A stretch of 64,000 bases of DNA, from NCBI RefSeq assembly GCF_904831005.1, contig NZ_LR882982.1:1-64000 (forward strand), read 5' to 3'. The position numbers and the translations under genes were made by a program. The first letter of the stretch is position 1; the number at the start of each line of letters is the position of its first letter. The DNA is from Microbacterium hydrocarbonoxydans (GTDB taxonomy: Bacteria > Actinomycetota > Actinomycetes > Actinomycetales > Microbacteriaceae). The notes under the pieces were generated by a model. It was not told the DNA's origin. It ran no database searches and worked only from the letters and a program-made list of their open reading frames with translations. Below, piece after piece: positions 1 to 64,000 of this stretch.

Positions 1-24
1 GGCTGGGGCTGAGCGGCAGGGGGA

Positions 25-1434
25 CTAGTCCTTCGGCGGCTTGCCCTTGTCGCCCTTCCCGGAGTTGCCGTTGTTCCCCGAGTTGCCCTTGTCGCCCTTC
101 CCCGAGTTGCCATTGTTCCCGGAGTTCTCACTCGGTCCGGAGTTCTCGCTGTCGCCCGGTCCGCCGGTGTCGGCGACGACGTCGACAGGTGCCGCGGGCG
201 CGTCTGCGGGCGTGGTCTCGACCGGCGTCACGACCGTGCGGATGACGGCCGCCGACGCGGCACGGCTCAGCCCCGAGGTCGGGGGCGCGCTGAAGGCGGC
301 GATCCCGGTGACGACCGCTCCGGCGGCGAGAAGACCGGCGGCCCCGGCGATCACGCGGGTGCGGGTGCGGGTGCTGTTGCGGTTGTCTGCGCGAGCCGGG
401 GGCCTCGGGTCGTCCGCCGCCGGAAGGACAGCGGTCGCGCCGCTCGGTCTCGCATCCGCATCCGAGGTCGGGTGGTCGCGCGGCGCCGCGGCATCCGCGC
501 GCGGCACCGCGGCATCCGGCCCCGGCTCCGCGCGGGCGCCCGCGACGATCGCTGCCGACGCTGCGGCGACAGCGGTGCCGTTGCGGTTGGCGGCGTAGTC
601 CCGCAGCAGCGTGCGCGTCGCGCGGGCGACTTCGGCTGCGCTCGGACGTTCATCCGGCTCGAGGCTCGTCATGCGCGTGAGCAGTTCGCGCCACTCGTCG
701 GGCACAGTGTTCGTGATCGTCGGCGGATGCATGAGCCGAGCGATCGCAGCCGCGCGTCCCGACGCGAGCGACGGGTATCCGGGCTCGCCGGTCAACGCCT
801 CGAGCACGACGAGGCCGAGCGAGAAGATGTCGACCGGAGTTCCGGGGTCCGCGTCGCGCAGCTGCTCGGGTGCCATATAGGCGAGGGTTCCGAGCACGAT
901 GCCCGGCGTCGTGAGGCGCGTGTTCTCGATCGAGCAGGCGATGCCGAAGTCGGCGAGCTTCGCCGCGATCGGACGATCCGACCGGCCCTGTGCGAGCAGC
1001 ACGTTGGAGGGCTTGAGGTCTCGGTGCACGATGCCGGCCGCATGCACCGCAGTGAGTCCTTCGGCGAGGTCCCGAGTGATGCGGGCCACGTCTCTCGGCG
1101 GAATCGGGCCGGCGGCCATGCGCCCGGCGAGGGTGGGGCCGTCGACGAACTCCATCACCAGGTACTGCGGTCGTCCCGGAGCGAGTTGGGCGTCGTACAG
1201 GGTCACCAGCGAGGGGTGGCTGAGCGACGCGAGCAGCGCCTTCTCGGTGTGCGCCCGCTCGATCGAGGCGACGGGCCCCTCGCTCTCGTGGATCATCTTG
1301 ATCGCGACGACCCGCCCCAGGTGGGTGTCCTCCGCGCGGTAGACGGTCGCCATGCCGCCTCGCCCGACGCGATCGTCCAGCACGTATCGTCCATCGAGCA
1401 GTGCCGCCGTCGGCGACATCACTTCCAGCGTCAT
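25..1434 (-). CDS. Membrane-anchored Ser/Thr protein kinase (PknB-like)
   Basis: Eukaryotic-type Ser/Thr kinase that would phosphorylate cytoplasmic or envelope proteins. Starting at the ATG at 1434 (469 aa), the glycine-rich loop GRGGMATVY is near residues 24-32, the ATP-binding lysine in VAIK near 46, the catalytic HRDLKPSN near 137-144 and DFG near 162-164, followed by an APE motif (MAPEQ). The kinase domain ends near residue 280. A low-complexity Ala/Pro linker leads to one membrane segment around 365-390 and then a short outside tail. The tail ends in two copies of a 14-residue Gly/Asn/Lys repeat (NSGNNGNSGKGDKG), which is a 42-bp tandem repeat in the DNA. No PASTA domains are present. 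GAGGAG lies just upstream; a GTG one codon earlier (1437) is an alternative start. Kinase identity is secure; substrates are unknown. Confidence 0.93.
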   Translation of the reverse strand: MTLEVMSPTAALLDGRYVLDDRVGRGGMATVYRAEDTHLGRVVAIKMIHESEGPVASIERAHTEKALLASLSHPSLVTLYDAQLAPGRPQYLVMEFVDGPTLAGRMAAGPIPPRDVARITRDLAEGLTAVHAAGIVHRDLKPSNVLLAQGRSDRPIAAKLADFGIACSIENTRLTTPGIVLGTLAYMAPEQLRDADPGTPVDIFSLGLVVLEALTGEPGYPSLASGRAAAIARLMHPPTITNTVPDEWRELLTRMTSLEPDERPSAAEVARATRTLLRDYAANRNGTAVAAASAAIVAGARAEPGPDAAVPRADAAAPRDHPTSDADARPSGATAVLPAADDPRPPARADNRNSTRTRTRVIAGAAGLLAAGAVVTGIAAFSAPPTSGLSRAASAAVIRTVVTPVETTPADAPAAPVDVVADTGGPGDSENSGPSENSGNNGNSGKGDKGNSGNNGNSGKGDKGKPPKD

Positions 1435-1703
1435 CACTTGCTCCTCGCGGATGCATCCGGGTCATGCATCGCTCGACACAACCACGGCGGGCGGACGACG
1501 TCATCGGGGTTGACGTTTCGGTGATTCCGTGGATCGACCGGCGGATCCTCCGGTGCCGGGGCAGATCGCATGCCGGAATGCAGAGAGACCGCGACGCCGA
1601 GACCATGGATCTGCCGGCGCGGCGTGAGTACGCTCGGTGTCGGCACACGCGACGTCGACACGGCGTCCGTCGCATGCGTCGAGCACGGGGGAAGGGCACT
1701 CGC

Positions 1704-2102
1704 ATGCGGATATCGGCACCATCGGTGAAGGCAGGGATCCTCGTGGTGGCCGTCGTCCTCGTGCCGATGATCGGTATCGTGCTGCTCGAGGTGGATGCCG
1801 GCCTGGGGTTCGCCGGGACCACATTCGCGATCGTCGCGCTCGTCGTCTTCACAGCCCGGGTGTTTCGCGGTGAAACCGAGTCGTCGGCGCCGAGACCCTG
1901 GTGGCAGCTGAGTGCCTCCCGTGCCTCGAGCGTGGTTCTCGCGGTCGTGTTCCTCGGACAGGCGTCGTTCGCATTCTTCGGTTCCTGGGCGCCTCTCCTC
2001 GTGAATCCTGCCAAGGTCAGCGCGGTGGCGTTCCTGATGGTCGGGGTCGCATATGCGTATTCGGCCATGCGACTCTCGCGCCTCGAAGCCGAGGCGCACT
2101 GA
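1704..2102 (+). CDS. Small four-helix membrane protein
   Basis: Unrecognised 132-aa integral membrane protein with about four hydrophobic segments: AGILVVAVVLVPMIGIVLL, FAGTTFAIVALVVF, VVLAVVFLGQASFAFFGSW and KVSAVAFLMVGVAYAY. The ATG at 1704 is chosen because a purine-rich GGGGGAAGGG lies about 6 nt upstream and the protein is hydrophobic from there on. Earlier in-frame starts would add an Arg-rich, non-membrane stretch. It is divergent from the kinase gene, with about 270 bp of non-coding DNA between them. No function is claimed. Confidence 0.65.
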   Translation: MRISAPSVKAGILVVAVVLVPMIGIVLLEVDAGLGFAGTTFAIVALVVFTARVFRGETESSAPRPWWQLSASRASSVVLAVVFLGQASFAFFGSWAPLLVNPAKVSAVAFLMVGVAYAYSAMRLSRLEAEAH

Positions 2103-2234
2103 CTGCGCCCTGCGCCAGACGCGGGAGTCCATGTGCGTCTGAGGCGAGACGGGCGAGCACGGCGGAACCTGTCAAGGCCCTGCTGGAGCGCTGGCGGTCT
2201 GGGGTAGGAAAGAAGCAGATCGAAAGGACGTGAC

Positions 2235-2462
2235 ATGGCCGCAGGTGACATCGAGACGTTCCAGCGCGACGGAATCTGGTTCAACCGCATCGAGGGCGAA
2301 TCCCGCACTCTGGGGTCGAGCTTCGAGACCGAGGCAGAGGCGGTGCGGGTCGGTCGTGGCGCCGCGACGGCACGTCAGGTCAAGCACACTGTGCGCGTCG
2401 AAGAAGGGCCCTCAGGCACGGGCAACCTCTATGACTGGCATCCGCGCGACCTCATGAACTGA
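2235..2462 (+). CDS. Small DUF2188-like protein
   Basis: 75-aa soluble protein with the short beta-rich layout of DUF2188-type proteins: an aromatic N-terminal strand (FQRDGIWFNRI), a central helix with ETEAEAVRVGR, and a C-terminal strand ending LYDWHPRDL. The ATG at 2235 has GAAAGGA at good spacing. It is followed 5 bp later by the BKACE gene on the same strand. The family assignment is by resemblance only and the role is unknown. Confidence 0.6.
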   Translation: MAAGDIETFQRDGIWFNRIEGESRTLGSSFETEAEAVRVGRGAATARQVKHTVRVEEGPSGTGNLYDWHPRDLMN

Positions 2463-2467
2463 CGCCG

Positions 2468-3214
2468 GTGACCGACCTCGGCAGACGCGAGCGGATGCTG
2501 CTACAGGCATGCCTCAACGGTGCGCGACCCGCGGCGCAGCATCCTGCGCTCACCGCCGACACGACCCTCGCCGCGGCCGATGCCACCCGTGCCGTGGCGG
2601 CGGGTGCGCGCGAGATCCATGTGCACCCGAAGGATGCCGAGGGTGACGACAGCCTCAGGGCCGGTGACGTCGAACGGTGGGTGCGCTCGCTGAGATCGGC
2701 CTGCCCTGGCGTGCCGATCGGCGTGACGACCGGCGCGTGGATCGAGCCGGATGCCGAGCAGCGCCTCACGGCGATCCGCGAATGGGGCGTTCTGCCCGAT
2801 TTCGCATCGGTCAACTGGCATGAAGCAGGATCCGACGAGGTCGCAGCGCTGCTCGTGCACCGCGGCATCCAGGTCGAGGCGGGCATCTGGGACGCCACCG
2901 GCCTCGACGCCTGGCAGCGCTCGCCCATGCGCCATGACACTCTGCGCGTGCTGGTCGAGCTGCCCGATGAAGCCGCCGACGTCGTGCGGCGGCATGCTGA
3001 GGGGCTCATCGCGCACGTGCGTCTCGGAGACCCCGACATCCCGATCCTGCTGCACGGCGAGCAGCGTTCGGCCTGGCCGGCCTTCACTCTGGCCGTCGAG
3101 CTCGGCCTCGACGCGCGCATCGGCCTCGAAGACACACTGGTGCTGCCCGACGGACGCACGGCGCCCGACAACGCGGCGCTCGTGCGAGCGGCTGCGGCCT
3201 TCATCCACGTCTGA
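2468..3214 (+). CDS. 3-keto-5-aminohexanoate cleavage protein (BKACE/DUF849 family)
   Basis: 248-aa member of the beta-keto acid cleavage enzymes. These zinc-dependent TIM barrels condense a beta-keto acid with acetyl-CoA to give acetoacetate and a CoA ester. Family signatures are the N-terminal LLQACLNGARP, the metal-binding EIHVHPKDAEG (two His), NWHEAGS in the middle, and the C-terminal GLEDTLVLPDGRTAPDNAALV. It starts with GTG, 5 bp after the preceding small gene. It is shorter than typical members (about 270-310 aa). Substrate specificity varies widely in this family, so no substrate is assigned. Confidence 0.85.
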   Translation: MTDLGRRERMLLQACLNGARPAAQHPALTADTTLAAADATRAVAAGAREIHVHPKDAEGDDSLRAGDVERWVRSLRSACPGVPIGVTTGAWIEPDAEQRLTAIREWGVLPDFASVNWHEAGSDEVAALLVHRGIQVEAGIWDATGLDAWQRSPMRHDTLRVLVELPDEAADVVRRHAEGLIAHVRLGDPDIPILLHGEQRSAWPAFTLAVELGLDARIGLEDTLVLPDGRTAPDNAALVRAAAAFIHV

Positions 3215-3314
3215 GCGGGCCGGACACAGAGGTTCGGCCGTCACCCTCCGACACGCGACTCGCGGTGGATGCGTCGCTTCCGTAACGTGGATGCTCCGCA
3301 GAGAAGGAGTACGC

Positions 3315-3371
3315 GTGTCCGAGATCCAGACCCGTCGCGCCCGTGTCGTTCGATGTCGTTTCGTGGGCTGA
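3315..3371 (+). CDS. Putative 18-aa leader peptide upstream of MalY-type gene
   Basis: A GTG at 3315 follows a strong Shine-Dalgarno, GAGAAGGAG, with 5-nt spacing. It opens an 18-codon frame, MSEIQTRRARVVRCRFVG, that stops 11 nt before the aminotransferase start at 3383. The TRR motif, Arg-rich body and late Cys resemble the short TRR...R..C leader peptides found in Actinobacteria upstream of sulfur and cysteine genes, where ribosome behaviour at Cys/Arg codons controls the next gene. The main gene itself lacks an obvious Shine-Dalgarno, so its translation may depend on this leader. The regulatory role is inferred. Confidence 0.5.
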   Translation: MSEIQTRRARVVRCRFVG

Positions 3372-3382
3372 GGACGCACGCC

Positions 3383-4567
3383 ATGACCGACCATCGCTCG
3401 CACGCCGACCCGCATCCGTTCGACTCCCGCACGAGGTTCGACCTCGACCGCCCCGAGAGCCGCAAATGGAGCCTGCACCCCGGCCACATCGGCGCGTGGG
3501 TGGCGGAGATGGACTTCGGCGTCGCGCCGGCGATCGCAGAGGCGCTGCACCGTGCGATCGACGAGGAGAACCTCGGATACCTGTCACCCCCGCTCGCCGC
3601 CCGGCTCGGTGACGCGACGGCCGAGTGGATGCGCGACGAGTACGGCTGGACGATCGACCCCGAGCGCGTGCATCCCGTCTCGGATGTGATGGCGGCGCTG
3701 CGGGTGGCGGTCGAGGAGTACGCGCCGGCCGGATCGCCGGTGATCGTGCCGACTCCGGCGTACATGCCGTTTCTGACATATCTTCCTGCCATCGGGCATC
3801 CGGTGATCGAGATCCCAGGAGTCGATGTCGACGGGCGCTGGCATCACGACCTGCAGCGCATCGATGAGGCCTTCGCCGCAGGCGCCCGCACTCTCGTGCT
3901 CTGCAATCCGCACAACCCGACCGGCACGGTGGTCGATCGCTCGGAGCTCGAGGCGCTGGCCGAGATCGTCGAGCGACATGGCGGACGGGTGTTCGCCGAC
4001 GAGATCCATGCGCCGCTGCGCTTCGACGGGCGGCCGTTCATCCCGTACGCCTCGGTGTCGGAGGCGACCGCCGCCCACACCATCACGGGCACGAGTGCGT
4101 CGAAGGCCTGGAACATCCCGGGCCTCAAGACCGCGCAGTTGATCACGTCGAACGACGCGGATCAGGAGCTCTATCGCCGCTTCGGCTTCTCGGTGCAGCA
4201 CGGGGCCGCGACGCTCGGTGTGGTGGCGTCGACTGCGGCATATCGCGAGGGGAGGCCGTGGCTCGACGGCGTGCTGGCGTATCTCTCCGAGTCGCGACAC
4301 CTGCTCGGCGACCTGGTCGTCGAGCACCTGCCCGGCTCGGTGTATCGCGAGCCGGAGGCGACCTACATCGGCTGGATCGACGCGACCGCGCTCGAGATCG
4401 ACGGCCCGCCGGCGGCGTTCTTCCGCGAGCATGCCGGTGTCGTGCTGACCGAGGGTGCGCTGCTCGGGCGCGGGTACGAGGACTTCGTGCGAGTCGTCTT
4501 CGCGACGCCGCGGCCGATCCTGCGCGAGGCATTCGCCGCGATGGGTGAGGCGGTTCGCGCGCGCTGA
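3383..4567 (+). CDS. PLP-dependent aminotransferase, MalY/PatB family (cystathionine beta-lyase-like)
   Basis: 394-aa fold-type I PLP enzyme of the MalY/PatB group, whose members cleave C-S bonds of cystathionine or other Cys conjugates. Visible motifs are WVAEMDF near the N-terminus, TPAYMPF (cofactor ring contact), CNPHNPTG, DEIHAPL (the Asp that contacts the pyridine N), and the Schiff-base lysine in TSASKAWN at about residue 241. The start at 3383 gives exactly the same length as the paralog at 9259-10443. An 18-codon leader peptide with its own ribosome site lies just upstream, suggesting sulfur-dependent control. Possible roles are methionine synthesis or release of thiols from conjugates. 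Confidence 0.9.
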   Translation: MTDHRSHADPHPFDSRTRFDLDRPESRKWSLHPGHIGAWVAEMDFGVAPAIAEALHRAIDEENLGYLSPPLAARLGDATAEWMRDEYGWTIDPERVHPVSDVMAALRVAVEEYAPAGSPVIVPTPAYMPFLTYLPAIGHPVIEIPGVDVDGRWHHDLQRIDEAFAAGARTLVLCNPHNPTGTVVDRSELEALAEIVERHGGRVFADEIHAPLRFDGRPFIPYASVSEATAAHTITGTSASKAWNIPGLKTAQLITSNDADQELYRRFGFSVQHGAATLGVVASTAAYREGRPWLDGVLAYLSESRHLLGDLVVEHLPGSVYREPEATYIGWIDATALEIDGPPAAFFREHAGVVLTEGALLGRGYEDFVRVVFATPRPILREAFAAMGEAVRAR

Positions 4568-4888
4568 CTGCGTGCGGGGTCAGTAACGCATCCGGGCGGC
4601 GGCGGGTGCGGGTGCGGGTGCGGGGTCAGTTTCGCATCGGCACGTTGATGCGGGGCCAATAACGCATCCGAGTCGCCTCTTTGCGATGCGCAAGCGACCC
4701 CGCACGGCCCGCGCGCGCATCCACCGCCTCAGTCTGACGGTGACCATTCGTGCGCGGTCACTGGAGCATCGCATTCGGCCCGGAACGGTGCGTTATCGGC
4801 CACCCGCGGCATCGGGGGTGCGCTTTTGGCCCCGCACGATGTCGGCGCCACCGGATGGCCGCCGGATGGCCACCACGGCATCCGCCCG
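4568..4888. repeat. Intergenic region with family B short repeats
   Basis: This 320-bp gap between convergent genes has no credible gene. It carries several copies of a short element of the form GCGGGGYCARTWWCGCATC (near 4575, 4620 and 4651 on the plus strand) and degenerate copies in the opposite orientation (GGTGCGTTATCGGCCACCCGC-like near 4789 and GGTGCGCTTTTGGCCCCGC near 4817). Opposed copies could pair as stem-loops downstream of both flanking genes. Related copies occur at 6090-6160 and 8413-8575. Confidence 0.6.
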
Positions 4889-5926
4889 TCACTTGTCGCA
4901 GGCGATGCCGTCTCCGTCGCGGTCGAGGTCGTAGATGTCGGACCCGACGATCCGCACCGGGCCCTGCACGTAGCCGGGGCCGTCACCGCTGCCGCCTGCG
5001 CAGTCCACGTCGCTCGCCACCGGCACGCAGGCATCCGCGTAGTTCGAGTCGCATCCCCCGCCCTGCGGGACCGCCGGAACCGGAGCGGCCGGAACCGGCG
5101 CAGGAACGACTTCCGGAGCCGGAGCCGGAGCGGGAGCGGGAGCGGGTTCGGCGACCGGCGCGACGGGCGCAGGGGCGAGCACCTTGCTGCCGACCGCGGT
5201 GACCTCGTTGACGGGTGCCGTCTGCAGGACCTCGCTGACGACCTCGCGCGCGGTCTCGACGCCGTCGACCACGGTCACGCGGTAGGTGATGACCTTCACT
5301 CCGTCGACGCCGGCGCTGACCAGCGTGGTCGTGCCGTGCGCGAGTTCCGGGTCGTCGACCGTCGACGATTCGAACGGCACGAGCACCTCTTCGGTCGCCG
5401 TCTGGAACGTGGTCGGCACGGGGGTCGGCGTGGGCGTCGGAGACGGCGAAGCGGTGGCGGTGGCGGTGGGCAGCGTCGCGAACGTCTGAGCCTCGGATGC
5501 CGTCGGGGTCGTCGAGCCGGTGCTCGCGCTCGCGATGCCGCCGCCGGTCACGAGCAGCGCCGCGACGCCGAGAGCGACGAGTCCCGACCGCCGCGATCGC
5601 AGTCCGAGAGCGGGCGCGGGGCGCACCAGAAGCACGAAAAGAGCCACGATGATCGCTGCGACGATCGCGAAGATCATGACGACCGGCGCGACGCGCGCCA
5701 GGATGCCGCCGACCAGGAGCGACGCCGCGATGACGCCGGCGATGCGCCATCCGGTGCGACGCTTGACGGCATCCGATGCGACGGGCTCGTGCGGCTGGTT
5801 GCGCTGTGAGGTGGCCGCCGCTGCGGGCGACGGTGCGGTGGCTGCGGTCCACCGCTGCCCGTCCCACCAGCGCAGCTGGTTCGGGTTCTCGGGATCGGGA
5901 TGCCACGCGGCAGGCGGCTGAGACAT
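4889..5926 (-). CDS. DUF2510 - TM - G5 - Excalibur domain surface protein
   Basis: 345-aa probable envelope protein. Domains in order: N-terminal DUF2510 (AAWHPDPENPNQLRWWDGQRW, residues 6-26); two hydrophobic segments around 55-85 and a third near 105; a Thr/Pro linker (PTPTPTPVPTT); a G5 domain at about 160-235 (TTFQTATEEVLVPFES and VVDGVETAREVVSEVL); a Pro/Ala linker; and a C-terminal Excalibur calcium-binding domain with the signature DLDRDGDGIACDK. G5 and Excalibur domains act outside the cell, often in peptidoglycan or glycan contact. The start is supported by GAGGGGAAC upstream. There is no nuclease domain, although Excalibur often follows a thermonuclease fold. Confidence 0.85.
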   Translation of the reverse strand: MSQPPAAWHPDPENPNQLRWWDGQRWTAATAPSPAAAATSQRNQPHEPVASDAVKRRTGWRIAGVIAASLLVGGILARVAPVVMIFAIVAAIIVALFVLLVRPAPALGLRSRRSGLVALGVAALLVTGGGIASASTGSTTPTASEAQTFATLPTATATASPSPTPTPTPVPTTFQTATEEVLVPFESSTVDDPELAHGTTTLVSAGVDGVKVITYRVTVVDGVETAREVVSEVLQTAPVNEVTAVGSKVLAPAPVAPVAEPAPAPAPAPAPEVVPAPVPAAPVPAVPQGGGCDSNYADACVPVASDVDCAGGSGDGPGYVQGPVRIVGSDIYDLDRDGDGIACDK

Positions 5927-6211
5927 GAAGGTTCCCCTCGACGATGAGGCGACGAATCGCCGGCGCCCCCAGAGCGCCTCGAACCTGTATATCGGTTACG
6001 AGACGCACCGGACAAGTAACGATTCAATAGCCTCGCGTGGCGGGTGGGAATCCGCGCGAGGTCAATGGACCACCGGAATCGGCCTTCAGCGATGCGGTTC
6101 TGGCCCCGGCGGGGTGTGAGGGTGTGTTTCTGGCCCCCGACCGGCGCCCGACGCGACACGGCCGGCGCCGGTTCGCCACAGCATCCGGCATCCTGTGCCA
6201 GCGTGTCAGTC
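5927..6211. other. Divergent promoter region with two degenerate family B repeats
   Basis: 285 bp between two divergent genes. Near 6095-6160 it carries GATGCGGTTCTGGCCCC and GTGTGTTTCTGGCCCC, two degenerate copies of the family B element in the same orientation. A short inverted repeat (CCTCGCG...CGCGAGG-like) lies at about 6031-6062. AT-richer stretches near 5985-6030 (TATATCGG, AACGATTCAATAG) are where promoters are most likely. No gene is seen. Confidence 0.4.
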
Positions 6212-7168
6212 ATGACCGCCGACACCGCCGCCCACGCGGCGACGCCGCCCAGACGCCTGCTGCCGCTCTTGATCGGAGTCGGCGGAGGCATCCTGGGACT
6301 CCTGCCGTGGATCCTCGGCGGCGCCCGCCTGCCATTGCAGAACCTCTGGGTGCTCGCGACGATGCCCGACGACATGCCGCTCGTGCTGCTGCCGGTCAGC
6401 CAGTACTACGTGATCGTGCTGTTCTCCATCGTGCTTCTCGGCGGAGTGTTCGCGGGACTCGCGGTGCGCATCGTGTCTCGGCGTCGCCCGCTCGCCGTGT
6501 GGCCCGCGGCACTCGGTGTGCTGGCAGTGCACGTGCTCGCGATCATCGAGAGTTTCGGCATGACGGCGTCGGGACTCGCGCTCGGGTCCGACTCCCAGGC
6601 GGTGATCTACCTTGCGGGCCTGCTGGGCGGAGCCGTCGTGTCGGCGCTGCTGGCGCAGCTCGCATTCTGGATGACGTCGCACCGATCGGTCGCCATCGCC
6701 GCGTTCGGCGTGGCCCTCGCCGCCGTGCCGTTCGGCGAGTGGGTGGGTCGCTGGTTCCTCGCATTCACGGGCGAGGTCTTCCCGCCTGTGTTCCTGCCCG
6801 CGGTCGTGCAGTGGGTGCCGGCGATCGTGGTCGGTCTGGCGCTTGTCTGGTGCGGCGTGCGCCCGGTGTGGCGACTCCTCGTCTGGGTGGTGTCGCTGCT
6901 CGTGCTGTGGGTGCTGCCGGCAGTGTTGATGTCGATGCTGTACGCACTCGGGTTCCGTCTGATTCTGGGCGACTTCGCCGAGATGGCCGCCGCCGCCGTC
7001 GGCATCTTCCCCTCGCTGCTCGCCGAAGACGGACCGCTGCCGGCCGTCGTCGCGCTCGCGATCGCCGTCGTGGGCACGGTCGTGCGGATGCTGGTCGGGA
7101 GGGACCGCGCGAGGTCGACACCTGATCCAGCGGCATCCGCGTCGGTGAACACCGACGAGCGCGGCTGA
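6212..7168 (+). CDS. Polytopic membrane protein, unknown function
   Basis: 318-aa integral membrane protein with about nine predicted helices, beginning with LLPLLIGVGGGILGLLPWIL and ending with VVALAIAVVGTVVRML before a short polar tail. No transporter or enzyme motif was recognised. The ATG at 6212 is chosen because the sequence upstream is repeat-derived and polar; a GTG at 6203 is possible. It is divergent from the G5/Excalibur gene. Confidence 0.7.
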   Translation: MTADTAAHAATPPRRLLPLLIGVGGGILGLLPWILGGARLPLQNLWVLATMPDDMPLVLLPVSQYYVIVLFSIVLLGGVFAGLAVRIVSRRRPLAVWPAALGVLAVHVLAIIESFGMTASGLALGSDSQAVIYLAGLLGGAVVSALLAQLAFWMTSHRSVAIAAFGVALAAVPFGEWVGRWFLAFTGEVFPPVFLPAVVQWVPAIVVGLALVWCGVRPVWRLLVWVVSLLVLWVLPAVLMSMLYALGFRLILGDFAEMAAAAVGIFPSLLAEDGPLPAVVALAIAVVGTVVRMLVGRDRARSTPDPAASASVNTDERG

Positions 7169-7238
7169 TCCGTCGAGTATCGGCCTCCGTCATCACCTGC
7201 CCCGGTGCCGGACATATCTCATGTAACGACCCTCGACG

Positions 7239-7877
7239 ATGGGAAATGACATGAACAGCCGAGATCCTCTCGACCTGATTCTCGAGCGCTCCGCACCGAC
7301 GCCGTTGCGCATCGGAGACGAACTCGCCCGCGACCTCGATCAAGTCGCGTTCGCGGCTCGATCTCAGGTCGCGGCACAGCAGCGGCCCGCGCGACGGATG
7401 CCGCGCATCGCCGCCGGAGTCGGACTCGCCGTGCTGCTGACAGGCGGCGCCGGTGCTGCTGTCGCGGCGGGCGGCTTCGAATGGCTGCCATGGGCGCAGG
7501 ATCCGGATGCCGCCTACGTGTTCACTCTGCCGAGTGGGCGGGAGTGCGAGATTCGCTCCGTCGTCGAGCAGACGGAAGACGTCGGTGACTGGAACGCGTT
7601 CGTCGCGGATGTCGGACAGCTCGTGATCGATGACGCGGCGGTCGATCGCTGGGCCGAAGAGATCCGGGCCGATGACCGGGCGATCATCCAGATGGTCGCA
7701 CCTGACGGCGAGTGGGTCGACCCGGGGCCGGACGGCGTTCCGACGGAAGACGACCTGTATGCCGCCGCGCACTGGGTCGCGTTCGGTGAAGGGGTCGCGG
7801 CGCGGGCCACCGAGGCAGGAGTCATCTGGGGCTTCACCGGCGATCAGGCGATGCACTGCGAGGTCGTGACGCCATGA
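7239..7877 (+). CDS. Single-pass membrane protein, putative anti-sigma partner (copy 1)
   Basis: 212-aa protein with a cytoplasmic Arg-rich N-terminus of about 50 residues, one membrane helix (IAAGVGLAVLLTGGAGAAVAA) and a roughly 130-residue outside domain with two cysteines (GRECE and MHCEV). Its stop overlaps the next gene, a sigma factor, by ATGA, so the two are translationally coupled. A gene pair with the same architecture and order lies at 36643-37745. A one-TM protein coupled to a sigma factor suggests an anti-sigma factor, although no zinc-binding anti-sigma motif is visible. An ATG at 7251 is an alternative start. Confidence 0.6.
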   Translation: MGNDMNSRDPLDLILERSAPTPLRIGDELARDLDQVAFAARSQVAAQQRPARRMPRIAAGVGLAVLLTGGAGAAVAAGGFEWLPWAQDPDAAYVFTLPSGRECEIRSVVEQTEDVGDWNAFVADVGQLVIDDAAVDRWAEEIRADDRAIIQMVAPDGEWVDPGPDGVPTEDDLYAAAHWVAFGEGVAARATEAGVIWGFTGDQAMHCEVVTP

Positions 7878-8374
7878 CCTCGCTGTCAGGCAGGAAGCGA
7901 CTGCTGACCTCGACGCTCAGAGAGAGCCAGGGCGATCTGCTGCGGTTTTTGCACAGGCGGGTGGGGTCTGACGATGCACCCGACCTCTATGGAGAGACCC
8001 TGTTGATCGCGTGGCGGCGAGTCGACGACCTGCCCGACGATGCGGTCGAGGCGCGCATGTGGCTGTTCGGTCTGGCTCGCGGAACCCTGCTCAATCACGC
8101 ACGCGGGCAGCGCCGTCGGCTGGCTCTGGTCGACAGGATGCGGGCGCACATGCCGGGGCGTGCGACCTCGGCCGCCGCGGATGAGGGCGGCGACGTGCGT
8201 GATGCCCTTCAGCGGCTCAAGCCCGAACTCGCCGAGATCGTGCAGCTCGTGCACTGGGACGGATTCACCCTCGCGGAGGCCGCCGGCATCGTCGGCATCC
8301 CGGCGGCGACGGCCCGCTCGCGCTATGCGCGTGCGAAAGACGAGCTTCGAGCCGCCCTCGGCGTCATCGTGTGA
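7874..8374 (+). CDS. ECF-type RNA polymerase sigma factor (copy 1)
   Basis: 166-aa sigma-70 family protein. Region 2 is seen in GDLLRFLHRRVG...DLYGETLLIAWRR..D and ARMWLFGLARGTLLNHARG. Region 4 (about residues 105-160) has the typical helix-turn-helix: LAEIVQLVHWDGFTLAEAAGIVG, then ATARSRYARAK. It overlaps the upstream membrane gene by 4 bp (ATGA). It would redirect RNA polymerase in response to a signal sensed by that membrane partner. The regulator-then-sigma gene order is the reverse of the common one. Confidence 0.88.
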   Translation: MTSLSGRKRLLTSTLRESQGDLLRFLHRRVGSDDAPDLYGETLLIAWRRVDDLPDDAVEARMWLFGLARGTLLNHARGQRRRLALVDRMRAHMPGRATSAAADEGGDVRDALQRLKPELAEIVQLVHWDGFTLAEAAGIVGIPAATARSRYARAKDELRAALGVIV

Positions 8375-8670
8375 CGTCGGTGAGCGCGCGGGCCACGCCG
8401 TTGGCTCGGCGGCGACGGTCGGGCGGGGCCGATTTCGCATCGGGCCGGTCAGGCGGGGTCAATTTCGCATCTGAAACCGCCGATTCGGATGCGGAACTGG
8501 CCCCGCTCGGCCCCGCGGATGCGGAACTGGCCCCGCTCGGCCCCGCGGATGCGGAACTGGCCCCGCGCAGGGCGGGGGCGCAGGGGCTGGGGCGGAGCGG
8601 CGACGCAGCGGGTGACATGTCGGCGCGATCCGGCACGTCGCGTCGGCGCAACTCCTGCCAGGATCGGAAC
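8375..8670. repeat. Family B repeats including a 30-bp tandem array
   Basis: Between the sigma factor and the lipoprotein gene. Two plus-oriented copies (GCGGGGCCGATTTCGCATC near 8425 and GCGGGGTCAATTTCGCATC near 8454) face three inverted copies of GATGCGGAACTGGCCCCGC. The latter repeat with an exact 30-bp period at 8491, 8521 and 8551, spaced by TCGGCCCCGCG-type sequence. Opposed copies can form a long stem-loop. A reading frame runs through the array, but its sequence is repeat-encoded and is not taken as coding. Confidence 0.7.
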
Positions 8671-9216
8671 GTGCACAGTCTTTCGCGTACGTGGGTGTCC
8701 GTTCTCGTCGCCGCCCTGATCCTGCCTGTCACGGTGGCATGCACGCCGACCGCCGATGCCGGTGCTTCGCCGTCACCGACGCAGAGCCCGGCGCCGACCG
8801 CATCGACGTCCGCTGTGCCTGCGGATGATCCCGAGACATCGAATGCCTACCGCGATTCTCGGTGGCCTGGCTCGATCTCGGAGTTTCCGTACGAGATGCC
8901 GGCCGGATACGAGTTCCCCGCTGAGTCTCCGGAGACGGGGTTCGCGATGAGCACGTCGTGGGGAGCCGATGTCGCCTACGCATGGTGGGGGTGCGCCACC
9001 CTCCTGTCCGCGTGGTCGGCGGTGGATGACGGTGACATCGAGCGAGCGGATCAGTTGCTCTCGCGGGTGAACGACGCCAGAGCCGAGCGGCCGGAGATGT
9101 TCCCCGGCTGGAGCGCGCCCGGGCCTATCGACTGGCAGGATCCGGTCTTCAGAGAGGGCGGAGAATCCGGTCTCTGCGCGGCGTGGTTCGAGCGCGAGGA
9201 GTCTGTCGGTCACTGA
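8671..9216 (+). CDS. Putative lipoprotein, unknown function
   Basis: 181-aa secreted protein. From the GTG at 8671 there is a signal peptide, RTWVSVLVAALILPVTVAC, whose final Cys fits a lipobox-like site (VTVAC). A Ser/Pro/Thr-rich linker and a domain of about 130 residues rich in Trp and acidic residues follow. CAGGAT six bases before GTG resembles a leaderless -10 box. It is convergent with the second MalY-type gene across a strong hairpin. The domain was not recognised. Confidence 0.65.
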   Translation: MHSLSRTWVSVLVAALILPVTVACTPTADAGASPSPTQSPAPTASTSAVPADDPETSNAYRDSRWPGSISEFPYEMPAGYEFPAESPETGFAMSTSWGADVAYAWWGCATLLSAWSAVDDGDIERADQLLSRVNDARAERPEMFPGWSAPGPIDWQDPVFREGGESGLCAAWFEREESVGH

Positions 9217-9224
9217 CCCGCTCG

Positions 9225-9247
9225 CGGCCGCGGCCGGGCCGCGGCCG
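9225..9247. terminator. GC-rich hairpin between convergent genes
   Basis: A perfect 9-bp stem (CGGCCGCGG pairing with CCGCGGCCG) around a 5-nt loop sits in the 42-bp gap between two convergent stop codons. There is no U-tract on either side, as is common in high-GC actinobacteria. It is likely a bidirectional terminator. Confidence 0.55.
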
Positions 9248-9258
9248 GCCGGAGGAAA

Positions 9259-10443
9259 CTACGAGGCGGGTGACGTCGCGGCCCGCTCGGCGAGAGCGCG
9301 CGCGATCCGTTCGACGCCCTCGACCATGACCGGTCGGGGCAGCGCGAACACGAAACGCGTGTACCCGATGCCGGCCTCGCCGCACGCGGCACCGTCGGTC
9401 ATCGCGACGCCGGCGTGCTCGCGGAACCACTCGCCGAGATCGCCCGTGAGCCCGGTCTCGCGAAAGTCGAGCAGCGCGATGTAGCTGCCCTCGGGCACCG
9501 TCATCCGCACGCCGGGCAGCTTCTCGTCGACCAGCTGCGCCAGCATCCGCCTGTTGCCGTCGAGGTAGTCGACCACCCCGTCGAGCCATTCGCGCCCGCC
9601 TGTGTACGCCGCGATGTTGGCGATCACGCCGAGCGTCGAGGTTCCGTGTCCGGCCCAGAAGCCGAGCCGCTCCCAGAGCTCGGCGTCGGCGTCGTTCGAC
9701 AGGAGGATCTGGGCGCACTTGAGGCCCGCGAGGTTCCAGGCCTTCGATGCCGACGTCGCAGTCACGGTGTGGGCGGCAGCGGCATCCGACACCGAGGCGT
9801 AGGGGATGTGCTGGGCCGGCGCGTAGACGATCGGCGCGTGGATCTCGTCGGAGAAGACCCGGCCGCCCGCCTCGGTCACGACCGACGCGATCGCGAGCAG
9901 CTCATCGCGGGTCGCCACCGTGCCGAGCGGATTGTGCGGGTTGCAGAGCACGAGCATCTCGCCGCCGTCGCGGAACGCCTGGGCGACGCCCTCGAGGTCC
10001 ATGACCCAGCGGCCGTCGACCTCGATGCTCGGCACCTCGATGACGCGGCGGTCGTGCATCGGCGGCACGACCAGGAAGGGCATGTACGCGGGGGTCGGCA
10101 CGATCACGGCCGCACCCGGTGCGGTGAAGTTCTCGATCGCCAGCTCGAACGCGGCGATCACGTCGGGAACGTGGTGGATGCGGTCGGCGGCGACCTCCCA
10201 GCCGTACGAGTCGGCGTACCAGCGAGACGCCGCGGCAGAGAGGTCCTTCGCGAGCTTGTCGGGAAGGTAACCGGTGACGCCCAGGTCGAGAGCATCCTTG
10301 AGCGCGCCGTTGATCGCGGGGGCGAGGCCGAAGTCCATCTCGGCGACGAACGCCCCGATCATGTCGGGGAAGGTGGTCCATTTGAGGCTGCCGGCGTTCC
10401 GCAGGTCGTTCTCGGTGAGCAGATCGAAGGCGCCGGATGTCAT
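9259..10443 (-). CDS. PLP-dependent aminotransferase, MalY/PatB family (second copy)
   Basis: 394-aa paralog of the enzyme at 3383-4567 with the same length and motif order: FVAEMDFGLAP, TPAYMPF, CNPHNPLG, DEIHAPI, and the Schiff-base lysine in TSASKAWN at about residue 234. The two copies clearly share a recent ancestor but differ throughout, especially in the C-terminal domain, so they probably have different substrates. It has no leader peptide. It is divergent from the hypothetical gene at 10607, and the space between holds a pair of long inverted repeats. C-S lyase activity is inferred from the family. Confidence 0.9.
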   Translation of the reverse strand: MTSGAFDLLTENDLRNAGSLKWTTFPDMIGAFVAEMDFGLAPAINGALKDALDLGVTGYLPDKLAKDLSAAASRWYADSYGWEVAADRIHHVPDVIAAFELAIENFTAPGAAVIVPTPAYMPFLVVPPMHDRRVIEVPSIEVDGRWVMDLEGVAQAFRDGGEMLVLCNPHNPLGTVATRDELLAIASVVTEAGGRVFSDEIHAPIVYAPAQHIPYASVSDAAAAHTVTATSASKAWNLAGLKCAQILLSNDADAELWERLGFWAGHGTSTLGVIANIAAYTGGREWLDGVVDYLDGNRRMLAQLVDEKLPGVRMTVPEGSYIALLDFRETGLTGDLGEWFREHAGVAMTDGAACGEAGIGYTRFVFALPRPVMVEGVERIARALAERAATSPAS

Positions 10444-10484
10444 GACGAAAGTCTTTCATCCGAACAGGTGCTATCGGCTCGACC

Positions 10485-10553
10485 TGCATGTCGAGATCAC
10501 AGATGCATGCCGAGAACGGCGAAGCGGACCTGCATCCGTGATCTGAGCATGCA
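10485..10553. promoter_or_regulatory. 23-nt imperfect inverted repeat in divergent promoter region
   Basis: Arms at 10485-10507 and 10531-10553 pair over 19 of 23 positions (TGCATG, AGATCAC and GATGCA blocks), separated by a 23-nt spacer. They lie between the divergent aminotransferase and the gene at 10607. A smaller palindrome, CTCGAC-n6-GTCGAG (10478-10495), overlaps the left arm. It could be an operator or an RNA stem; no regulator is encoded beside it. Confidence 0.4.
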
Positions 10554-10606
10554 CCTGCACGCCCGGAAGCAAGCCCGGCCCGAGATCGCGTCGATACGAT
10601 GGGGCG

Positions 10607-11338
10607 ATGGCGGATGCGTACACCGGCGACGAACTCTCAGCCCGACTGCCCGCAGCGCTCTCGCGGCTCAGCGAGGTCGCCGAGTACGACATCGAGCGGA
10701 TGCGGGCGATCGCCCTCGAGGAGGGACTCGAGCACTTCCCTCGATCGCGGGTCGACGACCGGCGCTCTCTGCGACTTCAGCACTCAGGGGATGGGGTCAG
10801 CGTGAGTCGAAAGCTGCGCGCCGCGATCTCGAAGGCGCTCGGAAAGCCGACCGGCACCGACAAGGTCTACAGTTCGGGCCCGTTCATCTGCGAGCTGCGG
10901 GTGGACGACATCGTCACAGTGGCGGCGCGTCCGCAGCGGTCGCTCGAATCCGTCGGTGCGGCAGTCGTCGCCTGGATGTCGGGGGTGCCGTTCTCCGAGT
11001 GGGCGAATGCCGAGGGCGCCGGCATCATGCATCCGACCGAGCGGCTGATCCGCGCGCCGCTCGTGCACGAACGTCCGGAGCGGATGTCGTTCGCCGTCGA
11101 CCTGGGTGCGGGACTGCATCCCGTCGGCGTCGTCGTGAACGATCTGCCGCAGCGCCGCGCGGCGCTCGCCGAGTACTTCTCAGGACTGATCGGCGAGGCC
11201 GAGGTGCCGCCGCCGTACATCACCGAGAGAAAAGCGTGGGTGCGCGGACAGCGCCAGGTGATGCTGGCCGGCTACCGCAGCGGAGGCAATCACTCGCTGA
11301 CCTTCGTCGACGATGATGGGGGCGAGGTGGCCTGGTGA
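10607..11338 (+). CDS. Hypothetical protein
   Basis: 243-aa soluble alpha/beta protein that I do not recognise. It has no signal peptide or membrane segment. The N-terminal 60 residues are helical and acidic. The middle contains FICELRVDDIVTVAARP and VVAWMSGVPFSEW, and the C-terminal part YITERKAWVRGQRQVMLAGYRSGGNHSL. The ATG at 10607 lies 6 nt after TACGAT, so the transcript is probably leaderless. A palindrome follows the stop codon. Confidence 0.7.
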   Translation: MADAYTGDELSARLPAALSRLSEVAEYDIERMRAIALEEGLEHFPRSRVDDRRSLRLQHSGDGVSVSRKLRAAISKALGKPTGTDKVYSSGPFICELRVDDIVTVAARPQRSLESVGAAVVAWMSGVPFSEWANAEGAGIMHPTERLIRAPLVHERPERMSFAVDLGAGLHPVGVVVNDLPQRRAALAEYFSGLIGEAEVPPPYITERKAWVRGQRQVMLAGYRSGGNHSLTFVDDDGGEVAW

Positions 11339-11340
11339 CC

Positions 11341-11377
11341 CGCGGCTGCTCGGCATGCCTGCATGTCGAGGTCCGCG
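11341..11377. repeat. Palindromic element after the hypothetical gene
   Basis: CTCGGCATGC and GCATGTCGAG, separated by 2 nt (11349-11370), form a 10-bp stem with one mismatch, extended outward by CGCGG/CCGCG. The half CCTGCATGTCGAG is identical to 10483-10495, in front of the same gene. It could be a terminator for the upstream gene or an operator for gnd. Confidence 0.4.
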
Positions 11378-11456
11378 CAACACCATTGAGCCCCCTCGCC
11401 ACCCGTGCCAGGATGGCCCCGACTCGGCTCACCGGGGCTGAGACGAAAGGATTCTC

Positions 11457-12512
11457 ATGCAGCTGGCGATGATCGGACTCGGCAGGATGGGTGCCAACAT
11501 CGTGCGCCGCCTCATGCGCGCGGGGCACGAATGCGTGGTCTACGACGTGAATGCGGATGCCGTGCAGGCGCTGGTCGCCGAAGGGGCCACGGGCGCCGAC
11601 AGCATGGCCGACCTGGCGTCGAAGCTGGAGGCGCCGCGCGCTGTCTGGATGATGGTGCCCGCATCATTGACCGGCGCCGTGGCCGACCAGGTCGCCGAGG
11701 TGCTCGACGAGGGCGACATCATCATCGACGGCGGCAACTCGAACTACCGCGACGACGTGCGTCGCGCGAAGGCGTTCCGCGAGCGCGGCATCCACTACGT
11801 CGATGTGGGAACCAGCGGTGGGGTGTTCGGTCTCGAACGCGGCTACTGCCTCATGGTGGGCGGGCCGGACGCTGCGGTGCAGCGCATCGAGCCGATCCTG
11901 CGCTCGGTGGCTCCGGGCGTCGGCGAGATCGAGCGCACGCCAGGGCGCACCGGCGATCTGACCCCTGAAGAGGAGGGCTACCTGCACTGCGGCCCCTCGG
12001 GTGCCGGACACTTCGTGAAGATGGTGCACAACGGCATCGAGTACGGCATCATGGCCTCGATCGCCGAGGGCCTCAACCTGCTGCACAACGCGGATGCCGG
12101 GGTGCGCGAGGCCGAGCACTCGGCCGAGATCGCGCCGCTCGAAGAGCCCGAGTTCTACCAGTTCCCGATCGACACGTCGAAGGTGGCCGAGCTGTGGCGC
12201 CGTGGATCGGTGATCTCGTCGTGGCTGCTCGACCTGACCGCCGCGGCGCTCGCCGAGAACCCGCAGCTCGACGGCCTGGCCGGCCGCGTCTCGGACTCGG
12301 GCGAGGGACGCTGGACGGTCAAGGCCGCTGTCGACGTGGGTGTTCCCGTACCGGTGCTCGCGGCGTCGCTGTTCGAGCGCTTCGCCTCGCGCGACGAAGA
12401 TCGCTTCGCCAACCAGGTGCTCTCGGCGATGCGCCTGCAGTTCGGCGGGCACCAGGAGCTGCCGGCCGGAGACGTGCTCGAGGCAGGGGCGCGCAAGGCC
12501 GAGTCGGAGTAA
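11457..12512 (+). CDS. gnd: 6-phosphogluconate dehydrogenase, short (YqeC/GndA-type) form
   Basis: 351-aa enzyme for oxidative decarboxylation of 6-phosphogluconate to ribulose 5-phosphate in the pentose phosphate pathway. The N-terminal Rossmann motif GLGRMG (residues 7-12) binds the dinucleotide. The loop after strand 2 reads VVYDVN, without the Arg expected for NADP, so NAD use is likely. Substrate motifs are DGGNSNYRDD, VGTSGGVFGLERGYCLM and the catalytic GPSGAGHFVKMVHNGIEYG. It is shorter than the roughly 470-aa classic enzyme, as is normal for this subfamily. AAAGGA precedes the ATG with good spacing. Confidence 0.93.
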   Translation: MQLAMIGLGRMGANIVRRLMRAGHECVVYDVNADAVQALVAEGATGADSMADLASKLEAPRAVWMMVPASLTGAVADQVAEVLDEGDIIIDGGNSNYRDDVRRAKAFRERGIHYVDVGTSGGVFGLERGYCLMVGGPDAAVQRIEPILRSVAPGVGEIERTPGRTGDLTPEEEGYLHCGPSGAGHFVKMVHNGIEYGIMASIAEGLNLLHNADAGVREAEHSAEIAPLEEPEFYQFPIDTSKVAELWRRGSVISSWLLDLTAAALAENPQLDGLAGRVSDSGEGRWTVKAAVDVGVPVPVLAASLFERFASRDEDRFANQVLSAMRLQFGGHQELPAGDVLEAGARKAESE

Positions 12513-12529
12513 CGGGACCTGTCTGTACG

Positions 12530-12835
12530 TTGAGCGGGCGTTTCGTCTCGGTCGACTTCGTCGTCCTCGCTCAACGACCGGGGGTGTCTGTTCGTTGAGC
12601 GAGGCCCGCGGAGCGGCCCGAGACGAAACGCCTCGCGGGGACGTTTCGTCTCGGTCGACTTCGTCGTCCTCGCTCAACGACCGGGGGTGTCTGTTCGTTG
12701 AGCGAGGCCCGCGGAGCGGCCCGAGACGAAACGCCTCGCGGGAGCGATTCGTCTCGGTCGACTTCGTCGTCCTCGCTCAACGACCGGGGGGCGGTCGACT
12801 CCGTCGTCCTCGCTCAACGACCGGGGCATCGCGCG
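12530..12835. repeat. Family A palindromic repeats, 103-bp tandem units
   Basis: Fills the gap between convergent gnd and the ABC ATPase gene. Units consist of GTTGAGCGAG...GAGACGAAACG facing CGTTTCGTCTC...CTCGCTCAAC, so each unit can fold into a long hairpin. CTGTTCGTTGAGCGAGGCCC recurs at 12588 and 12691, a period of 103 bp, followed by a truncated unit at about 12790-12830. No real gene is present. Further clusters lie at 18160-18620, 23895-24250 and 36270-36550. Confidence 0.85.
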
Positions 12836-12838
12836 AGC

Positions 12839-13645
12839 TCAGACCAGCGCGGCATCCACCCTGTGATCGTTGCCGGCGTGCACGAGGGCGTCGATCCGGC
12901 GCTCGATGGCGTTGAACTCCGGGGAGTTCACGTCGCGCTCGCCGGGGAGGTCAACCGTCACGATCTCCCGCACGTGACCCGAGATGCCGTGGGCGGTGCC
13001 GCCCGCCATGACGAGCACGCGGTCGCCGAGGTAGACGGCCTCCTCGATGCTGTGCGTCACGAACAGCACGGTGATGCCGGCATCCCGCTGAATGCGCTGC
13101 AACTCGTGCTGCATCTCGGTGCGCGTGAGCGCGTCGAGAGCGCCGAACGGCTCGTCCATGAGCATCACCGACGGAGTGTTCGCGAGCAGTCGCGCGATCG
13201 CGACGCGCTGCTGCATGCCCCCGGACAGCTGGTGCGGGAAGGATGCCGCGACGCGACTGAGCCCGACCGAGTCGAGCGCCGCGGTCGCCCGCTCCTTCAC
13301 GACCGCGCGGGGGAGGCGGGCCTGCTTCGGGCCGTACTCGATGTTCTCGCGCACGGTCAGCCAGGGGAACAGTCCGTAGTCCTGAAAGACGACGCCGCGG
13401 TCTGGGCCGGGGCCGGTGACTTCGGTGCCCGCGACGGTGAGCGAGCCCTCGGTGATCGTCTCGAATCCTGCGACCATGCGCAGCACCGTCGACTTGCCGC
13501 ATCCGGAGGCGCCGACGATGCAGACCACCTCACCGGCCGCGACCGTGATGTCCACACCGTCGACGGCGGCGATCGGCGAACCGGGGTAGCGCTTGCCCAC
13601 ACCGCTCATGACGATGCCGGCGGCGTGCTGGGGAGGAATGCTCAT
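12839..13645 (-). CDS. ABC transporter ATP-binding protein (SsuB/TauB-like)
   Basis: 268-aa ATPase of the nitrate/sulfonate/taurine importer group. Walker A is GASGCGKST (about residues 44-52), Q-loop FQDYGLFPW, ABC signature LSGGMQQRVAIARLL, Walker B VMLMDEPFGALD and switch His VTHSIEEA. It is the last gene of a five-gene operon (GntR regulator, allophanate hydrolase, binding protein, permease, ATPase) and starts 8 bp after the permease stop. It energises uptake of the nitrogen compound handled by this operon. Confidence 0.9.
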   Translation of the reverse strand: MSIPPQHAAGIVMSGVGKRYPGSPIAAVDGVDITVAAGEVVCIVGASGCGKSTVLRMVAGFETITEGSLTVAGTEVTGPGPDRGVVFQDYGLFPWLTVRENIEYGPKQARLPRAVVKERATAALDSVGLSRVAASFPHQLSGGMQQRVAIARLLANTPSVMLMDEPFGALDALTRTEMQHELQRIQRDAGITVLFVTHSIEEAVYLGDRVLVMAGGTAHGISGHVREIVTVDLPGERDVNSPEFNAIERRIDALVHAGNDHRVDAALV

Positions 13646-13653
13646 GCGATCTC

Positions 13654-14547
13654 TCACTTCTGGATCGGTCGGCGCCCGAAGGCGATGGCGAAGATGAGCG
13701 TGAGCAGACGGTCGGCGATGAAGCCGGCCAGGCCGATGACGACCATGCCCACGATGATGAGGTCGGTGCGCGACTGCTCCCTGGCCTGGGTGATGAGCGC
13801 GCCGAGACCCGTGCTGATACCCACCGTCTCGCCGACGACGAGGATCACCCACGAGAGCCCCATCGCGATGCGCATGCCGCTGATGATCTGCGGAGCGGCA
13901 GCCGGGATGACGACCTTGTAGAGCGACTGCAGGCGGGGCGTGCCCAGCATCGCGGCGGCCTCGAGCAGACGACCCGGCACCTGGTGCACTCCGCTGATGG
14001 TGTTCAGCAGGATCGGGAAGACCGCGGCGATGAACACGAGGAACACGGTGGAGCGGTCGCCGAAGCCGATGATGAGCAGTGTCAGCGGCGCCCACGCGGT
14101 GACGGGGATGGGGCGCACGAGGTTGATGGTCGGCTCGAGCATGCGGAACAGGAGCTTCGATCGGCCCATCAGCACGCCGAGCGGCACGGCGACGGCGACC
14201 GCCAGACCGAAGCCCTGCAGCACGCGCAGCGCCGAGGCGCCGAGGTGTCCCCAGAGAGTGCCGCTGAACGAGTCGTCGTAGACGCCGCCGAAGGCGAAGT
14301 CCACACCCCTCAACGCGACCTCCCCGGGGGTGGGCAGGAACGTCATCTTGATGTCGAACGGCAGCGTCCAGGCGTTCTGCACGCCCAGGTGCCAGCCGAT
14401 GAGGATGAGGATCGGAACGGGAAGAGCGATGGCCCATCCGAGCGACAGGCGGCGGCGCGGTCGTGCGGCGCGGATGCCGTCGGGCTTCGTCTCGGCGTTC
14501 TCGACGCCCTGCGGCGGATCGGCGAGTGCGGTGGTCGTCACGATCAC
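13654..14547 (-). CDS. ABC transporter permease (SsuC/TauC-like)
   Basis: 297-aa inner-membrane permease with about six helices and the EAA loop around LLEAAAMLGTPRLQSLYKVVIPAAAPQIISG, which contacts the ATPase. The start is a GTG that overlaps the stop of the binding-protein gene (GTGA), indicating coupled translation. The N-terminal 35 residues are cytoplasmic and basic. It partners the ATPase and lipoprotein of the same operon. Confidence 0.9.
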   Translation of the reverse strand: MIVTTTALADPPQGVENAETKPDGIRAARPRRRLSLGWAIALPVPILILIGWHLGVQNAWTLPFDIKMTFLPTPGEVALRGVDFAFGGVYDDSFSGTLWGHLGASALRVLQGFGLAVAVAVPLGVLMGRSKLLFRMLEPTINLVRPIPVTAWAPLTLLIIGFGDRSTVFLVFIAAVFPILLNTISGVHQVPGRLLEAAAMLGTPRLQSLYKVVIPAAAPQIISGMRIAMGLSWVILVVGETVGISTGLGALITQAREQSRTDLIIVGMVVIGLAGFIADRLLTLIFAIAFGRRPIQK

Positions 14548-15548
14548 TCCGTCCGTGCGGTCTCGACGAAGCTGACGTCGGTGAGGAGATCCTGGTCGAC
14601 CTCGGCCGAGACCTGATCGAAGGCGTGCATCTCCTCGCTCATCGCGGCCAGCGTCGAGAGGTAGCCGGCGTCCAGATCCCAGCGGGGCCAGATGTTCTCG
14701 ATCGCCAGGTCGACGATCGCGGGGTCGAGGGCGAACTCCTCGACCAGGCCGTCGGCCCAGGCGGAGGTGTCTTCTGCCATGTGCTCGACCGCGGCGACGT
14801 GGGTGTCGACGACGGCCTGCACCAGGTCGGGGTCGGACTCGATCAGGCTGTTGCTCGTGGCGAGCACGATGTTCGTCTGTCCGATCGGGGTGTCGTAGGC
14901 CGACATCAGCTCGTGAGCACCGCCCTCGATCGCGATCGACGGACCCACCTCGGCCGAGATGAACGCGTCGATCTGCCCGGAGGCGAACGCCGTGGCCATG
15001 TCGGCGAAGGGCAGGTTCACGAGCTCGACGTCGCTCGCGGGGTCGATGCCCTGCGCCTCGAGCGTGCGCTTGAGCAGGATCTCCTGGGTGGCCCCCATCG
15101 GGAAGCCGACCTTCGCACCCGCGAGATCTTCCGGCGTCTCGATGTCTTCCGTGGCGACGATGCGGGTGCCGCCGTCGGCGGCGGAGGCGATGATGCGCAC
15201 ATCCTGCTGCTCTGCGACGCCGGCGATGACCGATGCCGCGCCGGTCACGCCGAAGTCGACCGACCCCGAGACGATCGCGTTCTTGATGTCGCTGGAGGTG
15301 TCGAAGAGCACGATCTCGACGTCGATGCCCTCCTCTGCCACCTCCTCGTAGAAGAAGGGGCTGAACAGGTGGGGCTGCGCCCGCAGCGTGCCGATGGTGA
15401 CGGACTGCCCGCCCTCCTCTCCGCTTTCAGAGTCGGCAGACGATGGCGAAGCGGAGCAGCCGGCGAGCGCGAGCGCGGCTGCGGCGAGGGACGCGACGGC
15501 GAGCGACGGCGTGCGGAGGGAGGAGGTGCGGGGGGTGCGGAAGGTCAT
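14544..15548 (-). CDS. ABC transporter substrate-binding lipoprotein (NMT1/SsuA-like)
   Basis: 334-aa lipoprotein. The signal peptide ends in the lipobox LALAGC, and a Ser/Glu-rich linker leads into a periplasmic-binding fold of the nitrate/sulfonate/NMT1 type (IGTLRAQPHLFSPFFYEEVA, GSVDFGVTGAASVIAG, GAKVGFPMGATQEILLKR, FASGQIDAFISAE). AGGAG sits 5 nt before the ATG. Its position right after allophanate hydrolase suggests a urea-, biuret- or guanidine-like ligand, but the ligand cannot be read from the sequence. Confidence 0.88.
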   Translation of the reverse strand: MTFRTPRTSSLRTPSLAVASLAAAALALAGCSASPSSADSESGEEGGQSVTIGTLRAQPHLFSPFFYEEVAEEGIDVEIVLFDTSSDIKNAIVSGSVDFGVTGAASVIAGVAEQQDVRIIASAADGGTRIVATEDIETPEDLAGAKVGFPMGATQEILLKRTLEAQGIDPASDVELVNLPFADMATAFASGQIDAFISAEVGPSIAIEGGAHELMSAYDTPIGQTNIVLATSNSLIESDPDLVQAVVDTHVAAVEHMAEDTSAWADGLVEEFALDPAIVDLAIENIWPRWDLDAGYLSTLAAMSEEMHAFDQVSAEVDQDLLTDVSFVETARTE

Positions 15549-15621
15549 GTGTTCTCCTGGTGGGGGCGGGTTCAGGCGGTCTGTGGCAGGATCTGGGGCT
15601 GGGGCTGGGGCCGGTCAGGGG

Positions 15622-17343
15622 TCAGGCGGTGGCGGGCACGACGGATGCCGCGCGGTAGGCGCGCCAGCCGCCGAAGGCGGTGATGTCTCGTTCGGTGAGG
15701 TCGACGGATGCCGTGAAGCCGAGCACCGTGGAGCCGTCGGAGAGTTCGATCTCGCCGAGCGCGAGGGGAGCGGCGATGCTGCGCAGCAGCGTCGACAGTG
15801 CGAGGGGCGACAGGCGCCACAGCTCGCCGGGAAGCTCCGCGCCTTCGGTCGAGCGGATGACGGCCGGCCGCTCGACCGCGCCTTCGACCACCAGCATCCG
15901 GAACCTGTCCGAGGTGCGAACCTCGCCGATGAGCCGGGCGCCGAGAGCCTGCAGCTGCGGGTTGAGCGGTTCGCCGCTCAGGTGCGCCCCGAAGACGGCC
16001 ACGTCGACGCTCGGGGTGTCGAGCGCGGCATCCGGCTCGGACTCGCCGAGAAGGCGGGCCGCGAGATCGAGCGCGACCTGGTCGTGGAACTTCGGCGTCA
16101 CGATCGAGACGCCGAAGTGGCCCTCGCCGGCGACCTCGCCCGTCGGCACGGCGACGGCGGCCATGTCCATGAGGTTCACGAAGTTCGTGAAGGTGCCGAC
16201 GGTGCTGTTCACGCCGATCGGGTCGGCCGCGACCTCGGCGACGGTCGGGTGGATCGGCGCGGTCGGGATGATCAGGGCGTCCGTGCCGTCGAGCACCTCT
16301 CGGGCCAGGCGGGTCGCGGCGGCGACGGCCTGCTGGGCGTCGATCACCGTCGTGCCGTCGATCTCTGCGGCGCGGGCGGCGATTGCGGCGACCGAGGGAT
16401 CAGCCTGCTCGGGGTGTGCGGCGAGGAAGGCCCCGTACGACCAGGCCCGCTCGCTGACCAGGCCGCCGCCGTAGAGCAGGCGGGCGGTGGCGAGGAACGG
16501 AGCGATGTCGATCGTGCGGGTCTCGGCGCCCAGCGCCTCGAAGCGCGCGATCGTCTCGTCGAATGCCGCCAGGACTGCCGGCGAGAGAGCGGCGAGGTCG
16601 GCGCGTCGGGGCACGGCGATCACGGGTCGAGGCGGTGCCGCCTGCGGGGCGTCGAGGGCCCACGGCCTGCTCTTCGGGTCGCTCGTGGAGGGGCCGGCGA
16701 TGACCGACATCACGCGGGCGGCGAGTCCGGTGGTACGGGTGAAGACCGAGACGGTGTCGTACGAGGGAGATGCCGGGAGCACTCCGTCGAGAGGCAGCAG
16801 TCCGAGGGTGGGCTTCACACCGAGGATGCCGTTGAAGGCGGCCGGAACCCGCCCCGAGCCCGCGGTATCGGTGCCGAGCGAGAAGTCGACGAGGTCGTGC
16901 CCGACCGCGGCGCCGGATCCCGAGCTCGATCCGCCGGCGACACGCTGGGGGTCGAGCGCGCTCGTGACGACGCCGTAGGGGCTGCGTGTTCCGACGAGTC
17001 CGGTGGCGAACTGATCCATGTTCGTCTTGCCGATCAGGATGGCGCCGGCATCGAGCAGCCGTGTGACGACGGTCGCGCTGCGCACGGGCACGCGAGTGAA
17101 GGCGGGGTGGGCGGCGGTGGTCGGAATGCCGGCCACATCGATGTTGTCTTTGACGGCGAACGTCAGTCCGGCGAGGGGGAGAGCCGGTCCCGCGGCGACG
17201 CGAGCGCGCACGCCCTCGGCATCCGCCTGGATCTCCGCAGCGCTGCGGCGGGTGATCCAGATGCTGGCGGGCGCGGCGTCCAGTGCGGTCAGCAGCGCCG
17301 CGACATCGGCGGAGACGGACTCGGAGGAAGAGAGGGAGATCAT
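15622..17343 (-). CDS. atzF: Allophanate hydrolase (amidase signature family)
   Basis: 573-aa enzyme that hydrolyses allophanate to ammonia and CO2, the last step of urea, biuret and cyanurate use. The amidase-signature triad is visible: Lys65 in FAVKDNID, cis-Ser140 in GGSSSGSG and nucleophile Ser163 in GTDTAGSGR. Residues from about 445 onward form the C-terminal allophanate hydrolase domain (VAVFGAHLSGEPLNPQL...GTRLIGEVRTSDRFRM-like). The start overlaps the GntR gene stop (ATGA). No urea or guanidine carboxylase or biuret hydrolase is encoded nearby, so the source of allophanate must be elsewhere. Confidence 0.92.
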   Translation of the reverse strand: MISLSSSESVSADVAALLTALDAAPASIWITRRSAAEIQADAEGVRARVAAGPALPLAGLTFAVKDNIDVAGIPTTAAHPAFTRVPVRSATVVTRLLDAGAILIGKTNMDQFATGLVGTRSPYGVVTSALDPQRVAGGSSSGSGAAVGHDLVDFSLGTDTAGSGRVPAAFNGILGVKPTLGLLPLDGVLPASPSYDTVSVFTRTTGLAARVMSVIAGPSTSDPKSRPWALDAPQAAPPRPVIAVPRRADLAALSPAVLAAFDETIARFEALGAETRTIDIAPFLATARLLYGGGLVSERAWSYGAFLAAHPEQADPSVAAIAARAAEIDGTTVIDAQQAVAAATRLAREVLDGTDALIIPTAPIHPTVAEVAADPIGVNSTVGTFTNFVNLMDMAAVAVPTGEVAGEGHFGVSIVTPKFHDQVALDLAARLLGESEPDAALDTPSVDVAVFGAHLSGEPLNPQLQALGARLIGEVRTSDRFRMLVVEGAVERPAVIRSTEGAELPGELWRLSPLALSTLLRSIAAPLALGEIELSDGSTVLGFTASVDLTERDITAFGGWRAYRAASVVPATA

Positions 17344-18095
17344 CGGTGCGGGTCCAATCCGGGGTTCATGTGGGAGATCTGCATGGCGCGGGCGGCGCGA
17401 GCCTCGACGATCGACTGCGACTGGCCGACGTGTGTGCGCAGGAAGTCGCGGGCTTCGCGGAGGCGCCCGGTGAGCACGAGTTCGAGGATCTCGAGGTGCT
17501 CGGTGATGGTCGCGTCGACCCGGTCCTGGGTGAGGTAGTCGTGCATGCGGATCGGGCGGATGCGGCGGTTCACGCGCTCCAACGCCTGGACCAGCTCGCG
17601 GTTGCCCGCGGCGCCCAGGAGGGCTGTGTGGAAGTGCTCGTCGGCGTCGACGAAACCGGGATCGGGGGTGATGCCGGTCTCGAGCCGTGTGACCCAGAGG
17701 TCCTGCTCGGCGGTGAGCTGGCTGCGCTCGTGCGCGATCGTCGGATCGGCGATGGCGCGATCGATGCCCTGCGACTCCAGCAGGATGCGCAGCTCGTAGA
17801 GGTCTGTGAACTCCTCGAGCGTGGGCATGTAGCGGTACAGCGCTCCGTCACGCTTGACGAGGAGGCCGTCTGCTTCGAGCCGCGCCAGGGCATCGCGCAC
17901 CGGCGTGCGTGAGAGCTCGAAGCGCTCGGCGACGTTCTCTTCGGTGAAGCGGTGGAAGGGCGAGTAGAGCGCGGTGAGCAGCTCGGTTCGCAGCTGCTCG
18001 TAGACGCGGATGCGGGCGGGAAGCCGGCGCTCCGAGCCCGGATCCTGCGATGTGGCCAATGATGTATCCATTGCTGGACATCGTTCGGTATCCAT
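17340..18095 (-). CDS. GntR-family (FCD) transcriptional regulator
   Basis: 251-aa regulator with a winged helix-turn-helix at about residues 28-95 (RFTEENVAERFELSRTPVRDALARLEADGLL) and an all-helical FCD ligand domain from about 100 (YELRILLESQGIDRAI...DADEHFHTALLGAAGNREL...HLEILELVLTGRLREARDFLRTHV). It is first in, and coupled to, the allophanate hydrolase/ABC operon, so it probably controls its own operon in response to a pathway metabolite. ATGGATAC is repeated 24 bp apart over two in-frame ATGs (18095 and 18071). Either may be the true start, and the repeat could be an autoregulatory site. Confidence 0.87.
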   Translation of the reverse strand: MDTERCPAMDTSLATSQDPGSERRLPARIRVYEQLRTELLTALYSPFHRFTEENVAERFELSRTPVRDALARLEADGLLVKRDGALYRYMPTLEEFTDLYELRILLESQGIDRAIADPTIAHERSQLTAEQDLWVTRLETGITPDPGFVDADEHFHTALLGAAGNRELVQALERVNRRIRPIRMHDYLTQDRVDATITEHLEILELVLTGRLREARDFLRTHVGQSQSIVEARAARAMQISHMNPGLDPHR

Positions 18096-18159
18096 GTTTC
18101 GGCGGTGTATCTGCGTCGTGCTCCCCGCGTTACGTTCTTCTCACATCCGACGCGTCCCC

Positions 18160-18620
18160 GGTCGTCGAGTGGGGTCCCGGTCGTCGAGCGAGACGAAACG
18201 TGCCGCGTCTGACGTTTCGTCTCAGTCGACTTCGTCGTCTTCGCTCAACGACCGGGACTCCCCGGTCGTCGAGCGGGGCCCAGCGGAGCGGTTTTCGTTC
18301 CCGGTCGTTGAGCGAGCCCGGCGCAGCCGAGCGAGACGAAACGTGGTGAGGTTTCGAGGTCGGCTTCTGACGTTTCGTCTCAGTCGACTTCGTCGTCTTC
18401 GCTCAACGACCGGGACTCCCCGGTCGTCGAGCGGGGCCCGCGGAGCGGTTTCCGCTCCCGGTCGTTGAGCGAGCCCGGCGCAGTCGAGCGAGACGAAACG
18501 TGGTGAGGTTTCGAGGTCGGCTTCTGACGTTTCGTCTCAGTCGACTTCGTCGTCTTCGCTCAACGACCGGGGTCCGCCGTGTGGAGCGGCCCGAGTTGAA
18601 ACGCCCGGCATCCGCTCAAC
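18160..18620. repeat. Family A palindromic repeat cluster, about 157-bp units
   Basis: The 538-bp gap between the GntR gene and the upstream Lrp gene is largely filled by three successive family A units. Each has GGTCGTTGAGCGAGCCCGG, GAGCGAGACGAAACG, a short centre, CGTTTCGTCTCAGTCGACTT and CGTCTTCGCTCAACGACCGG. The junction ACCGGGACTCCCCGGTCGTC recurs at 18251 and 18409, a period of 158 bp, and the final arm ends near 18572. Left and right arms are self-complementary. The first 65 bp (18096-18160) should hold the GntR promoter. Confidence 0.85.
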
Positions 18621-18633
18621 GACCAGAAGGCCG

Positions 18634-19635
18634 TCAGATCAGCAGCGGCACGACCTCGCCCGAGGCCCTGCCGTCGGGGTGCAGCAGATGCCCGAGGTGC
18701 TTGGTGGTGCGCAGCACGACCGAGCGGTCGGCGATGCTGACCCCGGGCAGACGCTCTTCGATGATCGCCTCCATGCGACCGACGTCCTGCAGGGTGCGTA
18801 GCCACACGGCCATGATCACGTTGTACTCGCCGACCGTGTTCGCCACGAGACGCACCTCTTCGATGCGCCCGAGCTGCACACCGATGCGGGCTGCCATCGC
18901 GGCCGGCACGCGCAGGAAGTACCACGCGTAGATCGGCCATGGCGTGTAGCGGCGGGCCACGTCGACGCGGATCGCCAGCCGACCGGACTCCCGCATCTCG
19001 GCGATCGCGTCGCGCACCCGGCGCGGGGCCATGCCCAGCCGGGTCGCGAGGTCGGTCACCCCGACGCGGCCGTCGTAGGCGAGTTCGGCGGCGATCGCCG
19101 CACGCTGCTCCGCCGACATGCGCACGGCGCCGGCCGGTGCTCGCCGCTCCAGCGCCTCGACCTGCGTGACCTCTGCGGCCGAGAGCGCGCGCAGGCGCCA
19201 GCCCCGAGCGTCGCGCACCGTCTCGGAGACCAGATGCGTGCGCATGGCGCGCACCCCGGCGACGCCGCGGATGCGCTCGAGAGTCCAGACCGCCAGCGCC
19301 TCGGCATCCGGCACTGCGAGCGTGAGGAAGATGTCTCGCCCGCCGGCTGTCAGGTCGATCGTGAACGCCTCGGCGTCGGCTCCGATGGTCTCTGCGACCG
19401 ACAGCGTCTCGCCGGGGCTGCACTCGATCTCGATGAGCACGAGCGTCGCGGGGGCGCCGGCGCCGTAGCCCGTGACGTACACGATCCCCTCGGCGACGAG
19501 GCGCGCCCAGCGTCGCGAGAGCGTGCCGGCATCGGCGCCGACGATCGGGGCGAGGGCGCTCCAGCTGGCTCTCGGACTGACCTGCACGGCGTGGATCAGC
19601 CGCTGATCGAGGTCATCCAATGCGATTTCCGGCAT
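18634..19635 (-). CDS. Lrp/AsnC-family regulator with two HTH halves
   Basis: 333-aa regulator with a tandem arrangement of two Lrp-like modules. The first HTH is at about residues 5-55 (LDDLDQRLIHAVQVSPRASWSALAPIVG), followed by a ligand-type domain. A second HTH is at about 165-215 (LAYDGRVGVTDLATRLGMAPRRVRDAIAEM), with a second AsnC-type domain (VRLVANTVGEYNVIMAVWLRT). The ATG at 19635 has GGAAAGG upstream. It is divergent from the MFS - peptidase - serine dehydratase operon and probably controls it in response to an amino acid or peptide. Confidence 0.88.
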   Translation of the reverse strand: MPEIALDDLDQRLIHAVQVSPRASWSALAPIVGADAGTLSRRWARLVAEGIVYVTGYGAGAPATLVLIEIECSPGETLSVAETIGADAEAFTIDLTAGGRDIFLTLAVPDAEALAVWTLERIRGVAGVRAMRTHLVSETVRDARGWRLRALSAAEVTQVEALERRAPAGAVRMSAEQRAAIAAELAYDGRVGVTDLATRLGMAPRRVRDAIAEMRESGRLAIRVDVARRYTPWPIYAWYFLRVPAAMAARIGVQLGRIEEVRLVANTVGEYNVIMAVWLRTLQDVGRMEAIIEERLPGVSIADRSVVLRTTKHLGHLLHPDGRASGEVVPLLI

Positions 19636-19660
19636 CCGATGTGCCTTTCCGTCCGATTTC

Positions 19661-19677
19661 ATGCACTCGCGAGGCAT
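19661..19677. promoter_or_regulatory. Candidate operator between Lrp gene and MFS operon
   Basis: ATGCACTCGCGAGGCAT contains the perfect 8-bp palindrome CTCGCGAG flanked by ATGC and GCAT. It sits in the 117-bp divergent promoter region. Autoregulation by the adjacent Lrp-type protein is a reasonable but untested reading. Confidence 0.3.
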
Positions 19678-19752
19678 CTTATCGACGCTTTCCTAAAGTC
19701 TCTCCCACCCGACCCGTTCTCTTGCTCTACCGATCCTTCGCAAGGAGTCCTC

Positions 19753-21249
19753 ATGGCCGTCACCGCACCGCCTGGCAAGACCATCTCCGGCCGCACCGCC
19801 CTTCGCGGCGCCGTCGGCTTCCTCGTCGTCATGGAACTCGGTTCCGGCATGCTGCAGGGCTGGTACCCGGTGCTGCTCGCCGCGATCGGCGAGGAGTTCG
19901 GGGTGGGCGCCGCGCAGCTCAACTGGGTCAGCGCGGCCTACATGCTCGCGACCGTCGTCTGCGTGCCGATCCTCGCCAAGCTCGGCGACCGATACGGCCA
20001 CAAGAAGCTGCTGCTGATCTCGACCGCCCTCGTCGCCCTCGGATCGATCGTGGTCGCGATCGCACCGAGCTACGAGCTCTTCCTGGTCGGCCGCGCTCTG
20101 CAGGCGCCGCTCGCCGCCTTCCTGCCGCTGGAGTTCGCGATCGTCCGCGATCGCGACGAGAAGTCCGCGGGCCGATCCATCGGAAAGCTCGTCGGCGCGC
20201 TCACATTCGGCGCAGCTCTCGGAGCGCTGGGATCCGGCCTGCTGTTCGGCGCGATCGGCGACCTGCGCATCGTGCTCTGGATGCCCGCGATCTTCCTTCT
20301 CATCTGCGTGCCTGTCGTGGCGTTCCTGGTGCCCGAGACCACCGTGCGCGCGGCCGGCAAGACCGACTGGCTCGGCGCCTCGCTGCTCGGCATCGGACTC
20401 CTCGCCGCGCTGGGCGGCATCTCGAACGCCTCGGCGTGGGGCTGGACGAACCCGATCACGTGGGTCGCGATCCTCGGCGGTGTCGCTCTGCTCGTCGTCT
20501 GGGTCATGGTCGAGAAGCGCGTCGCGCACCCTCTCATCGACATCGCCCTGCTGGCCAAGGGCGGCATCGGACTGCCGATCATCATCGCGTTCCTCTTCGG
20601 CGCCCAGCTCTTCGGCGGGCAGACCGCCTCCAGCGTCTACGTGCTCAGCGATCCGGATGCCGTCGGCTTCGGTCTCGGATTCACGGCCGCCACGGTCGGC
20701 GTGATCTCGCTGGCGGCTGCGCTGTCGGCCTTCCTCGCCTCGATCGTCGGAGACCGCGTGGCCGGCCGCATCGGAGCGAAGGGTGCGATCGTGCTCGGCG
20801 GCGTGCTGGTCGGGGGCAGCTACCTCGCCTTCCTCGCCGCCCCGACCGTCGTCGCGGTGTTCGTCGGCGCCATGGTGGTCGCAGGACTCGGCAACGGCCT
20901 GCTCATCTCGGTGCTGCCGACGATCGTGGTGCGCCGCGCTCCTGCCGATTCGGTGGGCATCGCCTCGGCCCTCTACAACACTTCGCGCACCGCCGCCGGA
21001 GCCGTCGCGGGCGCCGTGTTCGCCCTGGTCATGGGCAGCTTCCTCATGACCGTCGGCACCGGTGACACCGCCGTGACCACCACCTCGTTCGACGGATACG
21101 TCGCGGTGTGGAGCATCTGCGTGGCCATCGGCGCAGCGATCGCCGTGCTCGCGCTCTTCCTCCGCGTGCCCCGCCCGGTTGTCGAGGAACCCATTCCCGT
21201 CCCCGCCGTCACCACGGCCGACCCCGTTCTCGAAGGAGAAACCGCATGA
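19753..21249 (+). CDS. MFS transporter, 14-TM DHA2-like
   Basis: 498-aa major facilitator with about 14 membrane helices. The loop 2-3 motif is LAKLGDRYGHKKLLLI and the antiporter-type helix is near GRALQAPLAAFLPLEFAI. AAGGAG lies 5 nt before the ATG at 19753. Its stop overlaps the M20 peptidase start (ATGA). With a peptidase and L-serine dehydratase downstream, it may move an amino-acid conjugate or dipeptide rather than a drug. Confidence 0.9.
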   Translation: MAVTAPPGKTISGRTALRGAVGFLVVMELGSGMLQGWYPVLLAAIGEEFGVGAAQLNWVSAAYMLATVVCVPILAKLGDRYGHKKLLLISTALVALGSIVVAIAPSYELFLVGRALQAPLAAFLPLEFAIVRDRDEKSAGRSIGKLVGALTFGAALGALGSGLLFGAIGDLRIVLWMPAIFLLICVPVVAFLVPETTVRAAGKTDWLGASLLGIGLLAALGGISNASAWGWTNPITWVAILGGVALLVVWVMVEKRVAHPLIDIALLAKGGIGLPIIIAFLFGAQLFGGQTASSVYVLSDPDAVGFGLGFTAATVGVISLAAALSAFLASIVGDRVAGRIGAKGAIVLGGVLVGGSYLAFLAAPTVVAVFVGAMVVAGLGNGLLISVLPTIVVRRAPADSVGIASALYNTSRTAAGAVAGAVFALVMGSFLMTVGTGDTAVTTTSFDGYVAVWSICVAIGAAIAVLALFLRVPRPVVEEPIPVPAVTTADPVLEGETA

Positions 21250-22490
21250 CCCTCGCCGATCCCTCCACCCGCACACTGCTCGACCTCGCCGAGGCGAAGC
21301 AGCGCAGCGCAGACGCCGTGCACGCCTGGGAGCAGCGGCTCGTCGAGATCAGCCACGAGATCCACGCCGATCCCGAGATCGCGTTCGAAGAGGTGCGGGC
21401 GGCGAACCTGGTCGCGGCCGCTCTGCGCGATGCGGGCTTCACCGCCACCGTCGGCGCATTCGGCGTCGAGACCGCCATCGACGCCACCTTCGGCGACGGG
21501 GAGTTCGTGGTGGCGATCTGCGCCGAGTACGACGCTCTTCCCGGCATCGGCCATGCCTGCGGGCACAACGTCATCGCCGCCGCCGGCCTCGGGGCGGCGA
21601 TCGCACTCGCGGCCATCGCCGACGACGCAGGCCTCACGGTCAAGCTGCTCGGCACGCCTGCTGAAGAGCATGGCGGCGGCAAGGTGCTCATGCTCGAGGG
21701 CGGGGCGTGGGAAGACGCCACGGTGTCGCTGATGGTGCACGGCGCGCCCGGCATCGACATCCGCTGTGAGAACTTTGCGACGCAGGCCGTCGACCGCTTC
21801 CAGATCACCTACACCGGGCGGCCCGCGCATGCCGCGGCGGCTCCCGACAAGGGCGTGAACGCGCTGGATGCCGCGACCGTGGCGCTCACCGCGATCGGGC
21901 TGCTCCGTCAGCAGCTGCCCGGAACCGTGCGCACCGCGGCCGTGATCACGCAGGGCGGTGAGGTGACGAACATCATCCCCGCGCGCGCCGTGCTGCAGGC
22001 CGAGGTGCGCTCGTTCGACCTCGACGAGCTGCGCGACGCCAAGCGACGGGTGATGGCGTGCTTCGAAGCGGGCGCGCTCGCCACGGGATGCTCGTGGGAG
22101 CAGGTGCGCACCGAGCCGCGCTACGACCCGCTGCTGCAGGAGCCCCTGCTCGCCGACGCATGGAACGACGCGCTGACCGAGCTCGGCCGCGAGCCGATCG
22201 CGTTCTCCGGAGCAGCGGGTGGATCGACCGACATGGGCAACGTCTCGCAGGTGGTGCCGTCGATCCACCCCGGCATCGCGATCATCGGATCGACGTCGGC
22301 CCCGCACACTGAAGGTTTCGCTGCGGATGCGGCGACGCCCGCCGCCGACCGCGCGGTCGTCGACGCGGCGATCGGCCTCGCGTGGGCCGCGGCCACGGCA
22401 GCGCTCACGCCGGAGTCCCGCTCCGATCTGCTCGCTCGACAGGCGGCGCGGCCGGTCGGAGCGACGACCCACCCGCAGGGCGAGGAGTGA
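21246..22490 (+). CDS. M20-family metallopeptidase/amidohydrolase
   Basis: 414-aa zinc amidohydrolase of the M20 group, similar in layout to AbgB/PM20D-type enzymes that cleave N-acyl or aminoacyl amide bonds. Metal and catalytic motifs are AEYDALPGIGHACGHN and TPAEEHGGGK. The lid/dimer domain (about 185-300) includes the GRPAHAAAAPDKGVNALD loop, and the last metal His is in STSAPHTEGF. It is coupled by ATGA to the MFS gene upstream and by GTGA to serine dehydratase downstream. It may release serine from an imported conjugate. Confidence 0.9.
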   Translation: MTLADPSTRTLLDLAEAKQRSADAVHAWEQRLVEISHEIHADPEIAFEEVRAANLVAAALRDAGFTATVGAFGVETAIDATFGDGEFVVAICAEYDALPGIGHACGHNVIAAAGLGAAIALAAIADDAGLTVKLLGTPAEEHGGGKVLMLEGGAWEDATVSLMVHGAPGIDIRCENFATQAVDRFQITYTGRPAHAAAAPDKGVNALDAATVALTAIGLLRQQLPGTVRTAAVITQGGEVTNIIPARAVLQAEVRSFDLDELRDAKRRVMACFEAGALATGCSWEQVRTEPRYDPLLQEPLLADAWNDALTELGREPIAFSGAAGGSTDMGNVSQVVPSIHPGIAIIGSTSAPHTEGFAADAATPAADRAVVDAAIGLAWAAATAALTPESRSDLLARQAARPVGATTHPQGEE

Positions 22491-23878
22491 CCACGCTAAC
22501 CTCTGAGACCGGTGCCCGCAGCAGCGTCTATGTCTCGGCGTTCGACCTGTTCTCGATCGGCATCGGCCCCTCGTCGTCACACACGGTGGGGCCGATGCGG
22601 GCAGGCCTCGACTTCGCTGGGCGCGTGCTGGCGCAGCATCCGAATGGCCCTCGTCGTGTGGAAGTGGTGTTGTACGGGTCACTCGCCGCGACCGGACTCG
22701 GCCATGGAACACCGGATGCCGTCGTCGCGGGGTTGGCCGGTCTCGACCCCGAGACCTGCGATCCGGCATCCGTGCGCGGAGCGTGGTCGGGGCATCCGGC
22801 GGGATCGCCGCTGCTGTTCGGCGGCGTCGTGCCGGTGGTGTTCGACAGCTCCGATGTCGTGCTCGATCCGTTCACCCGGCAGCCGGGGCACCCGAACACT
22901 CTGGTGATCCGGGCGTTCGGTCTTGGCGGGGCGTCGATCGCGGAGGAGACGTACCTCTCGGTGGGAGGCGGATTCATCCAGCGCGTCGGCGAGGTCGTCG
23001 AGAGCCTGGTCGCGGCTGACGGGATGCCGTCGTTCCGCACCGCTGCGGAGCTGCTCTCGCTGTGCGGTGATGGTCGGTCGATCGCTGACGTCGCCCGGGC
23101 CGGGGAAGTGGCTCTGCGCAGCGACGATGCCATCGACGCGGGGTTGGACGCGATCTGGAACGCCATGCGCGAGTGCGTCGAGGCGGGGCTGGATGCGGAG
23201 GGAGTGCTGCCGGGTGGGCTTCGCGTGCCCCGGCGGGCGCGCTCCATGCGCGGCAGCATCCTGCGTGCGGAAGAGGCCGGACGCCCCGTCACCTCCGACT
23301 GGCTGCAGGCGTTCGCGCTCGCTGTGAACGAGGAGAACGCGGGGGGCGGACGCGTGGTCACCGCGCCCACGAACGGTGCCGCCGGCATCCTGCCCGCTGT
23401 GCTCATGTACTACTCGCGGTTCGAGCCGGGTGCGGATGCCGAGGGGGTGCGGGCCTTCCTGCTGACCGCCGCCGCGATCGGCTCGCTCATCAAGGCGAAC
23501 GCGTCGATCTCGGGTGCCGAGGGCGGATGCCAGGCCGAAGTCGGGTCCGCGTGCGCGATGGCGGCCGCGGGGTTGTGCGCCGTGCTGGGCGGCACCCCGC
23601 AGCAGGTCGAGAACGCGGCAGAGATCGCGATGGAGCACCACCTCGGGCTCACGTGCGACCCGATCGCGGGTCTCGTGCAGATTCCCTGCATCGAGCGCAA
23701 CGCCGTCGCCGCGTCAACCGCCGTCACGGCGGCCCGCCTCGCCTTGCACGGTGACGGCAGCCACGTGGTGTCGCTCGATGCCGTGATCGAGACGATGCGC
23801 CAGACCGGCGCCGACATGAGCGACAAGTACAAGGAGACGAGCCGCGGTGGGCTCGCGGTGAACGTCGTGGAGTGCTGA
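22487..23878 (+). CDS. sdaA: L-serine ammonia-lyase (single-chain, iron-sulfur)
   Basis: 463-aa L-serine dehydratase that converts L-serine to pyruvate and ammonia. The N-terminal beta domain has FSIGIGPSSSHTVGPMRAG. The C-terminal alpha domain carries the Fe-S cysteines in GGCQAEVGSACAMAAAG, HHLGLTCDPIAGLVQIPCIERN, and ends with MSDKYKETSRGGLAVNVVEC. The GTG at 22487 overlaps the M20 stop. It is the last gene of a three-gene operon, so carbon and nitrogen from the operon's substrate probably enter metabolism as pyruvate and ammonia. Confidence 0.95.
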   Translation: MTTLTSETGARSSVYVSAFDLFSIGIGPSSSHTVGPMRAGLDFAGRVLAQHPNGPRRVEVVLYGSLAATGLGHGTPDAVVAGLAGLDPETCDPASVRGAWSGHPAGSPLLFGGVVPVVFDSSDVVLDPFTRQPGHPNTLVIRAFGLGGASIAEETYLSVGGGFIQRVGEVVESLVAADGMPSFRTAAELLSLCGDGRSIADVARAGEVALRSDDAIDAGLDAIWNAMRECVEAGLDAEGVLPGGLRVPRRARSMRGSILRAEEAGRPVTSDWLQAFALAVNEENAGGGRVVTAPTNGAAGILPAVLMYYSRFEPGADAEGVRAFLLTAAAIGSLIKANASISGAEGGCQAEVGSACAMAAAGLCAVLGGTPQQVENAAEIAMEHHLGLTCDPIAGLVQIPCIERNAVAASTAVTAARLALHGDGSHVVSLDAVIETMRQTGADMSDKYKETSRGGLAVNVVEC

Positions 23879-23894
23879 GGCCACCCCGCTCCCG

Positions 23895-24250
23895 CTCTCG
23901 GTCGTTGAGCGAGCCCGGCGGAGCCGAGCGAGACGAAACGTGGTGACGTTCTGAGGTCGGCTCGCGACGTTTCGTCTCAGTCGACTTCGTCGTCTTCGCT
24001 CAACGACCGGGATTCGTCGGTCGTTGAGCGAGCCCGGCGCAGGCCCGTCCTCCCCGGTCGTTGAGCGAGCCCGGCGGAGCCGAGCGAGACGAAACGTGGT
24101 GAGGTTTCGAGGTCGGCTTCCGACGTTTCGTCTCAGTCGACTTCGTCGTCTTCGCTCAACGACCGGGACCCTCCGCCCTTCGTCGTCTTCGCTCAACGAC
24201 CGGGACCCGTCGGTCGTCGTCTTCGCTCGACGAGCGCGCCCCCCGTCTCC
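23895..24250. repeat. Family A palindromic repeat cluster between convergent genes
   Basis: Fills the 423-bp gap between sdaA and the GH85 gene. Two nearly complete units (GGTCGTTGAGCGAGCCCGG, GAGCGAGACGAAACGTGGTG, CGTTTCGTCTCAGTCGACTT, CGTCTTCGCTCAACGACCGG) are followed by truncated right arms (CTTCGTCGTCTTCGCTCAAC at about 24180, and a shorter one near 24220). Long hairpins here could terminate transcription from both sides. Confidence 0.85.
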
Positions 24251-24301
24251 CACCGCCCCTCGGGGAGCGGAGCGAGACGGAGGGCGCTCTACAGTCGCGG
24301 G

Positions 24302-26980
24302 TTACTCCCCTTCTCGCAGCACCGTCTCGACGGTGTTGCCCGAGTAGTCCTCGAGCACTGCCACGACGCGGCTGGTGTTCGACGCGAGCTGGGGGCTCAT
24401 CGCGGCGAGGGTCGTGCGACCGCGGATGATGTACGGGCGCGGACCCTGGCTGTACGTCGTGTCGAAGTTCAGCGGCTGCCCGTCCTCGAGAATCGTGAGC
24501 GTGCTCCAGTCAGACGCTGTCGGACGCGTGATCACCATGCTGCGATCGCCGAACGTCACGGCGTCGGCGGGATACGCCTCGATCGTGGTGTCGACGAGTG
24601 CGCCGCGCAACGTCGCCGCGACGTGGTTGCCCTTCGTCGCGATCTCGATCACATATTCCGTGCCGTCCTGCGGCAGGCCCGTCAGGGTCGCCGTGGTGCG
24701 GTTCGGCTTCACGCCCGTCGTGGCGAGGGTCTCGCCCGAGGTCGAGCGCACGGTGATGTCGGCGGCGCTGCGTCCTCGCTCGGCCGGGGTCCACGAGACG
24801 GTCAGCTCGTCGCCCGACTGCTCGGCCGTGATGCCGGTGACGGCCTTGGTCACGTCGAAGCGCTGCGTCGCCGCCTCGCTGCGCGTGCCGTCGGGCGCCA
24901 CGGCGATCAGCCGCAGCTCTCCGCTGCGAGCCGGCATGTTCTTGACGTACATGCGCTCGTCGTAGCCGCCCACCAGGAACTCGTCGTCGAGGAAGAGCTC
25001 GTACCGTCGCACGTCGTCATACGAGGCGAGGTCCCATGAGACATACGCCTCACCCGTGTCGGGCAGGTACTCGTCGACGGCCAGTCCGCTCGGAGCATCC
25101 GGAGTCTGCGGGGTGCCGTCGAGCACGCGCATCGCGCCGACGTTCACCTGGTAGTCGGCGATCGTCGCGGCACCCGCACCCGTCGTCAGACCCAGCGTGA
25201 CGATCCGGTCGCCCTCGTGGTCGCCGAGGTCGACGCTCGCCGTGGTCCATCCGTCGGTCGCCTGACCGCTGCCGACGACCGGCAGCTCGACGACCTCATC
25301 CGGTGCCGAGGCGAGAACCGCCGCGAGCCGCAGCTCCGAGTCGTCGGTGCGCGGCTTGGCGTAGGTGACCTCGACGGTCGACGCCGAGGTCACCTCGAGG
25401 TCGGTCTGGAACAGGCGCACTGTGGCATCCGCATCCAGCGACCCGCTCAGCACGAGCGAGCTGCCGCCGGAGTAGCCGCCGATCGGCTGGTACGAGAACC
25501 GCTCGGCCGAGACGTACTCGGGGCCGTAGTCGTAGTCGGCGACGATGGGCGTCGCGCTCGTCGAGTCGACCCACCACTGCCAGGTCGTCGGGATGTCCTG
25601 GCGGTTGATGTCGCCCCACTCGGCCTCGCTCGTGACCGAGCCCTCGGTCCAGTTCGCCAGCCCATGACCGGTGTTGAACGAGGTGGCGAAGGTCGTGCCG
25701 TCGATCACCGAGCGCTCGGCGATGTACTTCGAGACGCCGTCCCATCCTTCTTCGGGCGTCGTCGAGCCGGTCGACGATCCCGTCCACCAGCGGCGCTCGC
25801 GGTCGAAGACCTCCCACTGCATCGCGTCGTCGGTCTTGTTCGCGTAGTCGGACGAGACGAAGTCGGCGCCGAGCGTCGCGATCGACGTCTTCGGGGTGCC
25901 GGTCTCGTCAAAGATCTGGTCGAGGTCGTACTCCTGGTCGAACTGGTCGCCACCGGCCTCGACGCCGGCGTACACGGTCTCGTACGGGTCGAGCCCGAGC
26001 GACACCGCGTGGTCGCGCGATGCCGTGAGCATGTCGGCGTTCCACCAGTAGTTGAGGAACATCGAGTCCGAGACGCGGCCCTGCTCGGCATCCTGCACCC
26101 ACGGGCTGTTCACGGCGTTGAACTCGTTCTGGTACCGCAGCTCGCCCGAGGGGCTGTCGGTCGAGTCGTACCACTGCACGTACACGCCGCCGGCGCGCAG
26201 CGCCTTCACGAACTCCTTGTACACGGGCACGTCGGCCGCGGCCACTCCGGCCGACTCCTCCTGGTTGATGAAGTACCCGTCGAAGCCGAAGTACTCCGCC
26301 ATCTCGATGAGCTTGTCGGCCACGGGGAAGCCGCCGTCGGCATCGCGCACGAGCAGCTCGCGGTAGCTCTGGTCGCCTCGGTCGTTCGTCGAGAAGAAGA
26401 TGCATCCGAGCGACAGAGCGCCGTTGGCGTGCGCGGCGTTGGTGTAGGCCGGGTTGGGCAGGTTCAGCATCCCGAACTCGAACCACTTCTGCGTCCACTC
26501 CAGCGACGGGTCATAGAGCTCGGGCGGCGTGCCGGCGCTGGCCATGCCGTGCCACGGCGCATAGATGTCGGTGTACTGCCAGAAGTTGAAGAGGTACTGG
26601 CTGAACTCGTTGGTCTGCTGGTGACTCTCGAAGAACGCGTTGCCGTAGTCGCCGGCCAGAGTGAGCATCTGGGTGTCGGGCGATAGACCGGGGTTCCGCT
26701 GCGTCTCGGCGTTCGGGTCGTTGCGCTGCTGCAGCGGCACATGCGATCGCAGCATCTCGGCGTAGGGGTCGGATGCCGGGTCCCAGTCGAGCACATCCGG
26801 GGCGGTGTAGCCGTGCTGATAGGGCTGGTTGGCGCCGACGGCGCTGTCGCCCTCCCACGGCAGGGTGTCGGAGGCGTAGGCGCCCGTGGCCACGAGAGTC
26901 AGGGCGACGGAGGCGCCGGTGGTCGCGAGTGCGCAGCGCCGCAGGCGGGCGGCGCGCGAGGGGGTGCGGGATGGGGTCAT
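24302..26980 (-). CDS. Secreted endo-beta-N-acetylglucosaminidase (GH85)
   Basis: 892-aa secreted enzyme that cleaves the GlcNAc-GlcNAc core of N-glycans on glycoproteins. The signal peptide (Arg-rich start, then TGASVALTLVATGAYA) ends near residue 36. The GH85 barrel spans about 60-430 and has the substrate-assisted catalytic pair in GYFINQEES (Asn and Glu near residue 236); other hallmarks are NFWQYTDIYAPWHG, FSTNDRGD and YVQWYDS. A beta-sandwich (about 440-650) and fibronectin III-like modules (about 650-830) follow. No sortase motif is present. AGGAG precedes the ATG. It is the last gene of the glycan operon and the only one with a clear export signal apart from the lipoprotein. Confidence 0.93.
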   Translation of the reverse strand: MTPSRTPSRAARLRRCALATTGASVALTLVATGAYASDTLPWEGDSAVGANQPYQHGYTAPDVLDWDPASDPYAEMLRSHVPLQQRNDPNAETQRNPGLSPDTQMLTLAGDYGNAFFESHQQTNEFSQYLFNFWQYTDIYAPWHGMASAGTPPELYDPSLEWTQKWFEFGMLNLPNPAYTNAAHANGALSLGCIFFSTNDRGDQSYRELLVRDADGGFPVADKLIEMAEYFGFDGYFINQEESAGVAAADVPVYKEFVKALRAGGVYVQWYDSTDSPSGELRYQNEFNAVNSPWVQDAEQGRVSDSMFLNYWWNADMLTASRDHAVSLGLDPYETVYAGVEAGGDQFDQEYDLDQIFDETGTPKTSIATLGADFVSSDYANKTDDAMQWEVFDRERRWWTGSSTGSTTPEEGWDGVSKYIAERSVIDGTTFATSFNTGHGLANWTEGSVTSEAEWGDINRQDIPTTWQWWVDSTSATPIVADYDYGPEYVSAERFSYQPIGGYSGGSSLVLSGSLDADATVRLFQTDLEVTSASTVEVTYAKPRTDDSELRLAAVLASAPDEVVELPVVGSGQATDGWTTASVDLGDHEGDRIVTLGLTTGAGAATIADYQVNVGAMRVLDGTPQTPDAPSGLAVDEYLPDTGEAYVSWDLASYDDVRRYELFLDDEFLVGGYDERMYVKNMPARSGELRLIAVAPDGTRSEAATQRFDVTKAVTGITAEQSGDELTVSWTPAERGRSAADITVRSTSGETLATTGVKPNRTTATLTGLPQDGTEYVIEIATKGNHVAATLRGALVDTTIEAYPADAVTFGDRSMVITRPTASDWSTLTILEDGQPLNFDTTYSQGPRPYIIRGRTTLAAMSPQLASNTSRVVAVLEDYSGNTVETVLREGE

Positions 26981-27055
26981 GACGGTTCTCCTCGTTGAGC
27001 GTGTCGATGTGTCGATGGCTGTCGGTGGGGTGGTCGCGTCGATGCGAACAGGGTT

Positions 27056-29248
27056 TCAGTGGGTCGTGCGACCTCCCCGTGCCGGATCGAGACGCATCTC
27101 GTGCGAGAGGTCGGCGACCGTGACGCGCACCCACGGCTCTGCGGCGTCTGATGCGCGCACGGCAGACCGCGGCAGGTCGAGGTGCAGCCGGCGCTCGCCG
27201 CCCGCGGGCACCTGCGCGCGCATGACCCTGACGAGCTCTTGCCGACGCGGAAGCACGATGCCTCCCCATCGGCGCACGAAGACGGGGAGCACCGCCGTCA
27301 CGGGTGAGTCGTGCGGGTTCGTCACGGTGACAGAGACGGTGAGACCGCCGTCGTGCTCGTCGATCGACAGGGCGGATGCCTGGGGTTCGACGTAGCCGGT
27401 GCCCGCCGCGAACGGGAAGAGGACGGGGTTGGGCTCGTCGCGGTACACGGCCGAGGCATCGTGACGGTCGTTGTGGTGCACCGGCACGACACCGCTCGAT
27501 CGCGGCGCGGTGAAGGGAAGGCGACCGGTGGGCGAGCGGTGCCCGAGCAGCACGTCGGCCACGGCCTCGCCCCCGTGCGGGCCCGGGAAGCCGGCCCAGA
27601 CGATCGCGGCGCCGGCATCGACGAGCGGTGTGAGCACGTGCGGGCGTCCCGCCACCACGACCGCTGCGAGGGGGGCAGAGGTCGCCGCCGCCACCCGACT
27701 GACCAGCACGCGCTGCTCGGGCGGCAGGTCGAGGTCTGCCAGGTCAACGCCCTCGCCGCTCGTGGCGGCTGCCACCGAGTTCAGTGCGCCGTTGTCGGCG
27801 AAGCCATCGTCGTACGAGCGGTGGCTGGTGCCACCGACCACCAGCACCACGGCGTCCGCGTCGGCGGCCCACGACTCGGCCTCGCCGACGTCGTTCGTCA
27901 CACGCACCCGTGCATCGGGCAGCGCTCGCCGCAGGGCGCCCGCGATGCTCGGAGCGCTGTCGCGCAGCGGCGCGACGTAGTCGCCGAGCAGCGCGGTGTG
28001 GTCGTCTGCGAACGGACCGACGACGAGCACGTCGCCGATCGCCTCTGCGGCCCAGGGCAGCGATGCCCTCTCGAGCAGCACGAGCGAGGCATCGGCCACG
28101 CGGCGCGAGAGCTGCTCGCCGAGCACGATCGATTCGCGCAGGTCGGCGGCGGGCTCGATCGCCGCCGGTTCGAGCAGCCCGAACCGGTCTTTCAGTTCGA
28201 GCACGCGACGGCACGCGGTATCGACCGCCGCGCGCACCTCTGCGTTGTCCGCGAAGCGGTCGAGGGTGCTGAAACCCTCGTCCCACAGCGAGAGGTCGAC
28301 GCCCGAGAGCAGCGCCAGGCGACCGGCCGCGGGGAGGCCGCCGGTCAGCGCCTCGAGCCGATCGACGGCGAGCCCGTCGGCCATGACGATGCCGTCGAAG
28401 CCGTAGTCGTCACGCAGCAGATCGCGCAGCAGCGCCGGATTGGCGCAGCACGGGATGCCGTCGATGTCGTTGTATGCGGCCATGAACCCGAGCGCACCGG
28501 CATCGACGCCGGCTTGCACCATGGGCAGGTGCAGATCGGCGAGATCGCGCTCGCCGATCACCGACGACTGGCCGTTGCGCCCGCCCATCGACTCGCCCTG
28601 CGCCGCGAGGTGCTTGAGCACCACGGCGACGCCCGCACCGCCGATCGTCGAACGGCCGGTGCCCTGCATCCCGTCGACGACCGCCGTGGTCATGAGCGAG
28701 GCGAGCAGCGGGTCCTCGCCGAAGCACTCCTCGCTGCGGCCCCAGCGCGGGTCGCGCAGCAGGTCGAGAGTCGAGACGAGCGCCAGATGCACTCCGCTCG
28801 CGGCGAGCTGTGCGGCGACCGCGGCCGAGGCCTCGCGGATGAGTTCGGGATCGAACGTCGCGGCCGAGGCGAGCGGCACGGGCATGATCGTGCCGCCGAG
28901 CGCCTGGTGGCCATGCGGGGCCTCTTCGCTCAGCAGCACGCCGAGCCCGCCTGCCCGTCGCACCTCGTCCTGCACGAGGGCGGCCACCTCGGCGCGCTCC
29001 TCGGGCAGGATGCCGTTCTGCCAGCGGCGGCCCGACCAGGCATCCGCCCGGAAGAGCCCGTACAGCGCGCCCAGCCCGCCCCAGCGATCGATCTCGCGGC
29101 GTCCCTCGTCGGTGATCCGGAATCCGCTCGCGGTGCGCTCGACCGCACGCCAGCCGAGCAGCCGCTGGTTGAGCTGCCCCACCCGCTGCGTGAAGTCGAG
29201 GCGCGACAGCGCCTGCTCGACGCGTGCCGAGGTGTCGAGTGACGTCAT
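27056..29248 (-). CDS. Glycoside hydrolase family 3 (beta-glucosidase/beta-glycosidase-like)
   Basis: 730-aa GH3 enzyme without signal peptide, so cytoplasmic. The TIM barrel covers about residues 1-340 with LSEEAPHGH, DPRWGRSEECFGEDP, VLKHLAAQGE and the nucleophile region GFDGIVMADG (Asp). The alpha/beta sandwich (about 380-590) ends with GFPGPHGGEAVADVL, and the last 100 residues are fibronectin III-like. The ATG overlaps the permease stop (ATGA). In this operon it would trim imported N-glycan fragments. Whether it removes beta-mannose, beta-glucose or beta-GlcNAc is not clear. Confidence 0.9.
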   Translation of the reverse strand: MTSLDTSARVEQALSRLDFTQRVGQLNQRLLGWRAVERTASGFRITDEGRREIDRWGGLGALYGLFRADAWSGRRWQNGILPEERAEVAALVQDEVRRAGGLGVLLSEEAPHGHQALGGTIMPVPLASAATFDPELIREASAAVAAQLAASGVHLALVSTLDLLRDPRWGRSEECFGEDPLLASLMTTAVVDGMQGTGRSTIGGAGVAVVLKHLAAQGESMGGRNGQSSVIGERDLADLHLPMVQAGVDAGALGFMAAYNDIDGIPCCANPALLRDLLRDDYGFDGIVMADGLAVDRLEALTGGLPAAGRLALLSGVDLSLWDEGFSTLDRFADNAEVRAAVDTACRRVLELKDRFGLLEPAAIEPAADLRESIVLGEQLSRRVADASLVLLERASLPWAAEAIGDVLVVGPFADDHTALLGDYVAPLRDSAPSIAGALRRALPDARVRVTNDVGEAESWAADADAVVLVVGGTSHRSYDDGFADNGALNSVAAATSGEGVDLADLDLPPEQRVLVSRVAAATSAPLAAVVVAGRPHVLTPLVDAGAAIVWAGFPGPHGGEAVADVLLGHRSPTGRLPFTAPRSSGVVPVHHNDRHDASAVYRDEPNPVLFPFAAGTGYVEPQASALSIDEHDGGLTVSVTVTNPHDSPVTAVLPVFVRRWGGIVLPRRQELVRVMRAQVPAGGERRLHLDLPRSAVRASDAAEPWVRVTVADLSHEMRLDPARGGRTTH

Positions 29249-30168
29249 CCCTTGAGCCCTCCGGCTTCGAGACCCTTGAAGAAGTAGCGCTGCAGCGCCG
29301 CGAAGAACACGATGATCGGCAGCAGCGCGATGATCGTGCCGGCGGCGATGAGCTGCGGGTCGTCGGTGAACGTGCCGCGCAGCCTGTTGAGGCCCACGGT
29401 CAGGGTGAAGTTCGATTCGTCGGACAGCACGATCAGCGGCCAGAGGAAGTCGTTCCACGAGCCGACGAACGCGAAGATCGCGACCACCGTGATGACGCCC
29501 TTCACCTGTGGCACGGCGATGTGGAAGAAGCGCTGCCAGGCGTTGGCGCCGTCGACGAGAGCCGCCTGATCGAGCTCTTCGGGCAGGCTCATGAAGGCGT
29601 TGCGCATGAGCAGCACGTTCAGCGCCGACACGACCGTCGGCAGCACGACGCCGATCAGCGAGTTGGTGAGACCCATGCCGCGGATCACGAGGAACTGTGA
29701 GATGAGCACCGTCTCGATCGGGATCAGCAGCGCGGCGATGATGAGTCCGAGCGCGACGCCGCGACCGCGGAATCGCAGACGGGCCAGGGCATAGCCGGCC
29801 AGCGTGGCACCGACGACGTTGCCGACGATGGCCATCACCGCCACGATCGCCGAGTTGGCCACGTAGTGCAGCACGGGCACGCGGTTGAGCACGTCGGTGT
29901 AGTTGTCGAGCGTCGGGTCAGAGGGCAGCAGCTGCGGCGGGCGGGCGTAGAGGTCGTCGCCCTCGCCCTTGAACGACAGCGACAGCTGCCACACCAGAGG
30001 TCCGGCGAGCACGATCACCATGAGCGTCAGAGCCAGATAGCGCGAGACGGATGCCGAGAGGCCGCGCTTCTTGCGGCGACGCGATGACGGGGCGCGCGGC
30101 GGCAGCTGAGGAGGGCTGGGCGGCGCGGACGCGCCGGTGCGGCGTCCGGCGAAGAGGAGGTCGCTCAT
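29245..30168 (-). CDS. Carbohydrate ABC transporter permease (MalG/LacG type)
   Basis: 307-aa permease with a basic Pro/Arg-rich N-terminus and six predicted helices. The EAA loop reads ELDQAALVDGANAWQRFFHIAVPQVK, and the C-terminus FFAALQRYFFKGLEAGGLKG is typical of MalG proteins. It overlaps both neighbours by 4 bp. It forms the membrane pore with the MalF-type partner upstream. No dedicated ATPase is encoded here, so a shared MsmK-like ATPase is presumably used. Confidence 0.92.
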   Translation of the reverse strand: MSDLLFAGRRTGASAPPSPPQLPPRAPSSRRRKKRGLSASVSRYLALTLMVIVLAGPLVWQLSLSFKGEGDDLYARPPQLLPSDPTLDNYTDVLNRVPVLHYVANSAIVAVMAIVGNVVGATLAGYALARLRFRGRGVALGLIIAALLIPIETVLISQFLVIRGMGLTNSLIGVVLPTVVSALNVLLMRNAFMSLPEELDQAALVDGANAWQRFFHIAVPQVKGVITVVAIFAFVGSWNDFLWPLIVLSDESNFTLTVGLNRLRGTFTDDPQLIAAGTIIALLPIIVFFAALQRYFFKGLEAGGLKG

Positions 30169-31136
30169 CGGTTGGCCTGCTTCTGCTGGAAGACGAGTTG
30201 GAGCAGCAGCAGCGCGCCCAGCACCACGAACATCACGAGGCTGATGGCGGCGGCGTATCCGGTCTGCGCCTGCAGGCCGGTGCCCTCGCGCTGGATCAGC
30301 ATGGTCATGGTGAGGGCCGAGCCGCCGACACCGCCGGTGCCGCCGGTGAGCACGTAGACCTCACCGAACACGCGGAAGGCGGCGACCGACGACAGGATGC
30401 CGATCAGGCCCATCGTGTTGCGGACTCCGGGCATCGTGACGCTGAAGAACGTGCGGATGCGGCCGGCGCCGTCCATCGCGGCGGCGTCGTAGAGCGAGGG
30501 GTCGATGTTCGCGAGCGCGGCCAGGTAGATGACCATGTAGTAGCCCATGCCCATCCAGATGGTCACGAACATGGCCGAGAAGATCAGCAGCCAGCGGTCG
30601 GTGAGGAAGGGGATCGGTTCGGAGATCACCGAGAGCGTCGCGAAGAGCTCGTTGACGAGGCCCTGGCGGTCGAGGAGGTTCGTCCAGATGAGGCCGACGA
30701 TGACCGGCGACATGATGACGGGCAGGTAGGCGGCTGTGCGGAAGAACCCGAGGAACCGCCCGGCGCCGGCCACCAGGGTCGCGAGCACCAGGGGCAGCAC
30801 CACCATGAACGGCACGACCACGATCATGTAGAGCGTCGAGTTGAGCAGCGCGGTGCCGAAGCGGGGGTCGCCGAACAGGCGCACGAAGTTCTCGATGCCG
30901 ATGAACTTTCCGGGGCGCAGCAGCAGCGAGTCGGTGAAGGCGAGCTGCACCGTCGACACGAACGGTCCGACGATGAAGCAGATGATCACGAGCAGCGCGG
31001 GGGCGAGGAACAGCCAGGGCGTCGGCCCCCAGCGGTGTGTGTCGAGGGCGCGCGACCGACGGGTGCCCGCGCGCCGCCCCGGCCGGCGGGAGGCTGGTGC
31101 CTCCCGCCGGTTCGGAGCATCGATCGCTGACGTCAT
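30165..31136 (-). CDS. Carbohydrate ABC transporter permease (MalF/LacF type)
   Basis: 323-aa permease with six helices. WLFLAPALLVIICFIVGP is the first helix and the EAA loop is LANIDPSLYDAAAMDGAGRIRTFFSVTMPGVRN. It starts at an ATG overlapping the binding-protein stop (ATGA). An 11-bp perfect hairpin lies within its first 20 codons. It works with the MalG-type partner in import of N-glycan oligosaccharides. Confidence 0.92.
   Translation of the reverse strand: MTSAIDAPNRREAPASRRPGRRAGTRRSRALDTHRWGPTPWLFLAPALLVIICFIVGPFVSTVQLAFTDSLLLRPGKFIGIENFVRLFGDPRFGTALLNSTLYMIVVVPFMVVLPLVLATLVAGAGRFLGFFRTAAYLPVIMSPVIVGLIWTNLLDRQGLVNELFATLSVISEPIPFLTDRWLLIFSAMFVTIWMGMGYYMVIYLAALANIDPSLYDAAAMDGAGRIRTFFSVTMPGVRNTMGLIGILSSVAAFRVFGEVYVLTGGTGGVGGSALTMTMLIQREGTGLQAQTGYAAAISLVMFVVLGALLLLQLVFQQKQANR
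31083..31110 (-). promoter_or_regulatory. Intra-operon hairpin in the start of the MalF-type gene
   Basis: CCGGCGGGAGG and CCTCCCGCCGG form a perfect 11-bp stem with a 6-nt loop, 23-50 nt downstream of the binding-protein stop codon and inside the permease coding region. Such stems commonly protect the upstream binding-protein mRNA and lower permease expression. Confidence 0.45.
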
Positions 31137-32413
31137 CGTGTCGCGGCCAGCCTGTTGTTCGAGTACTCCACGGAGGCGTCGAGCGCTTCCTTCGCGGTCT
31201 TCTCGCCGAGCACGGCCAGGGCGATCTCCTCGCGCAGCGTCGCAGCATCCGGGCCTCCCGAGAAGGCGGCCGGCCACCAGACCACCGCTTCGCGCACCTG
31301 CTCCGCGGCCTCGAGACGCACGGCCGTCGCGCCGTCGCCGTCGTCCTCGGTGTAGTACGGGTCGTCGAGCGTCCCCTCCGACGACGGGAAGACCGAGGCT
31401 GCCTGCGCGAACGCCAGCTGGTTCTCGGAGTTCGTCACGTACTTGGCGAACTCGCGGGCCAGCTCGATGTTCTCGCTGCCCGCGTTGACCACGAGCGACT
31501 CGATGTACATGTTGGGGCTCGAGTCGTTGATGCGCGGACCGATGCCGAGCGAGTCGAAGACATCGGGAGCCGATTCCTTCAGGTCGTTGTAGGTGTACGA
31601 GCTGCCGGGCAGGTACGCCAGGCGACCGGCCTTGAAGTCGTCGACCTCGGCGGTCTGCAGGTTGTTGAGCGCCTCTTCGGTGAGGCCCGCGTCGGCGTAC
31701 AGGTCGACGAAGCGCTGCACGAACTCCACGCCCTTGTCGCTGTTGTACGTGAACTCGGTGCCCTCGTCGTTCATGAGCTCGACGCCGTACTCGCCGAAGT
31801 TCTCGATGGCCGGCATGCGCGCGATCATCGAGGCCTGCGGGCACGTGGCGGTGAGGGTCTCGGCCTGCGTGAACAGCTCGTCGTAGCCAGTGGGCAGGGT
31901 GGCCGGGTCGAGACCGCACTCGGTGAACAGCGCCGTGTTGAAGAACGACGGACCGGTGTTGAGGTACCACGGGTAGCCGTAGGTGCCGCCGCCGAGTCCC
32001 TCGAACGTCATGGCCTCCCACGCCTTGTCGAGATAGAGGTCCTCGGCCTCGGCGTCGCTCGCGGCGATGTCGTCGAGCACACCGGCCTGGGCCAGCGTGT
32101 AGGCGGCCTCGGGGCCCATGTCGACCACGTCGGGCAGGTTGCCGGCGGCGGCATCGGCCGACAGCTTGTCCTGATACCCCTCCGGCGGCGCGTCGACCCA
32201 TTTGATCTTCGCGTCGGGGTTCTCCTCTTCGAAGGCCGCGATGAGTTCTTCGAAGTACGGGGTGAACTTGTCGTTCTTGAGGTTCCAGGTCTGGAACGTG
32301 ATCTCACCCGCGGTGTCGCCGTCGGCCCCCGGGGCTCCACCGGCGCATCCGGCGAGCACCAGTGCGCCGACCCCTGCGGCGGCGGTCAGGGCAAGAGGTC
32401 TTCTCATCGTCAT
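31133..32413 (-). CDS. Sugar ABC transporter substrate-binding lipoprotein
   Basis: 426-aa extracellular solute-binding protein (family 1). The signal peptide ends in the lipobox LVLAGC. The mature part starts EITFQTWNLKNDKFTPYFEELIAAFEEENPDAKIKW-style and contains PDVVDMGPEAAYTLAQAGVLDDI and GYPWYLNTGPSFFNTALF. GAAAGGAAAC precedes the ATG. It lies 28 bp after the alpha-mannosidase and is coupled to the permeases, so its ligand is probably a mannose-containing oligosaccharide released by the GH85 enzyme. Confidence 0.93.
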   Translation of the reverse strand: MTMRRPLALTAAAGVGALVLAGCAGGAPGADGDTAGEITFQTWNLKNDKFTPYFEELIAAFEEENPDAKIKWVDAPPEGYQDKLSADAAAGNLPDVVDMGPEAAYTLAQAGVLDDIAASDAEAEDLYLDKAWEAMTFEGLGGGTYGYPWYLNTGPSFFNTALFTECGLDPATLPTGYDELFTQAETLTATCPQASMIARMPAIENFGEYGVELMNDEGTEFTYNSDKGVEFVQRFVDLYADAGLTEEALNNLQTAEVDDFKAGRLAYLPGSSYTYNDLKESAPDVFDSLGIGPRINDSSPNMYIESLVVNAGSENIELAREFAKYVTNSENQLAFAQAASVFPSSEGTLDDPYYTEDDGDGATAVRLEAAEQVREAVVWWPAAFSGGPDAATLREEIALAVLGEKTAKEALDASVEYSNNRLAATR

Positions 32414-32441
32414 TGAAGGTTTCCTTTCGAGGGCCGCGCGG

Positions 32442-35400
32442 TCATCGCGCGGGGGTCAGGCGGAGAGTGCAGAGCTGGTAGGGAGCGAGGTCGAGCAGAG
32501 CGTCGGCGGCGGTCGTGCTCGTCGTGCCGTCGGCATCCGTCTGCAGCGCGAGCCGCGGACCGTCGGCCGGTGCCGCATGCTCGAGCAGATCGGTCTCGGT
32601 GACGGTGCCGTCGCCCAGCGCGGGATGCACTGCGAGACGGGCCGAGGCGCGAGCGCCCTGCGTCTCGTAGAGCCGCACGATCACGTCGCCCGAGCCGTCT
32701 TCGGCGAGCTTGATCCAGTCGATGACCGCGTGGCCGTGCAGCATGTCGAGCGATGCCAGTGCCGGCAGCCCCGGATGCGCCGACTCGGGGCGGGCGAAGT
32801 CGCGCGCCGCCTCGACCGCATCGGGCAGCGAGGCATCGGGGCGCACCGCCCAGGCGAAGCGGTGGATGCCGAGATCGGCGTCGGGATCGGGAAAGCGTGC
32901 CCCGCGCAGCAGCGACAGTCGCACGGTGGTGCCGATGCCCGAGTCGTCGGTGCGCGCGTCGGCGCCCGCGATCGTCGAGGCGAGCACGGCCGCGCCCCGG
33001 CCGCCCTCGGCGACGTGCACGTAGCGCTGCAGTGCACCCTCGAACATCGCCTCGTCGCCCGCGTCGTTGACGTGCAGCGGTCGCTCGGAGTTTCCGTACT
33101 GCGCCTCGAAGCTCGCTGTGCGCCCGCGGATCGCGAACGGCACCGCGACCTTGAGCAGCTGCTCGCGCTCGCGCCAGTCGATCTCGGCCTCGGTCTCGAG
33201 CTGCTCGGCCCCGGCGCGCAGCCAGGTGGTGGCGGTCAGGCGTGAGGCGCCGAACGAGCGCACCACGCGCACCCCCGCGTCGTCGCCGTCATGCACGACC
33301 TCGATCTCGCTGAGGTCGTGCACAGGGCGCGGGTGGCGCAGCACGTGGCGATCGAGGTCCCAGGCATCCCAGCGCACGGGCTCGTCGCGGAACAGCACGA
33401 ACTCGTTGAGGCGCGCACCGCGGGTGACGTACTCGGTGCCGTTCGAGGTGCGCAGCGAGGTGGCGTGCCCGGTCTCGTCGAACACGACGCGCAGGATGCC
33501 GTTGTCGAGCACGATGCGCTCGGCATCCGCATCGCCGTCGACGGCAGTGACCTCGGTGGGCGTCGCGAGGCTCTCGGATGCGGGGACGAGAGCCCCGGCA
33601 TCCTGCAGTCGAGAGGTCGCGCGGTTCAGCAGCTCGTCGAGCCGAGCCTCGGTCTCGGCATAGAAGTCGCGAGCCTCGCGGTGCACCCACGCGATCGACG
33701 TGCCGGGCAGGATGTCGTGGAACTGGTGCAGCAGCACGCCCTGCCAGATCTCCTGCAGCTCGGCCGCGGGGTAGGCGGCGCCGGTGAAGATCGCGGCTGC
33801 GGCCGAGGCGTGCTCGACTTCACGCAGCAGCGCCTCGGAGCGACGGTTGCCGCGCTTCATGGCCTGCTGCGAGGTGAGCGAGCCGCGGTGCAGCTCGAGA
33901 TAGAGCTCGCCGTGCCAGACGGGCGAGATCGCCGACGTCGAGGGCAGGTCGCGGAGCTCCTGCTCGGCGTCGCGGAAGAAGTCCTCCGGAGAACGCGAGG
34001 TCACGCGAGGTGCGCCCTCGAGGTCGGCGAACCGCTGCAGACGCGAGGCCATCTCGCGAGTGGGGCCGCCTCCGCCGTCGCCGTAGCCGTAGGCCAGCAG
34101 GGCGTGGGTCGCGATCGCCTTGTCCTTGAAGTTCGAGACGGTGTGCGCGAGCTCGTCGGCCGTGACGCTCGCGGCGTAGGTGTCGGCCGGGGGGAAGTGC
34201 GTGAACACGCGGGTGCCGTCGATGCCCTCCCACCAGAAGCTGTGGTGGGGGAAGACCGTGGTGTCGTTCCACGAGATCTTCTGGGTGAGGAACACATCCG
34301 ACCCCGAGCGCCGCGCGATCTGCGGCAGCGCACCGCTGTAGCCGAACGAGTCGGGCAGCCACACTTCGCGGCTGTCGAGCCCGAAGCGGTCGGCGAAGTA
34401 CGCCTTGCCGAGCACGATCTGCCGCACGAACGATTCGCCGGCGGGGATCAGACCGTCGACCTCGACCCACATGCCGCCGACCGGCACGAAGCGGCCTTCG
34501 GCGACATAGCGCGAGACGCGCTCGAACAGGTCGGGGTAGTGCGTCTCGAGCCAGTGGAAGTGCTGCGCCGAGGTCATCGTGTAGATCAGGGTGGGGTCGC
34601 TGTCGAGCAGCGCGAGAGCGTTCGAGACCGTGCGTCCGAGCTTGCGCACCGTCTCGCGCAGCGGCCACAGCCAGGCCGAGTCCATGTGCGCGTGACCGAC
34701 CGCGGTGACCTCGAGCGTGCTCGCGTGGGCGGGCTGCGCCAGCAGCGGTGTCAGCACGGCACGGGCCAGAACCGCGGATGCCACGGCGTCGCGCTCGTCG
34801 TAGATGTCGAGCGCCTCTTCGATGCCGCGCAGCAGTCGCCAGTAGCGGGGGGAGTCGGGGGTCAGCGTCTTGACGAGCTCGCCGCACACGTCGAGATCGA
34901 CCGCGAACTCGTAGACCTCGGGGCGGAACACGGCCAGCTCGGCCGTGCGCAGGATGAACTCCTCGAAGTCGGGAGCGCCCTTCTCGCCGTGCTCGGTCAC
35001 CACGAACGGCGGCAGTCCCAGCAGCAGAGGGTTCGCGGCCGCCTCGATGTAGAGGTCGATCGAGCCGTCGTCGCCGTTGCTCGCGATGGCCGGGTGGGTG
35101 TTCGTGCCGCGCACGCGCACCCAGCGCTGCTTGGGATGCAGTCCCTTGACCGGCACGCCGTCACGCGAGTGCACCAGCGCCTCGGCGTGGCCGCCCACCG
35201 AGTGGTCGAACCAGCCCAGATCGAACAGCAGCTCGACCTCGCCCGACACGTCGGCGGGAATCCGCCCCTCCACATGGAACCAGCGCGTGGCCCAGGCCTG
35301 ACCCCACGGGCTGCCGCCCTCGAAGGGCGAGTACGACGCGGGAGCGCGCCCCTCGTCGTCGCCCAGGCCCAGGGCATGCCGCGCACTGACGGGCTCGCCG

Positions 35401-35522
35401 TCATCGGCGACGAGCCATGACGACACGTCGACGTCGGCGACGCGGTGATGGATCTGCGGCGCGATTCGGTCACGTCGCACTCGCGTGAGACGCTCGAGGG
35501 TGTCGCGGAGGTGGTCGTGCAT
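32442..35522 (-). CDS. Alpha-mannosidase (GH38)
   Basis: 1026-aa GH38 enzyme that removes alpha-linked mannose from imported N-glycans. Zinc ligands are in VGHAHMDSAWLWPLRETVRK (around residue 279). The nucleophile Asp is in GGMWVEVDGLIPAGESFVRQ (about residue 356), with further motifs VWLPDSFGYSGALPQI, TQKISWND and QFHDILPGTSI. The start at 35522 is preferred over an upstream ATG (35555) because AGAAGGG lies at normal distance and the upstream ATG falls inside the operator. There is no signal peptide. It is the first gene of the six-gene glycan operon. Confidence 0.92.
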   Translation of the reverse strand: MHDHLRDTLERLTRVRRDRIAPQIHHRVADVDVSSWLVADDGEPVSARHALGLGDDEGRAPASYSPFEGGSPWGQAWATRWFHVEGRIPADVSGEVELLFDLGWFDHSVGGHAEALVHSRDGVPVKGLHPKQRWVRVRGTNTHPAIASNGDDGSIDLYIEAAANPLLLGLPPFVVTEHGEKGAPDFEEFILRTAELAVFRPEVYEFAVDLDVCGELVKTLTPDSPRYWRLLRGIEEALDIYDERDAVASAVLARAVLTPLLAQPAHASTLEVTAVGHAHMDSAWLWPLRETVRKLGRTVSNALALLDSDPTLIYTMTSAQHFHWLETHYPDLFERVSRYVAEGRFVPVGGMWVEVDGLIPAGESFVRQIVLGKAYFADRFGLDSREVWLPDSFGYSGALPQIARRSGSDVFLTQKISWNDTTVFPHHSFWWEGIDGTRVFTHFPPADTYAASVTADELAHTVSNFKDKAIATHALLAYGYGDGGGGPTREMASRLQRFADLEGAPRVTSRSPEDFFRDAEQELRDLPSTSAISPVWHGELYLELHRGSLTSQQAMKRGNRRSEALLREVEHASAAAAIFTGAAYPAAELQEIWQGVLLHQFHDILPGTSIAWVHREARDFYAETEARLDELLNRATSRLQDAGALVPASESLATPTEVTAVDGDADAERIVLDNGILRVVFDETGHATSLRTSNGTEYVTRGARLNEFVLFRDEPVRWDAWDLDRHVLRHPRPVHDLSEIEVVHDGDDAGVRVVRSFGASRLTATTWLRAGAEQLETEAEIDWREREQLLKVAVPFAIRGRTASFEAQYGNSERPLHVNDAGDEAMFEGALQRYVHVAEGGRGAAVLASTIAGADARTDDSGIGTTVRLSLLRGARFPDPDADLGIHRFAWAVRPDASLPDAVEAARDFARPESAHPGLPALASLDMLHGHAVIDWIKLAEDGSGDVIVRLYETQGARASARLAVHPALGDGTVTETDLLEHAAPADGPRLALQTDADGTTSTTAADALLDLAPYQLCTLRLTPAR

Positions 35523-35553
35523 CGGAGCCCTTCTTCGTCGGAGGTGTTTCCAC

Positions 35554-35569
35554 ACTATAACGTTTTAGT
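35554..35569 (-). promoter_or_regulatory. LacI-type operator overlapping the glycan operon promoter
   Basis: ACTATAACGTTTTAGT is a 16-bp palindrome with a central CG, perfect except for one pair, in an otherwise GC-rich region. Read on the minus strand, its end supplies a -10 box TATAGT (35554-35559), about 32 nt from the alpha-mannosidase start. Repressor binding here would block initiation. No LacI regulator is encoded next to it. Confidence 0.65.
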
Positions 35570-35697
35570 TGGCGCGCACAACAAAGCTCCGGTACCTCGG
35601 TCGTCTGGTGCGTGGCGATGCCGCGTGGCTAGCCTGAAGGCAACCCGGTCTCAGCTGTGGGGCTGAGGGCGGGCCCGCTTCGAAGGAGAACGGCGAG

Positions 35698-36264
35698 ATG
35701 AGACCACTGCGCTACGCGATCAACGTCACGCTCGACGGCTGCGTGCATCATGAGGCGGGCGTCGCCCCCGACGAAGAGCTGATGGGCTTCTGGACGGCCC
35801 AGATGCAGCGAGCGGATACCGTGCTCTACGGCCGCGTGACCTACGAGATGATGCAGTCGGCCTGGCGCCGCCCGGCATCCGGAGTATGGCCCGACTGGAT
35901 GGACGAGTGGGAGGTTCCGTTCGCCGACGCGCTCGACCGCGTGCCGAAGCATGTCGTGTCGAGCACGCTCGACGCCGTCGACTGGAACGCCGAGCTGGTG
36001 CGGGGCGATCTCGGTGATGCGGTGCGCGCGCTCAAGGCGCAGTCGGGCGAGGGGCTGTCGGTGGGTGGCGTCACGCTGCCGCTGGCCCTGGCCGAACTCG
36101 GACTCATCGACGAGTACACGTTCGTCGTGCATCCGGTGCTCGCGGGTCATGGGCCGCGATTGCTCGACGGGCTGAGTGAGCGGGTGCGGCTCGAACCGGT
36201 GGAGCGGCGGGAGTTCGGGGCCGGAGCCGTCGCTCAGATCTATCGCCCCGCCCCCGCTCGCTGA
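35698..36264 (+). CDS. RibD C-terminal/dihydrofolate reductase-like protein
   Basis: 188-aa NADPH-dependent reductase-fold protein of the RibD_C/DHFR-like group. It shows LRYAINVTLDGCVHH at the N-terminus, ADTVLYGRVTYEMM, a central GEGLSVGGVTLPLALAELGLIDEY (cofactor-binding region) and HPVLAGHGPRLLDG. GAAGGAG precedes the ATG. These proteins are common in actinobacteria and their substrates are mostly unknown. It is divergent from the glycan operon. Confidence 0.85.
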   Translation: MRPLRYAINVTLDGCVHHEAGVAPDEELMGFWTAQMQRADTVLYGRVTYEMMQSAWRRPASGVWPDWMDEWEVPFADALDRVPKHVVSSTLDAVDWNAELVRGDLGDAVRALKAQSGEGLSVGGVTLPLALAELGLIDEYTFVVHPVLAGHGPRLLDGLSERVRLEPVERREFGAGAVAQIYRPAPAR

Positions 36265-36269
36265 GCGGG

Positions 36270-36550
36270 CCGGCGAAGCCACCCCCCCGGTCGTTGAGCG
36301 AGCCCGGCGAAGCCACCTCCCGGTCGTTGAGCGAGCCCGGCGAAGCCACCCCCCGGTCGTTGAGCGAGCCCGGCGAAGCCGACCCCCCGGTCGTTGAGCG
36401 AGCCCGGCGAAGCCGAGCGAGACGAAACGTCCCACGTCACGAGTCCGGCCCATCGCGTTTCGTCTCAGGCGACTTCGTCGTCTTCGCTCAACGACCGAAG
36501 CATCCGCCCCCCGGTCGTTGAGCGAGGCCCGCGAAGCGGCCCGAGACGAA
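36270..36550. repeat. Family A repeat cluster with short tandem arms
   Basis: Between the RibD-like gene and the second membrane/sigma pair. Four tandem half-arms (CGGTCGTTGAGCGAGCCCGG followed by CGAAGCC) repeat about every 32-35 bp from 36290 to 36420. A full unit (GAGCGAGACGAAACG, then CGTTTCGTCTC, CTTCGCTCAACGACCG) and a start of another (GGTCGTTGAGCGAGGCCCGC, CGAGACGAAACGC) follow. The tandem half-arms suggest replication slippage. Confidence 0.85.
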
Positions 36551-36642
36551 ACGCACCCGTCCCGATCGGTCGCAAGCTCGGACAATCACCAGCCCTGCGG
36601 ACATGTACTGCATGAAAACGTCCGCGAGAAGGGTCTGCCCAC

Positions 36643-37230
36643 ATGAATGACACCGAACTGGCCGCGCTCCTGCAAGACGCCGCGCCGCAGGTCACGACGC
36701 CTGCCGACCTCGATGCTCACAGCACTCGAATCCTGCGAGAGGCCAGAGGTCGCCGGGGTCGTGGCATGCGCTGGCTGGTCGGGGCGGTCGCGGGCATCGT
36801 GGCCATCGGCGGCGGTTCGATCGCGATGGCAGGCGGCGGAAACGAGACGCCGTGGGGATGGGTCGCCGACAACGTCTTCACCGTCGAGAGCACCGATGGC
36901 TCGGCATGTTTCCAGGGCTTCCTGGTCAAGTGGGAAGGGGTGACCGAAGACGATCCCCTCGTGCAGGACGCGAAGTCGATCGTCGGATCGATGGACCTCG
37001 ACGCCCTCGACCTCACAGCTGCAGAGGCCGAGGTGCGAGACGACTACGCGAATGCCGTCGACGAAGACGGTGACCCGAGACCGATCGACGCCAGCGACAC
37101 CGAGATCACGCGCGACGCCGTCAACCGCGTCGTCGCCGAGACGCTGTTCGCTGAGCTCGAGGCCCGCGGGCATGAGATGACGCCCGGTCATGAAGTGAGC
37201 CTCTACGCGCAGTCGACGGAGTGCCGGTGA
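36643..37230 (+). CDS. Single-pass membrane protein, putative anti-sigma partner (copy 2)
   Basis: 195-aa protein built like the one at 7239: a cytoplasmic N-terminus of about 40 residues, one membrane helix (GAVAGIVAIGGGSIAMAGGG), then an outside domain with two Cys (SACFQG and the C-terminal TECR). The sigma factor gene follows with a 1-bp TGATG overlap. A partner role in controlling that sigma factor is inferred from the coupling and the duplicated arrangement; no known anti-sigma motif is visible. Confidence 0.6.
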   Translation: MNDTELAALLQDAAPQVTTPADLDAHSTRILREARGRRGRGMRWLVGAVAGIVAIGGGSIAMAGGGNETPWGWVADNVFTVESTDGSACFQGFLVKWEGVTEDDPLVQDAKSIVGSMDLDALDLTAAEAEVRDDYANAVDEDGDPRPIDASDTEITRDAVNRVVAETLFAELEARGHEMTPGHEVSLYAQSTECR

Positions 37231-37745
37231 TGGGCGGCGGCGACGCAGCGGCTCGATTCGAGGCCCTCATACGACGGAACGGCGAGGACCTGTCACGATA
37301 CTTTCAGCGCAGGCTCGTGAACCCGGCCGACGCCGCTGAGGCCTACGGCGAGTTGCTTCTGACCGCGTGGAAGATCCGACGCAGGATGCCGGTCGACGAG
37401 CTCGACGCGCGGATGTGGCTGTTCGTCACCGCGCGGAACGTGCTGCTGAACTCGCGCCGCTCGCTCGCCCGTCGATCAGCGGCCGCGCAGCGATTCGTCG
37501 ACGACGCGCGGGCCACGCCACCAGCGCCCGACAACGCCGACCTGTCTGCGGAGGTCAGAGAAGCGATCGAGTCGCTCAGCCCCGATGACGCAGAACTCGT
37601 GCGGCTCGTCTACTGGGACGGCTTGCGTTCGCATGAAGCGGCGGCCGTGCTGCGGATCAACCCGTCGACTGCCCGATCTCGCCTGTCGAGCGCAAAACGT
37701 CAGATCCGCGCGAGGCTCGAAGCGACCTCCAAGGCGTCGACCTGA
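37230..37745 (+). CDS. ECF-type RNA polymerase sigma factor (copy 2)
   Basis: 171-aa sigma factor related to the one at 7874-8374. Region 2 includes DLSRYFQRRLVNPADAAEAYGELLLTAWK and ARMWLFVTARNVLLNSRR; region 4 includes DAELVRLVYWDGLRSHEAAAVLRINPSTARSRLSSAK. The ATG at 37230 overlaps the upstream stop (TGATG) with CGGAG upstream; GTG codons at 37221 and 37227 are alternatives. It is coupled to a one-TM protein, as in copy 1. Confidence 0.87.
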   Translation: MGGGDAAARFEALIRRNGEDLSRYFQRRLVNPADAAEAYGELLLTAWKIRRRMPVDELDARMWLFVTARNVLLNSRRSLARRSAAAQRFVDDARATPPAPDNADLSAEVREAIESLSPDDAELVRLVYWDGLRSHEAAAVLRINPSTARSRLSSAKRQIRARLEATSKAST

Positions 37746-37798
37746 GTCATGCGGTCCGGCGTCTGTGCCGGCTCCACAGCGCGGTGAATCTGCGCTCA

Positions 37799-38989
37799 TC
37801 ACAGGGCCGTGTCCACGACCATCGGCGACTCCGATCGGTGTGTAGATGCCTGTGCGCGCCTGTGGATGACGAGCGGCGCGAGCACCGCGAAAGCGACGGC
37901 GAGAGCGGCCACGCCGACCATCGAACCGCGCAGCCCAGCGAACGTCGAGAGCAGCCCGACATAGACCGGCCCGAGGATGAATCCGAGGTACGACATCGCT
38001 GTGACGGCTGAGGTGGCCCGCCCACGTTGAGAGGCGGGGATGTCGCGCGTCGCCTGGCTGAGCAGGGTCGGGTAGAGCACGGCGGTGCCGATCGCCGCCA
38101 CGGCGAGGCCGGCGATGGCCATCGGCACGTCGGTCGCGATGCTGACCAGCAGCGTGCCGGCGGTCGCGAGACCTGCGCCCCCGATCAGCAGTGCGGATGC
38201 CGGGATGCGGGGCAGCGCGCCGACGGCGAATCGGGTCGCCGCGGCGAACAGCGCGAAGGTGGCCGGTGCGAAGGCCGTCACAGCGGGTGGCGCACCCAGC
38301 ACGTCGCCGACGAAGATCGCGCTCCAGCTCTGATGCGCGTTCTCGATCGCGAACCCCAGCGCGCCCACCAGCCCTACGCCCGCGAACGGGACCCACCACA
38401 GTCGTGTCGAGGAAACGCTGCGGATGCTGTCGACGGATGCGCGTCTCGCCGAGCGATCACCGACCGCGAACACGACGATGCCGGCGATGGCCAGTGCGCT
38501 GCCTGCCGCGATGAACACCGTCTCGGGGCCCGCTCCGAACGCACGCAAGGCTCCTGCGCCGGCGCTGCCGAGCACGACGAACGACGAGAACACTCCGTGG
38601 GCGATGGTAATGACCCGACGTCCGGATCGCTGCTCGTCGAGCCCCGCCTGTGCATTGATCGCCACGTCGGCCGCGCCCGATGTCGCACCGACGAGCGCCA
38701 TCCCCACGATCAGGCCCACAAGGTCATGTGCGACTGTCGCGATGACCACGCCGGACAGCGCCAGGGCGATCAGCAGCGCACCTCCGATGCGGCTCCCGAA
38801 TCGGTCGACGGCTCGCCCGATCAGCATCATCGCCGGCAACGCACCCGCGCCGACGAAGAGAAGCGCGATGCCGAGCTCGCTTCCGTCGACGCCCGCGGTG
38901 TCGCGCAGAGCAGGCAGCGCCGCACCCCAGGTGCCCCAGAACAGGCCGTAGGCCGCGAACCCCACATACGCCGCAATCGCTCCTCGCAT
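37799..38989 (-). CDS. MFS transporter, 12-TM
   Basis: 396-aa major facilitator, similar in layout to YbjJ-type proteins. It starts MRGAIAAYVGFAAYGLFWGTWGAALPALRD and has motif A-like GRAVDRFGSRIGG after helix 2. The ATG at 38989 lies 7 nt after a -10 box TATCGT (minus strand) with no Shine-Dalgarno, so the mRNA is probably leaderless. It shares a LacI-type operator with the divergent regulator and is very likely its target. The substrate is unknown. Confidence 0.87.
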   Translation of the reverse strand: MRGAIAAYVGFAAYGLFWGTWGAALPALRDTAGVDGSELGIALLFVGAGALPAMMLIGRAVDRFGSRIGGALLIALALSGVVIATVAHDLVGLIVGMALVGATSGAADVAINAQAGLDEQRSGRRVITIAHGVFSSFVVLGSAGAGALRAFGAGPETVFIAAGSALAIAGIVVFAVGDRSARRASVDSIRSVSSTRLWWVPFAGVGLVGALGFAIENAHQSWSAIFVGDVLGAPPAVTAFAPATFALFAAATRFAVGALPRIPASALLIGGAGLATAGTLLVSIATDVPMAIAGLAVAAIGTAVLYPTLLSQATRDIPASQRGRATSAVTAMSYLGFILGPVYVGLLSTFAGLRGSMVGVAALAVAFAVLAPLVIHRRAQASTHRSESPMVVDTAL

Positions 38990-38990
38990 C

Positions 38991-39006
38991 TGTGTAACGA
39001 TACACA
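38991..39006. promoter_or_regulatory. LacI-family operator shared by MFS and regulator genes
   Basis: TGTGTAACGATACACA has perfect 6-bp arms around a CG-centred core, typical of LacI-family operators. It begins 2 nt before the MFS start codon and contains the MFS -10 box. It ends just before the regulator's -10 box TACACT (39009-39014), which is 6 nt from the GTG at 39021. One bound repressor could block both leaderless promoters. Confidence 0.7.
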
Positions 39007-39020
39007 AGTACACTGAGGGT

Positions 39021-40016
39021 GTGAAGACAGATCACGTGACGATGCGCCAGGTGGCGGCCGAGGCCGGCGTCGGCGTGATGACCGTGAGCTACACCTACAC
39101 ACGGCCCGACCGCGTCGCGCCGGCCACGAGAGATCGGGTGCGCGAAGCGGCAGCGCGCCTGGGCTATCGCGGCCCCGATCCCACGGCGAGGTCGCTTCGT
39201 CGCGGAAAGACCGGCACCCTGGGAGTGGTCTTCGGGGAGCACCTCACCTATGCATTCGAAGACGCGCAGGCCGCGAGGTTCTTGGCAGGAGTGTCGAGCG
39301 TCTGCGTCGACCAGAAGCTCGGCCTCACTCTGATCCCCACCACGGGCGAGCCTGCCGACATCGACCGCGTGAGCGAGTCGGCCGTCGACGGGTTTGTGAT
39401 CTGGACGACCACCGACGACGACCCCGTGCTCGATGCGGTGGCAGCGACCGGCAGACCCGCAGCAGTGCAGGGCGGACCCGCTCGACCGGGCATCACCGTG
39501 GTGAGCGCCGACGATGAGGCGGCCGCGTACGCCATCGCCGCGCACATGCTTCAGCACGCTCAGGCTCCGCTCGTGTTGTCGCAGCCGACGGATGCCGAGC
39601 GTGTGGCCCGGCTGGTTCAGGGGCCTGATCCCGAGGTGCCCTTTCCGGTCACCCGCAACCGCCTCGCGGGCTATCGGCGCGCATTCCTCGATGCCGGTCG
39701 TGACTGGACAGATGCGCCGGTCGCGATCGTGAGCCGCAACACCCGTGAAGAGGCCAGAGCCGCGATCACTGCCGCACTCGAGCAGCTTCGGCCCGACGTC
39801 ATCATCGCGATGAGCGACCAGCTCGCCGCGGGCGCGCTCGATGTTCTGGATGAGTCGGCCAGGGTCAGTGGCTGGGACGACGGCGATCTCGCGAGCAGCC
39901 TCGGCTTCTGCAGCATCCGCCAATCGCTGTTCGATCAGGGGGCTGCGTGCGCCCGCATCGCTGCAGGGCTCGAGACCGATGCCGAGCCTGCCGCGTGGGA
40001 GCTGATCGTTCGCTGA
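39021..40016 (+). CDS. LacI-family transcriptional regulator
   Basis: 331-aa regulator with an N-terminal HTH (VTMRQVAAEAGVGVMTVSYTYTRPDRVAPATRDRVREAAARLGY) and a periplasmic-binding-like domain from about residue 65 (GTLGVVFGEHLTYAFEDAQAARFLAGV...GFVIWTTTDDDPVL). The hinge region keeps TARSLRRGKTGTLGV. The recognition helix reads VMTVSYTYTR rather than the usual VSRVLN, so its site may be unusual. It is probably autoregulated through the operator at 38991 and represses the divergent MFS gene. Confidence 0.9.
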   Translation: MKTDHVTMRQVAAEAGVGVMTVSYTYTRPDRVAPATRDRVREAAARLGYRGPDPTARSLRRGKTGTLGVVFGEHLTYAFEDAQAARFLAGVSSVCVDQKLGLTLIPTTGEPADIDRVSESAVDGFVIWTTTDDDPVLDAVAATGRPAAVQGGPARPGITVVSADDEAAAYAIAAHMLQHAQAPLVLSQPTDAERVARLVQGPDPEVPFPVTRNRLAGYRRAFLDAGRDWTDAPVAIVSRNTREEARAAITAALEQLRPDVIIAMSDQLAAGALDVLDESARVSGWDDGDLASSLGFCSIRQSLFDQGAACARIAAGLETDAEPAAWELIVR

Positions 40017-40068
40017 CGCGCTGAGTCGGGCGCGAAGGAGGGCACCGAGTCATCGGTAGCCTGTTCAG

Positions 40069-40638
40069 GTGCCTCGTCCCCGAAGTGAAGCCGCGCGCCA
40101 GTCCGTGCTCGAGGCGATGCGCGCCGCCGTCGTGGCCGGTGAGTATGAGGCCGCGACGATCGAGGGACTCGCGGAATCCGCGGGAGTCTCGAAGCAGACG
40201 ATCTACCGCTGGTGGCCGTCGAAGGCGGCGATCCTCGGCGAGGCGCTGCTCGAAGGCGAGGTGCCCCTCGCAGATGCCTCGGTCGCGACGAGCGACGACA
40301 TCCGCGCCGACCTGCACTCCTGGTTCTCGGCGATGTCTGCAGGCCTTGCGAGGCCCGAGGGCGTGGCGCTCGCCCGGGCACTGATCGCGGTGACCGCCAC
40401 CGACCACGAACTCGGACTCGCGCTCAACGAGCGCCTCGCCTCGCCTATTCGGTCGTGGGTCGCTGAGCGGATCGCGCGCGGACAGGTCGACGGGCAGGTG
40501 CGGGCAGATGTGGATGCCGATGCGATCGCCGACCAGCTGATCGCCATGGCGTCGTATGCGGCGCTGATCGGCCAGCCCTTGAGTGCAGAGCGGGTGGAAG
40601 AGACGGTGACGCGGCTGCTGCGAGGGATTGCGCGGTAG
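40069..40638 (+). CDS. TetR-family transcriptional regulator
   Basis: 189-aa TetR protein. The HTH is at about residues 10-55 (VLEAMRAAVVAGEYEAATIEGLAESAGVSKQTIYRWWPSKAAILGEALL), followed by a helical ligand domain (LARALIAVTATDHELGLALNERL...RGQVDGQVRADVDADAIADQLIAMASYAALIG). The start is a GTG 6 nt after TAGCCT, consistent with a leaderless transcript. The nearest same-strand genes show no clear target. Confidence 0.88.
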   Translation: MPRPRSEAARQSVLEAMRAAVVAGEYEAATIEGLAESAGVSKQTIYRWWPSKAAILGEALLEGEVPLADASVATSDDIRADLHSWFSAMSAGLARPEGVALARALIAVTATDHELGLALNERLASPIRSWVAERIARGQVDGQVRADVDADAIADQLIAMASYAALIGQPLSAERVEETVTRLLRGIAR

Positions 40639-40706
40639 GTAGCGCGCTCCGGTATTCGAACTCGAACAACTTTCCCCGCACGGCTCCCCGTCGCTAGGCT
40701 CGCGGC

Positions 40707-41642
40707 ATGTACTCCTTCCGGGTGCCGATCTTGCTCGATGGCGGCAAGCCTGACACGAGTGAGGATGAGCTTGTGCTCGCAGACTCACCGGAAGAGCGGA
40801 TCTGGTTGCAGGGCCCGGCGCCACTCAAAGAAGCATCGCGCATCACGTTTCGGGGATCGGGGTATCCCTCCCCCGAGGCGGCAGAACGAAGAGGCGCGGA
40901 ACTCTGCTTTACGCTTCGTCTCACGGCGTTGCGCGCGGGTGTGGGGATCGACTTCATGGAACGTCAGTCCTTCCCTAGTCTCAGCCCATACGCATTGGAC
41001 GCTGTGAACGCTGTCGTGCCGGAGAATGTCCGCGCAATCAATGAGAGGGCCGGCGTGCATGTGCACAAGACGGAAGAGCAACTTGTCACGTTCCAGGTGC
41101 ATGCCGTTGGGCAAGTGAGAACTTCCGAAACCAGTTTCAAAGGGCACTTCGTCGAAGCCCTTCGGGATGGCGTTCCGAATCAACGTGCCCGCCTTGCATT
41201 CGACCTCTTCAACCAAAGCGGTCGCGCACACGGGACCGATTCCCGCCTGCTGACACTTGTTTCTGCCGTCGAAGCTCTGGTGGTTCCGCAGAAGGTGCCC
41301 AGACAGGAGCAAGAACTCATCGCGAACCTCGCTCGACAGGTAGAGGCCTCCAGTCTCGTCGAGGATCCCGCGAGGCGAGCGGCATTGGCGAATAGAGTTC
41401 GCGCGCTTCGCCGGGAGTCGATCCGATCGGCAGCGCTACGCCTGGTCCAGAGGTTGGAGCCCCGTGAGTACGCAGGGATGGCACCGACGACATTCTTCGA
41501 TCGTGTCTACGAGCTTCGTAGCAGGTTGTCACACGGTGATTCCCCTTCGTGGCGAGAGGTGGGTGATGTGAGCGGTGAATTCGCGCATCTCACCCGTGAC
41601 CTCATCGACCTTGAGTTCACCTCCCCGGAACCGAATGTGTGA
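40707..41642 (+). CDS. HEPN-motif protein, unknown function
   Basis: 311-aa protein. The N-terminal half (MYSFRVPILLDGG...) looks beta-rich. The C-terminal half is helical and carries LRSRLSHGD (about residue 273), an R-x4-H motif typical of HEPN ribonucleases, preceded by LLTLVSAVEALVVPQK (about 182-197), as in ApeA-like and other HEPN domains. The codon and base composition is less GC-biased than neighbouring genes, suggesting transfer. TAGGCT lies 6 nt before ATG (leaderless). It overlaps the DUF1428 gene by GTGA. An RNase or phage-defence role is possible. Confidence 0.65.
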   Translation: MYSFRVPILLDGGKPDTSEDELVLADSPEERIWLQGPAPLKEASRITFRGSGYPSPEAAERRGAELCFTLRLTALRAGVGIDFMERQSFPSLSPYALDAVNAVVPENVRAINERAGVHVHKTEEQLVTFQVHAVGQVRTSETSFKGHFVEALRDGVPNQRARLAFDLFNQSGRAHGTDSRLLTLVSAVEALVVPQKVPRQEQELIANLARQVEASSLVEDPARRAALANRVRALRRESIRSAALRLVQRLEPREYAGMAPTTFFDRVYELRSRLSHGDSPSWREVGDVSGEFAHLTRDLIDLEFTSPEPNV

Positions 41643-42061
41643 GTGAGCTGATGACGTTCGCTGACATCACCGCCGTTCCCGTGGCGACCGAACGCAAGGC
41701 CGCCTACCTCGACTTTTCGAAGCGGATGGCAGACGTCTATCGCGATCATGGTGCGATCAGCGTCGTCGACTATTGGCAGTCGGGCGGGCCAGCCGACCCG
41801 GCTGACTTTCACGCAGACGGGGCGTCGTACGAACCAGGCGAGCTGAAGAGCATCGCAGGCCTCGTCGGAGCGAGCACTCAGGAGTCGGTCGTGGTGACGG
41901 TGACGACTTGGCCGTCGCGCGAGGTGCGTGACCGAGGGACTGCTGCCGTCACGCAGGATCCGCGCGTGACCGAGACTCTTGATGAAGAGCCCGTGTTCGA
42001 CGGAGGTCGCGTGGTCGGAGACAGCTTCGAGATCGCGATGAGCATTCAGCGCGACGAGTGA
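41639..42061 (+). CDS. DUF1428-family protein
   Basis: 140-aa ferredoxin-like-fold protein. It shows the repeated DUF1428 pattern: FADITAVPVATERKAAYLDFSKRMADVYRDHGA near the N-terminus and VVVTVTTWPSREVRDRGTAAVTQDPRV in the second half, ending FDGGRVVGDSFEIAMS. The GTG at 41639 overlaps the upstream stop (GTGA); an ATG at 41651 is also possible. Members are small soluble proteins of unknown function. Confidence 0.75.
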   Translation: MSELMTFADITAVPVATERKAAYLDFSKRMADVYRDHGAISVVDYWQSGGPADPADFHADGASYEPGELKSIAGLVGASTQESVVVTVTTWPSREVRDRGTAAVTQDPRVTETLDEEPVFDGGRVVGDSFEIAMSIQRDE

Positions 42062-42067
42062 CACCGC

Positions 42068-42451
42068 TCAGTTCGGGGTGCAGTGGGCGACCATCGCGTC
42101 AGTTGCCGTGCGCAGCTGAGCCGATGCCGCATCCATGCCGCTGACGTCACCCGCGACAGCCTTCTCACCCGCGGTGGCGAAGGCGTCGATGCTCGCCGTC
42201 CACTCGTCGCGGAGGGTGACGAACTCCGCCGGACCGTCGATGCCGCGGATCTTCTCGGCCACCGCTCTGACCTCGCCGAGTGCCGCCTGTGCAGCCTCGG
42301 GAGTAGGTGAGCTGAAGCTCTCGAGCACACCCGACACCTGCACGGCCTGGGCCGCGACCTGACCGCAGGCGGCGACGGTCGACGCCTGCGAGCATCCGGA
42401 GAGGAGCAGGATGCCGACGGCGAGCGACGCGAGCGCGGGGAGCTTCTTCAT
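42068..42451 (-). CDS. Small putative lipoprotein
   Basis: 127-aa secreted protein with signal peptide KKLPALASLAVGILLLSGC (lipobox LLSGC) and a mostly helical mature domain with Cys at CGQV and near the end (HCTPN), which may form a disulfide. TACCCT lies 7 nt upstream of the ATG, consistent with a leaderless transcript. Function unknown. Confidence 0.75.
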   Translation of the reverse strand: MKKLPALASLAVGILLLSGCSQASTVAACGQVAAQAVQVSGVLESFSSPTPEAAQAALGEVRAVAEKIRGIDGPAEFVTLRDEWTASIDAFATAGEKAVAGDVSGMDAASAQLRTATDAMVAHCTPN

Positions 42452-42483
42452 GCCTGTCAGGGTAGCGAGGGGAGATGTGAGGT

Positions 42484-42795
42484 CTACTGCGAGCCCCAGA
42501 CGACGCCCACGAAGGTGACGGGCTTGCCCGCGGCTTCTGCGTAGGCGATCTCTCGCAGGGTGGACTCGCCGAAGTGCTCGCCTCGGTTCACGACTTCGAC
42601 GCGGTCAGCCAGGTCGATCCTGCGCAGGTGCAGCTCGCCGAGCGCGGTCTTCTGTTCGTCGGTGATCGGGGTGTCGATCTCGGTCGGCATGAGGACGATG
42701 AATCCGGCGAGGGTCAGCATCCGGCTCAGCGCGCGCATGTCGTCGGCGTATCGCATGGAGCCGCAGATGCAGACGATCTCGGGGCGGGTGGGCAT
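42484..42795 (-). CDS. DUF4406/nucleoside deoxyribosyltransferase-like protein
   Basis: 103-aa Rossmann-like protein. The N-terminal IVCICGSMRYADDMRALSRMLTLAGFIVLMP and C-terminal NRGEHFGESTLREIAYAEAAGKPV (with the GES and E..YA motifs) match the fold of nucleoside 2-deoxyribosyltransferases and DUF4406 proteins. It is shorter than the enzymes, so catalysis is uncertain. Confidence 0.7.
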   Translation of the reverse strand: MPTRPEIVCICGSMRYADDMRALSRMLTLAGFIVLMPTEIDTPITDEQKTALGELHLRRIDLADRVEVVNRGEHFGESTLREIAYAEAAGKPVTFVGVVWGSQ

Positions 42796-42869
42796 GGCTT
42801 CAGTCTCGCATCCGCTTCGCGACCGGGCTCTCTGAACCCACGGCGGATGCAGCGGTCTAGGCTCGCCTC

Positions 42870-43145
42870 ATGAGCGAGCCCAGCGCCGAGCCCTCCCTGA
42901 TTCAGCAGCGTCTGGCATTGCAGCGCCGCAAGAACTTCGCGCTCTACACGATCGTGTTCTCGACGGTGCTGCTCGCGGGATGGGCCGTTGCGATCGCGCT
43001 CGATCCGAGCGCGGTGTACCGCTGGATCAGCCTGGTCGTCTTCGGCGCTGGAGTGGGGGTCGGGATCTTCGAGCTGCGCAAGGCACGTCGAGCGATTGGG
43101 GAGTTCGAAGGCCGGCACGGTCGCCGTGCCGGCCTCCAAGACTGA
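42870..43145 (+). CDS. Small two-helix membrane protein
   Basis: 91-aa protein with two membrane segments (LYTIVFSTVLLAGWAVAIAL and WISLVVFGAGVGVGIFEL) and basic ends. TAGGCT lies 6 nt before the ATG (leaderless). The last codons (EFEGRHGRRAGLQD) are read through a perfect hairpin that may be the terminator of the convergent SDR remnant. Confidence 0.65.
   Translation: MSEPSAEPSLIQQRLALQRRKNFALYTIVFSTVLLAGWAVAIALDPSAVYRWISLVVFGAGVGVGIFELRKARRAIGEFEGRHGRRAGLQD
43109..43135. terminator. Perfect 12-bp hairpin at the edge of the SDR insertion site
   Basis: AGGCCGGCACGG and CCGTGCCGGCCT form a 12-bp stem with a 3-nt loop, 16 bp beyond the SDR stop codon remnant at 43151. On the minus strand it sits where a terminator for the original SDR gene would be. 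It is also inside the end of the convergent gene. Confidence 0.5.
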
Positions 43146-43150
43146 GGTGC

Positions 43151-43177
43151 TTACTGCACCGACCAGCCACCGTCGGA
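43151..43177 (-). pseudogene. Remnant of SDR 3' end (last 8 codons plus stop)
   Basis: Reading the minus strand gives SDGGWSVQ and stop TAA, identical to the C-terminus of the intact SDR at 51328. The 20 bp ggtgcttactgcaccgacca at 43146-43165 is repeated exactly at 50088-50107. This marks the outer edge of an inserted segment. Confidence 0.8.
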
Positions 43178-43234
43178 TGGCGAGGGCGGACGTCTGCGGC
43201 TAAGCGGAGCGCCGCGGGAGCCGATACGACTCCG

Positions 43235-46200
43235 TCAGTTGCCAGCCACGATCAAACCTTCTGAACGTCGTTCGAGTCGTCCGGTGCTCAGCCCAGTGTC
43301 CAGGGCCTCGCTCAGGCGATCGCCAATTCCCGATGTCACGCGCTTTCCGCCGAAGAGGCCGAGCGACTCACGCTTGACCTCCTCATCGGTCATCCCGCCA
43401 CTCAGGTCGGCAACAACCGCCATAGCATTCGCGATCTCAACGAGAGGGACATGCTCGAGAGGCCGAACCGACCCGTTGGCGGGACGACGGACGTCCCTCC
43501 ACATGCGTGCATCGACATCTCGTGGCCACAGGACTGTCCGGTCGTTCGACCGAACGAATTCTGACGGGACACAACGGAGTATTGCCTCTGCACGAGAAGC
43601 ATGGACCTTGCTCAGACCGAAGGCGCCGGCCACGAGCTTCACTAGGCGCATTCGGTGAATAGGGCCCTCATGCGTGATTACCTCCTGCACAAGGTCTCGT
43701 ACTCGCTGAGCCGCGGCTGGCGATGGCAGAGAATCGAGAACGGCGATGCCGCCCGCGGTTCGCGACGACCACTCCGAGAAGCCACGGATTCGCGGATGCT
43801 GCAGATCTGCAACCACAGGGGCCGGTGCCGATTGCGCTAGGGGGCCGGGCTCGGACATTGCCGCGCGCGATTCTGGCTCGTCCGGAGCGCTCGTCTCGGA
43901 GGCGACCGATGCCACGGCTGCGAGACCTCCGACGTCGGGCGAAGACGTCTGTACCATTGCTTCTTTGTCGGCACGACGCGCAGCAGCTGTCGCCTCCGTT
44001 ACGGCGGAACTGATGCGATCGATTGTTGCATCCCGTTGCTGCAGCCACTCGGGAAGCCACACGCGCTCCACGCCCGGCCAGTGCATGAGGCCCTTCAGGA
44101 CATCTGTGGGCAGCGCATCGCGGTCGGCCACAGTACGCCGCTCGCGCCACGTCGGGCCGTCGAGCAGAACGGCGAGCGCCGGTTGTTCAGGATCGTCTGT
44201 TGCCGAGACTGCGATGTCGACGCGGAAATCAGAAAGACCGATGTCCGTCTGCACCACGTGTCCTCGGTCACGAAGCGCTGTGGCGATCTCTTCTCGATGG
44301 CGATCGACGAATCCGGACCGGGCTACCTCGTCTGCATTCTCATCGATACCGTCAGCAGCAAGCTGCAGATATGAGCGCAGATGCTTGATACCCACGGATG
44401 ACGTTTGTTCGGCTCGTAGGTCTGACGGATCGAAGCTGGCGAACAGAACCACTTCTCGACGTGCACGCGTGATGGCGACGTTGAGACGGCGTTCTCCACC
44501 CGCACGCGAGAGCGGCCCGAAGTTGAGTGGCAGGTCACCACGCTCGTTCGCGCTGAAGGCCACGGAGAAGAGGATCGTGTCGCGCTCGTCTCCCTGCACG
44601 TTTTCCAGGTTCTTCACGAAAAGTCCGTCGCGCTGGTCGAGAGCGGCGGCGATTCGGTCGTCCGACTCGTCGCGCAGAAGCGATTCGATAAGTGAGCGTT
44701 GTTGCGCATTGAACGTCACGACTCCGAGCGACGGAGGCGTGTCGGACGCGGCGAAGCGCCGGGCGATGTCTCCGACGATGGCACGGGCTTCGACGATGTT
44801 GGTGCGAAGATCCCGTCCTCGTCCGCTTCTGTTGAAGTGACCGTCGACCCTGACGAGCGAAACTCCGTGACCGGATACCGATGGTCGTGAAGAGGACCTC
44901 GTCGGCCAGGGTGCAGGGAAAGACGCGAGTCGGCCGTCGTAGTACTTGTGATTGCTGAACGCGATCAGCGCCTCGTCCTGACTCCGGTAGTGCCAGGACA
45001 ACCAGCGTCTGGGCACCTGCGCTTGGACACACTCGCTCAGGATGGATTCCTCATCGGCGATCGCGGTGCTGTCCGTGGTCACCACCTCATCGGAGTCGGT
45101 GACCACATCGGCGAAGCTGGTCGGTGGCATCTGTTTGCTGTCGCCCACCACCACCACCGAGTTCGATCGCCCCATCGCGCCGATCGCATCAGGAACTCTG
45201 ATCTGCGACGCCTCATCGAAGACGACGATGTCGAACAGGTCGCCGGTTGCCGGGAAGAAGCGTGAGACGGATTCGGGACTCGCCAGCACGCATGGGGTGA
45301 TCTGCGTGATCAGATCTGCATAGCCATCCATCAGTCCGCGCACTGAGAGCCCCCCGCGCTGGCGCCCGATCTGGCGTTTGAGTTCGCCGAGGCGCCCGCC
45401 GCTGTATGCTGCGTCGATCTTCCTCCGGCCGAGTATTTCGGCGGGAATCCAACGTGGAAGCTCGGCTCGGATCGCGGCTGTGCTTGAGGTGAATCTTTCG
45501 ACGGATCGGCCGTGAGCCTGAGGGTCGAACATCTCGAGGCCCTGCGCATTCTCGCGCTCCACCAACGATGAGGCCGCCACGCCTTTGTCGAAGGCGATCG
45601 ACGCATCGTCTGCCAGCACGCGTCCCGAGATGAGTGCTGCGTGTGCGTCTGAGAGTCCATAGCTTCGCAGAGGCTCGAGCGCCCGAGCGAACGCCACCCA
45701 TCTCTGCAGGGACGTGGGAGTAGGGGTGTCGAGTGCCCGCGAACCGCGAGTTGCTCCCCACGCATCGACCACGGCGCGCGGCGAGGCCCAACTCTTCAAC
45801 ACCCCGGCTCCGATCTTCGGCGAAGCCATCACTTCGAGTGAACGCCAAGCTGTCCCGAGCTTTGCGAGCGCGCCGGAAAGCGCCGGATCCGCAGGCGAGG
45901 TGCGATAGGTCTCTCGCAGAATCGTTGCGTCCAGATCGTGAGGTCGCAACTCGAGAGCCCCGCTGAGCCAGACGAGCCAATCGAGCTGCGACGCGGCGCG
46001 CGCCGCGTCGGTCGCATCGAACGGGTTCCAACCCGCACCGACCACGGAGACGGGGAGCGAGAGGAGTCCGTTGCGCAGAGCAGCCGCCGACGCCGCTGTC
46101 GCTTCCACCTGTCCGGTCAACTGCGCGATGGATTTCGGAGGCACGCTCTTCAGAGGCACCAACAGGCTGTCGCCGAACATCTCGAGCGCCGATCGTTGAC

Positions 46201-49200
46201 GCTTGCGTCGGCCGAAGAACCCAGAGGCATCGGCAGCCTGAGCTGCTATGTGAACGGCACCGGGCGCCGGGTTCGCGCTCAGCGCGTGGAGGCTCACGGT
46301 GTTCGTCCACTGCGGTGATGCGGCCGTGAGCGTTCGAAGGTGCTGCTGAAGAGCGCTGAGTTCACCGGACCGGACGCGGGGGAGCAGCTGATCGAGGGAC
46401 TCAAGAGAGAAGCGTGGAGCTCCCGCGAGCTGTGACCAGCGTTCGATGAACTCAGGCGAGGTACTGTGCGAGAGTGCCGGCGACTCGCCGGTCGTGACGA
46501 CGAGGTCTCCGATCGCCTGGTCGAAGTCCATCGCTGCTCGATGCAGGGCCCCGATGTCCGACGGGTCGTGAGATGTGACGTCGACGAAACCCCAGCCGTT
46601 GAGCTCCGCTGGTCGGACAAGGTCGGCAGTGTCCGGCAGGCGTCTCAGCGTCGCGCGGACGAAGTCGATCTGCGTGGTGGAACTCGTCGAGACGAAAGCG
46701 GTCGGGATGTCGAGCGTAGGAGCATCGGGCTCGAACGCCAGGAGGCGATCCCTCGATGTGTAGAACGACATGCCCGCGGTGTTGCTCTCGTGGAGGCGGT
46801 CAGCGTACCGGCGCAGAGTGTTCCGGCTCGATACGGCGTTCTCGTTCTGTGCGCTGAGGGCGGCGCCGTCCGGGCGGGCGGTCGTTTCGAGTGCCTCTTT
46901 CAACTGCGCACGGACTGCGTTCGGGCGAGCGCCCTTGTCATGGAGATCGAGCGAGAACGGCCCCAGTCCGACGGCATCGAGGCGCTGCTTCACGACGTCC
47001 AGTGCCGCGCGCTTCTCAGCGACGAAAAGCACTCTCTTGCCGTTGACGATCGCATGAGCGAGAAGGTTCGTGATGGTCTGTGACTTCCCTGTGCCGGGAG
47101 GGCCTTCGAGTACGAACGTCCGGTCAGCGACCGCTTCCGAGACCGCATCGAGTTGCGAGGAGTCCGCCGGCACAGGCAAGGACGTGCCGAGGGCATCCAG
47201 ATCCACTGAGGTCGGCGACGGTGATGGGTCCTCAAACGATGCCGTCGGCGTATGAACGAGATGCTTGACGAGCGGGTTCGACGTGAAGGTCTCCCAGCTC
47301 TCGTCGAGGTCCTTCCACAGCCGGTACTTGCTGAACTGAAGGATCGACAGGTCTGCGGAGTCCTCTACGGTGAACGGCAAACGCGCTTCCGCCAGAGCCT
47401 GCCGCGCAGCCGCGAATGCAGCTGCGAGATTGATGCCGGCTTCATCCTTCACCGGGTTCTCGAGACCGGGGATGCGGATGCCGTGAGTCACCCGCAGCTT
47501 CTCGAGCAGGCAGTAGTTCGGTGTGGATTCACCCGTGTCGTCCACGCGCATACGGAACACAGAGCCGCGGCCCGCGGGCTCGAGAGTCACAGGCAGGAGG
47601 ATGAGCGGCGACCTGAGGTCGCGATCGTTGAATCGCCAGCGCAGCATTCCGAACGCGACGTAGAGATTGTTCGCGCCTGTTTCCTCGGCGATGGTGCGCG
47701 CCTTGTATGCCAGGGCGCGAAGTCGCGCGGTGTAGGCCCCCTCGGTGATGTCGACATAGGCGGACTTCCGGGACATGAGCAAGTCCGAGCGGACAGCTTC
47801 AGGCAGGTCGCGTCCGAACTGAACACCGCGGGTCTTGTCGACATCGGGGATTCGATCGCTGGGAAGGAGTGTGATCGGGGACCCGCTGTTGATCAGATCC
47901 TCGAATGTGGCTAGAGCTGGCTGCGGCACGGCGATGGAGTGACCCGCTGACGGCGTGTAGTTGATGAGGCGATTGCGCAGGCTCAGGTCGAGCAGGGAGT
48001 TCTTCCACGAGCTCACGCGCGCAGGCAGCCTGCGCGCGTCATCACCGGCGAGATCCGTGGCGGAGGGGTTGTACTGCAATGGATCCGGAGCTGCGGCCGC
48101 GCGGTACTCGTGCACCGTGACTTCGCCGTTCGAGCCGATCGAGCGACTCGGCAGGGGATAGATAGCTGCTTGTCGAGCCTGTAAGACATCGGTCACGCCG
48201 ATGACCCGAGTGGGGTCCACTTTGCCGTCGGTGAATGGCTGTCGTCGGGCGGCCCCGAACGGCGCGGATTCCGCCCCTCCGGTCATCTTCGTCGTTTCCA
48301 CGAGCCCGATCTTGCCGAGTCCGACGAGGTTGATCGCCTCGCTGGCCTCTGCCTGCGCAGGTGCGTCCAGGCTCGACCATTCCCTCCAGTATCCGAGGAA
48401 GATGTGACCTTCAAGAAGCCACAGGGTCGAGTTGATCCCGGCTTCCTCCAGGGCCGCGGCCAGGGTCAACGTCGTATCCATGCAGGTGCCAAGGCGCCCC
48501 TCGAGCACTTCGGCCGGAGTGCGCACTTTCTGCCCCGTGAGTCCCCAGCTCGCTGGCGGCTCCGCGTAACGGATGTCTCGCGCGCGTGCGGCGTCGTAGA
48601 TCGCTTCGACCATCGAGTCGACTCGATCAGGATCGCCCTGCTGATACCCGTCGAGTGCCGACGAACCCGTCCGGTTGCCCAGAAGCGTCGATGCCTCGAC
48701 AAGAAGAGCGCTGATGGCTGATGACTGAGGCTGGATGAATGCGGCGAGCAACTCGAGACTCAGCGGCATCGGCTTGGCCATCCACTGATTCGCGGCCAGT
48801 AGTTGAACGTCCGAGCGTTGGCTCGCGATCTCGTCACCGTTCGCGTCCCTCAACGTCGCTGTAACCGTGCCGGGCATGGGCGACTCGACCGCGAGCATGC
48901 GACCTGGATCCAGCCGCAGATCGACGTTACGAAGAGTCGTGTCATGGTCTCCGTCGAGGTCGACGATCAGAACGCGGGGGTCTCCCAGCGATCCCAACTG
49001 ACAGTCGACCTCGACCTCCACGGACGCGCCTCGCAGCTCGGGGCCTCGGTAGGAGATCGTAAGCTGCGGCACGACCGAGATGCCCGTTCGCGCGACAGCG
49101 AAACTCAACGGACTGAGCACAGAAGCGTCGAGCGAGGCAGCGGATCCCGATTCGTCGATGAGCGTCGGAGACTCGAAGGCTTCCCGGGCCGCGGGAGAGG

Positions 49201-49687
49201 CGGTCGGCTCATTTGGTTCCTGGTGCGTGGATTCGGTCGACGTGTTCAGCGCTGTTAGGACCTCCGACTTCAGGAGTCCGATCGCGTCGGCGTCTTCGTC
49301 GGCAGCAATCGCTCGCAAGAGGATCTCGGTCGAATCAAGAGCCCGGAAAGTCTGGGCGACTGTGAACTCTTCACTGTGCGCCCACTTGTTGCGGACGTCG
49401 CGGAGCTCACTCGCACAGTTGCTCGCCTGCCTGTCGATGAGGTCAGTGAAGGGGAAACCCAGCGTCCCGAGCCGCTCCGTCAGGACGCGAAGTTGCAGTG
49501 AAAGATCACGGGGGTTGTAGCGGTCCACCCGCCGGCCGGCCTGCCGGTCCTTCGCCGCGAGGATCTGTGTCCAATCCGACACCTCCGGGGCGACCTCGGC
49601 GAGACGTCGAGTCACGAACGGGACCAGCGCTCGGGCGGCAGCGGTCAACGCCTGCTCGACATACGCGGCCGGACTGAAGTCGCTCAT
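43235..49687 (-). CDS. Giant HEPN - DUF4011 helicase - REase - DUF3320 defence protein (Hhe-like)
   Basis: About 2150 aa. Domains in order: Swt1-type HEPN at the N-terminus with LRDVRNKWAHSE near residue 100 (R-x4-H RNase motif); a beta-sandwich/transglutaminase-like region with LGTCMDTTLTLAAALEEAG; DUF4011 (about 570-760); a split SF1 helicase with Walker A EGPPGTGKSQT near 862, Walker B VVFDEASQI near 1487, SWHYRSQDE near 1565 and VTRARREVVLF near 1745; an MTES_1575-type nuclease (DFRVDIAV ... LAVLLDGPTW, about 1800-1860); and a C-terminal DUF3320 (HPRIRGFSEWS ... ). This architecture matches single-protein HEPN-helicase-nuclease phage-defence systems. Start at 49687 or 49702 (ATG). It lies between two SDR 3'-end copies. 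Confidence 0.88.
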   Translation of the reverse strand: MSDFSPAAYVEQALTAAARALVPFVTRRLAEVAPEVSDWTQILAAKDRQAGRRVDRYNPRDLSLQLRVLTERLGTLGFPFTDLIDRQASNCASELRDVRNKWAHSEEFTVAQTFRALDSTEILLRAIAADEDADAIGLLKSEVLTALNTSTESTHQEPNEPTASPAAREAFESPTLIDESGSAASLDASVLSPLSFAVARTGISVVPQLTISYRGPELRGASVEVEVDCQLGSLGDPRVLIVDLDGDHDTTLRNVDLRLDPGRMLAVESPMPGTVTATLRDANGDEIASQRSDVQLLAANQWMAKPMPLSLELLAAFIQPQSSAISALLVEASTLLGNRTGSSALDGYQQGDPDRVDSMVEAIYDAARARDIRYAEPPASWGLTGQKVRTPAEVLEGRLGTCMDTTLTLAAALEEAGINSTLWLLEGHIFLGYWREWSSLDAPAQAEASEAINLVGLGKIGLVETTKMTGGAESAPFGAARRQPFTDGKVDPTRVIGVTDVLQARQAAIYPLPSRSIGSNGEVTVHEYRAAAAPDPLQYNPSATDLAGDDARRLPARVSSWKNSLLDLSLRNRLINYTPSAGHSIAVPQPALATFEDLINSGSPITLLPSDRIPDVDKTRGVQFGRDLPEAVRSDLLMSRKSAYVDITEGAYTARLRALAYKARTIAEETGANNLYVAFGMLRWRFNDRDLRSPLILLPVTLEPAGRGSVFRMRVDDTGESTPNYCLLEKLRVTHGIRIPGLENPVKDEAGINLAAAFAAARQALAEARLPFTVEDSADLSILQFSKYRLWKDLDESWETFTSNPLVKHLVHTPTASFEDPSPSPTSVDLDALGTSLPVPADSSQLDAVSEAVADRTFVLEGPPGTGKSQTITNLLAHAIVNGKRVLFVAEKRAALDVVKQRLDAVGLGPFSLDLHDKGARPNAVRAQLKEALETTARPDGAALSAQNENAVSSRNTLRRYADRLHESNTAGMSFYTSRDRLLAFEPDAPTLDIPTAFVSTSSTTQIDFVRATLRRLPDTADLVRPAELNGWGFVDVTSHDPSDIGALHRAAMDFDQAIGDLVVTTGESPALSHSTSPEFIERWSQLAGAPRFSLESLDQLLPRVRSGELSALQQHLRTLTAASPQWTNTVSLHALSANPAPGAVHIAAQAADASGFFGRRKRQRSALEMFGDSLLVPLKSVPPKSIAQLTGQVEATAASAAALRNGLLSLPVSVVGAGWNPFDATDAARAASQLDWLVWLSGALELRPHDLDATILRETYRTSPADPALSGALAKLGTAWRSLEVMASPKIGAGVLKSWASPRAVVDAWGATRGSRALDTPTPTSLQRWVAFARALEPLRSYGLSDAHAALISGRVLADDASIAFDKGVAASSLVERENAQGLEMFDPQAHGRSVERFTSSTAAIRAELPRWIPAEILGRRKIDAAYSGGRLGELKRQIGRQRGGLSVRGLMDGYADLITQITPCVLASPESVSRFFPATGDLFDIVVFDEASQIRVPDAIGAMGRSNSVVVVGDSKQMPPTSFADVVTDSDEVVTTDSTAIADEESILSECVQAQVPRRWLSWHYRSQDEALIAFSNHKYYDGRLASFPAPWPTRSSSRPSVSGHGVSLVRVDGHFNRSGRGRDLRTNIVEARAIVGDIARRFAASDTPPSLGVVTFNAQQRSLIESLLRDESDDRIAAALDQRDGLFVKNLENVQGDERDTILFSVAFSANERGDLPLNFGPLSRAGGERRLNVAITRARREVVLFASFDPSDLRAEQTSSVGIKHLRSYLQLAADGIDENADEVARSGFVDRHREEIATALRDRGHVVQTDIGLSDFRVDIAVSATDDPEQPALAVLLDGPTWRERRTVADRDALPTDVLKGLMHWPGVERVWLPEWLQQRDATIDRISSAVTEATAAARRADKEAMVQTSSPDVGGLAAVASVASETSAPDEPESRAAMSEPGPLAQSAPAPVVADLQHPRIRGFSEWSSRTAGGIAVLDSLPSPAAAQRVRDLVQEVITHEGPIHRMRLVKLVAGAFGLSKVHASRAEAILRCVPSEFVRSNDRTVLWPRDVDARMWRDVRRPANGSVRPLEHVPLVEIANAMAVVADLSGGMTDEEVKRESLGLFGGKRVTSGIGDRLSEALDTGLSTGRLERRSEGLIVAGN

Positions 49688-49800
49688 TGACCCTCTATTC
49701 ATCCGCCGACGCCCTCGGTTGGCCGTCATCCCTCACTGAGCATATGAGCTGAGGCGAATACGCACCCGTTTTCGGCGGTCGGGTGCGGAGACTGCAGGGC

Positions 49801-49998
49801 TCAGTGAACCCAGCCGTAGCCCATGCTGCCGGTTTCATGCATCCATTTGTGCCCGCAAAAGTTGCAGAGGTAGTTGGCCTCGTCCGCTGAGCCGAGGATC
49901 GAACCAACCTGGCGGGAGTGGAGCGGGACCAGATGTGGGTGCGGTGGTGTGTCACGCCCCGCAGTCTTCAGCTTCATGCAGTCCTCGCACATGCTCAT
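49801..49998 (-). CDS. Small zinc-ribbon protein
   Basis: 65-aa protein with two CxxC pairs (MCEDCMK at the N-terminus and YLCNFCGHKWMHE in the middle) that would bind one zinc. It lies about 110 bp upstream of the giant helicase gene on the same strand, within the same insert, and may be co-expressed with it. No role is recognised; an internal ATG at 49992 is an alternative start. Confidence 0.55.
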   Translation of the reverse strand: MSMCEDCMKLKTAGRDTPPHPHLVPLHSRQVGSILGSADEANYLCNFCGHKWMHETGSMGYGWVH

Positions 49999-50049
49999 GG
50001 CGGGAGTGTAGTGCCAAGGCGGACTGATGATCTCCGAACTTTAAAGGAA

Positions 50050-50078
50050 CGCCCCTGCCGTTCGGGTCGGCAGGGGCG
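50050..50078 (-). terminator. Rho-independent terminator behind the SDR 3'-end copy
   Basis: CGCCCCTGCCG and CGGCAGGGGCG form an 11-bp stem with a 7-nt loop. On the minus strand it is followed by TTCCTTTAAAG, a U-rich run. It sits 15 bp after the stop codon of the partial SDR copy, so the inserted element carries the gene end together with a terminator. Confidence 0.75.
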
Positions 50079-50092
50079 AGTCATCGGGGTGC

Positions 50093-50400
50093 TTACTGCA
50101 CCGACCATCCTCCATCGGATGCCAGCACGGCACCGTTGATGTTCACGGCGTCGTCCGACAGCAGGAACGTGATCGACGCGGCGAGGTGCTCGGCGGTCGC
50201 CACCGTCGGGATCGACTGCTGGAACGGGGCCAGGCGACCGGAACCGTACTCCGACATGTTCGGGGGCATCGGGATGCCGGTGGCGACGCCGCCCGGAGCG
50301 ACGGAGTTCACGCGGATGCCCTTCGGCCCGTACATGAACGCCGCGGACTTCGTGACGCCGATGATGCCGTGCTTACTGGCCGTGTAGGCGTTGCCCGACG
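50093..50400 (-). pseudogene. Partial SDR gene: 308-bp duplicate of the 3' end
   Basis: Encodes the last 101 codons plus stop of the SDR at 51328-52329, aligned base for base with 51328-51635 with about 15 differences by eye. The final 80 residues are identical in protein, so the differences there are synonymous. The match stops abruptly at GTTGCCCGACG, where the sequence changes to unrelated DNA (50401). It lacks the cofactor-binding half and any start signal, so it is non-functional by itself. It looks like the gene end carried in by a mobile segment from a related strain. Confidence 0.9.
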
Positions 50401-50431
50401 TCTCGTTTTGAGGCCGATACGCTCGAAGCCC

Positions 50432-51259
50432 CTACGCGTCAGCGACACCACCGCTGCCGTCACTAGGAGCCACTATCGAAGAGGGCAGTTCAAAGATCTC
50501 AGCGTAAGCATTAGCGCTCGCGGCGATTTCGGCAGGAGCGGTAAAAGCGGCGACCGCGATGAGGATTTTCCCTGCGAGATCAGCGAGACGCTGGAGCACG
50601 GGGGTGGTGCTCTCACCGAAACGGTCAGCATTTTGAACCCGGTGACGCACGTATACGCCGACCAGGGCGTCGGCCTGATCCTTCAACCCGTCGGCCCCGT
50701 GCACCTTGTACAGGTTCACGGCATCGACGATGCTCTGTGCGTGTCGCCGGATCTCCTCGCGGAACTCGGGTCGGAAGTTGTCGTCCTCCGCGAGCTCGTC
50801 GATGATCTCTGTCGCAAGGCGTCGGACATCCGAAAGAGTTTCCCTGGAAACAGCGACTTCAGCGCGGCGAAGCGCGAGAATGTGGCTGCACGTCTCGAGG
50901 CTCTCGACGACTTCGGGAGTCACGTGATCAAGCACACCGCGCACACTCTGGCCTTGCTGACCAAAAAGCGTGAGTGCTGATTCCACCCGGGCTATGTGGC
51001 GGAGCAAGATGTCTGCTGGTAGGGGCGGACTCTCAAGCGAAGCGACGTCCCTTCGCACCGCAACGGGCATGGACATGATCTCTGCCACGGCGGCAAAATA
51101 TGAAGCATCATCGTTGTCGGCGATAGCGAGGTAGTTTCGGAGCAGCGAGCCGACGCGTACTGGATTCTGCTGGGTCGACTTGACGTTGGCGCGCTCACAT
51201 TCTTTGAAGAGCAAGGCCAATCGGCCGGCCGGTGTCGTCAGCAAGTCATGACCAGTCAC
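50432..51259 (-). CDS. Unknown helical protein within the SDR-flanked insert
   Basis: 275-aa mostly helical protein with no family recognised. The N-terminal 60 residues (LALLFKECERANVKSTQQNPVRVGSLLRNYLAIADNDD) and a middle helical bundle (RRLATEIIDELAEDDNFRPEFREEIRRHAQSIVDAVN) are soluble. Near the C-terminus a weakly hydrophobic stretch, LADLAGKILIAVAAFTAPAEIA, could be a membrane segment. The GTG start is 6 nt after TATGGT on the minus strand (leaderless). It is the only gene between the partial and intact SDR copies, so it is cargo of the insertion and may be a single-gene defence factor. Confidence 0.65.
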   Translation of the reverse strand: MTGHDLLTTPAGRLALLFKECERANVKSTQQNPVRVGSLLRNYLAIADNDDASYFAAVAEIMSMPVAVRRDVASLESPPLPADILLRHIARVESALTLFGQQGQSVRGVLDHVTPEVVESLETCSHILALRRAEVAVSRETLSDVRRLATEIIDELAEDDNFRPEFREEIRRHAQSIVDAVNLYKVHGADGLKDQADALVGVYVRHRVQNADRFGESTTPVLQRLADLAGKILIAVAAFTAPAEIAASANAYAEIFELPSSIVAPSDGSGGVADA

Positions 51260-51327
51260 TGCGACACCATACCGTCATTCGGGGCCGCCTCACGGTTGCT
51301 CGATGTTGTTGCGATATCAGAGTCTCA

Positions 51328-52329
51328 TTACTGCACGGACCACCCGCCGTCGGATGCCAGCACTGCACCGTTGATGTTCACGGCGTCGTCCGACAGCAGG
51401 AACGTGATCGATGCGGCGAGGTGCTCGGCGGTCGCGACCGTCGGGATCGACTGCTGGAACGGGGCGAGCCGACCGGAGCCGTACTCCGACATGTTTGGGG
51501 GCATCGGGATGCCGGTGGCGACGCCGCCCGGAGCAACGGAGTTCACGCGGATGCCCTTCGGCCCGTACATGAATGCCGCCGACTTCGTGACGCCGATGAT
51601 GCCGTGCTTGCTGGCCGTGTAGGCGTTGCCCGACGAGTTGCCGCGCAGGCCCGCTTCGCTCGAGACATTGAGGACCGAGCCTCGGCCGGCCCTCTCCATG
51701 ACCGGCAGCACCGCGCGCATGAGCTTGAACGGAGCGGTGAGGTTGATGGCGATGACGCGGTCCCAGACGGCATCCGTCGTCTCGCCTGCGGGGGAGAAGT
51801 CGTCGTTGATGCCGGCGACGTTCGCGAGGGCGTCGATGCGGTCGCCCGCGGCGGCGATGACGGCGTCGATCGCGTCCTGCTTGGTGAGGTCGCCGGCCAC
51901 GGTGGTGATGTCGGCATTCGGCAGCTCTGCCTTCAGGGCGTCGAGCTTGTCGGCGGCGATGTCGGAGGCGATGACACGTCCGCCTTCGCGGGCGATGCGG
52001 GAAGCGGTGGCCTTACCTATTCCGGATGCTGCACCCGTGACGATCACGGTCTTGCCGACAAATCGTCCGGCGGTGGGCTTCTCGGTCCAACCCTCGGACT
52101 CGTCGGCCTCGGGGATCTCGCCGCCGTTGGCTGCACGCACGAGGTCATCGACGACCGACTGCGGCATGGCGCCCTGGCTCATCGCGACGAGCTGCTGCAA
52201 CGGGAGTCCGAGCACGGGGGTGAGGAGCTCGGGGTCGGCGCCCGTCTGCTGGAAGAGTCCGCGGATGAGCGGCCCGCCGGTCGGGTCGTTCATCCAGTCG
52301 CCGATGGTGGAGTGTGCGGTGAGGGCCAT
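51328..52329 (-). CDS. SDR-family oxidoreductase (intact copy)
   Basis: 333-aa short-chain dehydrogenase with an extra N-terminal segment of about 85 residues (IGDWMNDPTGGPLIRGLFQQ...). The Rossmann domain has TGAASGIG (about 97-104), NVAG, the catalytic Ser in VLNVSSEAG, and YTASKHG (Tyr and Lys). The C-terminal end is SDDAVNINGAVLASDGGWSVQ-like. AAGGAG precedes the ATG. The 3' end of this gene is duplicated at 50093 and 43151, marking it as an integration target. The enzyme itself appears complete. Confidence 0.92.
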   Translation of the reverse strand: MALTAHSTIGDWMNDPTGGPLIRGLFQQTGADPELLTPVLGLPLQQLVAMSQGAMPQSVVDDLVRAANGGEIPEADESEGWTEKPTAGRFVGKTVIVTGAASGIGKATASRIAREGGRVIASDIAADKLDALKAELPNADITTVAGDLTKQDAIDAVIAAAGDRIDALANVAGINDDFSPAGETTDAVWDRVIAINLTAPFKLMRAVLPVMERAGRGSVLNVSSEAGLRGNSSGNAYTASKHGIIGVTKSAAFMYGPKGIRVNSVAPGGVATGIPMPPNMSEYGSGRLAPFQQSIPTVATAEHLAASITFLLSDDAVNINGAVLASDGGWSVQ

Positions 52330-52452
52330 GGTGGAGCTCCTTGAGGCTTGGGTTTCGCAACGGTGCGTCTACTTATGTGAAGTCTATATCGCGGACTTCG
52401 CCAACTTCTATCCGTCACCTTGTCGCATCGGTTTGCCGCTGCTCGTTCTGGT

Positions 52453-52473
52453 CTGGTCTGGAGGCCAGGCCAG
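52453..52473. promoter_or_regulatory. Hairpin in the hsd promoter region
   Basis: CTGGTCTGG and CCAGGCCAG form a 9-bp stem with one mismatch and a 3-nt loop in the 234-bp space between the divergent SDR and hsdM genes, about 90-110 bp before hsdM. It could be an operator or leader structure. No controller protein gene is seen nearby. Confidence 0.3.
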
Positions 52474-52572
52474 GCGAGGCGCATGGGGTGATGTCATGGT
52501 TCGCCGGTACGGTGAGAATCGACACCTCGCAGACACAACCCAGTTAGCGCCGCGGCGCAGGAGATGAATCAG

Positions 52573-54153
52573 ATGGCACCGACGACCAAAGAAGGACAGC
52601 GCGCGGAGCTGCACAAGATGATCTGGCGGATCGCGAACGACCTGCGAGGGTCCGTTGACGGCTGGGACTTCAAGAGCTACGTGCTCGGCATGCTGTTCTA
52701 CCGGTTCATTTCGGAGAACCTGACGGCCTACCTGAACGCCCACGAGCACGAGGCCGGCGACGACTCCTTCGACTACGTGAAACTGTCGGACGACGAGGCG
52801 GAGTTCGTTCGTGCCGACGTGGTCGCCGAGAAGGGCTTCTTCGTCCTTCCGAGTGAGCTGTTCGTGAACGTCCGACGACGCGCGGCACAGGATGAGAACC
52901 TCAACGAGACGCTTGAACGGGTCTTCAAGAATGTGGAGGGCTCGGCGCTCGGCGCCGACAGCGAGGATGATCTGAAGGGTCTGTTCGATGACCTCGACGT
53001 CAACAGCAATAAGCTGGGCGCCACGGTTGCCCGTCGAAACGAGAAGCTGGTAAAGCTACTCGATGCCATCGGTGATCTGCCGCTTGGTCGCTTCGAGGAC
53101 AACTCGATCGACCTGTTCGGCGATGCTTATGAGTACCTCATGCAGATGTACGCCGCCAACGCTGGCAAGTCCGGTGGCGAATACTACACGCCGCAGGAGG
53201 TATCGGAGCTGCTGGCCCGCATCACTGTGGTTGGCAAGACGCAGGTCAACAAGGTGTACGACCCAGCTGTCGGCTCGGGCTCCCTTCTGCTGAAGTTCGC
53301 CAAAGTGCTCGGCAAGGAGAACGTTCGCCAGGGCTTCTACGGCCAGGAAATTAACCTGACCACGTACAACCTGGCGCGGATCAACATGTTCCTGCACGAC
53401 ATCAACTACTCGGACTTCAACCTCGCACATGGCGACACGTTGATCGATCCCCAGCACTGGGACGACGAGCCGTTTGAGGCGATCGTCTCTAACCCGCCCT
53501 ACTCGATCAAGTGGGATGGCGACGCCAACCCGCTGCTCATTAACGACGAAAGGTTTGCCCCCGCTGGCGTGCTGGCGCCGAAGTCGAAGGCAGACCTTGC
53601 CTTCACGATGCATATGCTCAGTTGGCTTGCGGTCAACGGCACCGCAGCCATCGTCGAGTTCCCCGGCGTGCTCTACCGCGGGGGAGCCGAGGCAAAGATC
53701 CGCCAGTATCTGATCGACAACAACTATGTCGAGGCCGTGATCCAGTTGCCAGCGGACCTCTTCTTCGGCACCACCATCGCGACCTGCATCTTGGTTCTCA
53801 AGAAATCCAAGAAGACCAATGATGTGCTGTTTATCAACGCAACGGCTCAGGTTAAGCGTGTAGGCAACAAGAACAAGCTCCTGCCGGACCATCAGAAAAA
53901 CATCCTCAGCGCGTACGAGTTGCGTCGGGATGAAGACCACTTCGCGAAGGTCGTTAGCAACGAGGATATTGCTGCCAACGGGTACAACATCGCCGTCACG
54001 TCGTACGTCGAAGCCGAGGACACCCGCGAGGTCGTCGACATCGCCGCACTTAATGCGGAGATCGCTCAGATCGTGGCGCGTCAAGCTGAACTCCGGACCT
54101 CAATCGACGAGGTCGTCGCTGAGCTGGAAGCGGGGGGACATGCGATTGTCTGA
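52573..54153 (+). CDS. hsdM: Type I restriction-modification system, methyltransferase subunit
   Basis: 526-aa N6-adenine methyltransferase of a type I system. The N-terminal HsdM_N domain (LHKMIWRIANDLRGSVDGWDFKSYVLGMLFYRFISENL) is followed by the SAM-binding motif VYDPAVGSGSLLLKF (about 230-244) and the catalytic IVSNPPYSIKW (about 308). The ATG at 52573 is preferred because GCAGGAG is 9 nt upstream; the ATG at 52564 directly abuts the Shine-Dalgarno. It opens a densely overlapping operand of eight genes and modifies DNA together with HsdS. Base composition is less GC-rich than the left part of the window. Confidence 0.95.
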   Translation: MAPTTKEGQRAELHKMIWRIANDLRGSVDGWDFKSYVLGMLFYRFISENLTAYLNAHEHEAGDDSFDYVKLSDDEAEFVRADVVAEKGFFVLPSELFVNVRRRAAQDENLNETLERVFKNVEGSALGADSEDDLKGLFDDLDVNSNKLGATVARRNEKLVKLLDAIGDLPLGRFEDNSIDLFGDAYEYLMQMYAANAGKSGGEYYTPQEVSELLARITVVGKTQVNKVYDPAVGSGSLLLKFAKVLGKENVRQGFYGQEINLTTYNLARINMFLHDINYSDFNLAHGDTLIDPQHWDDEPFEAIVSNPPYSIKWDGDANPLLINDERFAPAGVLAPKSKADLAFTMHMLSWLAVNGTAAIVEFPGVLYRGGAEAKIRQYLIDNNYVEAVIQLPADLFFGTTIATCILVLKKSKKTNDVLFINATAQVKRVGNKNKLLPDHQKNILSAYELRRDEDHFAKVVSNEDIAANGYNIAVTSYVEAEDTREVVDIAALNAEIAQIVARQAELRTSIDEVVAELEAGGHAIV

Positions 54154-54949
54154 CCTCCTTTCCAAAGCTCCGGACGTCGCATCTGCTCAAGTCGAGGGCT
54201 TCCTCTCCGACCGCCCCCTCGGGTGGGGCAAGCACAAGCGCATCAAGGTGGGGAAAGTCATCCACAATTTCCACTGCCATGCCTGTGGCGATATCCGGCC
54301 GTTTGAATCGGGCGAGGAACTCTACTGCCTGGGGCTGAGCGACCAACAAGTCAGCATCGACGCAACGCTTCGGTGCATGGTATGCCGTGCCTCGGTTGAG
54401 GCGTGGTTCCTGGTGGCTTCCAAGGGGGACATCTACGGACGGGCACCGGAAGTGCGCGTTGAGCGCTACACGGAGAACCTTCGGGATCGCGCGGAACGCG
54501 TCGGCGTGGCACAGGGGCCATTTGCGGACCTCTTGAAACGCGCGCAGCTTGCTTACGAGAACGACCTTGGTGCCGGTGCCGTCATTTACCTTCGCAAGAT
54601 CTTCGAGAAGGTCACATGGGAAGTGGCGGAGATCCTCGGCGTTGAAACGAAGAAGCACAACGGCAACCCCCGTCCCTTCGCGACCGTCCTTGAAGATGTC
54701 AATAGCATCCGCCGCATCATCCCGCAGCGCTTCTCAAGCGATGGCTATCAGCTGTTCCGAGAGCTCAGCGGCATCATCCATGGCGACTCGAGCGAAACGG
54801 AAGCGCTGCAGAAGTTCAAGCCGTGCCTCCAACTTGTGCTCGGCGTCGTTAACGAGGTCAACCAGGACAACGTGGTTGCCAAGGCGATCGAAGAGCTCGG
54901 CTGGAAGATCGACAGTATCGGCGTCCTCGCGGAGGGGATCGCGTCATGA
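54140..54949 (+). CDS. Zinc-ribbon plus HEPN/DUF4145-like protein inside the hsd operon
   Basis: 269-aa protein overlapping hsdM by 14 bp and hsdS by 4 bp. The N-terminal region has HCHACGDIRPF (about residues 46-56) and LRCMVCRASVEAWF (about 79-92), a likely zinc ribbon. The C-terminal helical part contains AQLAYENDLGAGAVIYLRKIFEKV and LFRELSGIIHGDS, an R-x6-H motif like HEPN/DUF4145 domains. It is not part of a canonical type I system. Its place between M and S suggests a regulator, toxin-like RNase or accessory subunit. Family assignment is by motif only. Confidence 0.7.
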   Translation: MRLSDLLSKAPDVASAQVEGFLSDRPLGWGKHKRIKVGKVIHNFHCHACGDIRPFESGEELYCLGLSDQQVSIDATLRCMVCRASVEAWFLVASKGDIYGRAPEVRVERYTENLRDRAERVGVAQGPFADLLKRAQLAYENDLGAGAVIYLRKIFEKVTWEVAEILGVETKKHNGNPRPFATVLEDVNSIRRIIPQRFSSDGYQLFRELSGIIHGDSSETEALQKFKPCLQLVLGVVNEVNQDNVVAKAIEELGWKIDSIGVLAEGIAS

Positions 54950-56151
54950 GCCGCATTGACGAACTAATCGCTGATCTTGCGCCTCTAGGCGTGCGTCACG
55001 TTGAGTTGGCGGCGGTAGCCGGGTACTCACCCGCGAGAGTCGACGCATCCGAACTCGACGAGACCTCATTCGTCGGCGTCGACAATCTTGTGGCCAACAA
55101 GGGCGGCCGGGTCGATGCCAGCTACTTACCGAACACCGCGCGACTTACGGCCTATGAGCCCGGCGACATTCTGCTTGGCAATATCCGTCCGTACCTCAAG
55201 AAAGTGTGGCGAGCGACGTCAAGTGGTGGATGCAGTGGTGACGTACTAGCCGTCCGTATCCACTCGGATGCTCGGGGCGAACTTGACTCTGAGTTCCTCT
55301 ACTACATCTTGTCATCCGACGCATTCTTCGCTTACAACATGCAGCACGCCAAGGGCGCGAAGATGCCTCGTGGCAGCAAGGCTGCGATTCTGAATTACCG
55401 AATTCCCGTGCCGCCTCTCGAGGTTCAGCAGGAGATCGTGGGAATATTGGATAAGTTCACTCAGCTGGAAGCGGAGCTGGAAGCGGAGCTGGAAGCCCGG
55501 CGCGCGCAGTACGACTACTACGCTGGCCGCTTGCTTGCGGTGGACGGCGATGTTCCGCGCGTGCGATTCGGCGACATTGCGACAATCGTTCGCGGTGCAT
55601 CCCCACGTCCTATCCAACAGTTCCTGACCGACGACCCTGATGGTGCTGCGTGGATCAAGATCGGTGATGTACCGGCTGACGGCAAGTTCATCACGCGTAC
55701 TGCTCAGCGCGTGACGGCCGCGGGTGCTTTGAAGTCACGTCGTGTGATGCCCGGCGACTTCGTGTTGTCCAACTCGATGAGCTTCGGGCGTCCATACATC
55801 TCGAAGATTGAGGGGTACATCCACGACGGCTGGCTCGCGATTAGCCAGTTCGAGGATTCTTACGTGGCGGACTATCTGTACTACCTGCTTCGCTCTGCGC
55901 CTCTGCAGGACGAGTTCAAACGGCGTGCAGGCGCAGGTACGGTTCAGAACCTGAACGCCGATATCGTTCGCTCGGTGGCGATCCCGCTCCCGCCCAAAGA
56001 AACGCAGGAGCGCATCGTCGCGCTACTGGACCGCTTCGACGCGCTATTGAATGACATTAACGTTGGTCTGCCGGCCGAGCTACGAGCGCGCCGTTCGCAG
56101 CTCGAGCACTACCGTGACCGCCTGCTGACGTTCAGGGAGTTGGCGGCATGA
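54946..56151 (+). CDS. hsdS: Type I restriction-modification system, specificity subunit
   Basis: 401-aa specificity subunit with two target-recognition domains (about 1-140 and 200-345), each followed by a helical conserved region. The first helix ends PPLEVQQEIVGILDKFTQL and the second LPPKETQERIVALLDRFDALL. The central helix contains a tetrapeptide repeat, LEAELEAELEA, encoded by a 12-bp tandem repeat at 55464-55496. The two TRDs read the half-sites of a bipartite DNA target. It is coupled by ATGA to the genes on both sides. Confidence 0.93.
   Translation: MSRIDELIADLAPLGVRHVELAAVAGYSPARVDASELDETSFVGVDNLVANKGGRVDASYLPNTARLTAYEPGDILLGNIRPYLKKVWRATSSGGCSGDVLAVRIHSDARGELDSEFLYYILSSDAFFAYNMQHAKGAKMPRGSKAAILNYRIPVPPLEVQQEIVGILDKFTQLEAELEAELEARRAQYDYYAGRLLAVDGDVPRVRFGDIATIVRGASPRPIQQFLTDDPDGAAWIKIGDVPADGKFITRTAQRVTAAGALKSRRVMPGDFVLSNSMSFGRPYISKIEGYIHDGWLAISQFEDSYVADYLYYLLRSAPLQDEFKRRAGAGTVQNLNADIVRSVAIPLPPKETQERIVALLDRFDALLNDINVGLPAELRARRSQLEHYRDRLLTFRELAA
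55464..55496 (+). repeat. 12-bp tandem repeat in the hsdS central helix
   Basis: GCTGGAAGCGGA occurs twice in full (55464-55475, 55476-55487) and once in part (GCTGGAAGC, 55488-55496), encoding repeated Leu-Glu-Ala-Glu. Gain or loss of one unit keeps the frame and changes the spacing between the two recognition domains. Confidence 0.85.
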
Positions 56152-56654
56152 GTGGTGTGTCGATTGTTGACACAGTCGATCGCTGGGCAGAGATCTCAGA
56201 CGATGGTCTGTACCGCTACCGCCTCGGTCGGCGTTGGGACGCGAGCCTGCCCGAGTGTGTCTTTATCATGCTGAATCCGTCGATTGCGGACGCGTCTCAG
56301 GATGACCCGACGATCCGTCGCTGCATCAGCTTCGCGAAGAGCCTCGGCTGCGGCTCATTGCTCGTGGGCAATCTCTACGCCTTTCGCGCAACGGATCCGC
56401 GTGACCTTTTCAGGGCGGGGGAGCCTACCGGCGGCGCGAGGAACGATGCAGCGCTTACCGAGCTCTTCGCCCGCGGCGCGACCACCGTCGCGGCATGGGG
56501 CGCGCATGCGAAGCCTGAGCGTGTCGCTGAGGTGTTGCACCTTCCCGGTGCTGATCGTCTCACCGCGCTTGCGACGACGAACACAGGCGCCCCTCGCCAT
56601 CCTCTTTACGTGCCCGGGACTGCCACGCCTACTGCCTGGAGGATGGCCCTATGA
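56148..56654 (+). CDS. DUF1643-family protein inside the hsd operon
   Basis: 168-aa protein of the DUF1643 family: YRYRLGRRWDASLPECVFIMLNPSIADASQDDPTIRRCISFAKSLGCGSLLVGNLYAFRATDP, GGARNDAAL, VAAWGAHAKPERV and the final TNTGAPRHPLYVP are hallmarks. The family occurs in phages, plasmids and restriction loci, and its activity is unknown. It overlaps hsdS and hsdR by ATGA on each side, so it should be made at comparable levels to the restriction subunits. Confidence 0.85.
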   Translation: MSGVSIVDTVDRWAEISDDGLYRYRLGRRWDASLPECVFIMLNPSIADASQDDPTIRRCISFAKSLGCGSLLVGNLYAFRATDPRDLFRAGEPTGGARNDAALTELFARGATTVAAWGAHAKPERVAEVLHLPGADRLTALATTNTGAPRHPLYVPGTATPTAWRMAL

Positions 56655-59600
56655 GTGACGCACTGGCGCGCAAGTACGACCCAATTGCCATCTCTGCCGA
56701 GAGCACGGTCGTTGCGGAGTATGTTGCTGACCCAGCGAGCGCAACGGCGTATCAGTCTGAGGCAGACCTCGAGCGCGAGATGCTTCGGCTGCTTCAGAGC
56801 CAGGCGTATGAGTACCTCCCGATCGTCTCCGAGGTGGCGCTCGTCGCGAATCTCCGAACTCAGCTGGAGGCCCTCAACAGCTTTAGGTTCTCCGACGCAG
56901 AGTGGGAACGCTTCTTCACAACGAAGCTGGCCGGCCAGAACGAGGGCATTGTCGAGAAGACAGTCCGCATCCATGAAGATCACGTTCAGACGCTCACGCG
57001 CGACGACGGATCGACCAAGAACATCTCACTACTCGACAAGAAGAACATCCACAACAATCGCCTCCAGGTGATCAACCAGTACGAGGTCGCCCAGGGCGAG
57101 GGCGCTGGGAAGTATGCCAACCGCTATGACGTGACGGTGCTGGTGAACGGGCTGCCGATGGTGCACATCGAGCTCAAGCGCCGCGGCGTGGACATTCGGG
57201 AAGCCTTCAACCAGATCAACCGCTATCAGCGTGAGAGTTTCTGGTCAGGGTCGGGCCTGTTCGACTACGTCCAACTGTTCGTCATCAGCAACGGCACACT
57301 GACGAAGTACTACTCCAATTCGACTCGTTCGAAGCACCTCAAAGAGGCGTCGAGCAAGCAAACCAAGGGCAAGAAGACGAGCAATTCGTTCGAGTTCACG
57401 TCCTGGTGGGCGGACGCACAGAACAACCCGATCCAGGAGCTGACCGCCTTTACCAAGACGTTCTTCGCTAAGCACGCGCTGCTCAACATCCTGACGCGCT
57501 ACTGCGTGCTCACAGCCGACCGGGATCTGCTGGTGATGCGCCCGTACCAGATCGTCGCGACCGAGCGGATTCTCCAGAAGATCGAGATCTCTACCAATTA
57601 CCGGAAGCTCGGCACCATCGACGCTGGCGGCTACGTCTGGCACACCACCGGGTCAGGCAAGACGCTGACGTCATTCAAGGCAGCCCAACTGGCGTCCAAG
57701 CTGCCGGACGTCGCCAAGGTCCTGTTCGTTGTGGACCGCAAGGACCTCGACTACCAGACGATGCGAGAGTACGACCGGTTCGAAAAGGGTGCGGCCAACT
57801 CCAACGCTTCGACCGCGATTCTGAAGAAGCAACTCGAGGATCCGAACGCCCGGATCATCATTACGACCATCCAGAAACTCTCGACCTTCATCCGGGCCAA
57901 TAAAGGTCACGAGGTCTTCTCGGGCCACGCCGTCATCATCTTCGACGAATGTCACCGATCGCAGTTCGGCGACATGCATGATGACATCACGCGCGCCTTC
58001 AAGCGATACAACCTGTTCGGTTTTACCGGCACGCCGATCTTTGCTGCAAATGCAGGAGCCGGCGGGAAGCCGACACTTCGAACCACGGCCCAGGCCTTCG
58101 GCTGCTTCCTGCACGGTGATCCGGCGAACTGCCCCCCGGAGCCGCACCAGATGGCGATCCACACCTACTCGATCGTCGATGCGATTACGGACAGGAACGT
58201 GCTTCCTTTCCGTATCGACTACATCAACACGGTGCGAGTCGGGAACCCGGACGACAAGCAGGTCTCGTCTATTGACCGCGAGAAGGCGCTACTCGATCAG
58301 CGTCGTATCAGCGAGATCGTGAAGTACACCCTCGAGCACTTCGACCAGAAGACCCGTCGGACGTCCGCATATGAACACGCGGTCGTGACGAACGTTGCTG
58401 AGTCCGTCCGCACACGAAAGCAAGTCGAGGCTGTCAAAGAGAAGAAGCGAGTCCGCGGCTTCAACGCGCTGTTCGCGACCGCGTCGATCGAGGCAGCGCA
58501 GACGTACTACCTCACGTTCAGGACGGCACAGGCAGAGCTCACCCCAGATCGACGCCTGCGAGTCGGCGTCATCTTCAGTTACGGTGCCAACGAAGCGACC
58601 GACGACGGCATCCTCGACGATGAAGCCTTCGACACTGATGCGCTCTCGGGAAGCAGCCGGGACTTCCTCGAATCGGCGATTCGCGACTACAACGCGATGT
58701 TCGGCACCAGCTACGACACGAGCGCGGACAAGTTCCAGAACTACTACAAGGACCTGTCGCAGCGGATGAAGAACCGCGAGATCGACCTGGTCATTGTCGT
58801 CAACATGTTCCTCACGGGCTTCGACGCCACCACGATGAACACTCTGTTCGTAGACAAAAACCTTCGCTCGCATGGTCTCATCCAGGCCTATTCACGCACC
58901 AACCGCATCCTGAACTCCGTCAAGACCTACGGCAACATCGTCACGTTCCGTGACCTAGAGGACGAGACCAATGCGGCGCTCGAGCTCTTCGGGAACAAGG
59001 ATGCGCGTGGCGTCGTGCTGCTCAAGCCGTATGCCGACTACTACAGCGAATACGCCGAGAAGGTCATCGAGTTGCTCCAGCGGTTCCCGCTCGGTCAGCA
59101 GATCGTTGGCGAATCGTCCCAGAAGGCCTTCATTGCGCTGTTCGGGATGATCTTGCGGCTGCAGAACATCCTGACCTCGTTCGACGACTTTGCCGGCCAG
59201 GATCCGCTAACGGAACGCCAGAGCCAGGACTACCGGAGCGTCTACCTCGACCTGTACGCCGAGTTCCGCAAGGAACGCGAAGGCGACAAGGAGACGATCA
59301 ACGACGACGTGGTCTTCGAGATCGAACTGGTCAAGCAGGTCGAGATCAACGTCGACTACATCCTCATGCTGGTGGAGAAGTATCGCGCGAGCTTCGGCGA
59401 CGGGGAGAACAAGGAGATCCGCGCCCAGATCTCACGCGCGGTCGATGCGAGCCCGAGCCTGCGCTCGAAGCGCGACCTCGTCGAGGACTTTGTCGATTCG
59501 ATATCTATCGATGGTGCTGTGGACGAACAGTGGCGAGCGTTCATCGCGGCCAAGCGTGAGGCAGAGCTTGAGTCGATTATCGCGGAGCAAAAGCTCAAGC

Positions 59601-59803
59601 CCGAGCCGACGCGCGCCTTCGTCGAGGCGGCGTTCCGCGACGGTCAGCTTCGAACAACTGGCACCGACATCACCCGAATTCTCCCGCCTGTGTCACGCTT
59701 CAATCGCTCGGCAGGTCACGGTGCAACCAAGAGGCGCGTCGTCGAAGCGCTAACGGGCTTCTTCGAACGATTCTCTGGGCTTGGAGCAGTGGATGGCGAA
59801 TAG
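56651..59803 (+). CDS. hsdR: Type I restriction-modification system, endonuclease/translocase subunit
   Basis: 1050-aa motor and nuclease subunit. The N-terminal nuclease has NRYDVTVLVNG and VHIELKRRG (ExK, about residue 178). The helicase core has GYVWHTTGSGKTLTS (Walker A, about 325-339), VIIFDECHRSQFGDMH (DECH box, about 434), FTGTPIF and MFLTGFDATTMNTLFVDKNL, with AYSRTNR near 760. The C-terminal helical domain assembles with HsdM/HsdS. The ATG overlaps the DUF1643 stop. All key motifs are intact, so the enzyme looks functional. Confidence 0.95.
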   Translation: MSDALARKYDPIAISAESTVVAEYVADPASATAYQSEADLEREMLRLLQSQAYEYLPIVSEVALVANLRTQLEALNSFRFSDAEWERFFTTKLAGQNEGIVEKTVRIHEDHVQTLTRDDGSTKNISLLDKKNIHNNRLQVINQYEVAQGEGAGKYANRYDVTVLVNGLPMVHIELKRRGVDIREAFNQINRYQRESFWSGSGLFDYVQLFVISNGTLTKYYSNSTRSKHLKEASSKQTKGKKTSNSFEFTSWWADAQNNPIQELTAFTKTFFAKHALLNILTRYCVLTADRDLLVMRPYQIVATERILQKIEISTNYRKLGTIDAGGYVWHTTGSGKTLTSFKAAQLASKLPDVAKVLFVVDRKDLDYQTMREYDRFEKGAANSNASTAILKKQLEDPNARIIITTIQKLSTFIRANKGHEVFSGHAVIIFDECHRSQFGDMHDDITRAFKRYNLFGFTGTPIFAANAGAGGKPTLRTTAQAFGCFLHGDPANCPPEPHQMAIHTYSIVDAITDRNVLPFRIDYINTVRVGNPDDKQVSSIDREKALLDQRRISEIVKYTLEHFDQKTRRTSAYEHAVVTNVAESVRTRKQVEAVKEKKRVRGFNALFATASIEAAQTYYLTFRTAQAELTPDRRLRVGVIFSYGANEATDDGILDDEAFDTDALSGSSRDFLESAIRDYNAMFGTSYDTSADKFQNYYKDLSQRMKNREIDLVIVVNMFLTGFDATTMNTLFVDKNLRSHGLIQAYSRTNRILNSVKTYGNIVTFRDLEDETNAALELFGNKDARGVVLLKPYADYYSEYAEKVIELLQRFPLGQQIVGESSQKAFIALFGMILRLQNILTSFDDFAGQDPLTERQSQDYRSVYLDLYAEFRKEREGDKETINDDVVFEIELVKQVEINVDYILMLVEKYRASFGDGENKEIRAQISRAVDASPSLRSKRDLVEDFVDSISIDGAVDEQWRAFIAAKREAELESIIAEQKLKPEPTRAFVEAAFRDGQLRTTGTDITRILPPVSRFNRSAGHGATKRRVVEALTGFFERFSGLGAVDGE

Positions 59804-60560
59804 CGATAATAAAGCGACGCTCGTCAAGGTCGTCTACTTCGACGAAGAGTCCGTGTCTGACTTGCTCGACATTTCGGCCGGCGGGAAGGAGGCCCAGACG
59901 ACCGAACGAGTCAAGGAACGCGCCACCGATATGCACGCTAGTGCGGACACCAAGTTGGCCGCGAAGTTCAACTGGCTCCCGTTCCTCGGCGGATCTGCGG
60001 AGGTTGGCGCTGGTGCAAGCGCCTCAAGCCTAGGCAGGAGCATCTTCAACAAGACGCTGTCGAACACCATCCTCACGGACTACTTGGCGAAGGCGATCGA
60101 GTTTCCCGCGGTTTTGAAGCTGGGGGGTCTGCGCTTGACCGCCCAGAAGGACTCAGCGGCGTACACGAAGATGTTCACGCCGTATGCGGCGCTGCTGAAG
60201 ATGGATGACCTTCCGGTGGATCTCGCCCGGATGGATGAGGCGCTCGAGGCGGCAAAGGGCTACTACGAACTTGTCGGTGAAGATGCTGACGGCCATAAGA
60301 AGATTCTGCGGTTCAACATCCGAGCGTTCCGGAACAACTACGGACTTGTCGATCTCGGACGGATGGAACTCGTGTTTCACGGGCTGAGAGTCGGTCGCGC
60401 AGCGGAGTCGAGTCTCACCATGTCGGCGGAGATGTCGCCGACCGGCCCCGCGCCCATTACGGCTAAGGAGCTTCTTGAAGGGACGACTGACGAAGGCCAC
60501 CCAGCGGGGCTGCTTGACGTATATGACGTCCTCCTCGCAGGGGTAGAGCATGTCGGGTGA
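59793..60560 (+). CDS. DUF6414-like protein linked to AAA ATPase
   Basis: 255-aa soluble protein beginning with KVVYFDEESVSDLLDISAGGK, which resembles the DUF6414 family. A Gly/Ala-rich turn (GGSAEVGAGASASSLGRSIFNKTLSNTILTDYL) and a beta-rich C-terminal half follow. The ATG at 59793 has GGAG 7 nt upstream and overlaps the hsdR end by 11 bp. The next gene (AAA ATPase) again overlaps by 11 bp, so the two probably form a unit. Function unknown; a substrate adaptor or sensor for the ATPase is possible. Confidence 0.65.
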   Translation: MANSDNKATLVKVVYFDEESVSDLLDISAGGKEAQTTERVKERATDMHASADTKLAAKFNWLPFLGGSAEVGAGASASSLGRSIFNKTLSNTILTDYLAKAIEFPAVLKLGGLRLTAQKDSAAYTKMFTPYAALLKMDDLPVDLARMDEALEAAKGYYELVGEDADGHKKILRFNIRAFRNNYGLVDLGRMELVFHGLRVGRAAESSLTMSAEMSPTGPAPITAKELLEGTTDEGHPAGLLDVYDVLLAGVEHVG

Positions 60561-61725
60561 CATCAAGATCGTGGTCTACTACGGGCCGTTGTCGTGGTTC
60601 CAGGAACAAACGAAGAAGAAGCACTCCGAAGGCCTTCTAGAGTCGGTGTTCGCGCACGACGAGCTTCTGCGCGAACTTCGCGTTGTTATGCCTCCGCAGG
60701 ACGGTGAGCGGCCCCGTAAGAATCCGCGCTGGAAGCGGCCAAAGCGATTGGTAGCGGAATCAGGTGACTACGCAAGCCTTCAGGAGCATGTGATCACGAA
60801 TTTTCCTGGCCTCCTCCGAGCCCTAAACCCGAGGGAACTGCACCTGCACAACCCTCCCGCCCAGGTGCACGCTCATCTTAAAAGGACTTTCACCGGTGAG
60901 GGTATTTTCTCCCTAAGGACCTACGACTACCCTGCCGTCACCCGTGACACACTGGTGAAGTTCAATGACGGCTTTGAAGATCACTTGGTTGGGCAGCCTG
61001 GCGTCAGGGAGTCTCTGCTCTCCGCTCTCTACCCGCTTACTAGAGCGAACCATGAGAAGCCGATGGTCGTCATGTTCTACGGGCCGTCCGGTGTGGGCAA
61101 GACGGAGACGGCACAGTTTATCAACGGGCTGCTCGGCGGGACGCTTATGCGCAAGCAGTTTTCGATGTTCCACAATGATAAGTTCGCGTCCTATGTGTTC
61201 GGAGGCGGTCACGCGGAAGCATCTTTCGCTCGGGATCTGCTCGATCGGGAGTCTGGTGTGATCCTGATCGACGAGTTTGACAAGGCCAACTCCGTATTTC
61301 ATAGTGCGTTCTACCAGCTTTTCGATGGTGGTGTCTTCGAGGACAAGAACTACCACGTAAAGATTGGCCGGTCCCTGATTATCTGTACTTCAAACTACGC
61401 GTCCGAGAAGGAGATCCGCGACGCGCTCGGCGACGCACTCTATTCCAGGTTCGACGCGTTGGTCGGGTTTAGGTCCCTCGCCAAAGAAGAAGTCATGACT
61501 ATCATCGGAACTCTGGTCGATCGCCGGTTCACATCTCTAGAGGTCGATGAGAAGCAATCGATCGACGCAGAGTTCGTCAAACAGAAATTGCATCCGGTTG
61601 CGGGGAGTGTAGGGAACATTCGCAAGCTCGGCAAGCTAGCTGACGAGATCATCTCAAGGCTTCTCGTCCAGAACATGCTGTCTAATCTGTCATCCGCAAA
61701 ATATCAGAGTGGCAGCGATGCCTAA
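60550..61725 (+). CDS. AAA+ ATPase, Clp/HSP100-type single module
   Basis: 391-aa ATPase. An N-terminal region of about 150 residues without clear homology is followed by a Clp-type AAA module: FNDGFEDHLVGQPGVRESLLSAL, Walker A FYGPSGVGKTETAQ (about 176-190), Walker B GVILIDEFDKAN (about 236-247), sensor 1 LIICTSNYA, and Arg finger region ALYSRFDALVGF. The C-terminal part includes a sensor-2-like GSVGNIRKLGK. No ClpP-binding loop is evident. It is coupled to the DUF6414-like gene upstream and to a HEPN protein downstream, suggesting a defence-associated remodelling ATPase. Confidence 0.8.
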   Translation: MSGDIKIVVYYGPLSWFQEQTKKKHSEGLLESVFAHDELLRELRVVMPPQDGERPRKNPRWKRPKRLVAESGDYASLQEHVITNFPGLLRALNPRELHLHNPPAQVHAHLKRTFTGEGIFSLRTYDYPAVTRDTLVKFNDGFEDHLVGQPGVRESLLSALYPLTRANHEKPMVVMFYGPSGVGKTETAQFINGLLGGTLMRKQFSMFHNDKFASYVFGGGHAEASFARDLLDRESGVILIDEFDKANSVFHSAFYQLFDGGVFEDKNYHVKIGRSLIICTSNYASEKEIRDALGDALYSRFDALVGFRSLAKEEVMTIIGTLVDRRFTSLEVDEKQSIDAEFVKQKLHPVAGSVGNIRKLGKLADEIISRLLVQNMLSNLSSAKYQSGSDA

Positions 61726-61761
61726 CTCCGCAGACACGGACACGGAGATGAAGGTAGTCAA

Positions 61762-62940
61762 GTGAGCAGAATCAGCGTTTCGCAGAAGACCGTTCTCGAG
61801 TCCCTCCTTGGCATGTCGAGCGGGCACGTCCTCGACTTCAGTAATGCCACGTTCGCCAACTTCTTCCGCGATTTGAGTATCGATATCTACGATGCCGAGC
61901 AATACCCAGGCTTCGGTGACTCAAAGGCCAATCGTCTCCGCGCCCTCTGGAAGAGTGGCCCGGATCAAGAAGTCGCGAGTGCGCTTCACGCCATGGCCGA
62001 CTACATCGAGGCGAAGAACCTCGCCTCCGCTTCGGTTATCAACGTGAGTGAAGATCAGGTAGCCCTCGTGCGTTCCATCGCCCTCGACCTGCTTCCTCCT
62101 GCCCCTACATCGGCTGCTAGCTTCACAACCGAAGCGACCGTGAGGGCAAACAAGATTCAGATCGAAATCCACGAAGACATCTACGATCACATCCGCCCCT
62201 ACCTCGCGACCGAAGACTACTTTCATGCCGTCGAGGAGGCCTACAAGGTCGTTCGTGAGGCGCTCCGCGACAAGTCCGGTAGTGAAAAGGCGACAGACGC
62301 GTTCAAGCCGGACAACCTTCCGAAAATCTTCGGCCATGCTCCGGTCAACGCAGTAGAGAGCAACTTCTTCGATGGAGTCAAGTATCTCAACATGGCTATC
62401 CAGTTCCTCCGGAACGAGAAGTCTCACACCCTTGCGACGCCGCTCGAGCGGAACCTTGCGCTGCACTACATCTCAGTCGCCAGTCTTTCCTACGATTTGA
62501 TCACGAGGTACGTCAGCGAGGACCTGATCAAGGAGATCGAGGAACTTGTCGCGACGACGCGTCGCACGTATTCAGCGACGCGCTTCTATCGCGTGTTTGA
62601 GGGGGGCAGTTGGATCGATTCCTTGACGCTCCCCTCCGAGCTTGCGTCGTCGTCGGTACAAAAAGTATTGAAGGAGAAGTGGCTCCAGGAGGCAGACTTC
62701 ACTCGCTCGTATGATCACAGCAACATCATGTTGATGCGGCTGGAGTTGGTCGTCGATGAACTGACGAAAGCGGACATTGACGCGCTGCTGGAGCGCCCGA
62801 CTGTCGATCATCGTGGGAACAGCCAGGAGGCGGGCATGCTCCAATTTCTTGAGTTCGTTCAACAAAAGAACGCCGAATCGGTCTCGGCGCAAGCGATTGA
62901 GTGGATGTCGAAAGAGCGGCGTCAGTACGGGGCGGAATGA
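61762..62940 (+). CDS. TIGR02391/Abi-like HEPN protein
   Basis: 392-aa protein. The central part resembles the TIGR02391 (Ymh/abortive infection) family: YFHAVEEAYKVVREALRDKSG, then FFDGVKYLNMAIQFLRNEKSHTLATPLERNLALHYISVASLSYDLI, with R-N-x3-H as the HEPN active-site motif (about residue 219). The N-terminal 120 residues (FANFFRDLSIDIYDAEQYPGFGDSKANRLRALW) may be the ligand- or partner-binding part. It starts with GTG 36 bp after the AAA gene and closes the operon. It probably cuts RNA when activated. Confidence 0.78.
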   Translation: MSRISVSQKTVLESLLGMSSGHVLDFSNATFANFFRDLSIDIYDAEQYPGFGDSKANRLRALWKSGPDQEVASALHAMADYIEAKNLASASVINVSEDQVALVRSIALDLLPPAPTSAASFTTEATVRANKIQIEIHEDIYDHIRPYLATEDYFHAVEEAYKVVREALRDKSGSEKATDAFKPDNLPKIFGHAPVNAVESNFFDGVKYLNMAIQFLRNEKSHTLATPLERNLALHYISVASLSYDLITRYVSEDLIKEIEELVATTRRTYSATRFYRVFEGGSWIDSLTLPSELASSSVQKVLKEKWLQEADFTRSYDHSNIMLMRLELVVDELTKADIDALLERPTVDHRGNSQEAGMLQFLEFVQQKNAESVSAQAIEWMSKERRQYGAE

Positions 62941-63299
62941 CGCCACTGGCCTTGACAACGATACCGGCCCACTGAGATGCCTCGTCGAGGGAGAGCTGGG
63001 CCGGTTGTACGAGACCACCATATAGGCGCCAGCCGCGGGCGGATAGTTGCAATGGCGACTCGTCGTTACCGGAAGCGCGCTATTCGAACCTGCCAGTCAA
63101 TCGCCCCCGCATCCGCTGGCTCCTCTCGTCCATCCCGATGATCTCGACGCTCTTCCCGAGCGCCGTGTATCTCGTCTCGAGCGCATCGCTCGGCGACGGT
63201 CGGCGCTTCTCCGTAGTTCGGAACCACCCGGCGTCGCCCTACAGCGAGGTGTAGCAGTCCCGGATGTGCCGTGCCGTCAACATGCGTCGGTCTGACGGA
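62941..63299. other. Degenerate sequence without an intact gene
   Basis: About 360 bp between the HEPN gene and the broken DUF262 gene. Minus-strand reading gives protein-like fragments in different frames (for example RYTALGKSVEIIGMDER near 63120-63170 and LVQPAQLSLDEASQWA near 62965-63015), interrupted by stops. It is probably the decayed remainder of the DUF262 gene or of another gene. Confidence 0.4.
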
Positions 63300-63665
63300 A
63301 CTCTCCGTCGCCGGGATGAACGCGATCTTGATGCGTTTCTTGCGATAGGACTTATCGACGACCTGCTGCCCGACAAGCGCGGCTGTCATCGCAGTGATGC
63401 GCTGCCCGTTGATCAGGATCTGTCGGAGGGCCGACTTCGAGCCGTCCTTCAGCCCGACATCTGCGCTCAGCCAAGTGACGAGGTATCCGATCGGGAAGCC
63501 GTTGTAAAGAGAGTCAAGGAGGTCACGAACCTTCGTCGAGTCCCAGACGAACGGTCGCCGTATCTCGGGAACCGCGACCTAACCGGACTTCACCCAGGAG
63601 AGCGGAGTGTCTACTGGCTGATGGCGGACGGAGTATTCGGCTACATTGACTTCTTCGCGCTTCAT
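63300..63665 (-). pseudogene. Broken DUF262 (GmrS/type IV restriction-like) gene
   Basis: From an ATG at 63665 the minus strand reads MKREEVNVAEYSVRHQPVD, then LSWVKSG, a TAG stop at 63579-63581, then VAVPEIRRPFVWDSTKVRD, LYNGFPIGYLVTW, ILINGQRITAMTAALVGQQV and YRKKRIKIAFIPATES. This is the N-terminal DUF262 domain of GmrSD/type IV-like restriction proteins. TAG stands where GAG would restore the frame. The usual DGQQR motif has become NGQ-R, one residue short. After PATES the expected domain is lost. Three lesions indicate a dead gene. A 107-codon open frame covers only the 3' part. Confidence 0.82.
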
Positions 63666-63822
63666 GCTGGGGTGCTGGGGAAAGTCATGTGGGGCGTGCT
63701 GAACCGACTGCGGACGCTCGCTTCGCGATCCAGGCACCGAGGGCGTAGCAACCGTTGCTCATCCTGCATGGTGCTCTACGGGGCGACCCCCTCGTTGCCG
63801 GGGCGGGCGCGCACACTGTCGA

Positions 63823-64000
63823 CTAAGCCTCGCTTGCGGACACATCGGTGATTGCTGCCGAGTCAGACTGAGTCCGAACTCCACGAAGCCACGCTGCAAG
63901 TTGATGGACTGTCCTAACGGCGGGCCGCAGATCGAGATCCTTGTCGTCGAAGTGTGCAACCTTGTTGCGAAGCTCGCGAATCGAATCGATCCACGCGTTG
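63823..64000 (-). CDS. Partial HEPN-domain protein (C-terminal 59 codons, runs off the window)
   Basis: The minus strand is open from the right edge to a TAG at 63823-63825 and encodes NAWIDSIRELRNKVAHFDD, KDLDLRPAVRTVHQLAAWLR and a Ser/Ala-rich tail. RNKVAH is an R-x4-H HEPN motif at the usual position near the C-terminus. The start lies beyond 64000. It is on the same strand as the broken DUF262 gene, which follows it by about 160 bp, so the two may once have formed one operon. Confidence 0.7.
   Translation of the reverse strand, partial: NAWIDSIRELRNKVAHFDDKDLDLRPAVRTVHQLAAWLRGVRTQSDSAAITDVSASEA

Follow-up and report, generated by a model that had tools for sequence, protein, structure and literature searches.

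Does a closely packed run of eight genes, built around a type I restriction-modification (R-M) system, encode one defence machine, or is it an assembly of separable modules? The question is raised by an operon at 52564..62940 (+ strand) in a 64,000-nt stretch of Microbacterium hydrocarbonoxydans DNA (NZ_LR882982.1, positions 1-64,000), called the window here.

Organization of the operon

The window ORFs place eight genes in this interval, all in one direction on the + strand:

hsdM, 52564..54153, + strand: 529 aa; type I R-M adenine methylase subunit with an NPPY motif
ZnHEPN, 54140..54949, + strand: 269 aa; beta-rich N-terminal domain, two CxxC pairs and a HEPN-like helical bundle; unnamed family
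hsdS, 54946..56151, + strand: 401 aa; specificity subunit with two target-recognition stretches
DUF1643 protein gene, 56148..56654, + strand: 168 aa; at the ATGA hsdS/hsdR junction; possibly uracil-DNA-glycosylase-like
hsdR, 56651..59803, + strand: 1050 aa; EcoR124-like restriction/translocase subunit
dolA (DUF6414), 59793..60560, + strand: Dodola component A; starts within the end of hsdR
dolB, 60550..61725, + strand: Dodola component B; Clp-type AAA+ ATPase with Walker A and B motifs
TIGR02391/Ymh HEPN protein gene, 61762..62940, + strand: 392 aa; HEPN motif R217-N-E-K-S-H222

Recomputed junctions give overlaps of 14, 4, 4, 4, 11 and 11 bp and a single 36-bp gap, before the TIGR02391 gene, in agreement with the coupled eight-gene run of a preliminary description; dolA also has an alternative TTG start at 59781. 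That description took the tight coupling to mean fixed stoichiometry, which does not follow, since such overlaps point to co-transcription and translational coupling instead. It also placed the non-R-M genes between the canonical subunits; this holds for ZnHEPN and DUF1643, but the Dodola genes and the TIGR02391 gene come after hsdR. In a consensus scan, terminator-like sites are lacking from the + strand and promoter-like sites number three, no excess over the shuffle mean of 2.8; a single transcript is thus not contradicted, and little support for it is added. An Rfam search gives no match, no tRNA is found in the window or in locus L163, and among the listed repeat families none stands out as clearly marking a module border. 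The GC content of the operon genes is 55-64%, as against 68.3% in window bases 1-52563, a difference that suggests horizontal gain. The neighbourhood of the operon contains further defence-like genes.

The type I R-M genes and ZnHEPN

As judged from curated profiles and motifs, hsdM, hsdS and hsdR are a complete type I R-M system, each scoring above its cut-off: hsdM matches TIGR00497 (725.9 bits, cut-off 242.75) as well as N6_Mtase and HsdM_N; hsdS matches PF01420 (Methylase_S) in two stretches (91.8 bits, cut-off 22; 7.5e-26) and PADLOC Specificity_I (7.1e-92); and hsdR matches TIGR00348 (532.6 bits, cut-off 284.55) and EcoR124_C (8.1e-71). The methylase and nuclease/translocase motifs are present, with HsdR carrying the strings GSGKT (Walker A), DECH and D-x13-ELK (ExK).

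Matches in Pfam, NCBIfam and PADLOC are strong for seven of the eight genes. The exception is ZnHEPN, which has no significant match in these collections or in PHROGs, none to DUF4145 (PF13643) at E <= 1 and none by Foldseek at E <= 0.001. One relative (P0119) carries the UniRef name DUF4145. A hit of the ZnHEPN profile to histone H2A among PDB sequences (E 0.0014) was dismissed as a helical chance match. The predicted model of the protein has a beta-rich domain followed by a helical bundle of HEPN-like fold. An alignment of 70 of the 120 listed homologues (its own sequence included) plus the protein of locus L046 has four invariant Cys residues and His214 in 71/71 rows; the position of Arg207 is Arg in 15 rows and Ser in 40, and across these 71 rows the Rx4-6H of HEPN RNases is not conserved. 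The gene yields no plasmid match, and none is confirmed in a viral_contigs scan. In searches of 396 and 345 genomes, all five other loci found have the order hsdM-ZnHEPN-hsdS-hsdR.

These data make a role of ZnHEPN as an R-M-bound sensor or regulator seem more probable than one as a canonical RNase. Its place between hsdM and hsdS in all five other loci, the invariant Cys residues and the scarcity of the HEPN-motif Arg would all suit the narrower proposal that it serves R-M in a structural or regulatory capacity, as a subunit, and is no RNase, acting for example in HsdM/HsdS assembly control or in the sensing of anti-restriction proteins. This proposal, to which we give nearly even odds, is compatible with the layered-module view developed below. 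ZnHEPN is in any case a recurrent, unnamed fourth gene in a type I R-M subtype.

DUF1643 at the hsdS/hsdR junction

The DUF1643 protein, which was aligned with 85 of its 120 listed homologues, may resemble uracil-DNA glycosylases (UDGs), to judge from a weak match. It has no match to the Pfam UDG profile PF03167 at E <= 1, and hhalign against UDG alignments gives nothing significant (best probability 5.3); the comparison of MUG with UNG failed as well, so this hhalign test is without power. Profiles of DUF1643 and TIGR02391 retrieved nothing useful from PDB sequences. Both joints of the gene read ATGAGT, the same as the hsdS/hsdR joint of loci L103 and L105 (ATGAGC in L104 and L045), and by this sequence DUF1643 fits the junction. 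A tentative sub-hypothesis, again compatible with layered modules, is that the protein is a UDG-like enzyme that excises modified bases from phage DNA and so complements restriction. DUF1643 becomes a candidate DNA-acting enzyme.

The TIGR02391 protein and possible RNase-backed restriction

The last gene encodes a TIGR02391/Ymh HEPN protein (4.4e-24, 85 bits, cut-off 39.45). R217, N218, E219, K220 and H222 occupy all 31 rows of an alignment with 30 of the 120 listed homologues, so that RxxxxH is invariant, and residues 1-117 match plasmid proteins that are mostly annotated 'abortive infection family protein'. At least one of the added genes is therefore, by its conserved motif, a likely RNA-cutting enzyme. 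No match to AAA_13 or PrrC occurs among the listed families of the eight proteins, which sets the operon apart from the PrrC/RloC anticodon nucleases.

The preliminary description saw the added genes as bounded on both sides by HEPN RNases, and proposed RNA cleavage or dormancy as a backup when restriction fails. A HEPN-type protein does lie at either end and the motif of the TIGR02391 protein is intact, but the substitutions at Arg207 make an RNase activity of ZnHEPN doubtful; the backup idea retains its footing in the TIGR02391 protein and in the precedent of PrrC and EcoprrI. HEPN-backed restriction is already in print (PMC3710099): it is an established idea, with PrrC in EcoprrI as the worked example (PMC3710099, PMC12707154), and at least 16 HEPN clades are linked to R-M (PMC3710099).

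Dodola and its neighbours

The DUF6414 gene is followed directly, with an 11-bp overlap, by the gene for a ClpB-like ATPase. DolA matches PADLOC PDLC03837 (1.6e-71) and PF19952 (3.4e-29), both when scanned from the TTG at 59781, and DolB matches PDLC03838 (1.3e-131) and has Walker A and B motifs. On these matches the two genes are the published two-gene Dodola system, not anonymous extras. Of the eight genes, three thus make up the complete type I R-M system and two Dodola, which leaves three others. The partnership of DolA and DolB is supported by locus L047, where they are fused in a single 661-aa ORF, and dolA precedes dolB in 12/12 other actinobacterial loci. Most of these loci were retrieved in a single scan whose query was the DolB of the window, and they are therefore its nearer relatives. 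The DolB profile matched 299/299 family genomes because it detects Clp proteins; scores above 400 bits are confined to three matches (own, G285 and G174; the next is 104), and those below the top three were discarded. A viral_contigs scan with the DolB alignment returned at least 39 loci of 22-32% identity, which were taken for Clp-like proteins; at 1e-30 DolB has no phage match.

In 5 of the 13 actinobacterial loci that include the window, dolA either overlaps the gene before it or is no more than 30 bp away (L006, in which no dolA start was found, is outside this test), the partners being HsdR, type III Res (twice), a CBASS 2TM effector and RhuM. On the other side, 6 of the 13 have a gene no more than 40 bp downstream of dolB: TIGR02391 (twice), GajA, PrrC-like PDC-S06, ApeA_NTD1 and a gene with part of the TIGR02391 N-terminal domain. 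This count drops a 238-aa ORF 5 bp past dolB in L002, which looks non-coding by eye. Among the 12 other loci, three show the pair coupled to defence genes upstream as well as downstream; the flanks are type III R-M and Gabija in one, type III R-M and a PrrC-like protein in another, and CBASS and TIGR02391 in the third (L010).

This packing between a restriction-subunit gene and a HEPN or nuclease gene gives a concrete hypothesis on the input and output of Dodola. In one reading, which we consider unlikely, Dodola serves in actinobacteria as a plug-in relay, with a detector (type I R-M, type III R-M or CBASS) upstream of it and a killer (HEPN, PrrC-like or Gabija) downstream; the DolA/DolB ATPase would pass the state of the detector, for example restriction being inhibited or overloaded, to the killer, and so turn precise restriction into abortive infection. 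Another view is plain defence stacking, in which independent systems share one transcript without signalling to each other. It draws on the further defence-like genes nearby, on the finding that all modules but ZnHEPN also occur without the others, and on five Firmicutes plasmid regions (of 36 records) in which no closely coupled gene follows dolA-dolB. However, in four actinobacterial loci (the window, L004, L005 and L010) Dodola has a defence gene both upstream and downstream that it overlaps or from which no more than 36 bp separate it, a coupling that seems more specific than loose island clustering. On balance we consider stacking without signalling less probable than not, if still a serious contender.

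One system or separable modules

A conserved eight-gene order, which the preliminary description named as support for one system, is not borne out by the comparison: DUF1643, Dodola and TIGR02391 are absent from 42/42 fetched loci with the operon's HsdR subtype (the set covers the 44 non-own HsdR genomes except G591 and G619), and these hsd genes occur in none of the 12 other Dodola loci. Some regions (L002, L004, L009, L057, L068, L078, L088 and L094) are cut by contig ends. TIGR02391 lacks an adjoining DolB in both other genomes of the order sample and directly follows DolB in L010. The extra genes were named as refuting the single system if they lived apart from hsd and from one another; DUF1643, Dodola and TIGR02391 do separate, but ZnHEPN stays with hsd in 5/5 loci. 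Each module except ZnHEPN is thus seen without the others, and the comparison with relatives points to exchangeable modules stacked together more than to a single fixed machine.

An integrated machine of eight subunits at fixed stoichiometry accordingly seems very improbable. The continuous overlaps would agree with it, as would two partial recurrences: in Microbacterium sp. NPDC089190 the genes for ZnHEPN and TIGR02391 lie on contigs equal in size (834038), and in Arthrobacter sp. W1 the tags of ZnHEPN (RN04_07105) and DUF1643 (RN04_07095), on equal-sized contigs, differ by ten. Against this, no second complete copy was found, and Dodola and the hsd genes keep apart in the two sets of loci given above.

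A proposed layered model

The operon combines this gene content with close packing, and its parts recur in other combinations. The explanation we favour, and consider reasonably probable, is a layered anti-phage operon, horizontally acquired and put together from separable modules. At its base is the complete type I R-M system, of a subtype able to hold ZnHEPN between hsdM and hsdS, with DUF1643 at the hsdS/hsdR junction and a dolA-dolB-HEPN cassette after hsdR. R-M would cut unmodified incoming DNA, and DUF1643 may act on DNA as well, perhaps at modified bases through which sites escape restriction. Dodola, as a Clp-like ATPase pair, would form a second layer, and the TIGR02391 HEPN protein, as a putative RNase, would halt translation once the layers outside it have failed or been blocked, in the manner of PrrC in EcoprrI. 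ZnHEPN would more probably serve as the R-M-bound sensor or regulator than as a canonical RNase.

Comparison with known systems

The DNA glycosylase Brig1 reportedly attacks modified T4 DNA. DUF1643 shares with it a defence setting and possibly a UDG-like fold; the DUF1643 match is weak, and a glycosylase function of the protein would be putative.

Dodola is described as a two-gene system that in S. thermophilus 90729 lies apart from other resistance systems (PMC11514479). Dodola systems elsewhere are reported to protect against phage (PMC11514479, PMC12322248), and PMC12322248 lists the mechanism as unknown. Both genes are present and adjacent in the window with strong PADLOC matches, but here hsdR is coupled to them on the upstream side and a HEPN gene comes next. 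In Campylobacter jejuni, extra (rlo) ORFs are likewise inserted in type I R-M loci; they belong to other gene families, rloC, rloE and rloG being PrrC-like according to PMC2610378, which cites Miller et al. 2005 for these loci.

The cited passages of PMC3710099 also describe R-M-linked HEPN families close to those found here: DUF4145, with zinc-ribbon fusions and in R-M operons, and Ymh, with AbiJ-NTD fusions and R-M neighbourhoods, for which the same second-line hypothesis is given. The present operon differs in that it joins two HEPN proteins and Dodola, and in that ZnHEPN has no DUF4145 profile match. The nearest parallel in design is EcoprrI, a type IC R-M system guarded by the PrrC anticodon nuclease, in which an hsd operon likewise embeds a gene for a HEPN-type RNase as a second line (PMC3710099, PMC12707154); in place of a PrrC/ABC-ATPase HEPN protein, the M. 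hydrocarbonoxydans operon carries ZnHEPN, DUF1643, Dodola and TIGR02391.

Content of the operon

Recomputation of the junctions from the window sequence bears out the gene layout of the preliminary description, which had claimed a single coupled operon of type I restriction-modification (R-M) and additional genes and had suggested HEPN RNases as a backup to restriction: eight ORFs run in the same direction, with overlaps of 14, 4, 4, 4, 11 and 11 bp and one 36-bp gap.

52564-62940 (+), hsdM, ZnHEPN, hsdS, DUF1643, hsdR, dolA, dolB and TIGR02391

Pfam, NCBIfam and PADLOC name hsdM, hsdS, DUF1643, hsdR, DUF6414, a ClpB-like AAA+ protein and TIGR02391, and key R-M motifs are found in the hsd products. 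Because PADLOC identifies DUF6414 as DolA and the AAA protein as DolB, the additional genes consist of the two-gene defence system Dodola together with ZnHEPN (a 269-aa protein with two CxxC pairs and a HEPN-like bundle), DUF1643 and TIGR02391. The GC content of the operon genes, 55-64% versus 68.3% in window bases 1-52563, fits horizontal gain.

Dodola and its neighbours

Dodola was compared in 12 actinobacterial loci besides the window (ten from one search and two from another), and in all 12 DolA precedes DolB. In L047:10143-12128 the two are fused in a single 661-aa ORF, which supports a direct DolA/DolB partnership. A tblastn comparison of these 12 regions, those of L002, L004 and L009 being short, with hsdM, hsdS and hsdR of the window gave no relative of any of the three. 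(The dolA of L008 has an internal stop and that of L006 lacks a recognisable N-terminal part; dolB is open in both.)

Coupling was scored by position in 13 actinobacterial loci, the window included. Upstream of dolA it is seen in 5/13, the partners being HsdR in the window, type III Res preceded by a type III methylase in both L004 and L005, a CBASS 2TM effector preceded by a cyclase in L010, and RhuM in L003; the upstream side of L006 was not scorable. Downstream of dolB it is seen in six of the 13, one more ORF (L002) having been dropped: TIGR02391 in the window and L010, GajA and then GajB in L004, PrrC-like PDC-S06 in L005, ApeA_NTD1 in L048 and, in L008, a protein whose match to the N-terminal domain of TIGR02391 is 44% over 68 residues and which contains the string RNFRNYIH. 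Three loci are laid out as follows.

L010:7593-12396, CBASS cyclase, 2TM effector, dolA, dolB and TIGR02391, tightly packed as a CBASS-Dodola-HEPN compound gene cluster
L004:4401-14760, type III methylase, Res, dolA-dolB, then GajA-GajB
L005:4434-13779, type III methylase, Res, dolA-dolB, then the PrrC-like PDC-S06 gene

Of 36 plasmid records, five Firmicutes regions were read. Their downstream gaps measure 146 to 442 bp where such a gene exists at all; in L052, 25 bp separate dolA from the end of a recombinase gene upstream, and DNA methyltransferase genes lie nearby in L051 and L053. Set against these gaps, the coupling counts suggest that actinobacterial Dodola tends to sit packed between other defence genes, a tendency seen in few loci, which were picked for their resemblance to the DolB of the window, and without a matched background.

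HEPN proteins

RxxxxH is present in 31/31 aligned TIGR02391 rows, and residues 1-117 match plasmid proteins (51 records in all), mostly annotated as abortive infection family. TIGR02391 occurs in three of 396 genomes of the order (E <= 1e-40); the fetched regions of the other two lack a DolB relative. Two further genes flank the operon.

43235-49729 (-), 2164-aa ORF beside the operon
genome C1 63823-64863 (-), L163:1324-2364, 346-aa protein just downstream of the operon, at the window end

The scanned part of the former (44006-49729) matches HEPN_Swt1, DUF4011, AAA_11/AAA_12 and REase_MTES_1575, as well as PADLOC PDC-S37 (1.1e-250) and Hhe (3.5e-114); judged by sequence, the ORF is a giant HEPN-helicase-nuclease. 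The latter combines a CBS domain with a Swt1-like HEPN match that is weak (26.9 bits against a cut-off of 27.5).

The type I R-M base and its accessory slots

ZnHEPN is found in 3/396 genomes of the order and 4/345 of the genus, the window's own included in each count. All five loci outside the window's own genome have the order hsdM-ZnHEPN-hsdS-hsdR, and by tblastn these regions contain no relative of DUF1643, DolA, DolB or TIGR02391. The window's HsdR subtype is present in 45/396 genomes of the order (E <= 1e-150). Among regions from 42 of the 44 other genomes, ZnHEPN is present in two and DUF1643, DolA, DolB and TIGR02391 in none (tblastn E <= 1e-4). In several loci with the same HsdR subtype the hsdM/hsdS slot holds an Mrr-type nuclease gene, identified by scanning in L056 (L056:11673-12599) and judged alike by eye in L058, L060, L067 and L072; scanning of the hsdS/hsdR slot found a RAMA/GIY-YIG gene in L067 and an AAA_13 gene in L061. 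Since other genes fill both slots elsewhere, the window's R-M subtype seems to carry replaceable accessory slots. Separately, hsdR of this subtype has an in-frame stop in the three genomes G420, G447 and G348 and is split in two in G543.

Proposed working and relation to known systems

What the operon shows directly is its gene content, the close packing of its genes and the separability of its parts; its best reading would be three layers on a single transcript. In the first, restriction would cut unmodified DNA. The second would be Dodola, which the portions of PMC11514479 and PMC12322248 consulted describe as protective in other hosts by an unknown mechanism. In the third, the HEPN protein TIGR02391 would halt the cell once the first layers fail; its trigger we infer by analogy with PrrC. 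The consulted part of PMC3710099 had already proposed HEPN as a second line for R-M as a general idea, so HEPN-backed restriction is not new in kind. The literature searched yielded no description of a Dodola pair abutting the gene of a type I R-M subunit or, in related loci, type III R-M and CBASS genes; this absence, from a search without the original Dodola description, is no proof of novelty. The accessory slots of the window's R-M subtype are comparable to the prrC and rlo genes, as far as the consulted portions of PMC2610378 and PMC12707154 present them.
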